From: Hyphomicrobiales bacterium
GTDB taxonomy: Bacteria; Pseudomonadota; Alphaproteobacteria; Rhizobiales; Beijerinckiaceae
Reading direction: 5' to 3'
Assembly: GCA_028290405.1 (NCBI GenBank)
Contig: JAQGJX010000062.1
Span: forward strand, 1 to 40,413
Length of the DNA stretch: 40,413 nucleotides
Numbering within the stretch: position 1 is the first letter of the stretch; every line of letters begins with the position of its first letter. A program made the translations under genes and the position numbers. The notes beneath the pieces were generated by a model. That model had not been told where the DNA came from. It saw nothing but the letters and a program-made list of their open reading frames with translations, and did not search any database. This document shows positions 1-40,413 of this stretch, piece after piece.

Positions 1-642
1 GCGCGCGAGCGTGCGCGCCAGCGCGCCCCAGCCGCAGCCGATCTCCAGCACGCTCTGGCCGGGCGCCATGTCGAGCAGATCGCGGATGCGCGCCAACTTC
101 GCGGCCTGCGCCTCCTCCAGCGTCTCCTGCGCGCCCTCTGCGTAAAGCGCGGACGAATAGGTCATGCTCTCGTCGAGCCAGCGGCTGTAGAAGTCGTTGC
201 CCAGGTCGTAATGGGCGACGATGTTGCGGCGGCTGCCGCGCTTCGTGTTGGCGCGCGCGAAATGGCGCAGCCGGTTGAACGTGCGCGCTATGAGGCTGCC
301 GCCGATGGCCGATTCCAGCGAGCGGTAATTCTCCGCCACGAGCAGGATGACCGCGGTGAGGTCGGGCGTCGTCCAGTCGCCGTCCATGTAGGCTTCCGCA
401 AATCCGACGTCTCCGCCCATCGCCAGACGTCGCAGCGCGCGCCAGCGATGGATGACGATAGACGCCTCCGGCCCTGCAGCCGCGCCTTCATGCACAAGGC
501 GCCCGCCGCCCGGCGTGTGAATGGTCGCCCGCCCCGCATGGACGCGCTGGAGCAAGGGATGGATGAGCGCTGCGAACGCGGCGTCCACGCCAGCGGGCGA
601 ACTGGCGCCGCCCGCCACTTGATCCTCGGAATTCATCGACAT
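1..642 (-). CDS. Cyclopropane-fatty-acyl-phospholipid synthase family methyltransferase (partial, 3' end cut by window edge)
   Basis: The 214 visible codons cover the N-terminal half of a CFA-synthase-type enzyme, which transfers a methyl group from SAM to the double bond of an unsaturated membrane phospholipid acyl chain. The N-terminal region has the family's lipid-carrying features (GDVGFAEAYMDGDW, then HYDLGNDFY near residues 142-150). The SAM-binding glycine motif EIGCGWGALA is near residue 200, just before the window edge. ATG at 642 is chosen because a GAGG lies just upstream and because it follows the DUF1365 stop by only 7 bases. It is the third gene of a leftward operon after the FAD oxidoreductase and DUF1365 genes. 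A second CFA-like gene lies at 3762-4790, so the cluster encodes two such methyltransferases. Confidence 0.9.
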   Translation of the reverse strand, partial: MSMNSEDQVAGGASSPAGVDAAFAALIHPLLQRVHAGRATIHTPGGGRLVHEGAAAGPEASIVIHRWRALRRLAMGGDVGFAEAYMDGDWTTPDLTAVILLVAENYRSLESAIGGSLIARTFNRLRHFARANTKRGSRRNIVAHYDLGNDFYSRWLDESMTYSSALYAEGAQETLEEAQAAKLARIRDLLDMAPGQSVLEIGCGWGALARTLAR

Positions 643-649
643 GAGGACC

Positions 650-1432
650 TCAGGACTTGCTGCGCGGAACGATGGTGACCGGGATGTCCGGCGCTTTGGG
701 ACGTTCCACCAGCTTCACGCCCTTCCACCATAACTTCAGCGCCTCCCAGTGAATGCCGCCGATGACTTTCAGCATCATCAGCGGATGCGAGGCCAGCGCG
801 CGCAGCAGGGCGCCGTCGCTCAGCTCCACCCGCTTCGTCGCATGCACGGCCATGATGAGCGCGCCGTCGCCGTCCGATCCCCGCACGCCGACGACGAGTC
901 CGGCCGGATCGGGATCGATCCGGAAATCGTAGGTCATGTCCATGGACATGAACGGCGAGACGTAGAACCGCTTGGCGCACGCGCTGCGCACCGGTTCGCC
1001 CGGCGCCGCAGGCCCGCCCATGACATAGGCGTGCCGCTCGCCGAACGTGTTGTTCACCTCGCACACGACTGCCTCCAGCGCGCCGTCGCGGCGATGGCAG
1101 AAGAACACGCTGATGGGATTGAACGCGTAGCCGAGGATGCGCGGGATCGTCAGAACCCGGACAGGCCCGCCGTCGGGCGCGAACCCGGCCTGCGTCGCCA
1201 GCGCCTCGATCTGCGCCTTCAGGGGCTGGCCGGGCGAGAAGCCGTAATCCGCCTCGCGGAACGAAAACAGGTTGAACCGCTCCCGAGAGAACAGCCGCAG
1301 GCGTTTGTCCAGCGCCGGCAGTTCGTCAAGGTCGAGCAGCAGCGAGAAGATGCGGTAGCGTAGATGATGGCGCCTGGGGCGCAGCCGGCGATGCATCACA
1401 TAGCCGACGTGAAGCGCCGACGCGGCGGTCAT
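650..1432 (-). CDS. DUF1365 family protein
   Basis: The 260-residue protein matches DUF1365, whose genes usually sit between an FAD-dependent oxidoreductase and a CFA synthase. The biochemical role is not firmly established and a lipid-modification role is inferred from context. Visible family motifs are the N-terminal HxRLRPxRHxxRYRIFSLLLDLDEL block, a central ILGYAFNPISVFFCHR block, the VNNTFGERHAY segment and the KRFYVSPFMSMDMTYDFR stretch. The start is ATG at 1432, which overlaps the upstream oxidoreductase stop as ATGA and implies translational coupling. An upstream in-frame start at 1510 would add 26 arginine-rich residues lying wholly inside the oxidoreductase gene, so it was rejected. 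Confidence 0.92.
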   Translation of the reverse strand: MTAASALHVGYVMHRRLRPRRHHLRYRIFSLLLDLDELPALDKRLRLFSRERFNLFSFREADYGFSPGQPLKAQIEALATQAGFAPDGGPVRVLTIPRILGYAFNPISVFFCHRRDGALEAVVCEVNNTFGERHAYVMGGPAAPGEPVRSACAKRFYVSPFMSMDMTYDFRIDPDPAGLVVGVRGSDGDGALIMAVHATKRVELSDGALLRALASHPLMMLKVIGGIHWEALKLWWKGVKLVERPKAPDIPVTIVPRSKS

Positions 1433-2823
1433 GGCGCGAGGCCCAGGGGCGAGGCGACGACGGGCGCCGGGCCGACGAAGATGCGGCCGGATTCGTTGTC
1501 GACCGACCATGGCCGGCGCACGCCGCCGAGCGCCTCGGCCACCGCAAGGCCAGCCTGCGCGCCGTCCTCATGGAAGCCCGCGCCCATCCAGGCCCCGCAG
1601 AACCACGTGTTGCGCACGCCCTGAAGGCCCCACACCTGCGGCTGGGAAAGAATGGCCTGCGTGTCGAACAGCGGGTGCTCGTACATTTCCTCGCGCACCA
1701 CCAGGTCGGGGCGCGGCTCCTCGACCGGGTTCAGGGTGACGAAGAAATGGCGTTCGGGCGGCAGGGTCTGCAACAGGTTCATCCAATAGGTCACGGCGGG
1801 CGGCTCGACATCCGCCCCGCCGCTGCGGGCGAGGTAGTTCCAGCTCGACCACACCGCGCGGCGCTTGGGCATCAGGGCCTGGTCGCTGTGCAGGATAGCG
1901 CGGTTGGGCGCATATTTGAACGCGCCCAGAATGCGCCGCTCGTGGGCGTCGGCGTCGGACAGCATCCGCAGGGTCTGGTCGGCGTGGGTCGCCATGACGA
2001 CATGGTCGAACGTCTCCACGCCGCCCGCCCCGTCCACGATGGTCACGCCGCCCGCGTGGCGCTGGACGCTTGCGACGGGCGTTGCGAGCCTGATGTTCGA
2101 GGCCCCGATGGCGTCGGCCAGCTTCTCCACATAGGCGCGCGATCCGCCGTGCACCGTGCGCCACGCGGGGCGCGCGCCCAAAGCCAGCAGGCCATGATTG
2201 TCGCAGAAGCGGATGAAGGCGGCGGCGGGATAATCGGCGACGCGGCCCGCTGGCGTCGACCAGATGGCCGCCGCCATGGGATAGAGATGGTCCTGCCGGA
2301 AGGGCTGACCGAAGCGCCCCTCGTCGAGGTAGTCGCCCAGCGTCATCTGCGACAGGTCGCGGGTCTCGCGGGACGCCTTGCGGTAGAAGCGCACCAGATC
2401 GGCCAGCATGGACCAGAAACGCGGGCGCACGAGATTGCGCCTCTGTCCGAAGATTCCGCGAAAGCCCGTGCCGGAATATTCCAGCGCGCCGCCGTCCACC
2501 GAGACGGCGAACGACATGTCGGCGGGCTTTGTGACGACGCCCAGATGGGCCATCAGGGCTATAAAATTCGGATAAGTCTTTTCATTGAATACGATGAAGC
2601 CGGTGTCCACGGGCGTGCGGTCCACCCCTTCCCCGACCACGACAGTGTTGCTGTGCCCGCCCAGACGCGGCGCAGCCTCATAAAGGGACACTGCGTGCCG
2701 CTTGCCGAGGAGCCAGGCCGCCGACAGGCCGGATATTCCGGAGCCAACGACGGCGATCCGGAGCGGCCGGGAATTCTCGTTCAAGGCAGCCTCACCGCTG
2801 AAAGGAAAGTTACTCGCGCACAT
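1429..2823 (-). CDS. FAD-dependent amine-oxidase-like oxidoreductase (COG2907 type)
   Basis: The 464-residue flavoprotein has an N-terminal dinucleotide-binding motif (VVGSGISGLSAAWLL, glycines near 27, 29 and 32), the following EAAPRLGGHSNTV segment, and a C-terminal FAD-contact region (TWFCGAWMGAGFHEDG). Such proteins are consistently encoded with DUF1365 and CFA synthases. In Rhodobacter sphaeroides relatives of this gene set belong to the singlet-oxygen response and to methylated or furan fatty acid synthesis, which makes acyl-chain desaturation or oxidation a reasonable inference. It is the first gene of the leftward operon. The annotated ATG leaves only about a dozen bases after the predicted transcription start. 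A TTG at 2784 with GAGG upstream is a good alternative start and would remove 13 residues. Confidence 0.92.
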   Translation of the reverse strand: MCASNFPFSGEAALNENSRPLRIAVVGSGISGLSAAWLLGKRHAVSLYEAAPRLGGHSNTVVVGEGVDRTPVDTGFIVFNEKTYPNFIALMAHLGVVTKPADMSFAVSVDGGALEYSGTGFRGIFGQRRNLVRPRFWSMLADLVRFYRKASRETRDLSQMTLGDYLDEGRFGQPFRQDHLYPMAAAIWSTPAGRVADYPAAAFIRFCDNHGLLALGARPAWRTVHGGSRAYVEKLADAIGASNIRLATPVASVQRHAGGVTIVDGAGGVETFDHVVMATHADQTLRMLSDADAHERRILGAFKYAPNRAILHSDQALMPKRRAVWSSWNYLARSGGADVEPPAVTYWMNLLQTLPPERHFFVTLNPVEEPRPDLVVREEMYEHPLFDTQAILSQPQVWGLQGVRNTWFCGAWMGAGFHEDGAQAGLAVAEALGGVRRPWSVDNESGRIFVGPAPVVASPLGLAP

Positions 2824-2842
2824 TTCCGGTAACGGATGTGTT

Positions 2843-2868
2843 TACGGAGCCTGCCTCGAGCCGGATCA
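2843..2868 (-). promoter_or_regulatory. ECF11 (RpoE/ChrR)-type promoter for the FAD oxidoreductase operon
   Basis: On the minus strand TGATCC (plus 2863-2868) is followed after exactly 16 bases by CGTA (plus 2843-2846), then AACA. This equals TGATCC-N18-TAAAC, close to the TGATCC-N18-TAAGA pattern known for Rhodobacter RpoE. The -35 element is one arm of an inverted repeat whose other arm is the -35 of the divergent promoter. Confidence 0.75.
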
Positions 2869-2874
2869 CAACCG

Positions 2875-2900
2875 TGATCCGAATAGAGCCGCCCGCCGTA
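2875..2900 (+). promoter_or_regulatory. ECF11 (RpoE/ChrR)-type promoter for the DUF1295-CFA operon
   Basis: TGATCC (2875-2880) is followed after 16 bases by CGTA (2897-2900), the same architecture as the divergent site. The DUF1295 start codon is 53 bases further on, leaving a normal 5' leader with a GGAGG Shine-Dalgarno sequence. Confidence 0.72.
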
Positions 2901-2953
2901 GCTTGCGAGGGTCCGTGCGGGACGCTTCGCCTCGCGCGCCGGAGGGTTTCCTC

Positions 2954-3757
2954 ATGTTCATCCCGCTGCTGCTGGCCGCGCTGTTCCTCAGCGCCGCGAT
3001 GGCGTTCGCATGGCGCGTGCAGCGCGCGAGCGGCAATTCCGGCTGGATCGACACGATCTGGTCGTTCGCCGTGGGCGCCGCGGCGCTCGGCCTCGCGTTA
3101 TGGCCCACGGCGGGCCAGGACGGCGTGACGCCGCGCCAGATTCTGGTCGCGGGATTCATCGGCCTGTGGTCCCTGCGTCTTGGCGGCTATATCGCGTTTC
3201 GCAGCAAGGGCGCGGGCGAGGATCCGCGCTACGCCTGGCTGATGCAGGAATGGGGCGCGGACGCGTCGCGGCGGCTGTTCCTGTTCCTGCAGGCGCAGGC
3301 GCTCGCAGGCCTCGTGTTGGCGGCGGCCGTCGCCCTTGCGGCGCGCAACCCCGCCCCGGCGCTTCGCCTGGTGGATGGGCTGGGGGTTCTCGTGTTTATC
3401 GTCGCGCTCGGCGGCGCGGCTTTGGCGGACGAGCAGTTGCGGCGCTTCAAGGCCGATCCCGCCCATCGCGGCATGGTGTGCGACACCGGGCTGTGGGGGC
3501 TTTCGCGCCACCCCAATTACTTCTTCGAATGGCTCGGCTGGATGGCCTATCCGCTGCTGGCGCTGGGCTATGCGCCGGGCCTGCTGGCCTTTGCCGCGCC
3601 CGCCCTCATGTATCTGCTGCTCGTCCACGCCTCCGGCATTCCGCCGCTCGAGGCCCACATGGAGCGCTCGCGGGGCGCGGCGTTCGCCGCCTATCGCGCG
3701 CGCGTCAACGCGTTCTTTCCCGGGCCCGCCAAAGCGGCCCGCACCCCTCGGAGCTGA
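2954..3757 (+). CDS. DUF1295 family membrane protein (steroid 5-alpha-reductase-like fold)
   Basis: The 267-residue integral membrane protein begins with a hydrophobic helix (MFIPLLLAALFLSAAMAF) and has several more membrane spans. It carries the DUF1295 signatures: SGWIDTIWSF near residue 30 and the C-terminal GLWGLSRHPNYFFEWLGWM block near 180-200, where isoprenylcysteine-methyltransferase and steroid-reductase relatives bind cofactor. The family is often encoded beside CFA synthases; a reductase acting on an unsaturated lipid is inferred. ATG at 2954 has GGAGG at 2941-2945, and an upstream extension would run through the promoter region. It is followed by the second CFA-like gene with a 4-base gap, so the two form an operon under the sigma-E-type promoter at 2875. 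Confidence 0.9.
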   Translation: MFIPLLLAALFLSAAMAFAWRVQRASGNSGWIDTIWSFAVGAAALGLALWPTAGQDGVTPRQILVAGFIGLWSLRLGGYIAFRSKGAGEDPRYAWLMQEWGADASRRLFLFLQAQALAGLVLAAAVALAARNPAPALRLVDGLGVLVFIVALGGAALADEQLRRFKADPAHRGMVCDTGLWGLSRHPNYFFEWLGWMAYPLLALGYAPGLLAFAAPALMYLLLVHASGIPPLEAHMERSRGAAFAAYRARVNAFFPGPAKAARTPRS

Positions 3758-3761
3758 CGTC

Positions 3762-4790
3762 ATGAGCATGATCGCCGCCGCCACGCGGATCGTCGAACGC
3801 GCGCCCCTGCCCGATTTCCTCACGCTGATGGGGGTCGATTACCTCGTCGGGCGCACGCGCAAGCGCCTCTCCGCCATGCCGCAGAGCAACGAGACCGTCT
3901 TCGCGCGCGAAATGACCGACTTCGCGATCGCGGAGCACACGAAGGCCGCCAACGAGCAGCATTACGAGTTGCCCGAAGCCTTCTTCGGCCTCGTGCTGGG
4001 ACCGCGCCGCAAATACTCTTCCTGCCTTTATGGCGAGGGCGCGCAAACGCTGGAGGAAGCGGAGATCGCCGCGCTCGACGAGACCATGGCGCATGCGCAA
4101 CTCGCGGACGGCCAGCGCATCCTGGAACTGGGATGCGGCTGGGGTTCGCTGTCCCTGTCCATGGCGGCGCGCTTTCCCAACGCGCGGATCACCGCCGTGT
4201 CGAACTCGCATTCGCAGCGCGGCTACATCACGCAAGCCGCCGCCGCGCGGGGGCTGACGAACCTTGAGGTTGTCACCTGCGACATGAACGTCTTCGAGGC
4301 GAAGGGCGATTTCGACCGCATCGTGTCAGTGGAGATGTTCGAGCACATGGCCAATTGGGAGGCGCTGCTGGGGCGCGCGCGCCGGTGGCTGCAGCCCGAC
4401 GGGCGCATGTTCATGCACGTGTTCAGCCACCGCCAGCAGCCCTACCGTTTCGAGACGGCGGACCGTGCGGACTGGATCGCCCAGCATTTCTTTACAGGCG
4501 GCATCATGCCCAGCCACGGCCTCATCCGCCATTTCGGCGCGCATTTCGACGTGGCTCAAGAATGGCGCTGGAGCGGCGAGCACTATCGCCGCACCGCGAT
4601 GGACTGGCTGGCGAACTTCGACGCGCACCGCGAGGCGGTGTCGCAGCTCATGCAGGAAACCTACGGGGCTGACGCGGCGCTCTGGACCCGCCGCTGGCGC
4701 CTGTTCTTCCTCGCCACCGCAGGCCTGTTCGGCCATCGCGGCGGCGACGAGTGGGGCGTGAGCCACTACCTTCTCAAGCCTGCGGGATAG
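3762..4790 (+). CDS. CFA-synthase-like SAM-dependent methyltransferase
   Basis: The 342-residue protein is a class I methyltransferase of the CFA/mycolic-acid methyltransferase family. The SAM site LELGCGWGSLSLSMA lies near residues 121-135, with HYELPEAFF near 67-75 and VSVEMFEHMANWEALL near 190-205. It is shorter than E. coli-type CFA synthase (about 380 residues) because it lacks most of the N-terminal lipid-binding domain, unlike the gene at 1-642. It probably methylates an unsaturated fatty acyl chain. Relatives include the UfaM-type enzymes of furan fatty acid synthesis; that assignment is inference. It is the second gene of the rightward operon. Its stop is 25 bases from that of the convergent DUF2177 gene. 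Confidence 0.9.
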   Translation: MSMIAAATRIVERAPLPDFLTLMGVDYLVGRTRKRLSAMPQSNETVFAREMTDFAIAEHTKAANEQHYELPEAFFGLVLGPRRKYSSCLYGEGAQTLEEAEIAALDETMAHAQLADGQRILELGCGWGSLSLSMAARFPNARITAVSNSHSQRGYITQAAAARGLTNLEVVTCDMNVFEAKGDFDRIVSVEMFEHMANWEALLGRARRWLQPDGRMFMHVFSHRQQPYRFETADRADWIAQHFFTGGIMPSHGLIRHFGAHFDVAQEWRWSGEHYRRTAMDWLANFDAHREAVSQLMQETYGADAALWTRRWRLFFLATAGLFGHRGGDEWGVSHYLLKPAG

Positions 4791-4815
4791 CGGGCCCGGG
4801 CGCATGCTCTCCCGC

Positions 4816-5229
4816 TCAGGAGGGCGCGCCCGCCACCGCTCGCGCGGCCGCAAAACCCGCGGCCGCCGAAACGGCCGTAAGCACGGAGCCCCATGTCATG
4901 TCGATCAGCGTGAGGGACAGCGTCCAGGCCTTCAGGGTCGCGTGATTGGTGAGGTCGTACGTGCCGTACGCGATGCAGCCCAGCGCGGCGCCCATCAGCA
5001 GCGCAGTGCTGACCTTGTCCGAGCCGACGGCGGGCGAGACCGCAAAGAGCAGAACGCCGCCGATATAGAGCAGATAAAACACAATGGCGGGCGCGACGCG
5101 GAAGCCATCGAGCAGGATGTCGCCCAGCACCGGGCGGTAAAGCGCCTTGCCCATCAACGTGAGCCAGACGGAGTCGAGTACCAGCATGGCCAGCGCGGCG
5201 GCGACGTAGGCGGTGATCCAGAATTTCAT
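4816..5229 (-). CDS. DUF2177 family membrane protein
   Basis: The small (137-residue) hydrophobic protein has four likely membrane helices: residues about 4-24, 43-63, 72-92 and 109-130. Family motifs are LDSVWLTLMGKALYRPVLGDIL near residue 21 and GTYDLTNHATLKAW near 90. Function is unknown, but DUF2177 genes recur in clusters with CFA synthase, DUF1295 and the FAD oxidoreductase. The ATG at 5229 directly follows a promoter of the same sigma-E type as those of the lipid operons, so it is predicted to be a separately transcribed member of the same regulon. A much longer open frame extending upstream overlaps the neighbouring binding-protein gene and is not credible. Confidence 0.85.
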   Translation of the reverse strand: MKFWITAYVAAALAMLVLDSVWLTLMGKALYRPVLGDILLDGFRVAPAIVFYLLYIGGVLLFAVSPAVGSDKVSTALLMGAALGCIAYGTYDLTNHATLKAWTLSLTLIDMTWGSVLTAVSAAAGFAAARAVAGAPS

Positions 5230-5238
5230 GGAAAGGCT

Positions 5239-5267
5239 CCGGGAGACGTTCTGGTTACGTCTCCCGG
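5239..5267 (-). terminator. Perfect 11-bp stem-loop, possible terminator of the binding-protein gene
   Basis: CCGGGAGACGT and ACGTCTCCCGG pair perfectly around a 7-base loop. It lies 28 bases after the stop of the binding-protein gene at 5295, as expected for a terminator, but it has no T-run. It overlaps the -10 of the DUF2177 promoter, so a role in the DNA or in the start of that transcript is also possible. Confidence 0.45.
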
Positions 5268-5281
5268 CGGGCTCCGGATCA
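5256..5281 (-). promoter_or_regulatory. ECF11 (RpoE/ChrR)-type promoter for the DUF2177 gene
   Basis: On the minus strand TGATCC (plus 5276-5281) is followed after 16 bases by CGTA (plus 5256-5259) and then ACC. This is the third occurrence of the TGATCC-N16-CGTA arrangement, 27 bases upstream of the DUF2177 ATG. The -10 region lies inside a perfect hairpin at 5239-5267. Confidence 0.72.
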
Positions 5282-5294
5282 AAACGCCCGGCGA

Positions 5295-6314
5295 TCAGGC
5301 CGAACCATAGATCTGGCGGGCGAGCTGGTTCATTTCGTCGAGCTTGTGGGCCGTCGTGGTGCCGAGCAGCTTCACGTCCACGAAGGGGCGCAGGTGCGCG
5401 GGGATTTTCTCCCCCATGCCCACCAGAGCCGGCTTGAAGCCCTCGCCGGCCAGCGCGACCTGCTGCGGCTCCTCCAGCATGTATTCGATGAACAGGCGCG
5501 CGGCGCTGGGCTGCGGCGCGTCCTTTAGGACCGCCATGCAGAACGGCACGTACGGCACGCCCTCCGCGGGGACCACGCATTGCACCGGCAGGCCCTTGAG
5601 GCCGTTCAACTCGGAGACGTTGAACGGCAGGTAGAGCGAGAACTCGCCGCGCGCGAGGCGGCGCTGGCTTTCGGGGAAGATGCGGCTGAAAACGACGTTC
5701 TGCGCGGCCATCTTCTCGTGAAACTCCCGGCCGAACGCGTTCAGCGTCGCCTCGAACCACACAGCCCCGGCGCCCGCCGCGCGCGGATCGTCGGAGAGGA
5801 TCTTGCCCTTCCACTTGGGATCGGCAAAGTCGCGCCAGCTCTTTGGCACATCGTCGCCCTTCACCAGATTGGTGTTGATGAGCGACGCGAAATTGCCGAC
5901 GCACAGCGGCGCTATGGTGCCGTCCGCCGCAAGCTGCTTGTCGATCTTGTCGAGCCCGGCGATCGGGCCGTGGGGTTGGAAGGCGCCGTCCTTCTCCTGG
6001 TTCACCAGCGTGGTCATGCCGGTGAACGTGCAACTCGCCACCGTGCGGCCGGTCGCCTGCTCGACGCGAATGCGCTCGCGGATTTCCGTCGTGCGGCCGT
6101 CCAGCACGTCGACCGAGATGCCGATGGCGCTGGCGAACTGCGCACCGAGGCGTCGCACGACAGGAAAGTTGCTGCCGTTGTAGATGATGAGCTTGCCGTC
6201 CTTCTTGGCGGCCGCCACCAGGGCGTCCTTTGCGCCCTGCGCGAAGGCGCCGCGCGGCGCGAGCGCAAGGCTCGCGGCGCCCGCCAGCACTGTGCGTCTA
6301 TCAATCGAAGCCAT
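5295..6314 (-). CDS. ABC transporter substrate-binding protein, iron(III)/AfuA-like (COG1840), orphan
   Basis: The 339-residue protein has an N-terminal secretion signal with a Tat-like twin-arginine motif (DRRTVLAGAASLALAPRGAFA), then a periplasmic type-II binding fold. Segments such as KLIIYNGSNFPVVRRLGAQFASAIGISVDVLDG and the C-terminal FIEYMLEEPQQVALAGEGFKP are typical of the COG1840 family, which binds ferric iron, thiamine or small organic acids; the ligand here cannot be read from sequence. No permease or ATPase gene adjoins it. It follows the leftward amidohydrolase gene by 69 bases, so it may deliver a substrate for that enzyme. Downstream is a perfect hairpin. Confidence 0.85.
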   Translation of the reverse strand: MASIDRRTVLAGAASLALAPRGAFAQGAKDALVAAAKKDGKLIIYNGSNFPVVRRLGAQFASAIGISVDVLDGRTTEIRERIRVEQATGRTVASCTFTGMTTLVNQEKDGAFQPHGPIAGLDKIDKQLAADGTIAPLCVGNFASLINTNLVKGDDVPKSWRDFADPKWKGKILSDDPRAAGAGAVWFEATLNAFGREFHEKMAAQNVVFSRIFPESQRRLARGEFSLYLPFNVSELNGLKGLPVQCVVPAEGVPYVPFCMAVLKDAPQPSAARLFIEYMLEEPQQVALAGEGFKPALVGMGEKIPAHLRPFVDVKLLGTTTAHKLDEMNQLARQIYGSA

Positions 6315-6383
6315 GTTCCCCTCCCCTTTGCGAACCGGCGCGTTGACTGGCCGGTTTCGCTGAAACGTCCGCTCAGGCTGGCG

Positions 6384-7493
6384 TCACAGGTCCAGCCCGT
6401 AGAAAGAGATCGCGTTGCCGCGCAGTATCTTCTGCCGATCCGCCTCCGGCAGCTTCACGTTCAGCGCAAAGCGCGGATCGTCGAAGTCCCAGTGCGGATA
6501 GTCGGTGGCGAACATCAGCCGGTCCACCCCCACCCAGCCGATGAGCTTCTCAAGGTCGCCGGGCCGCTCGGGCTCGTCGATGGGCTGCGTGGTGAACCAG
6601 AGATTGCGGCGTATGTACTCGGACGGCTTCATTTTGAGGTGCGGAACCTCGTCGCGCATCCGCTCGAACGTCTTGTCAAGGCGCCAGGCGAGCGGGGGAA
6701 CCCACGCGCAACCCGGCTCGATGAGCACCACCCGCAGGTTGGGAAAGCGCTCGAACACGCCTTCGATGACGAAGCTCGTCACGAGGGCCTGCATGGATTG
6801 CACGTTCGAGTGATGCTCCTCGAAGTAGTACGACACCCAGCCGGAGCTTGAGACCGCGTGCCCGCCGATGCCGCCGATATGCAGCGCGATGGGCAGGTTG
6901 GCGCGTTCGGCCGCTTCAAAGATCGGCCAGTAGCGCCGGCGCCCGAGCGGCTCGGACGAGCGGGGCGACAGGAGAATTTGCACAAAGCGCGGATCGCCCG
7001 CGCGGCGCTCGATCTCCCGCACGGCGGCGGGCGCGTCCTCATGGGGCACCAGCATGGAGGAGCGCAGGCGCGGCTCGGGATCAAGCCAGGTCGCCGCCAC
7101 CCAATCGTTCAGCGCCGTGCACATGGCGGCGGCGAAGTCGAGGTTTCGCTGCTCGGGCCCGCGCGTGGACAGCGGCACGAGAACGCCCGCCTCCACCCCG
7201 TAGGCGTCCAGATGCTGGCGCTGCATGAACGCGAGGTCCGAACCCGGAGGCGCCCCGCCGGGCGGCCAGGCGTCGTTGCGCGCGATGGCGGCAACCATCC
7301 GCGGATAGCCGATGGTGTCCGAATACATTTCGCGCGAATGGTTGCCGTAGCGGGCCCAATGGTCGCGCCAGCGCTGGGGCAGGAAGGGGACGAGATCCGC
7401 CGGCGAGCGCATGGCCGGGTGTATGTCGCAATCGACGAAGCGGAGCCTTGCGGCTCCATCCCGGACAGCGCGCTGGTCGATGGCGACGTTCAC
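6384..7493 (-). CDS. Amidohydrolase family protein (COG2159, ACMSD-like metal-dependent hydrolase/decarboxylase)
   Basis: The 369-residue TIM-barrel protein belongs to the amidohydrolase-2 family, which includes aminocarboxymuconate-semialdehyde decarboxylase and other aryl or enoate decarboxylases. Metal-site candidates are the D-x-H motif in RFVDCDIHPAM near residue 19, HIGGIGGHAV in the middle of the protein, and the C-terminal FATDYPHWDFDDP. The first motif lacks the HxH pair of true ACMSD, so the precise reaction is open. The start is GTG at 7493 with GGGGAGG upstream; an ATG at 7592 would add 33 residues with no ribosome site. The related gene at 7620 runs divergently, and the orphan binding protein follows downstream. 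Confidence 0.88.
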   Translation of the reverse strand: MNVAIDQRAVRDGAARLRFVDCDIHPAMRSPADLVPFLPQRWRDHWARYGNHSREMYSDTIGYPRMVAAIARNDAWPPGGAPPGSDLAFMQRQHLDAYGVEAGVLVPLSTRGPEQRNLDFAAAMCTALNDWVAATWLDPEPRLRSSMLVPHEDAPAAVREIERRAGDPRFVQILLSPRSSEPLGRRRYWPIFEAAERANLPIALHIGGIGGHAVSSSGWVSYYFEEHHSNVQSMQALVTSFVIEGVFERFPNLRVVLIEPGCAWVPPLAWRLDKTFERMRDEVPHLKMKPSEYIRRNLWFTTQPIDEPERPGDLEKLIGWVGVDRLMFATDYPHWDFDDPRFALNVKLPEADRQKILRGNAISFYGLDL

Positions 7494-7619
7494 GTCACAT
7501 CCTCCCCTTGTTTTCTGACGCTGAATATAGCGCGCGCGCGGGCTTCCACCAAATGCGCGCGAACGCTTGTGCGCCGGCGCCGCGAAAGGCATGATCGCGC
7601 CAAATCAGGGAGGTTTTCT

Positions 7620-8738
7620 TTGACCAGCGAGACGCAGGCGCCCATCATGGCGCGGCCGGGGCTTTACGGCCATCCCACCATCGACTGCGATCTCCACCCG
7701 CCCGCGCCCAGCAACAAGGCGCTTGCGCCCTATCTCAATTCCTACTGGCGCGAGATGCTGACGGTGCGCGGCATCGACAGGCTTCAGCTCAACCCCACCA
7801 GCTACCCGGCGAACGCGCCCCTGACGCGCCGGCCCGACTGGGCGCAACCCGCGCCGGACGTCGCCACGCAGGTCGCGCAACTCACCACGCAGGCGCTTGA
7901 CCCCTTCGGCACGACCTTCGCCATCTGCAACAGCCTGCACGGCGCGCAGCTCTTTCACGGCGAGGACATGGCGGCGGTGTTCTGCGCCGCGCTGAACGAC
8001 TGGATGGCGCGCGAATGGCTGGACCGCGATCCCCGCCTGCGGGCCTCGATCCTGATCCCCTCCGAGAACCCGCAGCTCGCCGTGGCGGAGATCGAGCGCG
8101 TCGCGAAGGACGAGCGGTTCGTCAGCGTGCAGATGCTGTGCATGGGCGAAATGACGCTCGGGCGCCGCTTCTACTGGCCTATCTACGAGGCCGCGCACCG
8201 CAACGGCCTTGCGGTGGCGGTCCATGCGGGCAGCGGCTATCGCCACGCGCCCACCTCCATCGGGTGGCCATCCTATTACATAGAGGAGTACGTGGCGAAC
8301 TCCGCCGCGTTCGAGAACCAGCTGCTCAGCCTCATCGCGGAAGGCGCGCTGTCCAAGTTCCCGGAATTGCGGTTCGTGTTCGCCGAATCCGGCTGGTCCT
8401 GGCTCCCCGCGTTCATGTGGCGCGCAGGCAAGACGTGGCGAGGCGTGCGCGCCGAAGTCCCCTGGGTGGACCGCACCCCGGCGGAGTTCATCCGCCAGCA
8501 CGTGCGCTTCACGCTTCAGCCCGTGGACGCGCCGCCTACGCAGGAGATGCTGCGCGACGTGATCGACCAGCTCGGCTCCGACCGGATGCTGATGTTCTCA
8601 ACCGACTATCCGCACTGGCAATTCGACGGGCTGGACGCCCTGCCCCGCCCCCTCCAGGGCGAAGCCGCGCCGCGGGTGCTCTATGAAAACGCTCTCGAGG
8701 CCTACCCCCGCCTGAAGGCCGCGTTCGCGGCGCTGTAA
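7620..8738 (+). CDS. Amidohydrolase family protein (COG2159), divergent paralogue
   Basis: The 372-residue protein is a second amidohydrolase-2 member, recognisably related to the gene at 6384. Shared landmarks are TIDCDLHPPAPS near residue 21, AALNDWMAREWLDRDPRLRASILIP in the middle, VHAGSGYRHA, and FSTDYPHWQFDGLD near the C-terminus. A TTG start at 7620 is preferred because GGGAGG ends 6 bases upstream; an internal ATG at 7647 is the alternative. The large N-terminal extension possible from 6858 is antisense to the neighbouring gene and was rejected. The two amidohydrolases share a 126-bp divergent intergenic region and are probably co-regulated. The substrate is unknown. Confidence 0.87.
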   Translation: MTSETQAPIMARPGLYGHPTIDCDLHPPAPSNKALAPYLNSYWREMLTVRGIDRLQLNPTSYPANAPLTRRPDWAQPAPDVATQVAQLTTQALDPFGTTFAICNSLHGAQLFHGEDMAAVFCAALNDWMAREWLDRDPRLRASILIPSENPQLAVAEIERVAKDERFVSVQMLCMGEMTLGRRFYWPIYEAAHRNGLAVAVHAGSGYRHAPTSIGWPSYYIEEYVANSAAFENQLLSLIAEGALSKFPELRFVFAESGWSWLPAFMWRAGKTWRGVRAEVPWVDRTPAEFIRQHVRFTLQPVDAPPTQEMLRDVIDQLGSDRMLMFSTDYPHWQFDGLDALPRPLQGEAAPRVLYENALEAYPRLKAAFAAL

Positions 8739-8793
8739 GCGGCGGCGCGTTGGCGAGGCACAAGGCGCCTTGCATTTGTGCAGCGCAATATAA

Positions 8794-8812
8794 GGGGCTG
8801 TGATCCAGCCCC
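8794..8812 (+). terminator. Hairpin downstream of the amidohydrolase gene
   Basis: GGGGCTG and CAGCCCC pair around the loop TGATC, 55 bases after the amidohydrolase stop, followed by ATTTCCCC. The short T-run makes it a weak intrinsic terminator at best. The loop also starts a TGATCC element discussed separately. The remainder of the gene-free stretch 8739-9096 holds GC-rich palindromic sequence and, from about 8990, an AT-richer segment leading to the sigma-54 site; no gene is visible in it. Confidence 0.35.
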
Positions 8813-9026
8813 ATTTCCCCTCGTAACATCGCGTTAACGTCTCGATAAGGCCCGCGCAGCGGCGCCGAAGGCCCGTGCGGGCCGGCTCCAGCGTGCGCGC
8901 GCATGCGCGCATCCTGGCCCGCCGGGGCGCCCGGTTAGGCCCGCCACGGGGCGGCGCGAGCCGCCGACGATGGCCCGCGGCCATGGATTTTACAGCAAAC
9001 GATTGAAATTACTAAAAAACATCCCG

Positions 9027-9044
9027 TTGGCACGGCGGGTGCAT
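9027..9044 (+). promoter_or_regulatory. Sigma-54 (RpoN) -24/-12 promoter of the NitT/TauT-type ABC operon
   Basis: TTGGCACG (9027-9034), a 4-base spacer, then GTGCAT (9039-9044) matches the YTGGCACG-N4-TTGCW consensus at all but one core position, with exact spacing between the GG and GC elements. The start codon of the ATPase gene is about 50 bases downstream. Upstream sequence is AT-rich for this genome. No clear NtrC palindrome was identified. Sigma-54 control would fit nitrogen-limitation expression of an importer-amidase operon. Confidence 0.7.
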
Positions 9045-9096
9045 ATCCCCTGTCGGCTCAAACGAGCGGTCCTCAATCGGGCTTATGGAGACAGGG

Positions 9097-9879
9097 ATGG
9101 CCAACGCGAAACTCGCGCTCAACGACGTGTCCATGGTCTTCAAGACCGACGGGCAGGAGTTCACGGCTCTCGCGCCGCTGGATCTGGAGATCGAGGGCGG
9201 ACGCTTCATTTCCCTCATCGGCCCGTCGGGCTGCGGCAAGAGCACGATCTTCAATATTGTCGCGGGGCTTCAGCCGCCCTCCTCCGGCAAGGTGCTGATC
9301 GACGGCCGCGACGCCACCGGCATGATCGGCCAGGTCGGCTACATGCTGCAGAAGGACCTGCTGCTGCCCTGGCGCACGGTGCTCGACAACGTCGCCCTTG
9401 GCATGGAGATCCGCGGCGTGCCGCTGGCGGAAGGCCGCGAACGCGCCGCGCCCCTGCTCAAGCGATACGGACTTGGCGGGTTTGAGATGCGCTATCCCTC
9501 CTCGCTCTCGGGCGGCATGCGCCAGCGCGCGGCGCTCCTGCGCACGCTGCTCGTCGACAACGACGTGGTGCTGCTGGACGAACCCTTCGGGGCGCTGGAC
9601 GCGCAGACGAAGGCGAGCATGCAGGAATGGCTGCTGCAATTGTTCGGCGACTTCGGCCGCACGGTGATCTTCGTCACCCATGACGTGGAAGAAGCCGTGT
9701 TCCTTTCCGACGAGGTTTACGTGATGGCGAGCCGGCCGGGCCGGGTCATCGACCGCATGCCGGTGGACCTGCCGCGCCCGCGCGACCGCTCGCTGGTCAG
9801 CACGCCGCGCTTCGTCGCCATGAAGAAATATTGCCTCGACCTGCTGCACGGCGCCGCCGCGCCTGCGGAAGCCGCCTGA
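9097..9879 (+). CDS. ABC transporter ATP-binding protein, nitrate/sulfonate/taurine type
   Basis: The 260-residue ATPase energises uptake through the permease encoded next. The Walker A GPSGCGKST is at residues 42-50, a Q-loop region reads MLQKDLLLPWRTVLDN, the signature is LSGGMRQRAALLRTLL, Walker B is VVLLDEPFGALD, and the switch histidine is in VTHDVEEAV. The pattern is typical of the SsuB/TauB/NrtD group. ATG at 9097 has GGAG 6 bases upstream; the ATG at 9085 adds four residues and is possible. It is the first gene of an operon with permease, binding protein and two amidases, under a predicted sigma-54 promoter. Confidence 0.93.
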   Translation: MANAKLALNDVSMVFKTDGQEFTALAPLDLEIEGGRFISLIGPSGCGKSTIFNIVAGLQPPSSGKVLIDGRDATGMIGQVGYMLQKDLLLPWRTVLDNVALGMEIRGVPLAEGRERAAPLLKRYGLGGFEMRYPSSLSGGMRQRAALLRTLLVDNDVVLLDEPFGALDAQTKASMQEWLLQLFGDFGRTVIFVTHDVEEAVFLSDEVYVMASRPGRVIDRMPVDLPRPRDRSLVSTPRFVAMKKYCLDLLHGAAAPAEAA

Positions 9880-9909
9880 GTTCCGGTCCTCCAAAACGGA
9901 AGCCCCACG

Positions 9910-10785
9910 ATGAACACCAAGAGCACCACACTCCCCGGCCGCAGCCTCTGGTCCTTGCCGGGCCTGCGCGCCAAGTCGGGCCCCACCCCCCAGCGCAAGG
10001 TGACGCGCCGCCTGCCGGTGGAGACCATCTGGCCCACCTGGGCGCTGGTGGCCGTGCAGGTCGCGTTCCTCGTCGGCTTCCTGCTGCTGTGGGAAGCGGG
10101 CGCGGCGTTCGGGCTCGTGGACGCCTTCTTCTGGTCGCGTCCCAGCGCCATCTGGGAGACGGGGCTCATCTTCTTCGACTCCGGCGCCGCCTATGTGGAC
10201 ATCGCCTACACGTTCCGCTCCACCCTGATGGGCTTCGTGATCGGCACGTCGGCGGGCGCGCTGCTGGGCATGTCGTTCTGGTGGTCGCGCAATTACGCCG
10301 CGATCATGCAGCCCTACATCATCTGCCTTGAATCGATCCCCAAGCTGGCCCTGGCGCCGCTCATCATCCTGGTGTTCGGCATGGGGCTGTCCTCGAAGGT
10401 CGCCATCGCCACCGCGCTGACGCTCATCGTCTCCACCCTCACGGCCTATTCGGGCGTGCAGGCGGTCGATAAGGACCAGGAGCGCCTCTTCTACTCGCTG
10501 GGCGCGAGCCGCTGGCAGGTGTTCACCAAGCTGGTGGCCCCCTCGTGCGTGCCGTGGATCATCTCGATCCTGCGCGTGAACATCGGCCTGGCGCTGACAG
10601 GCTCCATCGTGGGCGAGTTCGTGGCCTCCCAGCATGGCCTCGGCCGCACCATCCTCTACGCAGGATCAACTTACGAAATCTCGCTCGTCTGGGTCGCGGT
10701 CTTCGTGCTCTCGGCCCTGTCGATGCTGATGTACGTCGCCGTCGCATGGCTCGAAAAGGTCCTGCGCAAGGGCGTCGTCCGCTGA
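9910..10785 (+). CDS. ABC transporter permease, nitrate/sulfonate/taurine type
   Basis: The 291-residue inner-membrane protein has about six membrane helices. The first (WALVAVQVAFLVGFLLLWEAGAAF) follows a basic, proline-rich N-terminal tail of about 45 residues, longer than usual. The EAA loop that contacts the ATPase reads YSLGASRWQVFTKLVAPSCVPWI near residues 195-215. It follows the ATPase gene by 30 bases and precedes the binding protein by 43. The substrate is set by the binding protein and is inferred from the downstream amidases to be a nitrogen-containing amide or ureido compound. Confidence 0.93.
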   Translation: MNTKSTTLPGRSLWSLPGLRAKSGPTPQRKVTRRLPVETIWPTWALVAVQVAFLVGFLLLWEAGAAFGLVDAFFWSRPSAIWETGLIFFDSGAAYVDIAYTFRSTLMGFVIGTSAGALLGMSFWWSRNYAAIMQPYIICLESIPKLALAPLIILVFGMGLSSKVAIATALTLIVSTLTAYSGVQAVDKDQERLFYSLGASRWQVFTKLVAPSCVPWIISILRVNIGLALTGSIVGEFVASQHGLGRTILYAGSTYEISLVWVAVFVLSALSMLMYVAVAWLEKVLRKGVVR

Positions 10786-10828
10786 ACCGCACTCTCCCGT
10801 GAACGCTTTCCAGCCAAGGAGCTTCAAC

Positions 10829-11833
10829 ATGAACGCCATCAGCCGACGTCTTGCCCTCAGCCTCGTCCTCATGGGCGGCGTCGCCTCCGGGGCGCTGGCG
10901 CAGGAGCGCAAGACGCTCATCGTCGCCGAGCCCACGCACGGCACGGGCTACCTTCCCCTCTACGTCGCTATCCAGAAGGGCTTCTTCGACGCCGAGAAAC
11001 TCGACGTGAAGATCCTCACGGTGGAAAGCGGGTCCGGCCACACCAACGCGGTGCTCACCGGCCAGGCCTTCGCGTTCATCGGCGGGCCCGAGCACAACGC
11101 CTTCGCGAAGGTGAAGGGCGGCGAGTTGCGGGGCGTCGTCAACGTCGTGGATCGCGGCAACGTCTACTTCGTCGCCAAGAAAGGCATGGAGCCCAAGCCG
11201 GGCGAGAGCATCGCGTCCTACATGAAGGGCAAGACGATCGCGACCGGGCTCTACAGCGGCACGCCCAACTCGATCACCCGCTATCTCGCGTCCAAGTGGG
11301 GCCTCGATCCCAAATCCACTGTGACCCTGAAGGAAATGACCAACGGCGCCATCCTGGCCGCCGTGAAGGCGGGCGGCGCGGAGGTCGGCGTCACCACCGA
11401 GCCGCTGCTGACGCGCGGCGTGGTCGAAGGGATCTGGAGCGAGCCGATCTTCAACGTGCCGAAGGAGCTTGGCCCCTACGCGTATTCGACGCTCAACATC
11501 CGCGCCGCGTCCATCAAGAACGAGCCGGAAACCGTCGCGGCCTTCGTGCGCGGCGTCGTCAAGGGGCTGAAGTACACGGACGCGAACCGTGAAGAAGCCG
11601 CCGCCGTGGCCAAGAAGGAGTTCCCCACCATGGCGCTGGACGACCTGAAGGCGACGCTGGACCGCTCGTTCGCCGATTCCATGTGGAGCAAGGACGGCAT
11701 GATCTCGGCGGACTCCTGGAAGACCGGCGAGTCCGTTGTTCTAGAGGCCGGCATTCTCAAGAAGCCCGTGCCGTACGACGACATCATCGACATGCAGTTC
11801 GTCCGCTCGACGCTCGCGTCGCTGAAGAACTGA
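10829..11833 (+). CDS. ABC transporter substrate-binding protein, SsuA/THI5-like (NMT1 family)
   Basis: The 334-residue protein starts with a Sec-type signal peptide (residues 1 to about 24, ending GALA-QE). The mature part opens with the family's typical TLIVAEPTHGTGYLPLYVAIQKGFFDAEKLDVKI block, in which the ligand lies between two lobes. Homologues bind sulfonates, nitrate, thiamine precursors or aromatic acids; the ligand here is not determinable. ATG at 10829 has AAGGAG at 10816-10821, and the upstream ATG at 10799 is not supported. It is the third gene of the operon. Two stable hairpins follow before the amidase genes and probably let this gene be expressed above its neighbours. Confidence 0.92.
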   Translation: MNAISRRLALSLVLMGGVASGALAQERKTLIVAEPTHGTGYLPLYVAIQKGFFDAEKLDVKILTVESGSGHTNAVLTGQAFAFIGGPEHNAFAKVKGGELRGVVNVVDRGNVYFVAKKGMEPKPGESIASYMKGKTIATGLYSGTPNSITRYLASKWGLDPKSTVTLKEMTNGAILAAVKAGGAEVGVTTEPLLTRGVVEGIWSEPIFNVPKELGPYAYSTLNIRAASIKNEPETVAAFVRGVVKGLKYTDANREEAAAVAKKEFPTMALDDLKATLDRSFADSMWSKDGMISADSWKTGESVVLEAGILKKPVPYDDIIDMQFVRSTLASLKN

Positions 11834-11845
11834 GCCGCGCGGCCT

Positions 11846-11924
11846 GGCGGCTTCACGCCGCCCGGCCGCCCATCGCCCCAAGGGCTTTCGCCAACGCCAT
11901 CCCGCGTCCGGTCAGCCGGACGCG
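11846..11924 (+). other. Two intercistronic RNA hairpins between binding-protein and amidase genes
   Basis: GGCGGC-TTCAC-GCCGCC (11846-11862) and CGCGTCCG-GTCAGC-CGGACGCG (11903-11924) form two perfect stems in the 155-base gap. Neither has a T-run. Such structures commonly protect the 3' end of binding-protein mRNA or attenuate read-through; that role is inferred. Confidence 0.5.
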
Positions 11925-11988
11925 ACCGGGAACCTGCGTCCAGCGAACGGCGGACGCGCATCGTTTCACCAAGCCAAAGGAGCACAGC

Positions 11989-12753
11989 ATGTCCGAGCCC
12001 ATCTGGAACCAATTCCTCACCGAGCGCGACAAGCAGGTATTCGAAGTCTCCGGCTACGGCGCCCGGGGCGGCTTCGGCAAGCGCCCCGCCCTGCTCGTCA
12101 TTGACGTGAACTACGCCTTCTGCGGCGACAAGCCGGAGCCGATCCTTGAATCCATCAAGAAATGGCGCAATTCGTGCGGCGAGGAGAGCTGGCCGGCGGT
12201 CGCCGCCATCCGCTCGCTCATCGACAAGGCGCACGAGAAGGAGCTGCCGGTCATCTACACGACTGGCGTTCGCCGCGACGACAACTGGGACTCCGGCTCC
12301 TGGAGCTGGAAGAACAGCCGCGGCGGCGAAAAGCCCAAGGTGGCCGCCAATAACCTCGACGGCAACCGCATCGTGGACGACATCGCGCCCGCCCCGCAGG
12401 ACATCGTCATCTACAAGCAGAAGCCGTCCGGCTTCTTCGGCACCAACATGGCGAGCTACCTGCAATTGCTGGGCTGCGACAGCGTGATCCTCACCGGCAC
12501 GACCACCTCGGGCTGCGTGCGCGCCACCTGCCTCGACGCCTTCAGCATGAACTTCCGCGTCGCGCTGGCCGAAGAAGGCTGCTTCGACCGTTCGCAGGCG
12601 AGCCACGCCATCAACCTGTGCGACATGAACGCAAAGTACGCGGACGTTGTGAAGACGGCGGAGGTCCTGTCCTTCTTCGACACGCTCCCCCTGGGCCTGT
12701 TCGACCTGCCCAAGGGCGCGACGCCCGAGCCCGCAAAGGCCGTCAACTACTGA
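11989..12753 (+). CDS. Isochorismatase-fold amidohydrolase (N-carbamoylsarcosine amidase-like), copy 1
   Basis: The 254-residue cysteine hydrolase has the Asp-Lys-Cys triad: D39 in ALLVIDV, K145 in KQKPSGFFGT, and the nucleophile C176 in GTTTSGCVRAT. Spacing and the long N-terminal arm resemble N-carbamoylsarcosine and maleamate amidohydrolases, which release ammonia from an amide or ureido group. ATG at 11989 has AAAGGAG upstream. It is about 70 percent identical by eye to the next gene, so the pair arose by tandem duplication. Position behind an ABC importer suggests it hydrolyses the imported compound to liberate nitrogen. The exact substrate is unknown. Confidence 0.9.
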   Translation: MSEPIWNQFLTERDKQVFEVSGYGARGGFGKRPALLVIDVNYAFCGDKPEPILESIKKWRNSCGEESWPAVAAIRSLIDKAHEKELPVIYTTGVRRDDNWDSGSWSWKNSRGGEKPKVAANNLDGNRIVDDIAPAPQDIVIYKQKPSGFFGTNMASYLQLLGCDSVILTGTTTSGCVRATCLDAFSMNFRVALAEEGCFDRSQASHAINLCDMNAKYADVVKTAEVLSFFDTLPLGLFDLPKGATPEPAKAVNY

Positions 12754-12786
12754 GCCCATCCATCATCGACTCGTAAGGAGCGCATC

Positions 12787-13584
12787 ATGAACGACGGCAA
12801 GAGCGGGGAGCGGATCTGGGACCGCTATCTGACGGAGCGTGACAAGCAGGTCTTCAAGGCTTCGGGCTTCGGCGCAAAAGGGGGCTTTGGAAAACGCCCC
12901 GCCTTGCTGGTCATCGACGTGAGCTACGGGTTCGCGGGCGACAAGCCGGAGCCGATCCTCGACTCCATCAAGCGCTGGAGCAATTCGTGCGGGGAGGAAA
13001 GCTGGGAAGCCATTGCGGCGATCAAGACGCTGGGAGAGGCCTTCCGCGAGCGCAAGCTGCCGGTCATCTACACCACAGGCGTCACGCGCGAGGACGGTTG
13101 GGACATCGGCTCGTGGGCCTGGAAGAACAGCCGCACGGGCGAGTCCGTGCCGCGCTTCAACAACGAGCTTGACGCCAACGCGATCATTCCCGACATCGCC
13201 CCGCAACCGCAGGATCTCGTGATCCTGAAGCAGAAGCCCTCGGGCTTCTTCGGCAGCAACCTGGCGGCCTATCTGCAACTGCTGGGCGCCGACAGCGTGA
13301 TCGTCACCGGCACGACCACGTCTGGCTGCGTGCGGGCCACGGTGATCGACGCCTTCAGCATGAACTTCCGCGTCGCGGTCGCCGAGGAAGGCTGCTTCGA
13401 CCGTTCGCAGGCCAGCCACGCCATAAACTTGTGCGACATGCACGCAAAATACGCGGACGTTATGCCCACGGCGGAGATCCTCGCCTATCTCAAGACCCTC
13501 GCGTACGACCTCTTCCCCAACCTGCCCAAGGGCGGGGCGGCCACGCCCGCCAGCCCCGGCCTGCGGCTGGTGTCGTCCGCCTGA
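12787..13584 (+). CDS. Isochorismatase-fold amidohydrolase (N-carbamoylsarcosine amidase-like), copy 2
   Basis: The 265-residue protein is the tandem paralogue of the preceding gene and begins 33 bases after it with an AAGGAG site. The triad is D44, K150 and C181 in the same motifs. The stretches TTSGCVRA, DAFSMNFRVA and EEGCFDRSQASHAINLCDM are nearly identical in both copies. Differences cluster at residues 72-92 and 118-136 and at the C-terminal tail, which carries 12 extra residues. The pair could form a hetero-oligomer or split two related substrates. A GC-rich hairpin separates it from the lysR gene. Confidence 0.9.
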   Translation: MNDGKSGERIWDRYLTERDKQVFKASGFGAKGGFGKRPALLVIDVSYGFAGDKPEPILDSIKRWSNSCGEESWEAIAAIKTLGEAFRERKLPVIYTTGVTREDGWDIGSWAWKNSRTGESVPRFNNELDANAIIPDIAPQPQDLVILKQKPSGFFGSNLAAYLQLLGADSVIVTGTTTSGCVRATVIDAFSMNFRVAVAEEGCFDRSQASHAINLCDMHAKYADVMPTAEILAYLKTLAYDLFPNLPKGGAATPASPGLRLVSSA

Positions 13585-13615
13585 GCCACGGCACGACGCT
13601 TGCTTTGTAACTGAT

Positions 13616-13636
13616 CCGGCGCGGCTTTCGCGCCGG
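13616..13636 (+). terminator. GC hairpin between amidase copy 2 and lysR
   Basis: CCGGCGCG-GCTTT-CGCGCCGG is a perfect 8-bp stem 32 bases after the amidase stop. There is no T-run, so termination is uncertain. It also lies just before the lysR start and could lower read-through into the regulator. Confidence 0.35.
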
Positions 13637-13652
13637 CGCTGGCGGACACACC

Positions 13653-14600
13653 TTGGACCTTCGCGGCATCGAGATCTTTTTGGCGATTTGCGAGAAAGGC
13701 GGCCTTACGGCCGCCGGAGCCGCGCTGGGGCTGACGCAGGCCGGCGTTTCCCAACACCTCCAGAAGCTCGAGCGCGACGTCGGCCTCACGCTCATGGACC
13801 GCACGGTGCGGCCGCCTCGCCTCACGCCGGGCGGCGAATATCTGCGCAAGCGCGGCCGCGCGCTGATGCGCGAGATCGAGGACATTCGCGCCGGCTTGCA
13901 GCGCTATCAGCGCCACGACATTCCCGAATTGCGGCTCGGCATCATCGAGTCCGTCGCCTCCGCCCTGTTGCCGCACCTGGTGCGCCGCCTGTCGCGCTCC
14001 GTCGGCTCGCTATCTGTGACCAGCGGCACCACGCATCCGCTGCTGCCCGAACTGCTGCGCGGCGAGCTCGACATGGTGATCTCCAGCGAGCAGATCGAAG
14101 ACGAGGCGACGTTCGCGACCGAGCCGCTGCTCGCCGAACCGGTCGTGATGGTGCTGCCGAAAGGCCGGCCCCATCCGCGCGACTGGGACGAGATCAACGC
14201 CATGGCGCAGGATCTCGACTTCATCGCCTACGGCACGCGCAGGCGCCTGGGCCGCATTGTGCGCCACCAGTTCGAGCGCTTCGACGTGCGCACGCGCGGC
14301 AATCTCGAATTCGACTCCTCCGTCGCCCTCTTCGATCTCGTGACCAGCGGCGCCGGCTGGGCGGCGACCACGCCGATGTGCATGCTGTGCGCAGGCATCG
14401 ACGAGAACGACGTGGAGATCGTGACGTTTCCAGACGTGACGCCCATGCGCAGCATCAACACGATCTGGGTGCGCGAGCGCGAAGACACCAGCGTCCATAT
14501 GGTGACCGCCCTCTGCCGAACGGTCTTCGCCGAAATCGCCCCAAGGCTCCAACGCAGGGCGGGCGGCGCAGGGGACCGGGTGCAAGTGCTGACGGGGTGA
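13653..14600 (+). CDS. LysR family transcriptional regulator
   Basis: The 315-residue regulator has an N-terminal winged helix-turn-helix (residues 1-60: FLAICEKGGLTAAGAALGLTQAGVSQHLQKLERDVGLTLMDR) and a two-lobed effector domain (about 90-300). The start is TTG at 13653, since no ATG or GTG is available before the HTH; the N-terminal length then equals the family norm. It lies downstream of the importer-amidase operon in the same direction rather than divergent from it, which is less usual for LysR. It is the likely specific regulator of this operon, with an unknown inducer. Confidence 0.9.
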   Translation: MDLRGIEIFLAICEKGGLTAAGAALGLTQAGVSQHLQKLERDVGLTLMDRTVRPPRLTPGGEYLRKRGRALMREIEDIRAGLQRYQRHDIPELRLGIIESVASALLPHLVRRLSRSVGSLSVTSGTTHPLLPELLRGELDMVISSEQIEDEATFATEPLLAEPVVMVLPKGRPHPRDWDEINAMAQDLDFIAYGTRRRLGRIVRHQFERFDVRTRGNLEFDSSVALFDLVTSGAGWAATTPMCMLCAGIDENDVEIVTFPDVTPMRSINTIWVREREDTSVHMVTALCRTVFAEIAPRLQRRAGGAGDRVQVLTG

Positions 14601-14708
14601 CGGGTCTTGTTGGCTCCATCCGAGCGGGGCGCAGCAAGCTTGACTTGCCACAGGGCTGGGACATGATCGGAGCATTCATTTTCGCCCATCTCATTTCAGG
14701 GGGCAGAA

Positions 14709-15779
14709 TTGCTCAATCATGCTTGGCGCTGGATCGTCGCCCGAACAGGGGCCGTCATTATCGGCGCCATGCTGGTCTTCGGCATAGCGTGCATTCTCGC
14801 GGAGTTGGTCTGGGGGAGTCCCGGCGACGTTCAAAGCCCGACCTTCCTCAACCGGGCGGCGGACTTCCTTGGAGCTGTGGGCACGGCTGCGCTCGGGGGC
14901 GGAATTTCAGGAGCGGTTATCAAGATCATGGCGACTGAGGGCGTTTTCCTGAACGCTGTCGCCGCGGTCGCTTACGGTCCCGAGGGTTTGGAGCGCCGAA
15001 GCGACAAGGAGCGGGCAGAGGTCTGGCGCGCGTTGACGCGCATGATCTACCTGCCTTTCCTGCGCCCGTCCGACCTGACCGGCGCTGGGGACGCAGGCAG
15101 GCAGGCGCTGGCGAGCGAACTCGAGCAGGCCATCGCCAAGACGTTCACGTATGAGCAGAAGTTCTACATCCGGCGACTGAATCGAAGGCTTGAAGTTTGT
15201 TGGGCCGAGCCATCGCACCAGATCATCGAAGTGACCGATATCCAGGAGATCGTGATCGTTCCTTTCAAGAACAACGATCCCATCGAGTGGGTGACGGAGT
15301 CGACGCCGGATTCAGGCCTGAGCATGAACGACTATTCCATCAGGGAAGTCGAATGCTCCATCTGGCCTGAGCAGAAGAACCCCAGCGTTTCGCAAGAGAC
15401 TGATAAATCAAAAATCACCACGCATCTTCTTGCCGGTAGCGGGCGCTATGAAGTGAATCGTCGCCGCGTCCTCAAATGGCGCCTCGACAGCGATCCCGTG
15501 CTCGCCTTCCTGTCGCCCTACGTCGTTCGGGAACTCCACGTGGCCATCGACAATCGAGCCGACGATCTCATCATCGCGTTCAAGGACAATGGTGGGCGGC
15601 GGCTGTTCCAGACGGTGGCGGGGGAGGGCAAGCATTTGCAGCCACACGAATATACGGCCCTCAAGGCAAGTTCGTTGCTACTTCCCGACCAGGGCTTCTC
15701 CCTGACGCTGGTGCGCAGGCAGACTGCGCCGCCCGTGCCGGCGGTGGATACCGGAAGCGCGAGCGCCGTTGGAGATTGA
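14709..15779 (+). CDS. Hypothetical membrane-anchored protein
   Basis: I do not recognise this 356-residue protein. It has two hydrophobic N-terminal segments (about residues 13-35 and 52-80, the second rich in Gly and Ala) and then a soluble domain with mixed charged and beta-rich sequence. Start TTG at 14709 has AGGGGG at 14699-14704. Base composition is visibly lower in GC than its neighbours and codon choice is less biased, which suggests recent acquisition. It stands alone between the lysR gene and the end of the catabolic operon, and no partner gene hints at a role. Confidence 0.7.
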   Translation: MLNHAWRWIVARTGAVIIGAMLVFGIACILAELVWGSPGDVQSPTFLNRAADFLGAVGTAALGGGISGAVIKIMATEGVFLNAVAAVAYGPEGLERRSDKERAEVWRALTRMIYLPFLRPSDLTGAGDAGRQALASELEQAIAKTFTYEQKFYIRRLNRRLEVCWAEPSHQIIEVTDIQEIVIVPFKNNDPIEWVTESTPDSGLSMNDYSIREVECSIWPEQKNPSVSQETDKSKITTHLLAGSGRYEVNRRRVLKWRLDSDPVLAFLSPYVVRELHVAIDNRADDLIIAFKDNGGRRLFQTVAGEGKHLQPHEYTALKASSLLLPDQGFSLTLVRRQTAPPVPAVDTGSASAVGD

Positions 15780-15834
15780 ATTTGTAAGCCTTTCAGCCTA
15801 TGTTTGCGACATGTTAGGATACGGAGCGCCTGCG

Positions 15835-15894
15835 ATGAAAAGTTCTGTCGAAGCCACTTTGGTGACGGGCGCCATCACTGAAACGATTATCTGA
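15835..15894 (+). CDS. Possible 19-residue small ORF
   Basis: ATG at 15835 with GGAG 10 bases upstream opens a 20-codon frame encoding MKSSVEATLVTGAITETII. It lies in the 227-base gap after the orphan membrane protein gene. No family is recognised, and it may be a remnant or chance. Confidence 0.2.
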   Translation: MKSSVEATLVTGAITETII

Positions 15895-16006
15895 GTCGCC
15901 ACGGCCGCGGCGGCTCGTCGGCGCGCGCCGAATTCTCCATTGAACTCATCAGTTTGCCGCGGATCGGCCGCTTAGCTGCCCCGACTCTTGCGGAGGAGCC
16001 GGCGCG

Positions 16007-17146
16007 TCAACCCCGGCAGAGGCCGAGCGCCTGTTGCAGCAACGCGCCTTCGATCAGCCCGTCGAGCAGGTCGAAATGGTTTGCGCCCTTCACGATCAGC
16101 GGACCGGGCGCGCCCCACAGGCGCGCGAGGTCGGCCGACTGCCGCTTGAACTCGTCGCTCTCCTTGCCGCCGACCGCCAGCGCCACGCGGGCGCCGTTGC
16201 GTGGGGCGAGCTTCACCGGCGAGAGGCGCGCCGCGTCGTTGGGCGACTGAAGCCCCAGGATGCGTCCCATGGGCAGATGCAGGAGCGGCTCAAGATCGAG
16301 CACGCCCGACAGCAGATGGGCGGACCTGACGGGCGGCGCGTGGGGATCGCACGCCATGCAGGCCGCCAGATGCCCGCCCGCAGAATGGCCAGCCACATGC
16401 ATCTGCGACGCGTCGACGCCGAGGTTGTCCGCCTCGCGCACGAGGAACGACAGCGCGGCGCGAGTGTGCTCGACGATGCGCGCCAGCGGCGTCTCGGGCG
16501 CGAGCCCGTAGTCGATGTTCGCGACCGCGAAGCCCGCCTTCAGCATCCCGGAACAGAACTGCGCGTGCTGGTCCTTGGACGAAGCCTGCCAGTAGCCGCC
16601 GTGGATGAACACCCAGACGGGCGGGCGCGCGACGCCCACGGGGCGGTAGAGGTCCAGCGTCTGCTCGCGTTCTGGGCCATAGGCGATGTCCAGCCCGGCG
16701 TGCTGCGCGCGGGCGGCGGCGCCGTCGCTGGTCCATTTCGCAAAGACCGCGCCCATGTCGGCGACCTGCCCGCGCGGGCTCATCTGACGGGCGACCTCCG
16801 CGACGTCGTAGCCCCGGTACACGGGGGCGGAGGGCGGCGGGGACGCGGGCGGCTCGGCGCGCGCGTGGACGCTCACGGAATCCCCTGGCGCGTAGCGCAC
16901 GCTGATCTGCGGGCGAAAGCCCCCGAAGGCCTCGCACCAGACGCGGCGGATCTCGGGCCGGGCCGGATGCAGCGCGCCGGGATCGTCGCCCGAGAAGGTC
17001 ACGGAAACGAGGTGCGGCGGGGCGGCGCCGGCGGCGACGAGCTTGCGGAACACCTGCGCGAGCGCATGGGCCAGCGCCGGCGCCCCCTGCCCCCGGGCTG
17101 AAGCCTCGACGTCCACGAGCGTGCGATCAGAGACCGACCCAGCCAT
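16007..17146 (-). CDS. Arylformamidase (kynurenine formamidase)-like alpha/beta hydrolase with N-terminal RidA-like domain
   Basis: Residues about 120-379 are an alpha/beta hydrolase. The oxyanion motif HGGYWQASSKD (182-192) closely resembles that of animal-type kynurenine formamidases. The nucleophile elbow is GHSAGGHLA with S255, the histidine is H357 in KGANHFDLLD, and an acidic residue is likely near 329-331. The family hydrolyses N-formyl groups of kynurenine-like arylamines. Residues 1-100 are not part of that fold. They resemble the core of a RidA/YjgF domain but without its conserved arginine. ATG at 17146 overlaps the end of livF by 20 bases, so it is the last gene of the ten-gene operon and is translationally linked. 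The encoded 3-hydroxyanthranilate dioxygenase supports an aminoaromatic substrate. Confidence 0.82.
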   Translation of the reverse strand: MAGSVSDRTLVDVEASARGQGAPALAHALAQVFRKLVAAGAAPPHLVSVTFSGDDPGALHPARPEIRRVWCEAFGGFRPQISVRYAPGDSVSVHARAEPPASPPPSAPVYRGYDVAEVARQMSPRGQVADMGAVFAKWTSDGAAARAQHAGLDIAYGPEREQTLDLYRPVGVARPPVWVFIHGGYWQASSKDQHAQFCSGMLKAGFAVANIDYGLAPETPLARIVEHTRAALSFLVREADNLGVDASQMHVAGHSAGGHLAACMACDPHAPPVRSAHLLSGVLDLEPLLHLPMGRILGLQSPNDAARLSPVKLAPRNGARVALAVGGKESDEFKRQSADLARLWGAPGPLIVKGANHFDLLDGLIEGALLQQALGLCRG

Positions 17147-17828
17147 TCACCTTCTCCCGATCGCGGTCCAGCGCGTCGCCGTCGCCGCTCCACACCGTAC
17201 GGCCTTTTTCGATCACATGATGCCTGTCCGCAAGGCGGCGAAGCGCCGTCACGGTCTTGTCGATCACCAGAATGGACTGCCCGCCGCGCTTGAGCGCCTC
17301 AAGGCACGTCCAGATTTCCGCCCGGATCACCGGCGCGAGCCCCTCGGTGGCCTCGTCCAGAATGAGCAGGCGCGGGTTCGTCATCAGCGCGCGGCCGATG
17401 GCGAGCATCTGCTGCTCGCCCCCTGACAGGGTGCGCGCCCATTGGGCCTGCCGCTCGCCGAGACGCGGAAACAGCGCCACCACCCGGTCGAGGGTCCATG
17501 GATCCGGACGGCCGAAGCGGTCCGCCGCCGTGGCGATGAGGTTTTCGCGCACCGTGAGAGTGGGGAAAATCTGCCGCCCCTCCGGCACGAGGCCGACGCC
17601 GAGCTTCGCCACCGTCTCGGGGGCGGCGCCGGTGATGTCGCGCCCGTCGAACGTGACCCGTCCGCCGCGCGCGGGCAACAGGCCCATGATGGCGCGGATC
17701 GTCGTGGTCTTGCCCATGCCGTTGCGGCCCATGAGGGTGACGAACTCGCCCTCCCCCACCTCGAGCGACAGGTCGAACAGGATCTGGCTGCGCCCGTAAG
17801 CGGCTTCGAGGTTCTCAACACGCAGCAT
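17127..17828 (-). CDS. livF: Branched-chain-amino-acid-type ABC transporter ATP-binding protein LivF
   Basis: The 233-residue ATPase has Walker A GRNGMGKTT (34-42), signature LSGGEQQMLAIGRAL near 133, Walker B LLILDEATEGLAP, and the LivF-typical VVALFPRLGERQAQW region. With LivG it forms the ATPase pair of a HAAT-family importer. Its ATG shares a base with the livG stop (TGATG). The final codons overlap the hydrolase gene. These transporters often carry aromatic acids in soil proteobacteria; the neighbouring genes suggest an aromatic or aminoaromatic ligand. Confidence 0.93.
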   Translation of the reverse strand: MLRVENLEAAYGRSQILFDLSLEVGEGEFVTLMGRNGMGKTTTIRAIMGLLPARGGRVTFDGRDITGAAPETVAKLGVGLVPEGRQIFPTLTVRENLIATAADRFGRPDPWTLDRVVALFPRLGERQAQWARTLSGGEQQMLAIGRALMTNPRLLILDEATEGLAPVIRAEIWTCLEALKRGGQSILVIDKTVTALRRLADRHHVIEKGRTVWSGDGDALDRDREKVNGWVGL

Positions 17829-18580
17829 CAGGCGTCACCCTCGCCCAGATAAGCGAGCTTCACCTGCGGGTCCGCCTGGATTTCAGCAGGCGCGCCGGAG
17901 GCCACGACGCGGCCGTAGACGAGCACGGAAATGCGGTCCGCGAGCGCGAACACCGCGTCCATGTCGTGCTCCACCAGCAGCATGGCGACGTCGCCCTTCA
18001 TGCGCTTGAGCGCCTCGACCATCTGGCGGCTTTCCGACGCCCCGAGGCCCGCCATGGGCTCGTCCAGCAGCAGCAGGCGGGGCTTCGTGGCCAGCGCGAT
18101 GGCCAGTTCAAGCTGCTTGTGCTCGCCGTGGGACAGCTCCGCCGCCAGCGTGTGCGCCCGCCCGGCCAGCCCGGCGGCCGCCAGGCAATCGAGGGCGGGC
18201 GCGCGCAGGCTCCTGTCTTTCGACGCGTCCGCCAGGAAGCGGAAGGAATGGCCCTGGCCGGCCTGCACGGCCAGCGCCACATTGTCGAGGGCCGTCTCCT
18301 CCAGCAGCAGTTCGATGATCTGGAAGGTGCGCGCGAGTCCGCGCTTCACGCGCGCGGGCGTCGAGAGGGCGCGTATGTCCGTCCCGCCGAAATGGATGGC
18401 GCCGGAATCGGGCGCGATCTCGCCCATGAGCTGGCCGATGAACGTCGTCTTGCCCGCGCCGTTGGGGCCGATGAGGGCGTGCACCTCGCCGGGGCGCACG
18501 TCCAGCGACAGGTCGTCGGTGGCGCTGACGCCGCCGAAGCGCTTGAACAGGCGCTGCACGCGCAGCAGGGGCTCGCTCAT
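17828..18580 (-). CDS. livG: Branched-chain-amino-acid-type ABC transporter ATP-binding protein LivG
   Basis: The 250-residue ATPase has Walker A GPNGAGKTT at 38-46, signature LSHGEHKQLELAIAL, Walker B LLLLDEPMAGLGASE, and switch histidine in LVEHDMDAVFALADRISVL, all LivG hallmarks. The start is ATG at 18580, overlapping the livM stop as ATGA. A longer in-frame extension lies in the livM gene and was rejected. It works with LivF, LivM, LivH and the LivK-type binding protein. Confidence 0.93.
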   Translation of the reverse strand: MSEPLLRVQRLFKRFGGVSATDDLSLDVRPGEVHALIGPNGAGKTTFIGQLMGEIAPDSGAIHFGGTDIRALSTPARVKRGLARTFQIIELLLEETALDNVALAVQAGQGHSFRFLADASKDRSLRAPALDCLAAAGLAGRAHTLAAELSHGEHKQLELAIALATKPRLLLLDEPMAGLGASESRQMVEALKRMKGDVAMLLVEHDMDAVFALADRISVLVYGRVVASGAPAEIQADPQVKLAYLGEGDA

Positions 18581-19593
18581 CTGCCGCCTCCTCGCAGCAG
18601 GCCAAGCAGGCCTGAGAGGCCGCCGCGCGTGAAGAGGATCATCAGCACCAGCAGAGGGCCGAGGATGACCTGCCAGTGCTCCGTCCATGCGGCGAGCTGC
18701 GTTTCCAGCCCGATCAGCACCGCCGCGCCCAGCGCGGGGCCCAGCAGCGTGCCGGCGCCGCCGAGAATGACCATGATCATGAACTCGCCCGATTGCGTCC
18801 AGTGCAGCATGTCCGGGCTGACGAAGCGCGCGTGGTTGGCCATGAGCGCGCCCGCAAGCCCCGCGCCCATGCCGGAAATGACGAAGGCCGCAAGCTTGTA
18901 GCGATAGGTCGGCACGCCGATGGCCGCCATGCGCCGTTCGCTCTGGCGCACGCCCGCCAGGACCTTGCCGAAACGGGAGCGCACCACGCGCCCCATGAAG
19001 GCGAACCACGCCACGGCGAAGAACAGCGACACCCAGTAGAACGTCGCGGAGTCGCGCGTGTCCACGAACGGCAGCGCGTTGCGGCGGCGCACGATCAGGC
19101 CGTCGTCTCCCCCATAGGCTTTCAGGGCGACGAAGAAGAAAAAGATCATCTGCGCGAACGCCAGCGTGATCATGATGAACTGCACGCCGCTGGTGCGCAG
19201 CGACAGGGCCCCGAAGCCCGCCGCGAACAGGCCGCTGACGAGGATCGCGGCGGGCAGCGTTATCAGCAACTGGTCCGTGCCCAGCGGCAGGCCGAACAGA
19301 AGATCGCCGGTGACGAAGTGCCGGTAAAGGACGCCGACCACGTAGGCGCCGACGCCGTACCAGGCGGCGTGCCCGAAGCTGATGAGGCCGCCGTATCCCA
19401 GCGCGAGATTGAGGCTCGCGGCCGCGATGGCGAGGATCACGATGCGCGTCGCCAGCGACACCAGCGCGGGCTGGCCGGCGAGGCTGGCGAGATAGGGCAA
19501 CACCACGAGCCCCACCAGCAGCAGCGCGACGAGCAGCCTGCGCCTGACGCTGGACAGCAGGGGCCTGGCGGGTTTGTTCGACGGATCAGCCAT
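18577..19593 (-). CDS. livM: Branched-chain-amino-acid-type ABC transporter permease LivM
   Basis: The 338-residue permease has eight or more membrane helices. The family motif NLALGYGGLISFGHAAWYGVGAY is near residues 62-84 and SERRMAAIGVPTYRYKLAAFVISGMGAGLAG near 217-247. The polar N-terminal tail before the first helix is normal for LivM. The start overlaps the end of livH by 8 bases. It forms the membrane channel with LivH. Confidence 0.93.
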   Translation of the reverse strand: MADPSNKPARPLLSSVRRRLLVALLLVGLVVLPYLASLAGQPALVSLATRIVILAIAAASLNLALGYGGLISFGHAAWYGVGAYVVGVLYRHFVTGDLLFGLPLGTDQLLITLPAAILVSGLFAAGFGALSLRTSGVQFIMITLAFAQMIFFFFVALKAYGGDDGLIVRRRNALPFVDTRDSATFYWVSLFFAVAWFAFMGRVVRSRFGKVLAGVRQSERRMAAIGVPTYRYKLAAFVISGMGAGLAGALMANHARFVSPDMLHWTQSGEFMIMVILGGAGTLLGPALGAAVLIGLETQLAAWTEHWQVILGPLLVLMILFTRGGLSGLLGLLRGGGR

Positions 19594-20503
19594 GGGCGGG
19601 CAACAGGCCCTTCGGCCGAATGAGTAGCACGATGGCCATGAGCATGTAGACGCCCATTGCGGAGAGGCCCGAGGCCAGCGCGTCCGCCTCCGAGCCGCTG
19701 CTCATGAGCTGGCGCAGGAGACCGGGAAGCACGGCGCGCAGCAGCGTGTCCACCACGCCGACCACCAGCGCGCCCACGAAGGCGCCCCGAATGGAGCCGA
19801 CGCCGCCGATGACCACGACCACGAAGGTGAGAATGAGCACCTGCTCGCCCATGCCCACCTGCACGGACAGGATAGGCCCGGCCATCACGCCCGCCAGTCC
19901 CGCCAGCATGGCGCCCACGCCGAACAGGACCGTGTAGAGCAGGCGGATATCGACGCCCAGCGCGCGCACCATGTCGCGGTTCGTGGCGCCCGCGCGAATG
20001 AGCATGCCGAGCCGCGTGCGGGCGATGAGCACGTAGAGCGCTATCGCGGTCGCAAGGCCCACGGCTATGATGGCGAGCCGGTAGACGGGATAGCGCAGCC
20101 CTTCCACGATGGGCACGGAGCCGTTCAGGAACGGCGGAATCTCGACGAACAGAGGCTGGCGGCCGAAAAGGATCGTGGTGAGCTGGTTGAAGAACAGGAT
20201 GAGCCCGAAGGTGGCCAGCACCTGGTCGAGATGGTCGCGCGCATAGAGCCGCCGCACCACGAGATATTCCATCGACATGCCGGCGAGCGCCGCGGCCGCA
20301 AGCCCGGCGGGCGCCGCGAGCAGGAACGAACCCGTCTTGGCCGCCACCGCCGCCGTCGCGTAGGCGCCGATCATGTAAAGCGACCCCTGCGCGAGATTGA
20401 TCACGCCCATGATGCCGAAGATCAGCGTCAGGCCTGCGGCGAGCAGGAACAGCATGAAGCCGAGCTGCACGCCGTTGAGGGCCTGTTCAATGAGAAGGGG
20501 CAT
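19586..20503 (-). CDS. livH: Branched-chain-amino-acid-type ABC transporter permease LivH
   Basis: The 305-residue permease starts with the typical LLIEQALNGVQLGFMLFLLAAGLTLIFGIMGVINLAQGSLYMIGAY block and has about eight helices, plus the conserved RAGATNRDMVRALGVDIRLLYTVLFGVGAMLAGLAGVMAGP loop. A 202-base gap containing a palindromic repeat separates it from the livK gene upstream, the largest gap in this leftward run. Transcription may continue through it or restart here. Confidence 0.93.
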   Translation of the reverse strand: MPLLIEQALNGVQLGFMLFLLAAGLTLIFGIMGVINLAQGSLYMIGAYATAAVAAKTGSFLLAAPAGLAAAALAGMSMEYLVVRRLYARDHLDQVLATFGLILFFNQLTTILFGRQPLFVEIPPFLNGSVPIVEGLRYPVYRLAIIAVGLATAIALYVLIARTRLGMLIRAGATNRDMVRALGVDIRLLYTVLFGVGAMLAGLAGVMAGPILSVQVGMGEQVLILTFVVVVIGGVGSIRGAFVGALVVGVVDTLLRAVLPGLLRQLMSSGSEADALASGLSAMGVYMLMAIVLLIRPKGLLPAHG

Positions 20504-20549
20504 TCACAAAACCTGAGGGCGGACGGATGTATCTTGAGCCCCGAGAGGC

Positions 20550-20650
20550 TCCACTTTCCCGGGGCCGCGTCGCGGAACCCGGGACCCAGAGCAGCGAGGT
20601 TCGCGCATGGGCCCCTGGGTCCCGGATCGCTCCGCGTCCGGGAAAGTGGA
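20550..20650. repeat. Palindromic intergenic repeat (REP-like), complete copy
   Basis: Two arms, 20550-20589 and 20615-20650, are imperfect inverted copies. Each outer end is TCCACTTTCCCGG or its complement, and each inner end is GGGACCCAG or its complement, around a 25-base loop. A half copy with the same right arm and similar flank lies at 24596-24631. It could fold strongly in the livK-livH mRNA and set the ratio of binding protein to permease. Confidence 0.75.
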
Positions 20651-20705
20651 TCGGCTTGCCGGCATCGCGCCTGAAACCCTCGCCGCAAGCGCGTGCGTGA
20701 GGAGC

Positions 20706-21875
20706 CTAGAGCTTGCAATCCTTGGCGTAGAAGTCGCCATGGTTCTCAAGCACCTTCCCCTTGGTGACGAGCGCGAGCTGGCCGTCCGCGCCCTTTTCGA
20801 CCTTCAGGGCGAACCAGTCGTGGACCGGGTGCTGGTTGGGGCCGAACTTGAAGTTGCCGCGCACGGACTGGAAGTCGGCCTTGGCCATCGCCTTGCTGAA
20901 CGCCGCCACGTCGTCCACCTTGCCGCCGGTCGCCTTGAGGGCGGCTGCGATGGAGAGCGCCGTGTCGTAGCCCTGGCTGGCGTAATAGGTCGGCAGGCGG
21001 TTGTACTTCTTCTGGAACTCGGCCACGAACTTCTTGTTGGCCGCGTTGTCGAAGTCGCTGTTCCAGTGGCTGGAGACGTTGACGCCCGCAGCGGCGTCGC
21101 CGACCGCCTTCAGGATGACGCTGTCGAGCGAGGGAGACGCCACCACCATGGGGGTCTTCTCCAGCAGGCCCGCCTGCGCATACTGGCGCATGAAGGCGAT
21201 GCCGAGCCCGCCCGGATGGAACTGGAACACCACGTCGGGATTGGCGGCGCGAATCTGCGCCATTTCAGCGGCGAAGTCAGTCTGGTCGAGGCGCGTGTAG
21301 ATTTCGCCCGCGACGTCGCCCTTGAACATGCGCTTGAAGCCCGCGATGGCGTCCTTGCCGGCCTGATAGTTCGGCGCGAGCACGAAGGCCTTCTTGTAGC
21401 CGAGGTTCCTGGCGTTCTGCCCGGCGCTCTCGTGCAGCGTGTCGTTCTGCCACGACACGACGAAGTAGTTCTTGTGGCATTCCTTGCCGGCGAAGTTGGA
21501 CGGCCCCGCGTTCGGGCTGACGTACACGCCGTCGTTGTCGAGAATGTCCGGCACCACCGCGCCCGCGACGTTGGAGAAGATGATGCCCGTGAGGAGCTTG
21601 ATCTTCTCGGTCTTCATGAAGCGTTCGGCGATTTCCTTGCCCTGGCCGGGCTTCAGGGCGTCGTCCTCCACGATCACCTGCACAGGCGCGCCGCCGAGCT
21701 TGCCGCCTTCGAGCTCCACCGCGAGGTTGAACGCGTCGCGCACGTCCTGGCCCAGGTAACCGCCGGGTCCCGACAGCGTCGTGATCATGCCGATCTTCAC
21801 CGGCGCCTGCGCGAACGCAGGGCTCGCCATGAACAGCGCAAGCGCCGCGGCCGAAATGCTCCCCTTCAACGACAT
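20706..21875 (-). CDS. Branched-chain-amino-acid-type ABC transporter substrate-binding protein (LivK-like)
   Basis: The 389-residue periplasmic protein has a Sec signal peptide (MSLKGSISAAALALFMASPAFA-QA) and then the type-I binding fold opening PVKIGMITTLSGPGGYLGQDVRDAFNLAVE. Other landmarks are YVSPNAGPSNFAGKECHKNYFVVSWQND and YASQGYDTALSIAAAL. ATG at 21875 has GGAGAAAC upstream, and the longer frame to 21986 overlaps no conserved sequence. It supplies ligand to LivHMGF. It is 56 bases downstream of the 3-hydroxyanthranilate dioxygenase gene, so its ligand may be the pathway substrate. Confidence 0.92.
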   Translation of the reverse strand: MSLKGSISAAALALFMASPAFAQAPVKIGMITTLSGPGGYLGQDVRDAFNLAVELEGGKLGGAPVQVIVEDDALKPGQGKEIAERFMKTEKIKLLTGIIFSNVAGAVVPDILDNDGVYVSPNAGPSNFAGKECHKNYFVVSWQNDTLHESAGQNARNLGYKKAFVLAPNYQAGKDAIAGFKRMFKGDVAGEIYTRLDQTDFAAEMAQIRAANPDVVFQFHPGGLGIAFMRQYAQAGLLEKTPMVVASPSLDSVILKAVGDAAAGVNVSSHWNSDFDNAANKKFVAEFQKKYNRLPTYYASQGYDTALSIAAALKATGGKVDDVAAFSKAMAKADFQSVRGNFKFGPNQHPVHDWFALKVEKGADGQLALVTKGKVLENHGDFYAKDCKL

Positions 21876-21931
21876 CACGTTTCTCCAGTTGATCTCAAAA
21901 ACCCGTGCGGCACAGCGCCGAACGACAATCG

Positions 21932-23472
<1,541 letters not shown>

Positions 23473-23578
23473 CGCGATCGCCTCCGCTCAAGTCCGCATT
23501 GCGCCCGGGTTTTGCGCCCGCGTCAACACCAGCCTTATAGCGCAGCCTTGCGGGAGACGGAAACGATCAGGGCCGCGC

Positions 23579-24679
23579 TCAGCGCCCCCGCGCGTCCTTG
23601 GCCTTCTCGAGCAGGTCGGGCGGGGTGGACATGATGTCGTCCAGAATGGCCTTCAGCCGCTCCGGCCCCAGCGGACGCACGTCGATGGAGGCTTTGCGGG
23701 CCTCGTCGAGGAACGCGGGATCGCGCATGGTCGCCGCGAAGGCGGCCTGGAGCGCGGCGAGCCGGTCCGCGGGCACGTCGGGCGTCGTCAGATACGAGCG
23801 CCCCATGGCGATCTCGCCGGAGAAGAGGCGCAGGATGCGGGCCGCCTCCTCATTGGGGGCGAGTTCGTGCAGCAGCGGCACGTTGGGAAAGTCCGGGTCC
23901 CGCTCGGCGCCGATCTGCACGAGGATGTCGATCTTGCCGTCGCGGAGCCAGTCGGCGTTGCCGGACTTCAGGCTGGAGAAGAAATTCCCCGCCCTGCCCT
24001 GCACCTCGCCGCGCTCCATGGCGAGGTGGATTTCGTTCGTGCTCTTGTAGCCCGCGACGTTCTTGAACTTCGTGCCCAGCAGGTTGTTCATCAGCGTGGG
24101 GAACAGCACCGTGTAGGAGCCCGCGCCCGTGGCGCCCATCAGCACCTCCTTGCGCTTGGCGTCCTCCACGGTCTTCACCCCCGCCGTGCTCCAGACGTAA
24201 AGGTTCATGTTGTCGACGTCGCTGGCCCCCAGCCAGTTGAAGCGGCGCGAATCGTACTGCGCGCCCTTTCCGTCGATGATCTGGTAGAGCGCGAACGAGG
24301 GCAGGATCGCGCCGATGTGCGTGCCGTCCCGCGGCGCCTGGTTGTACATGAAGTTGGTGGCCTGGAGATGCCCCGCCCCCGTCATGTTGCGCGGCACCAC
24401 GGAGGGCTTGCCGGGAACGTGGGCGCCCAGGTGACGCGCCACGAGGCGCGCATTGGCGTCGAGCCCGCCGCCGACGCCTGTGCTGATGATGAGGTTGAGC
24501 GACTTGCCGGCGTAGAAGTCCGAGACGGAATCGGCGGCGCCGGGCGTGGCGATGGCCAGCGCCGTGAGCGCCGCGACCGCTGTGAGAGCGCGGCTCTGGA
24601 TCCCGGATCGCTTCGCGTCCGGGAAAGTGGATGGGTCTGTCAGCATCGAACTTGAAGTCTTTGCGGGAGCCATGGTCAT
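23579..24679 (-). CDS. Tripartite tricarboxylate transporter (TctC/Bug family) substrate-binding protein, orphan
   Basis: The 366-residue periplasmic protein has the Bug-family opening DFYAGKSLNLIISTGVGGGLDANARLVARHL and the RNMTGAGHLQATNFMYNQAPRDG ligand loop. No TctA or TctB genes are nearby. The signal peptide is odd: the hydrophobic core (ALTAVAALTALAIATPGAADS) is preceded by about 33 residues, partly encoded by a half palindromic repeat (24596-24631), giving STFPDAKRSGIQ. Starts at 24679, 24673 and 24646 are all possible; 24679 is 8 bases after the VOC stop. It is the second gene of the operon and probably binds a carboxylate related to the pathway. Confidence 0.87.
   Translation of the reverse strand: MTMAPAKTSSSMLTDPSTFPDAKRSGIQSRALTAVAALTALAIATPGAADSVSDFYAGKSLNLIISTGVGGGLDANARLVARHLGAHVPGKPSVVPRNMTGAGHLQATNFMYNQAPRDGTHIGAILPSFALYQIIDGKGAQYDSRRFNWLGASDVDNMNLYVWSTAGVKTVEDAKRKEVLMGATGAGSYTVLFPTLMNNLLGTKFKNVAGYKSTNEIHLAMERGEVQGRAGNFFSSLKSGNADWLRDGKIDILVQIGAERDPDFPNVPLLHELAPNEEAARILRLFSGEIAMGRSYLTTPDVPADRLAALQAAFAATMRDPAFLDEARKASIDVRPLGPERLKAILDDIMSTPPDLLEKAKDARGR
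24596..24631. repeat. Half copy of the palindromic repeat inside the tctC signal-peptide coding region
   Basis: This segment matches the right arm at 20615-20650 (TCCCGGATCGC, then CGCGTCCGGGAAAGTGGAT), and similarity weakly continues about 40 bases further. Read on the minus strand it stays in frame and contributes part of the TctC N-region. The left arm is missing. Confidence 0.72.
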
Positions 24680-24687
24680 GGCCGGCC

Positions 24688-25491
24688 TCAGCGCTCGTTC
24701 ACGTCGATGTAGACGCCTTCGAGGTCCGTCAGGTGGAACTCGCCGATGGGGCATTGCTTGAACACGCTGAGCCGCGCCTCGCCTTCCTCGCCGATGCCCA
24801 GGGGCTTGGTCACCATCTGCGGGTTGTAGCCGATGAGTTCGATCATCTCCTTCTTGATCGCCTCGACGCTCTCCACCTTGAAGCCGAAATGATCGAGCGC
24901 CGGGGGCTGCGGGTCGTGGCCGATGAAATTGTTCATGGTCCACGGCATGAGCACCATCATGACGCGCCCGTCCGAGAGGCGGTAATTGCCGTCCGAGCGG
25001 TCGTTCTGGAGCGCCAGCTCGAACACCGTGGAGTAGAACTCCGCGCTGCGCTCGGGATTACGCACGCGCAGCACGATGTGGTTGATGTAGCGCTGGGGCA
25101 GTTCGCCGCTGTTTTCAGCGAAAATGTCCTGCGCCTTGCCGGAATTGCGCTCGGCGAGGTCGAAGATGATCATGTCGGCGTCATGGGCGCTGTAGGCGGC
25201 GTTGGGCCGCACCGAGGGGCGCTTCACCGCGGTCAGCGTGGAGTCGAACTTCGCCATGCGCTCCAGCGCAAGCTGGATGCTGTCCACTTCCAGCCCGAAA
25301 TGGTCGAGGCCGCTGCGGCGCCCGTCGCGGCGCGGAATGTTGTTGAGGCCGATCTGGCCGTCGCCCACCGGGGCGGCGCGCGCGGGGCGCTGGTTGTTGG
25401 ACGCCTTCATGCCGAACAGCGCCTGATAGAAGCGCGCGTTGACGGCGTAATAATCGGTCGAGATCGCGAGATGGTTGATCCGGGCGAACAC
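24688..25491 (-). CDS. VOC-superfamily protein with two glyoxalase/extradiol-dioxygenase-like domains
   Basis: The 267-residue protein has two vicinal-oxygen-chelate repeats (about 1-125 and 133-267). In the second, the metal-ligand positions of type I extradiol dioxygenases are H138 (INHIVL), H201 (LDHFGF) and an acidic D264 (VYIDVNE) in place of the usual glutamate. The first repeat has matching H7 and H64. It may be a ring-cleavage dioxygenase, a lyase or an isomerase. The start is GTG at 25491 with GGGAGG upstream. It is the first gene of the ten-gene leftward operon. Confidence 0.85.
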   Translation of the reverse strand: MFARINHLAISTDYYAVNARFYQALFGMKASNNQRPARAAPVGDGQIGLNNIPRRDGRRSGLDHFGLEVDSIQLALERMAKFDSTLTAVKRPSVRPNAAYSAHDADMIIFDLAERNSGKAQDIFAENSGELPQRYINHIVLRVRNPERSAEFYSTVFELALQNDRSDGNYRLSDGRVMMVLMPWTMNNFIGHDPQPPALDHFGFKVESVEAIKKEMIELIGYNPQMVTKPLGIGEEGEARLSVFKQCPIGEFHLTDLEGVYIDVNER

Positions 25492-25527
25492 GGGCGCCTC
25501 CCTGGCGGGTGTGAGTTGTTGGCCGGG

Positions 25528-25557
25528 ACACTAGCGGCGCCCCGCCCGATTTGGCAA
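25528..25557 (-). promoter_or_regulatory. Candidate sigma-70-type promoter for the VOC-to-hydrolase operon
   Basis: On the minus strand TTGCCA (plus 25552-25557), an 18-base spacer and TAGTGT (plus 25528-25533) lie 36 bases before the GTG start. The match is moderate. It is the only gap upstream of the operon, shared with the divergent phosphoesterase gene. Confidence 0.35.
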
Positions 25558-25589
25558 CCTGTCGCCCAAGGCCCGAGGGAGCCGGCGCC

Positions 25590-26528
25590 ATGACGTTCGC
25601 CATCGCTTCGTTCAACGCCGAGAACCTTGGCTTCTCGCGCGATTTCGACCAGCGGCTGGGCGCGCTTCGCCCTGTGCTGCACGCGTTGCGCGCCGACGTG
25701 CTCTGCCTGCAGGAGGTGAACGCCCCGCGCGAGACGCCGCAGGGGCCGCGCGGCTTCGCCCCGCTGGACGAACTGGTGCGGGGTACGCCCTACGCGACCT
25801 TTCACCGCGCCACCAGCGCAAGGCCGGGTTCAAGCGAGCCTGCGGACGTGCACAATCTGGCTGTCCTGTCGCGCTTCCCCATCGAGGAGACGCGCCAGCT
25901 TCACCACGACCTCGTGCCCGCGTGGGATTGGACGCCGCCGGGCGAGGACGCCCCGGTGCGCGCGCAATTCGACCGCCCGATTCTCTACGTACGGGCGCGC
26001 ATGGCGGCAGGACCGTTGCACGTGCTCAACCTGCACCTGCGCGCCCCACGCGCCGCCCACCTGCCGGGCGACAAGCAGGACGGCCGCTGGACCAGCAGCG
26101 CCGGCTGGGCCAAGGGCATGTTCCTCGCCGCGCAATTGCGGCAGGCGCAGGCGCTGGAGGCGCGGCTTTTCGCGGAGGGACTTTTCGACGCCGAGCCTGA
26201 CGCCCGCATCGTCGTGTGCGGCGATTTCAACGCCGATTCCTACGAGACGCCGACGCGCATCCTGTGCGGCGCGGCGGACGATCTCGACAGCGCGGCCTTC
26301 GCCGAGCGCCGGCTGGAGCGGCTGGAGGCCCGCGTCGAACCCGGGCGCCGGCACACGGTGATCCACGCGGGACGGCGGGTGCTGCTCGACCACATCCTCG
26401 CCTCCCCGGCGCTGGCGCGCGATTGCGCCGGCGTCGAGATCCTGAACGAGAACCTGATCGACGAGGCGACCGCGCCCGATGAGGTCATCGGCTCGCTGCA
26501 TGCGCCGGTCGTGGCGCGTTTCGCCTGA
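25590..26528 (+). CDS. Endonuclease/exonuclease/phosphatase family protein
   Basis: The 312-residue protein has the EEP (exonuclease III / DNase I-like) fold motifs in order: IASFNAENL at the N-terminus, LCLQEVN near 40, LHVLNLHLRAP near 155, VVCGDFNADSYETP near 215, LLDHILAS near 270 and GSLHAPVVARF at the end. The last is usually SDHxP; here Asp is replaced by Leu. The family hydrolyses phosphodiester or phosphomonoester bonds in nucleic acids, lipids or inositides, and the substrate is unknown. ATG at 25590 follows GAGGGAG. It is divergent from the catabolic operon and ends 3 bases from the convergent TAXI gene. Confidence 0.87.
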   Translation: MTFAIASFNAENLGFSRDFDQRLGALRPVLHALRADVLCLQEVNAPRETPQGPRGFAPLDELVRGTPYATFHRATSARPGSSEPADVHNLAVLSRFPIEETRQLHHDLVPAWDWTPPGEDAPVRAQFDRPILYVRARMAAGPLHVLNLHLRAPRAAHLPGDKQDGRWTSSAGWAKGMFLAAQLRQAQALEARLFAEGLFDAEPDARIVVCGDFNADSYETPTRILCGAADDLDSAAFAERRLERLEARVEPGRRHTVIHAGRRVLLDHILASPALARDCAGVEILNENLIDEATAPDEVIGSLHAPVVARFA

Positions 26529-26531
26529 GGG

Positions 26532-27821
26532 TCAGACGCCCCCGAGCGCGGCGCGGCGCTTGTCCACGAGCCTGCCGAACAGGCCGATCCACGGGGTGGG
26601 ATCGAAATCGTCGTTGGAATCGATGACCCCGTTGGCGTAATCGCGGATCAGGGATTTCAGCACGGCGTCGAACGCCTCCTCCACCTCGTCGACCTCGGCC
26701 AGCGTGCGCGCCGCGTCGAGCTGGTCCACCAGCCCCGCCATATGCTGCGTCATGCCGACGCTGTCGGGCCTTTCGCGCAGGCCCACCCAGCCAAGGAATC
26801 CCATGACGGAGGAGCCCAGGATGCTGAGGGAAAAGAGCGTCAGCCAGATGTGGTCGCTGTATTCCTCCAGGAAGGTCTGGGTGTCGTCGTTCACGTAGGC
26901 GACGACGCCCGCGTGCGGCATGTAGCGGCGCTGCGTCTCGATGGAGGGCGTATCCACCGCGAACGAATTGTCCTCCGTGCGGCGCAGGCGCGTGCGCGCC
27001 TCCAGCAGGGCGGTGGTGAGGTCGGTGGCGACGGCGTCGCGCATGTCGCTGCTGGCGACCAGTTCGTAGGTGATGGCGACTGTGGGCAGCGTCTGCGGCG
27101 GCAGCGCCGGCGTTCCCCCCAGCACGCCTGCCGGCAGGGTCGCGGCTTCAAGATCGCGATAGCGGAAGGCCAGCGCCTCGGCCGCCGGGATGCCCGCGAT
27201 GACCACCGGAACCTTCTCGCGCTCCACCACGTCGGCGATGATGCGCCGCAGCCGCTGGCCCGGCCAGGCGACGAAGACCAGCGCGTCCACCTCGCCGGAC
27301 GCAAGCGCGGCGCCCGCCGCCTGGATCGGCACGTCGCGCAGGTCCGCAGCCCCCTGCCCTACGCGGTAATGGGCGAGGATGCGCTCCACCAGCGGCCGGT
27401 TGTCGTCCGACTCGCCGCGCACGACGCCGATCACGTGTCCTGCGAGCTGCGAGACGTCGCCCACGCCCCGGTCGGCACGGGCGGCCACGATGACATGCCG
27501 TTTCTGCACTACCACGATGGAGCGCGCCTCCGTGGAGGTGGAATCGTCGCTGCGCAGCAGCGCGAGCTGCACGTCGCCGGCGTCCAGCGCCCGGGCCGCG
27601 TCGGCGGAACTGGCGGTGGGCGTTATCTCCAGCCTGAAGCCCTGCCGGGTCTCCACCATGGCGCGGGCCAGCGCGCGCATGAACGTCATCTGCTGCGAGC
27701 CTTCCGGCCCCACCGCCACGCGCAGGGTGCGCGGCTGGGTGAAGGCGAACCAGCCCGCAAGGCCGATCGCCGCAAGGCCGAACAGGGTCGCCGTCCAGCG
27801 CAACAGAAGCCGCCGGTTCAT
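26532..27821 (-). CDS. TAXI family TRAP transporter solute-binding protein, membrane-anchored
   Basis: The 429-residue protein has an N-terminal membrane helix (LLLRWTATLFGLAAIGLAGWFAF). A periplasmic TAXI-type binding domain follows (TLRVAVGPEGSQQMTFMRALARAMVE, then DVQLALLRSDDS). A second membrane helix near residue 345 (IWLTLFSLSILGSSVMGFLGWVGL) leads to a C-terminal cytoplasmic tail of about 70 residues. That two-helix layout with an inside tail differs from secreted TAXI receptors and recalls forms linked to signalling. No TRAP permease gene is nearby. ATG at 27821 has GGAGGC upstream; the extension to 27923 was rejected. Confidence 0.85.
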   Translation of the reverse strand: MNRRLLLRWTATLFGLAAIGLAGWFAFTQPRTLRVAVGPEGSQQMTFMRALARAMVETRQGFRLEITPTASSADAARALDAGDVQLALLRSDDSTSTEARSIVVVQKRHVIVAARADRGVGDVSQLAGHVIGVVRGESDDNRPLVERILAHYRVGQGAADLRDVPIQAAGAALASGEVDALVFVAWPGQRLRRIIADVVEREKVPVVIAGIPAAEALAFRYRDLEAATLPAGVLGGTPALPPQTLPTVAITYELVASSDMRDAVATDLTTALLEARTRLRRTEDNSFAVDTPSIETQRRYMPHAGVVAYVNDDTQTFLEEYSDHIWLTLFSLSILGSSVMGFLGWVGLRERPDSVGMTQHMAGLVDQLDAARTLAEVDEVEEAFDAVLKSLIRDYANGVIDSNDDFDPTPWIGLFGRLVDKRRAALGGV

Positions 27822-27952
27822 GCCGCCTCCGGGAGAGGAGCCAAGCTCACGAACGCAGGATGGGACTTCTGCGGGCGATTGCAAGCCGCGCTCCGTTGAC
27901 GCGAGCGGCGGGCCCGCCCACACTTGCGCAAACCTGTCTGGAGGAGTCCCCC

Positions 27953-28837
27953 ATGGGCATCGTCGCGCGCCCCGTTCACCCGTCTTTCGCCGCCGAGATC
28001 GAGGGCGTCGACCTGAAAGCCGATCACGGCCCGCAGGTCGCGGCCGCCATCGAGGCCGCGCTGGACACGTACGCCGTGGTGGCGCTGCGCGGGCAAAACC
28101 TCGACGACGAACAGCAGATGGCGTTCAGCGAGCAGTTGGGCGAACTGTCCCGCGCCCTCAACCACGGCCGCCAGCCCGGGCAACAGCCGCGCCTGCGGGC
28201 GGAGCTGTACGACATCTCCAACCTCGACGAGGACGGCGCGGTGCTGGCCGAAGAAGACCGCCGCCGTACATGGCGCGAGGCGGACAAGTTGTGGCACACG
28301 GACCGCTCGTTCGTAGCCGCCGACACCACGTACTCCCTGCTCACCGGCCGCGTGGTGCCCCCTGAAGGCGCGGACACCGAATTCGCCGACATGCGCGCCG
28401 CCTGGGACGCCTTGCCGGAGGACATGAAGCGCAGAATCGACGGACTCCAGGCCGAGCACTCGGTCTGGTATTCGCGGGCGCTGGCCGCCAAGACGGACTT
28501 TCGCGAAGACGAGCTGAATACCTTTCCGCCCGTGCCCCAGCCGCTGGTGCGCACCCATCCACGCACGGGGCGCAAATCGCTGGTGCTGGCCTCCCACGCC
28601 TATCGCATCCTTGGCTGGCCGGAGGACGAGGGCAAGGGGCTGCTGGCGGAGCTGACCGCGTTCGCCACCCAGGCGCGCTTCGTGCACGCCCACAAGTGGA
28701 CGCCGGGCGATCTCGTGATCTGGGACAATCGCACCACGATGCACCGCGGCACGTCCTTCGACGACAAGCGCTGGCGGCGGGACATGCGCCGCACGACCGT
28801 GCAGGGCCCTGCGCGCCACGCCATGGCGGCGGAATAG
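27953..28837 (+). CDS. TauD/TfdA family Fe(II)/2-oxoglutarate-dependent dioxygenase
   Basis: The 294-residue enzyme couples 2-oxoglutarate decarboxylation to substrate hydroxylation. The iron triad is H115-x-D117 in LWHTDRSF and H264 in RTTMHRGT. The 2-oxoglutarate arginine is R279 or R280 in RRTTVQG. It resembles the TfdA (2,4-D cleaving) side of the family, which often removes side chains from aryloxyalkanoates or sulfonates; the substrate is not predictable. ATG at 27953 follows GGAGGAG. It stands divergent from the TAXI binding-protein gene, so the pair may be co-expressed. Confidence 0.92.
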   Translation: MGIVARPVHPSFAAEIEGVDLKADHGPQVAAAIEAALDTYAVVALRGQNLDDEQQMAFSEQLGELSRALNHGRQPGQQPRLRAELYDISNLDEDGAVLAEEDRRRTWREADKLWHTDRSFVAADTTYSLLTGRVVPPEGADTEFADMRAAWDALPEDMKRRIDGLQAEHSVWYSRALAAKTDFREDELNTFPPVPQPLVRTHPRTGRKSLVLASHAYRILGWPEDEGKGLLAELTAFATQARFVHAHKWTPGDLVIWDNRTTMHRGTSFDDKRWRRDMRRTTVQGPARHAMAAE

Positions 28838-28906
28838 ACGCCAGCTTGAGCGTGACTTTATCCGCCTGCCGGTCTAGGAACGCGCATCGCACGTTCAGAG
28901 GCGCGG

Positions 28907-29734
28907 ATGACTGCTCACGACATGGCCTTGACGCCCCGGCGCTGTCCCTTGTGCGACAGCGGCAACGCGACCCCTCGCTACCGGGTGAAGACCTTCGCGG
29001 TGGTCGCCTGCGACGATTGCGGGTTCACGTACCTGCCGGTGGCTGCGGGTTTTGATCATTATGCGGAGGGAGACGGCGCGTGGGAGAACGCGCAGCCCTC
29101 GTTCATCCAGGAGCGGCTGGCGCAGACGCCCCTGCAGACCCGGCTGTCGCTGGCGACCCGCTTTCGCACGCGGTTCAGGAAGAAGAGCCCGGTCCATTAC
29201 ATCGACCGGCACACGGCCAACCAGGCGCAACCGCGCCTAAACGTGCTCGACATCGGCTGCGGCGCGGGCGGCTACCTGCTTTCGCTGCACCCGCGCTACG
29301 TGCCGCATGGCGTCGACATCTCCCGCGAACTCGCCGCGATGGCGCACGCCTCGTTCTCGGCGCGGGGCGGCTTCGTGGTGACGGCGCCGGCCACCCAGGC
29401 GCTCTCCCGGTTCGAGCCCGGCAGCATGGACGCGATCGTGATGCGCTCATACCTCGAGCACGAGGCCGAACCCCTTGAGGTGCTCAAGGGCTGCTTCGGG
29501 CTTGTGAAGAAAGACGGTCTTGTGGTGGTGAAAGTGCCCAATTACGCCGCGCTGAACCGCGTGGTGATGGGCTCAGGCTGGTGCGGCTTCCGCTTCCCCG
29601 ACCACGTGAACTACTTCACCCCGACATCGCTCGCCCAGATGGCCGCCAAGGCGGGCTTTCGCACCCGCCAGCGCCTCGTCGACAAGCTGCCGACGAGCGA
29701 CAACATGTGGGCGGTCCTGACGCCCGTCGCGTAA
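28907..29734 (+). CDS. Class I SAM-dependent methyltransferase with N-terminal zinc-ribbon-like motif
   Basis: The 275-residue protein begins with CPLCDSG (near 13-19) and CDDCGF (near 35-40), a four-cysteine ribbon common in methyltransferases acting on sugars or surface-glycan precursors. The SAM motif VLDIGCGAGGYLL is near residue 113, and a family block VMRSYLEHEAEPLEVLKGCFGLVKKDGLVVVKVPN lies near 180-215. The substrate is unknown. It stands alone, downstream of the dioxygenase gene, with a 69-base gap. Confidence 0.87.
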   Translation: MTAHDMALTPRRCPLCDSGNATPRYRVKTFAVVACDDCGFTYLPVAAGFDHYAEGDGAWENAQPSFIQERLAQTPLQTRLSLATRFRTRFRKKSPVHYIDRHTANQAQPRLNVLDIGCGAGGYLLSLHPRYVPHGVDISRELAAMAHASFSARGGFVVTAPATQALSRFEPGSMDAIVMRSYLEHEAEPLEVLKGCFGLVKKDGLVVVKVPNYAALNRVVMGSGWCGFRFPDHVNYFTPTSLAQMAAKAGFRTRQRLVDKLPTSDNMWAVLTPVA

Positions 29735-29741
29735 GCGGGCG

Positions 29742-31238
29742 TCAGGCGGCGCCTTGCAGCGCGCCCGACAGGGTCTTGCCCTCGGGATCGGCAAGCGCGG
29801 CAGCCACCGCCCTGCGCAGCGCGGCGGAATGGTCGGACGGCGCCGGAGAGGCCAGCGCGGGCTCCACGATCCGGCTGAAGATGGCGGCGTAATTGGTGCG
29901 CCCGCGCAGATGCGTGTCGCCGTATCCTTTCAGCAGGCGCGGCAGCTCCGCCAGCGCCCCGGCGAGGTCCGGCGCGCGGGCCAGCGCGCTGCGCATCGCC
30001 GTCAGCCATAGCTCGATGGCCACCTGCTCCTCCCCGTAGCGCAGCGAGGAACGCCGCACCCGCTGCATCGCCGCAAGCCCGCGCATGAGCCAGTAGCCGA
30101 ACACGCTGGTGGTGGAGAGATTGATCCCCTTGCCCAGCAGCGGGATGTATTTCGCCGCATCTGCGCGCGCCATGAACCACCGTCCCGCGCGGGCCGGCAG
30201 CATGGCGGCGATCTCGTCCGCGCCGGGCTTCATGAACTCCACGACCTTCAGGATCTGTCCGGGCTGCATCTCGGCGTCCTTGCGGATGCGCTCGAAGCGG
30301 GCGCTCCGGGTCTTGAGATCGGCGACGCGCGGAATGTCCTCGTAGGCCATCCAGAGGGCGAGGCGGCGCGCGCCTTCCTCCAGCGCATGGGCCACGCGCG
30401 GATCGTCCAGCGCGGGCGCGCTGGCGACGAGCGTGCGCACGCGCTCCAGGAACAGGTCGCCATAGGCCTCGTCCTGGTAGTCGATGCAGCGCGCGACGCC
30501 GTGGGCGACGACCTCGCGCACGGCCTGGGGCAGATGGGCCATGTCGGCGCCCGTCTTCAGCGGCTCCGCGGCGGCAGGAGCGGGCGCGGCTTCGGTCTGC
30601 GCCGCAGGGGGATGGGCGGCGACGGCGAACGCCGCCGCAAAGCCCTTCAGGCTGGGCCCGGCGCCGCGCCCGCCGGAGCGCACGACCTCTTCGCAAAGCT
30701 CGCGCGGCCACGGGAACGCGCCCGCCCCGGCCAGCGCGCCGAACATGGCGGCGCTGACGATGGTGCCGTTCGCCTGCGCCAGCGCGTCAAGGTCCATGCT
30801 GACGTATCGGCGCGACAAGGCCTGCGCGGCGGCGTGGACCTTGTCGCCGTCGAAACGGCCGTCGCCCATCTGCATCTTTTCCATCGTCGTGTAGACGCGG
30901 CTCGTGGAGGCGATGAACAGCGTGCGGTCGGGCGACACGAACCCGCGCTCCAGCAGGCGGCCCGCCTCCAGCAGTTCGCTGGCGATGGCGACGTCCACGC
31001 GCCCCGCCGAGGGCACCAGCGCGAAGATGGGCGCCCGGCCGGCAGGATCGGGCGCGGACATGACCTCGATGTAATAGCTCGTCGCGCCCGTGCGCTGCGC
31101 GACGCCGGGCACCGAGGTCGCCTGCACCGGAAGGCCTGCGCGCGTGGCGCATTCGACGATCCATTCGGCGAGGACGCCGCCGCCTTCGCCGCCCAGCGCG
31201 GCGATGAGATAGGTGAGTGGGCGAGCCGCCTGCGTCAT
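29742..31238 (-). CDS. iorB: Indolepyruvate oxidoreductase subunit beta (long form)
   Basis: Residues 1-200 of the 498-residue protein are the gamma-type domain of 2-oxoacid:ferredoxin oxidoreductases (IAALGGEGGGVLAEWIVECA, then VPGVAQRTGATSYYIE). Residues about 235-498 are the extra C-terminal domain found in long proteobacterial IorB proteins. With IorA it oxidatively decarboxylates arylpyruvates to aryl-acetyl-CoA and reduces ferredoxin. A proline/alanine-rich linker (about 208-225) joins the halves. It starts 4 bases after the iorA stop, so the two form an operon. The SDR gene divergent from iorA may belong to the same aryl-acid pathway. Confidence 0.93.
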   Translation of the reverse strand: MTQAARPLTYLIAALGGEGGGVLAEWIVECATRAGLPVQATSVPGVAQRTGATSYYIEVMSAPDPAGRAPIFALVPSAGRVDVAIASELLEAGRLLERGFVSPDRTLFIASTSRVYTTMEKMQMGDGRFDGDKVHAAAQALSRRYVSMDLDALAQANGTIVSAAMFGALAGAGAFPWPRELCEEVVRSGGRGAGPSLKGFAAAFAVAAHPPAAQTEAAPAPAAAEPLKTGADMAHLPQAVREVVAHGVARCIDYQDEAYGDLFLERVRTLVASAPALDDPRVAHALEEGARRLALWMAYEDIPRVADLKTRSARFERIRKDAEMQPGQILKVVEFMKPGADEIAAMLPARAGRWFMARADAAKYIPLLGKGINLSTTSVFGYWLMRGLAAMQRVRRSSLRYGEEQVAIELWLTAMRSALARAPDLAGALAELPRLLKGYGDTHLRGRTNYAAIFSRIVEPALASPAPSDHSAALRRAVAAALADPEGKTLSGALQGAA

Positions 31239-31242
31239 GATC

Positions 31243-33384
31243 TCAACCCACCCGCGTCAGCATGCGCCGGGCGCCAGCCTTGGCGCGGTCGAACCATGTG
31301 GGGTTCGAGACGATTTCGGCCCGGAAGAAAGACGGGCACAGGGTCGCCGCATGGGCGTTCGCGCCGCACAGGCCGCAGCCCACGCACCCGTTGGTGACAT
31401 GCGCCACCGGGTCCGTCTTCAGCGGATCGCTCGAGGGCTTCACGGTCAGCGTCGGGCAGCCGGACAGGCGGATGCACGAATGGTCGCCCGTGCAGGTGTC
31501 CTCGTCCACGCCATAGCGCTCGCGCACGACGCGCTCTCCGCCGGCGAGCTTCTTCGCGCGGATCGGGCGCAGGCGACGCTGGCGTTCAAGCTGGCATTCG
31601 CCTTCCGCAATGATGACCTTGAGGCCGCCATAGGGCGTCTTCATCGCGTCCAGCAGCGTGTCGCGCACGCTGCCGACGTTGTAATTATGCACGGTGCGCA
31701 TCCACTGCACGCCCATGCCCTTCAGGGTCTTCTCGATGGTGAGTTCGTTCGCCGTGGTGCTCAGGCCTTCGGCCGCCTGGCGGGAGGCTGACGTGGGCGT
31801 GGAGATCACGTCCTGCGTGCCGGTGGCGGACGTGTACCCGTTCTTCATGATGACAAGAATCTGGTCGCCCTTGTTGAGCAGCGACGAGGTGACGCCCGAC
31901 AGGAGGCCGTTATGCCAGAAGCCGCCGTCGCCCATGATGGCGACGGGCCGCTTGGCGGAGAACCCCTGCACGCCGGCGCTGGAGGCCAGACTCATGCCGT
32001 AGCCCAGAATGGAGTTGCCGAACGAGAACGGCTCGAACGTCGCCAGCGCGTGGCAGCCGATGTCGGCCGACACATGCACCTTGCCGACGTCCCGCTCCGC
32101 CAATTTCAGCGCCGCGAACACGGGCCGCTCCGGACAGCCGATGCAGAACCCCGGCGGGCGCGGCGGCAACGGGCCCGCGAGCGCCTGCGCCGCGTCGCGC
32201 CGCACGCCGTCCACGCTGGCCGCGAAGGCCTGGGCGCCGGACAGGTCAAGCTGCGGCATGTGGCGCGAAAAAACCTTCAGCAGGCCCGCGACCAGCATCT
32301 CGGACGTGTATTCGCCCACCATGGGCAACACGTCCTTGCCGTGCAACGTCGTGTTGCAGTCGGCGCGGCGCAGGATGGTGCCGACCTCGTGCTCGATATA
32401 TTCGGGCTGGCCTTCCTCGATCACCACGATGGCGTCGCGGCCTGTCGCGAAGCGCACGATTTCGTCCGGCACGAGCGGATAGACCACGTTGAGCGCCAGG
32501 ATCGGCACGTCCGTCTCGCCGTAGGAATCGGCGAGGCCCATCTCCTGCAAGGCGCGGATGAGCGTGTTGTAGAGCCCGCCCTGCACCACGAGGCCGACGT
32601 TCCTGTGCTTGCCGTCGAAGAGTTCGTTCAGCCCGTGATCGACGATGAACTGGCGCGCCGCGGGCATGCGCACTTCGTACTTCAGCTTCTCGTGCCGGTA
32701 GGTCACCGGGGGATGCGCAAGCCGGTCGTAGAGAAAATCAGCCGGCTGCTGCTGCAGGTCGCGCCCGGAAATGCGCGGGCGCACGTTGTCGCTCGCCACG
32801 AACGTGCCGCGCAGATGGCAGGCGCGGATGCGCAACTCCATGATGACGGGCGCGTTGGAGGCTTCCGAAAGCTGGAAGCCCTTCTCCACCATGCGCACGA
32901 TGGTGGGCAGGTTGGGGCGCGGATCCATCAGCCACATGGCCGATTTCATCGCGAAGGCGTGGGTGCGCTCCTGGATGACGCTGGCGCCCTCGCCGTAATC
33001 CTCGCCGACCACGATGAGCGCGCCGCCCATCACCCCCGGGGAGGACAGGTTCGACAGCGCGTCAGCCGCCACGTTGGTGCCCACGATGGACTTCCAGGTG
33101 ACCGCCCCGCGCACGGGATACATGATGGAGGCGCCCAGCATGGCGGCCGCGGAGGCTTCGTTGGTGCAGGCCTGCACGTTGACGCCCAGTTCCCCCATGA
33201 GGTCGCGGGCCTCCACCATCACGTCGAGCAGATGGGAGACCGGCGCGCCCTGATAGCCGCCCACGTAGGTGACGCCCGATTGCAGCAGCGCCTTGGTGAC
33301 GGCCAGGATGCCCTCGCCATGGAAGGTCTCGCCCGCGCCGAGCTTCAGGAGTTCGATCTGTTTCGCAAACGAGACTTCAGCCAT
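31243..33384 (-). CDS. iorA: Indolepyruvate ferredoxin oxidoreductase subunit alpha
   Basis: The 713-residue TPP enzyme has an N-terminal pyruvate:ferredoxin-type domain (GEGILAVTKALLQSGVTYVGGYQGAPVSHLLDVM). The middle TPP region has GCPERPVFAALK and the Mg-TPP block IMGDGGFWHNGLLSG. The C-terminal region has cysteine clusters CTGDHSCIRLSGC and CVGCGLCGANAHAATLC for iron-sulfur clusters, the first atypical. It carries out indolepyruvate or phenylpyruvate oxidation with IorB. The divergent upstream region contains a perfect 19-bp palindrome shared with the marR promoter, so MarR repression is predicted. Confidence 0.95.
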   Translation of the reverse strand: MAEVSFAKQIELLKLGAGETFHGEGILAVTKALLQSGVTYVGGYQGAPVSHLLDVMVEARDLMGELGVNVQACTNEASAAAMLGASIMYPVRGAVTWKSIVGTNVAADALSNLSSPGVMGGALIVVGEDYGEGASVIQERTHAFAMKSAMWLMDPRPNLPTIVRMVEKGFQLSEASNAPVIMELRIRACHLRGTFVASDNVRPRISGRDLQQQPADFLYDRLAHPPVTYRHEKLKYEVRMPAARQFIVDHGLNELFDGKHRNVGLVVQGGLYNTLIRALQEMGLADSYGETDVPILALNVVYPLVPDEIVRFATGRDAIVVIEEGQPEYIEHEVGTILRRADCNTTLHGKDVLPMVGEYTSEMLVAGLLKVFSRHMPQLDLSGAQAFAASVDGVRRDAAQALAGPLPPRPPGFCIGCPERPVFAALKLAERDVGKVHVSADIGCHALATFEPFSFGNSILGYGMSLASSAGVQGFSAKRPVAIMGDGGFWHNGLLSGVTSSLLNKGDQILVIMKNGYTSATGTQDVISTPTSASRQAAEGLSTTANELTIEKTLKGMGVQWMRTVHNYNVGSVRDTLLDAMKTPYGGLKVIIAEGECQLERQRRLRPIRAKKLAGGERVVRERYGVDEDTCTGDHSCIRLSGCPTLTVKPSSDPLKTDPVAHVTNGCVGCGLCGANAHAATLCPSFFRAEIVSNPTWFDRAKAGARRMLTRVG

Positions 33385-33487
33385 CCGTTTCGTCCCTGTC
33401 GCCGCCCGGCTCAGCCGGGTCCGTTCATCTCATTCATGGCCTCAAACCGGGGCGCAAGTCCATGGCCCAGGTCCATGGCGCCGGTTC

Positions 33488-33515
33488 TTGACAGCCTCAG
33501 GCTCATTGTTATTGT
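33488..33515 (+). promoter_or_regulatory. Candidate sigma-70 promoter of the SDR gene
   Basis: A perfect TTGACA (33488-33493) is followed after 16 bases by TATTGT (33510-33515). The -10 lies inside the palindromic operator at 33506-33524, an arrangement suited to repression. Confidence 0.5.
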
Positions 33516-33524
33516 CTATAACAA
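33506..33524. promoter_or_regulatory. MarR-type operator, iorA/SDR divergent region
   Basis: TTGTTAT-TGTCT-ATAACAA is a perfect 7-5-7 inverted repeat, extended to 8-bp arms by flanking A and T. Both arms and the spacing are identical to the site at 34671-34689 upstream of the marR gene. It lies in the only shared regulatory region of iorAB and the SDR gene. Confidence 0.78.
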
Positions 33525-33679
33525 TACGCGGAGATGCGTCCAGACGCCCACGCCGTGGCGCAGGATTTGCGAGAGCGCGGGCTGCGCGACGCTGCGGGGA
33601 CCCGCTGCAGGGGCCTTGGACAGGGCTCTCGCGTTCGCGCATGAGACGCGCACATCCGGCCGCTGAAGGAGAGATGAAG

Positions 33680-34441
33680 ATGAATCCGAACGGACATGTC
33701 GCGGTCGTCACCGGCGGCGCATCGGGATTGGGCGAGGCCACTGCGCGCCGGCTTGCGGCGGCAGGCGCCAAGGTCGCCATCGTGGACCGCAATCTGGAGC
33801 TGGGCCAGAAGGTCGCGGCCGAGATCGGCGGACGCGCCTATGCGCTGGACGTGTCCGACGCGGCCGGCGCCGAGGCGTTCTTCAAGCAGCTCGCCGACGA
33901 TATGGGCGTGGCGCGCATTCTGGTGAACTGCGCGGGCATCGCGGTGGCGCGCCGGATCGTTGGCCGCGAGGGGCCCCATACGCTGGACGAGTTCGCCAAG
34001 GTCATCACCGTGAACCTCATCGGCACGTTCAACATGATGCGCCTGATGGCCGCCGCGCTGACGCAGATCGAGCCGCTGGCGGGCGGCGAACGCGGCGTCA
34101 TCGTCTCGACCGCATCGGTGGCGGCCCTCGAAGGCCAGATCGGACAGGCGGCCTATGCCGCCTCGAAGGGCGGCGTCGTCGCCCTGACGTTGCCGGCCGC
34201 GCGCGAATTCGCGCAGTTCGGCATCCGCGTGCTGGCGCTGGCCCCCGGCCTGTTCCTCACGCCGCTGCTGGCGCAACTGCCGCAGGCGGCGCAGGATTCC
34301 CTGGCCGCCGCCATCCCCTTCCCGCCCCGCCTGGGCCTGCCCGACGAGTTCGCCGCGCTGGCCATGCACTGCGTCGAGAACAGCTTCCTGAACGGGGAAG
34401 TCATCCGGCTCGACGGCGCCCTTCGCATGGCCCCGAAGTAG
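33680..34441 (+). CDS. SDR family oxidoreductase, 3-hydroxyacyl-CoA dehydrogenase type II-like
   Basis: The 253-residue NAD(P)-dependent enzyme has the cofactor motif TGGASGLGEAT (11-21), NCAGIA (83-88) and the catalytic S146, Y159-x-x-x-K163. The C-terminal segment PFPPRLGLPDEFAALAMHCVENSFLNGEVIRLDG is typical of HSD10-type 3-hydroxyacyl-CoA dehydrogenases. ATG at 33680 is preferred because AAGGAG (33666-33671) is 8 bases upstream; the ATG at 33674 is only 2 bases from it. It is divergent from iorAB with a shared operator, so it may oxidise a hydroxyacyl-CoA in aryl-acid breakdown. Confidence 0.9.
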   Translation: MNPNGHVAVVTGGASGLGEATARRLAAAGAKVAIVDRNLELGQKVAAEIGGRAYALDVSDAAGAEAFFKQLADDMGVARILVNCAGIAVARRIVGREGPHTLDEFAKVITVNLIGTFNMMRLMAAALTQIEPLAGGERGVIVSTASVAALEGQIGQAAYAASKGGVVALTLPAAREFAQFGIRVLALAPGLFLTPLLAQLPQAAQDSLAAAIPFPPRLGLPDEFAALAMHCVENSFLNGEVIRLDGALRMAPK

Positions 34442-34447
34442 TCCTGG

Positions 34448-34474
34448 GGAACGAAGGCCCCGCCGGGGCGTTCC
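34448..34474 (+). terminator. Hairpin after the SDR gene
   Basis: GGAACG pairs with CGTTCC, with an inner CCCC/GGGG stem, starting 7 bases after the SDR stop. No T-run follows, so termination is uncertain. The rest of the 286-base gap to marR holds the marR promoter and operator. Confidence 0.35.
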
Positions 34475-34632
34475 GGGTCCGGCCTCATGTCTTAGAGTCG
34501 CTTGGCCGGGGCTAATCGAGTTCGACATCGGGACGCGGCTCGCCGCCCGTCCCCCGCCTTCCTCCCGCGCCGTCTGGCGCCAACTGGCCGGGGCCTCGCG
34601 CTCCGGCCTTTTCTTTTGGGCAGGCCGCCCGG

Positions 34633-34662
34633 TTGCGCCGCGGCTTTGGCTGCCCCTAGAAT
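34633..34662 (+). promoter_or_regulatory. Candidate sigma-70 promoter of the marR gene
   Basis: TTGCGC (34633-34638), an 18-base spacer and TAGAAT (34657-34662) predict transcription starting near 34669, at the edge of the palindromic operator. This would allow autorepression. Confidence 0.45.
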
Positions 34663-34670
34663 GACCGGCA

Positions 34671-34689
34671 TTGTTATGCTGCATAACAA
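34671..34689. promoter_or_regulatory. MarR-type operator upstream of marR
   Basis: TTGTTAT-GCTGC-ATAACAA is a perfect 7-5-7 palindrome 38 bases before the marR ATG, with the same arms and spacing as the iorA/SDR site. A TTG start at 34671 for marR would lie inside this operator and was rejected. Confidence 0.78.
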
Positions 34690-34727
34690 GCAGGGCGACG
34701 ACGCCCGCGCTCAAAGAACAGGCCCCC

Positions 34728-35243
34728 ATGAGCCGCACACAGCCAGCGCGACGCCCCCGCGCGGAGGACGCGTCGCCCGAGACAACGGCGCCGCTCGCGG
34801 GCGCTCCGGCGGATCTCGTCATCGGCCCGCTCGGCGGCTTTCTTGGCTATGCGCTGCGCCGCGCGCAGCTCGCGGTGTTCGAGGACTTCCGGCGCAGCGT
34901 CGGCCGATTGGGACTGCGGCCCGCCCAGTTCAGCGTCCTGGTGGTGATCGACGCCTCCCCGGGGCTCAAGCAATCAGAGGTCGCGGCGGCGCTGGGCATC
35001 CAGCGCACCAATTTCGTCGCCATGGTCAACGAGCTGGAGCGCCTGGGGCTGATCGAGCGCCGCCCCCTGGACCGGCGCTCGGTGGCGCTGCACCTCACTC
35101 CGGCAGGCGCCGCCAAGCTGAAGGCTGCGCTTCAGGCGCAATACGCCGTGGAGGAGCGCTACGCCCGCCTGCTGGGGCCTGGCGGGCGCGAGCGCCTGCT
35201 CGACCTGCTGGGCGCAGTCCAGACAGCGCCCCGCGAGGGCTGA
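34728..35243 (+). CDS. MarR family transcriptional regulator
   Basis: The 171-residue dimeric winged-helix regulator has core sequence LRPAQFSVLVVIDASPGLKQSEVAAALGIQRTNFVAMVNELERLGLIERRPLDRRSVALHLTPAGAAKL, with the recognition helix near QRTNFVAMVNEL and the wing DRRSVAL. It has a charged N-terminal tail of about 30 residues. MarR proteins often sense aromatic acids or their CoA esters. Matching palindromes in front of this gene and between iorA and the SDR gene indicate autoregulation and control of the aryl-pyruvate genes. It is followed by a 144-base gap before the ABC operon, which looks independent. Confidence 0.9.
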   Translation: MSRTQPARRPRAEDASPETTAPLAGAPADLVIGPLGGFLGYALRRAQLAVFEDFRRSVGRLGLRPAQFSVLVVIDASPGLKQSEVAAALGIQRTNFVAMVNELERLGLIERRPLDRRSVALHLTPAGAAKLKAALQAQYAVEERYARLLGPGGRERLLDLLGAVQTAPREG

Positions 35244-35387
35244 GCCCCTTGAATCGTCAAAAATCATTCGTAACTGGACGCGCGGCGACGGCGTCGGTAA
35301 GGCTGTCGGCGCGCCCGGTCGGGAAACGAAACCCGTGACCAGAAACCACAGAGGTCTGACAGGGCCTGTCGAGGGGGAGAACAAAGC

Positions 35388-36152
<765 letters not shown>

Positions 36153-36155
36153 GCC

Positions 36156-36890
36156 ATGAGCACAGCCCTCCTGGTCTTCCGGCGCGAATTCGCCGGCTAT
36201 TTCGCGACGCCGCTGGCCGCCGTGTTCCTCGCCGTCTTCCTCGCGGTCGCGGCCGGCATGACGTTCTTCATGGCGAACTTCTTCGACCGTGGACAGGCGG
36301 ACCTCTCCGCCTTCTTCCTCTGGCATCCCTGGCTCTATCTGGTGCTGATGCCCGCCATTGGCATGCGCCTGTGGGCTGAGGAGCGCCGCTCGGGCACCAT
36401 AGAACTGCTGATGACCCTGCCTGTGCAGCCCTGGCAGCTCGTGTTCGGCAAGTGGCTGGCCGCCTGGGTGTTCGCCGGACTCGCGCTCGCGCTCACCGCG
36501 CCTCTGTGGATCACCGTCAACGTGCTGGGCTCGCCAGACAACGGCGTGATCCTCGCGTCTTATCTGGGCTCATGGCTGATGGCTGGCGCGTTCCTCGCCA
36601 TATCGGCCTGCGTGTCCGCGCTGACCAAGAACCAGGTGCTGGCGTTCATCGGCGCCGTGGTGATTGGCTTCCTGTTCGTCATGGCGGGCTTCGATCTCGT
36701 GCTGGCGGCCGTGCGGCCGTGGGCGCCGGACGTCGTCGTGCAGGCCATCGCCGCCATGTCGTTCATCGGGCATTTCCAGCGCATCACCGACGGCGTCCTG
36801 GAAGCGCCCGCCATCATCTTCTTCGTCTCGCTCATCGTCTTCGCCCTGTGGCTCAACGTCCAGGTGCTTGACGCGCGCAAAGCCGCGTGA
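36156..36890 (+). CDS. ABC transporter permease (GldF-like, ABC-2 family)
   Basis: The 244-residue membrane protein has about six helices (first near residues 17-37, last near 220-238) and the ABC-2 motif GMRLWAEERRSGTIELLMTLPVQPWQLVFGKWLAAW near 68-103. It starts 3 bases after the ATPase stop. It would form the channel for the GldA-like ATPase. No transported molecule can be inferred. Confidence 0.9.
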   Translation: MSTALLVFRREFAGYFATPLAAVFLAVFLAVAAGMTFFMANFFDRGQADLSAFFLWHPWLYLVLMPAIGMRLWAEERRSGTIELLMTLPVQPWQLVFGKWLAAWVFAGLALALTAPLWITVNVLGSPDNGVILASYLGSWLMAGAFLAISACVSALTKNQVLAFIGAVVIGFLFVMAGFDLVLAAVRPWAPDVVVQAIAAMSFIGHFQRITDGVLEAPAIIFFVSLIVFALWLNVQVLDARKAA

Positions 36891-36898
36891 GGAAAACC

Positions 36899-38767
36899 AT
36901 GTCCGGGAAAAGCAACTTCACCACGGGCCGGCTCGTCGTCGTCGGCGCCGTCCTGGCGGCCATCGTCTTCGGCTGCGTCAACATCGTCAGCACGCAGCTG
37001 TTCCGCAGCGCCCGCATCGACCTCACGGAGCAACGCCTGTTCTCCCTGAGCCAGGGCACCAAGGCGATGCTGGCGCAGATCTCCGAGCCGATCCGCTTCC
37101 GCTTCTTCATGTCCTCCGGCCTCACCAAGGAAGCCCCGCAGCTCGCCGCATTCGCGGGCCGCGTGCGCTCCATGCTCGACGCCTACGTGGCGGGCTCGAA
37201 CGGCAAGATCCTGCTCGAGATGATCGACGCAAAGCCCTATTCGGAAGAAGAGGACCGCGCCGTCGCCTTCGGCATCAGCCCCATCCGCTCGTCCACCGGC
37301 GACCGGCTGTTCTTCGGCCTCGCGGCGACGAACTCCACGGACGGCAAGGCCAACATCGGGTCGTTCTCGCCGGAGCGCGAGGCGTTCCTGGAATATGACC
37401 TGACCCGCATGGTCTCCGAGCTCGGCCGGCGCGGCAAGCCCGTTGTGGCGCTGATCGACGGCCTCGGCCTGACCGGCAACCCGCAGTCGGGCAAGCCGGA
37501 GCAGCAGGTCCTCACTCAGATGAAGCAGTTCTTCGACGTGAAGCCCGTCGAGGGCGAGTTCGAGACGCTGCCGGAAAACACCCGCGTGCTGATGGTCGTG
37601 CATCCGCAGAACGTGGGCGAGAAGGCGCTTTACGCCATCGACCAATGGGCCCTCTCGGGCGGCGCGACGCTCGTGTTCGTCGATCCGAACGCCGAAAACC
37701 AGCAGGGCCCGCGCGGCGGCCCGCCGCCGGACGCCTCGTCCAACCTCGCCAAGCTCTTTTCCGCCTGGGGCGTGGGCTACGATCCCGCCAAGACCGTGGC
37801 GGACCCGAACTTCGCGCTCCAGACGGAACGGCAGATCGACGGGCGCCCGACGCCCATGCTGAACCTGCCCTGGCTCGCCCTGCGCAACGAAGGGCTGAAG
37901 AAGGACGAGGCCATTCTCGCCCAGCTCTCGGCCATCGTGGTGACCACCGCGGGATCGTTCGAGGCGAAGAAGGACGGCGTGACGCTGCGTCCCCTCCTGA
38001 CGGGCTCCGCGGACGCCGGCCTCCTGCCGACGGCGGAGACCAAGGAGCGCACGACGGACATGCGCAAGCTGCTCATGTCCATCGAGAAGGGCCCGAACCC
38101 GCCGATCCTCGCGGCCCGGCTGAACGGGGCCATCGAGAGCGCCTACCCGTCAAAGCCCGAAGGCTCCACGCGCAAGGACGAGCACGTGTCCAAGGCCAGC
38201 AAGCCGCTCAACGTGGTGCTGGTGGGCGACGCCGACATGCTGATGGACCGCAACTGGGTGCAGCGCCGCAACATCCTGGGCACGGAAGTCGCGCAGGCGT
38301 TCGCCAACAACGGCGACTTCGTCATCAACGCCGTCGAGCAGATGACCGGCGGGGCGGCGCTGGCCGACCTGCGCGGACGCGGCGTCTCGTGGCGCCCGTT
38401 CGAGCGCATCCAGAAGATGGAGACGGAGGCCGACCGCCGCTACCGCGCCAAGGAACAGGCGCTGCAGCAGCGGCTGAAGGACACCGAGCAGAAGCTCTCG
38501 GAACTCGGCCGCGGCGGCAAGGAGGGCTCGAACGAGGTCCTCACCCCGGCGCAGATGGAGACCATCGAGAAGTTCAAGTCTGAGCTTCTCGCCACGCGCG
38601 AGGAGCTGCGCGCCACGCAGTTCGCGCTGCGCAGCGACGTGGACCGGCTGAAGAGCACGATCACGGCGATCAACGTCGCCGCCGTGCCGATTCTCGCCGG
38701 GCTGCTGGCGCTGTTCTTCGCCTTCCGCCGGCCGCGCCGCGCGGTTCCCTCCAAGAAGTCGCTCTGA
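36899..38767 (+). CDS. GldG-like ABC transporter auxiliary protein
   Basis: The 622-residue protein has an N-terminal helix (LVVVGAVLAAIVFGCVNIVS), a large periplasmic region of the ABC-transporter auxiliary (DUF7088/GldG) type beginning RIDLTEQRLFSLSQGTKAML, a charged coiled-coil near 500-595 (RRYRAKEQALQQRLKDTEQKL) and a C-terminal helix (INVAAVPILAGLLALFFAF) with a basic tail. ATG at 36899 has AGGAAAA upstream; a GTG at 36887 is less likely. It is known as an accessory part of the GldAF transporter in Bacteroidetes; the role in proteobacteria is unclear. Confidence 0.9.
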   Translation: MSGKSNFTTGRLVVVGAVLAAIVFGCVNIVSTQLFRSARIDLTEQRLFSLSQGTKAMLAQISEPIRFRFFMSSGLTKEAPQLAAFAGRVRSMLDAYVAGSNGKILLEMIDAKPYSEEEDRAVAFGISPIRSSTGDRLFFGLAATNSTDGKANIGSFSPEREAFLEYDLTRMVSELGRRGKPVVALIDGLGLTGNPQSGKPEQQVLTQMKQFFDVKPVEGEFETLPENTRVLMVVHPQNVGEKALYAIDQWALSGGATLVFVDPNAENQQGPRGGPPPDASSNLAKLFSAWGVGYDPAKTVADPNFALQTERQIDGRPTPMLNLPWLALRNEGLKKDEAILAQLSAIVVTTAGSFEAKKDGVTLRPLLTGSADAGLLPTAETKERTTDMRKLLMSIEKGPNPPILAARLNGAIESAYPSKPEGSTRKDEHVSKASKPLNVVLVGDADMLMDRNWVQRRNILGTEVAQAFANNGDFVINAVEQMTGGAALADLRGRGVSWRPFERIQKMETEADRRYRAKEQALQQRLKDTEQKLSELGRGGKEGSNEVLTPAQMETIEKFKSELLATREELRATQFALRSDVDRLKSTITAINVAAVPILAGLLALFFAFRRPRRAVPSKKSL

Positions 38768-38777
38768 GGTCCGCCCG

Positions 38778-39782
38778 ATGAACATGAAGCACATCGTCGT
38801 CCTGAGCATCGCGGCCGTCGCGGCGGTGGCGGCCACCGCCGTCACGCTGCGCACCGCGCCGCAGAACATCGCGTCCGACAAGCGCGGCGAGCTGGTGTTC
38901 CGCGACCTGATCGCCAAGGCCAACGACATCGCGACCATCACCGTGCGCGACAACGAGAAGGCCTTCTCGGTGGAACGCCGCGACAACGGCTTCTTCGACA
39001 AGGACTCAGGCTATCCGGCGCGCGCCGAATCCTTCCGCGACATCGTGGGCGGCGTCGGCACGCTGGCCTTCGAGGAAACCAAGACGTCCGATCCCGCCCG
39101 CTACGGGGACATCGGCCTCGCCGATCCCGGCCAGGGCGAGAAGTCGGGCCGCGAGGTCACGATCCGCGACGCCAGGAGCAACGTGCTGGCGAGCGTGATC
39201 GTCGGCAACCGCGACACGACCGTGGGCGGCGCGCGCGGCGGCGTCTACCTGCGCTTCCCCGGCTCGCCCCAGACATGGCTGGCGCGCGGCGAAGTGCGCG
39301 TGCCCCAACCCCACACGGCATGGTTCGAGATCAACCTCGTGAACCTGAACAAGGACGCGCTGGCGAAGCTGGAATTGCGCGGCGGCGGTCTCGACGACGT
39401 CACCATCGCGTCCGAGCCCAAGGGCTCGGACCTGAAGCTGGACGCAGCCCCCGAGGGCCGCGCGCCGGACTCCGGCAAGCTGATGCGCCTGTCGTTCATG
39501 GTGGACCCGCTCTCCTTCCAGGACGTGCGCAAGCCCGTGGGAGAGGCGAAGGCCGACGCCCGCAAGCTGATCGCCTACGGCCACAACGGACTCAAGATCA
39601 CCGTCACGAGCGTCGGCGACGAATGGGTGCGCATGGCGGCGGAAGCGACGAGCGACGAGGCGAAGGCGCAAGCCGAGGACCTGTCGAAGAAGATCGACGG
39701 CTTCGAATTCAAGCTGTCGAAGAACGACGCCGACATGCTCGCGTGGGGCCTGAAGGATTTCACCATGGAGCCCAAGAGCTGA
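38778..39782 (+). CDS. DUF4340 domain-containing protein
   Basis: The 334-residue protein has an N-terminal membrane helix or uncleaved signal (IVVLSIAAVAAVAATAVTL) and a periplasmic beta-rich DUF4340 domain (for example RRDNGFFDKDSGYPARAESFRDIVGGV and WLARGEVRVPQPHTAWFEINLVNL). Such proteins are encoded next to GldG-like genes and are thought to be accessory factors of that ABC system. ATG at 38778 is used; the ATG at 38784 is equally possible. Last gene of the operon. Confidence 0.87.
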   Translation: MNMKHIVVLSIAAVAAVAATAVTLRTAPQNIASDKRGELVFRDLIAKANDIATITVRDNEKAFSVERRDNGFFDKDSGYPARAESFRDIVGGVGTLAFEETKTSDPARYGDIGLADPGQGEKSGREVTIRDARSNVLASVIVGNRDTTVGGARGGVYLRFPGSPQTWLARGEVRVPQPHTAWFEINLVNLNKDALAKLELRGGGLDDVTIASEPKGSDLKLDAAPEGRAPDSGKLMRLSFMVDPLSFQDVRKPVGEAKADARKLIAYGHNGLKITVTSVGDEWVRMAAEATSDEAKAQAEDLSKKIDGFEFKLSKNDADMLAWGLKDFTMEPKS

Positions 39783-39802
39783 GGGCTTCGGGCTGAGCCG
39801 CC

Positions 39803-40159
39803 ATGGCGCAGCCCCGCAAGGACGTGATGCTTGCGCGCGCCCGGCAACAGCGCCGCAACAACGTGAACGCGGAGGCGATCATCTGGCGCGCCTTGCGGGC
39901 GCGTCGTTGCGACGGCTTCAAGTTCAGGCGTCAGGTTCCCATCGAGACGTTTATTCTCGATTTCGTCTGCTTTGCCTCGCGACTTGTTCTCGAGATCGAC
40001 GGCCCGTCGCATGAGGACGAGCAGCAGGCCGCCAAACACGCGCTGCGCGACGCGTGGCTTGAAGCGCAGGGGTTCAAAGTGCTGCGGCTGAGCAACGATC
40101 TGGTCATCGGCGCGCCGGATATCGCGGTGAAGCGCGTGCTGTATTTTTTGAAAGGGTAG
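39803..40159 (+). CDS. DUF559 domain protein (Vsr-like endonuclease fold)
   Basis: The 118-residue protein matches the DUF559 family, related to very-short-patch-repair nucleases. Landmarks are NNVNAEAIIWRALRARRCDGFKFRRQVPIETFILDFVCFASRLVLEIDGPSH and GFKVLRLSNDLV. The acidic residues D53, E63 and D65 and the downstream Q/H positions are consistent with a metal-dependent nuclease site. The biological role is not established. It ends at the left arm of a long palindromic repeat. Confidence 0.87.
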   Translation: MAQPRKDVMLARARQQRRNNVNAEAIIWRALRARRCDGFKFRRQVPIETFILDFVCFASRLVLEIDGPSHEDEQQAAKHALRDAWLEAQGFKVLRLSNDLVIGAPDIAVKRVLYFLKG

Positions 40160-40300
40160 CGCGACCCCTCATCCGTCACCGCTTCGCGGCGACACCTTCT
40201 CCCGCAAGGGGAGAAGGAAGCAATGCTGATCGCAATCGCCCTTCTCCCCTTGCGGGAGAAGGGGCCCTTGCGTCAGCAAGGGTCGGATGAGGGGTCGCGC
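40159..40300. repeat. Long palindromic intergenic repeat, likely bidirectional terminator
   Basis: Outer arms 40159-40175 and 40284-40300 are a perfect 17-bp inverted repeat (GCGCGACCCCTCATCCG and its complement). Inner arms carry CCTTCTCCCGCAAGGGGAGAAGG and its near-mirror. It lies between converging genes, as common in alphaproteobacterial intergenic repeats. Confidence 0.75.
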
Positions 40301-40302
40301 CA

Positions 40303-40413
40303 TCAATACGGCTTCACGCTTCCCACCACAGTCGTGCGCAGCATCAGCCGCCGCTCGTGCGCGGGAAAATCCTCGCGGGCGTGGCTTGAGCACCTGTTGT
40401 CCCACAGCAGCAA
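40303..40413 (-). CDS. TauD/TfdA family dioxygenase (partial, C-terminus only)
   Basis: The 36 visible residues (LLLWDNRCSSHAREDF, PAHERRLMLRTTVVGSVKP, Y) match the end of TauD/TfdA enzymes: WDNRxxxH gives the distal iron ligand and RRLMLRTT holds the 2-oxoglutarate arginine. The 5' part lies beyond the window. It is a different gene from the dioxygenase at 27953 (that one ends with 15 more residues). Confidence 0.8.
   Translation of the reverse strand: MLLWDNRCSSHAREDFPAHERRLMLRTTVVGSVKPY

Follow-up and report, generated by a model that had tools for sequence, protein, structure and literature searches.

How is 3-hydroxyanthranilate (3HAA) degraded by bacteria that carry 3-hydroxyanthranilate 3,4-dioxygenase (HAO) and lack the decarboxylase ACMSD? 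The question is raised by an operon of a Hyphomicrobiales bacterium, located in a stretch of 40,413 nucleotides, hereafter the window. The HAO product, 2-amino-3-carboxymuconate semialdehyde (ACMS), is described in PMC10143591 as a branch point, from which cyclisation leads to quinolinate, a neuroactive NAD precursor, or decarboxylation proceeds via ACMSD. With regard to the meta-cleavage of 2-nitrobenzoate and 3HAA, nba/onb clusters comprise HAO, ACMSD, AMSDH, 2-aminomuconate deaminase and OnbGHIJ, the classical steps being those outlined in PMC5817917.

Gene organisation and the two central enzymes

ORF calling placed ten consecutive ORFs on the minus strand, each backed by a Pfam profile (Table 1), in agreement with the ten-gene operon proposed in the first-pass annotation. 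The VOC protein and two transport systems listed there are indeed encoded, and the Liv import system is supported, but VOC and TctC homologues are found in only 3 and 6 of 90 DapA-like loci (thresholds of 150 and 200 bits, respectively) and therefore probably represent lineage-specific add-ons. The start of the TctC gene is uncertain, since a dispersed repeat (24602-24631) lies in its 5' part.

Table 1. Genes of the operon, in minus-strand order.
Product	Coordinates	Strand	Basis or remark
VOC (glyoxalase-fold) protein, two-domain, first gene	24688..25491	-	Pfam PF00903, two stretches
TctC-type solute-binding protein	23579..24679	-	PF03401, 27.5 vs cut-off 27 bits (marginal)
DapA-family class I aldolase-like enzyme	22495..23472	-	putative hydratase/retro-aldolase on HAO product
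3-hydroxyanthranilate 3,4-dioxygenase (HAO)	21932..22498	-	TIGR03037, 258.8 bits; alignment to 1YFU
LivK-type periplasmic binding protein	20706..21875	-	PF13458; homologue in 32/90 DapA-like loci
LivH-type permease	19586..20503	-	PF02653
LivM-type permease	18577..19593	-	PF02653
LivG-type ATPase	17828..18580	-	PF00005 and PF12399, matched on a slightly longer frame (17828-18595)
LivF-type ATPase	17127..17828	-	PF00005
Two-domain protein: RidA-like N-terminus (residues ~1-105) and arylformamidase-like alpha/beta hydrolase C-terminus (alpha/beta hydrolase gene)	16007..17146	-	PF20434/PF07859

HAO scores above both NCBIfam equivalog cut-offs (NF009763, 269.9 against 220 bits; TIGR03037, 258.8 against 145.95 bits). 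In a gap-free alignment with 1YFU, R47, H51, E57, H95, R99, E110 and both CxxC pairs are identical; we take H51, E57 and H95 to be iron ligands, R47, R99 and E110 to be substrate residues, and the CxxC pairs to form the second metal site. The conservation of iron, substrate and rubredoxin-site residues noted earlier is thus complete, and the protein is predicted to be a genuine HAO of the NbaC type. Its ATG (22498-22496) overlaps the stop codon of the DapA-like gene (22497-22495) in an ATGA sequence, which upholds the coupling of the two genes claimed in the first-pass annotation.

The DapA-like protein displays the fold of 4-hydroxy-tetrahydrodipicolinate synthase (DHDPS, DapA) and its Schiff-base lysine: K177 aligns with the lysine of the family and occurs in every orthologue compared (88 of 88). 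In contrast to DHDPS, GTTGE is replaced by GKQGE (K59 and Q60 in 88/88 orthologues), YNVP by WSHP, with W150 at the position of the catalytic Tyr (again 88/88), and H123/F124 stand where TPYYNKP has YY. Judging from the alignment, the DHDPS catalytic triad, presumably Thr44/Tyr107/Tyr133 (E. coli numbering), is not retained, both triad tyrosines being replaced, and the score remains far under the DHDPS equivalog cut-off (TIGR00674, 90 against 206.15 bits). These features support a non-canonical DapA-family enzyme that has lost the DHDPS catalytic residues. Its orthologues form a tight, HAO-associated family.

Mutual exclusion of the DapA-like gene and ACMSD

Among 101 relatives of the window genome, HAO scored over the cut-off in 43, of which 42 possess a DapA-like orthologue; none of the matches listed (down to about E 1e-16) came from the other 58. 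In 398 genomes sampled across the phylum, HAO was present in 26 and an orthologue (E<=1e-60) in 10, all ten within these 26. ACMSD, defined by at least 37% identity and at least 220 bits with the best candidates per genome scored, was found in nine of the 26 and in none of the 10. Among the relatives, only G073 carries it, and this is also the only HAO genome without the DapA-like gene. The pooled 68 HAO genomes comprise 51 with the DapA-like gene, 10 with ACMSD, 7 with neither and none with both (Fisher p 6.7e-8, a statistic that ignores kinship). Relatives of the window genome are over-represented in the sample and provide 42 of the 51 DapA-like genomes. The genomes counted are related to one another, and some of the orthologues are fragments at contig edges.

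Weaker amidohydrolase matches (28-32%) occur at E<=1e-40 in two DapA-like genomes (G022 and G043). The window genome yielded no ACMSD at E<=1e-40 among the best 5 and the best 21 of 31 candidates scored, and the absence of a canonical ACMSD reported in the first reading stands. When 30 of its 33 amidohydrolase-2 matches were compared with ACMSD, the best by score was 31% identical, and one partial match reached 34.5% over 171 residues. Likewise, no ACMSD was detected in 94 DapA-type loci (best match 32%). HAO itself was not seen in the stretches examined for 15 of the 90 DapA-like loci.

The G073 locus (L227) contains RidA, HAO (71%), ACMSD (62%), LivK/H/M/G (57-64%) and the hydrolase (45%), and is the same gene setting with the decarboxylase in place of the DapA-like gene. 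Its HAO nests within the DapA-type HAO clade in both HAO trees. Since only one of two nested swaps persists in the second tree, we hold very slightly less firmly than we otherwise would that the DapA-like enzyme substitutes for ACMSD at the ACMS node. We nevertheless regard this role, which the first-pass annotation had not recognised, as highly probable.

An assignment of the operon to NAD or to quinolinate/picolinate formation, the DapA-like enzyme promoting ring closure in the manner of the DHDPS dihydropyridine, appears very improbable. DapA does perform the heterocycle-forming step of lysine synthesis, and six of the seven HAO genomes with neither gene carry kynureninase in the stretch and hence look NAD-synthetic; however, the DHDPS catalytic residues are lost, and a catabolic function is indicated by the importers, the LysR neighbours and, in relatives, the genes for AspDH and aldehyde oxidation.

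A possible retro-aldol route and its gene neighbourhood

NahE and PhdJ, DapA-superfamily enzymes of naphthalene and phenanthrene degradation, add water and then catalyse a retro-aldol cleavage to an alpha-keto acid and an aldehyde, NahE via a Schiff-base lysine. The chemistry that we propose for the DapA-like enzyme is of the same type, with the Schiff-base lysine in common; the substrate, in contrast, would bear an additional carboxylate and an amino group, and Trp occupies the catalytic Tyr position. No hydratase-aldolase is known to us whose substrate carries a carboxylate at C3, and we consider such retro-aldol chemistry an evenly balanced proposition.

With about equal chances of being right or wrong, the operon could be viewed as an import and degradation unit for 3HAA in an ACMSD-less branch, for which we infer the following substrates, products and step order. 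The Liv system would import 3HAA or an N-acyl/N-formyl form, from which the arylformamidase-like domain would release free 3HAA, and HAO would open the ring to yield ACMS. In many relatives, the aldehyde would then be oxidised by an aldehyde dehydrogenase (ALDH) or a molybdenum aldehyde oxidase. The DapA-like enzyme, replacing both ACMSD and 2-aminomuconate deaminase, would form a Schiff base at C2, add water at C4 and cut between C3 and C4, giving oxaloacetate/iminosuccinate (C4) and malonate semialdehyde/malondialdehyde (C3), such that all seven carbons would be recovered in the two products and no CO2 released. Nitrogen may be retained as aspartate via aspartate dehydrogenase (AspDH) in relatives, or, in the window, the imine/enamine may undergo hydrolysis, for which the RidA-like part of the fusion protein is a possible catalyst.

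This route would share with the nba/onb pathway the ring-cleavage enzyme, presumably the ACMS intermediate and, in some loci, adjacent importers. However, genes of the classical lower pathway are hardly ever found near the DapA-like gene: the 94 DapA-type loci lack ACMSD and any FAA-family hydratase/decarboxylase (0/94, against 2 of 17 HAO loci that have no DapA-like gene), and a RidA deaminase homologue is found in a single one (L240), against 10 of the 17. They harbour instead the DapA-like enzyme and, in some cases, AspDH and a different ALDH or a molybdenum oxidase; in single queries, AspDH was found in 26 and the molybdenum subunit in 29 of the 94 loci, both being absent from the 17 others. 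Two divergent RidA-like ORFs were noticed in L081/L083.

AspDH is the enzyme that an iminosuccinate/oxaloacetate product would require; among the 90 DapA-like loci, it was seen in only 25. The molybdenum subunit or an ALDH is present in 40 of these loci, both together in one, and neither in 50, including 21 of the 56 loci of at least 18 kb. The window operon contains no ALDH, molybdenum oxidase or AspDH, the only AspDH of this genome being in a different cluster. AspDH and the fused RidA-like domain (25 and 14 of 90 loci) coincide in one locus and are not significantly exclusive (Fisher p 0.10); Chelatococcus has both.

Alternatively, the DapA-like enzyme might be an unrelated replacement for ACMSD, decarboxylating ACMS via a Schiff base, which is conceivable because ACMS is a beta-imino acid; the remainder of the pathway would be classical, with its genes elsewhere. 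The exclusion of the two genes and the L227 swap are in keeping with this scheme, as is KdgD, a member of the superfamily that couples decarboxylation and dehydration and appears among the weak NCBIfam matches of the protein. Also in its favour, G097 possesses the DapA-like gene and, on another contig (L240), an HAO beside the RidA homologue (69%), resembling an ACMSD cluster. Nevertheless, we judge it unlikely, given the near absence of RidA deaminase and FAA-family genes from the loci examined, the lack of any role for AspDH, and the low identity (31-41%) of the ALDHs of DapA-type loci to that of an ACMSD cluster.

The fused hydrolase and the origin of the substrate

The window hydrolase harbours the HGGYWQ and GHSAGG motifs, and H182-W186 (HGG(Y)W), the nucleophile S255 and H357 are invariant across 18 rows, H357 being kept in at least 90% of a 24-row alignment. 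Together with a fold match to the kynurenine formamidase 4e15 (E 1.5e-17), this agrees with the arylformamidase-like character assigned beforehand; by sequence, however, the nearest PDB entries are those of Lipase 1 (9n8r) and a putative thioesterase (2pbl) rather than of the formamidase. The earlier annotation had overlooked an additional N-terminal domain of about 105 residues, with a beta-alpha-beta-alpha-beta-beta arrangement in the model of the protein (pLDDT 94.2). By sequence, its relationship to RidA is weak: comparison with a profile of 12 RidA-type proteins gave 70.6% and E 3.9e-5 in hhalign, and the window domain had no Pfam match at E<=1, the L068 domain reaching E 0.14. R78, invariant in 14 rows, aligns to a near-invariant Arg of RidA, which we assume to be the active-site residue of the R105 type. 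The fusion recurs in 14 of 90 related loci.

The HGGYW oxyanion motif, Ser and His are shared with kynurenine formamidases and N-acylanthranilate amidohydrolases; unlike kynurenine formamidase, the window protein carries a RidA-like fusion and is located with HAO. We propose that it may act as an N-acyl/N-formyl-3-hydroxyanthranilate amidohydrolase. In four of the 90 related loci (L064, L065, L088 and L234), the hydrolase adjoins a homologue of 1H-3-hydroxy-4-oxoquinoline 2,4-dioxygenase, an enzyme that produces N-formylanthranilate and CO. The L088 copy has 3ibt as best PDB match (E 1e-78), and the three others are 72-95% identical to it; the gene is absent from the window operon.

These loci lend some support to the suggestion, made in the initial annotation, of a route for a formylated aminohydroxybenzoate. 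The same annotation correctly stated that kynureninase is lacking, as no match was found in the window genome (99.65% complete), but its wording "not for tryptophan" is too strong in general, because kynureninase lies in the cluster at 3 of 90 loci (L099, L101 and L231, the latter two near-identical there).

HAO could also use another aminophenol acid, for instance a substituted 3-hydroxyanthranilate, the product of which would be cleaved by the DapA-like enzyme. Transport and hydrolase genes do differ between loci, and the neighbouring quinolone-type dioxygenase fits such a substrate. Against this, HAO retains all 3HAA-site residues, the ACMSD-type HAO of L227 nests in the same clade, and the three clusters with kynureninase have a source of 3HAA or anthranilate, which makes this explanation quite improbable.

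Taken at its broadest, the proposal is that of a widespread, undescribed and decarboxylation-free 3HAA route, in which the aldehyde is oxidised, a DapA-family hydratase/retro-aldolase splits the C7 product and nitrogen can be kept as aspartate; we put it forward tentatively, at slightly under even chances. To our knowledge, it would add a new reaction to those of the DapA superfamily. A third enzymatic exit from ACMS, if true, would change the reading of HAO genes in genomes: 51 of the 68 sampled HAO genomes carry the DapA-like gene, the usual partner of HAO among the sampled relatives (42/43), and would otherwise resemble incomplete kynurenine or nitrobenzoate pathways. Many bacteria appear to degrade 3HAA with an aldolase-like enzyme where the known bacterial pathway has a decarboxylase, the window cluster being one example.

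Architecture of the window operon and its dioxygenase

The window belongs to genome G000 (4.07 Mb in 223 contigs, 99.65% complete), of which it is contig C128. The ten-gene operon announced by the first-pass annotation is borne out, all ten genes being read from one strand in the order listed in the table. The translational coupling proposed for the DapA-like gene, which codes for a class I aldolase-like enzyme, and that of 3-hydroxyanthranilate 3,4-dioxygenase (HAO) is in keeping with an ATGA common to both genes. Judging from the coordinates, LivH/LivM, LivM/LivG, LivG/LivF and LivF/hydrolase each overlap by 1 to 20 bases. The operon carries no aldehyde-oxidising gene and no aspartate dehydrogenase (AspDH) gene. 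HAO scores above both HAO equivalog cut-offs and is the single HAO match of the genome; its iron, substrate and rubredoxin-site residues, described as intact, are indeed all kept in a gap-free alignment with 1YFU over residues 14-179.

The 30-base dispersed repeat TCCACTTTCCCGGACGCGNAGCGATCCGGG occurs twice in the window and, allowing up to two mismatches, 20 times in the genome (control, 0); the 5' portion of the TctC frame contains one window copy, and the LivK-LivH interval contains the other. The amidohydrolase-2 family (PF04909), represented in the second cluster of the window, has 33 matches in G000.

Positions of the features in the window and in two other loci
Feature	Contig or locus	Position	Strand	Content
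Ten-gene operon	C128	16007-25491	minus	VOC, TctC, DapA-like, HAO, LivK, LivH, LivM, LivG, LivF, hydrolase
Dispersed repeat, first copy	C128	20621-20650
Dispersed repeat, second copy	C128	24602-24631
Second catabolic-looking cluster	C128	5295-14600		Solute-binding protein, two amidohydrolase-2 proteins, NMT1-type ABC importer, two isochorismatase-family hydrolases, LysR regulator
356-residue ORF beside the operon	C128	14709-15779		No Pfam match at E<=0.001
Two adjoining genes	C128	29742-33429		POR, DUF6537 and TPP domains; similar to an indolepyruvate:ferredoxin oxidoreductase
Catabolic-looking cluster with AspDH	C118 (L247)	about 5265-11441		Neighbours read by eye: TPP enzyme, SDR, cupin, Rieske-like oxygenase, RidA-like
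Divergent HAO	L068	225 onward	minus	42% identity

The DapA-like gene, HAO and ACMSD across genomes

The search of named genomes for the DapA-like protein returned 76 loci, with full-length matches 57-91% identical and two outgroup loci at 31-34%. The closest named matches are MAGs labelled Beijerinckiaceae, Rhizobium sp. Q54 and Hyphomicrobiales, and publicly annotated examples are found in Chelatococcus (pCO-6), Shinella, Paroceanicella, Phaeobacter (pGal_C110) and Agrobacterium pusense (pR76). Once the outgroup (L092, L093) and three fragments (L094, L096, L097) had been left out, the set comprised 90 loci, namely, 71 named contigs, five plasmid stretches and 14 further genome stretches; two short loci (L030, L091) were omitted before the 88-row count. 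These loci are not independent, as they include related genomes and two near copies (L101 and L231), and the ORF caller behind the gene orders is a simple one, which takes some antisense frames as well and called no genes in L058, where the GC3 filter removed the ORFs.

HAO is present in 75 of the 90 loci, and in 51 it lies directly downstream of the DapA-like gene on the same strand. Part of the 15 loci without HAO are contig ends or have HAO beyond the stretch; in L101, it is cut at the stretch edge. VOC (3/90) and TctC (6/90), at the beginning of the operon, are not conserved. Co-occurrence at the genome level is a cleaner test than at the locus level. Among 101 relatives, a DapA-like orthologue occurs in 42 (incomplete in five: short contig-edge fragments in G037, G017 and G006, partial in G028 and G042), all of which possess HAO, out of 43 with HAO in total; among 398 genomes of the phylum, all 10 with the orthologue carry HAO, which is found in 26. 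The DapA-like gene is the defining gene of the system.

ACMSD, the decarboxylase of the classical pathway, was searched for in the same two samples and called at no less than 37% identity and 220 bits. Nine phylum genomes have it; each of these possesses HAO, and the DapA-like gene is absent from all nine. Among the relatives, ACMSD was found in one, G073, the sole HAO genome of that sample lacking the DapA-like gene. With the two samples merged and each genome counted once, the 68 HAO genomes divide into 51 with the DapA-like gene, 10 with ACMSD, seven with neither and none with both (Fisher p 6.7e-8, kinship ignored); for six of the seven, kynureninase lies in the stretch. Weaker amidohydrolase matches (28-35%, <185 bits, E<=1e-40) in three more phylum-sample genomes and nine relatives, two of these genomes (G022 and G043) carrying the DapA-like gene, were not scored as ACMSD. 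Among HAO genomes, the DapA-like gene occupies the place of ACMSD.

Two HAO trees were built, leaving out loci without HAO and HAO pieces of <140 residues. L240, the HAO locus of G097, was labelled by locus in the first tree and relabelled in the second, from which the long rows L068 and L226 were left out and whose deep branches are weak. L227, the HAO locus of G073, stands among DapA-type HAOs in both. A second ACMSD-type row, L211, is placed among them in the first tree but moves to the clade edge in the second, where L227 is the sole nested row (67 DapA, 1 ACMSD); two nested swaps were therefore reduced to one. Starred branches force 3 label changes for DapA in the first tree and 2 in the second; for ACMSD, they force 5 in each. 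L227 combines a free RidA and ACMSD with the retained HAO, LivKHMG and short hydrolase. Since closely similar HAOs pair with either partner, as the nesting of L227 indicates, the DapA-like enzyme and ACMSD likely act on the same product. The very divergent HAO of L068, whose gene is close to a DapA-like/Liv/hydrolase cluster of otherwise standard make-up, forms the second-longest end branch of the first tree.

Companion genes and the hydrolase

Within the 90 loci, AspDH is found in 25, LivK in 32, kynureninase in 3 and the hydrolase in 32, with a RidA-like fusion in 14. A xanthine-dehydrogenase-type Mo subunit, typically ending at the start of the DapA-like gene, occurs in 25 and an SSADH-like aldehyde dehydrogenase (ALDH) in 16; one locus has both and 50 have neither, as do 21 of the 56 loci of at least 18 kb. 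The ALDHs are only 31-41% identical to that of an ACMSD cluster. The 17 HAO loci that lack the DapA-like gene hold RidA homologues (10), ACMSD (8, within the stretch) and FAA hydrolases (2), but no AspDH and no Mo subunit. G097 is a counter-example, having the DapA-like gene and, on another contig, HAO beside a RidA homologue. That the DapA-like enzyme is merely a decarboxylase in ACMSD's stead would account for their mutual exclusion, but leaves unexplained both AspDH and the near absence of deaminase and FAA genes from the DapA-type loci, and we consider it unlikely.

The idea that the RidA-like domain strictly stands in for AspDH was discarded as a rule: avoidance is not significant with the 14 true fusions (Fisher p 0.10), and p reaches 0.035 if the RidA-like matches of L081 and L083, which are separate ORFs, are counted as fusions. 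Chelatococcus (L098) carries both, and 50 of the 90 loci neither. In L081 and L083 (Limnohabitans and a relative), an ORF separates the DapA-like gene from HAO; that of L081, read by eye, has FAD-binding (CoxM-like) and CoxG-like regions, which suggests a fuller Mo-oxidase around the DapA-like gene. The single AspDH match of G000 lies in a cluster other than the window operon, and because of its setting (see the table), we do not assign it to this pathway.

The C-terminal domain of the hydrolase is similar to the kynurenine formamidase 4e15 (E 1.5e-17 in Foldseek), but lipase-like chains score higher. The N-terminal 105 residues are modelled with high confidence as a beta-alpha-beta-alpha-beta-beta fold. 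They have no Pfam match in the window protein and a weak one to PF01042 in L068; profile-profile comparison with RidA-type proteins gives 70.6% (E 3.9e-5), and the invariant R78 aligns with the conserved RidA arginine. From these comparisons, the domain is tentatively called RidA-like. With the whole hydrolase model as the query, the best 50 Foldseek matches are hydrolases only.

In four loci (L064, L065, L088, L234), the short hydrolase adjoins a flavin monooxygenase and a homologue of 3-hydroxy-4-oxoquinoline 2,4-dioxygenase; in PDB comparisons of the L088 copies, the monooxygenase best matches MHPCO. Because the product of this dioxygenase class is N-formyl- or N-acylanthranilate, the earlier proposal of a formylated aminobenzoate gains some support for one possible feeder compound; the window operon itself has neither gene.

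Proposed chemistry

ACMS, the ring-opened product of HAO, or its acid would present a carboxylate at C1, an amine at C2, a carboxylate at C3 and a C4=C5 double bond. We infer a hydration/retro-aldol route, in which the DapA-like enzyme would form a Schiff base at C2, water would add at C4 and C3-C4 would undergo retro-aldol cleavage, splitting C7 into C4 and C3. NahE-type reactions likewise proceed through a Schiff base, hydration and retro-aldol cleavage; the proposed substrate differs in having one more carboxylate. NahE and PhdJ fall outside the best 60 PDB matches of the DapA-like profile and the 50 VIA-align entries listed, which is neutral either way. The open PMC full-text matches listed, a scope exclusive of subscription journals and preprints, contain no description of a DapA-family enzyme or AspDH in 3-hydroxyanthranilate degradation.

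The C3 product would be malonate semialdehyde if the aldehyde is oxidised beforehand, and malondialdehyde otherwise. G000 possesses a methylmalonate-semialdehyde dehydrogenase (668 bits, cut-off 448.5) that could accept malonate semialdehyde, a purely permissive observation. The C4 product would be oxaloacetate or iminosuccinate, the aspartate dehydrogenase substrate, and this would give a role to AspDH, otherwise unexpected in these loci.
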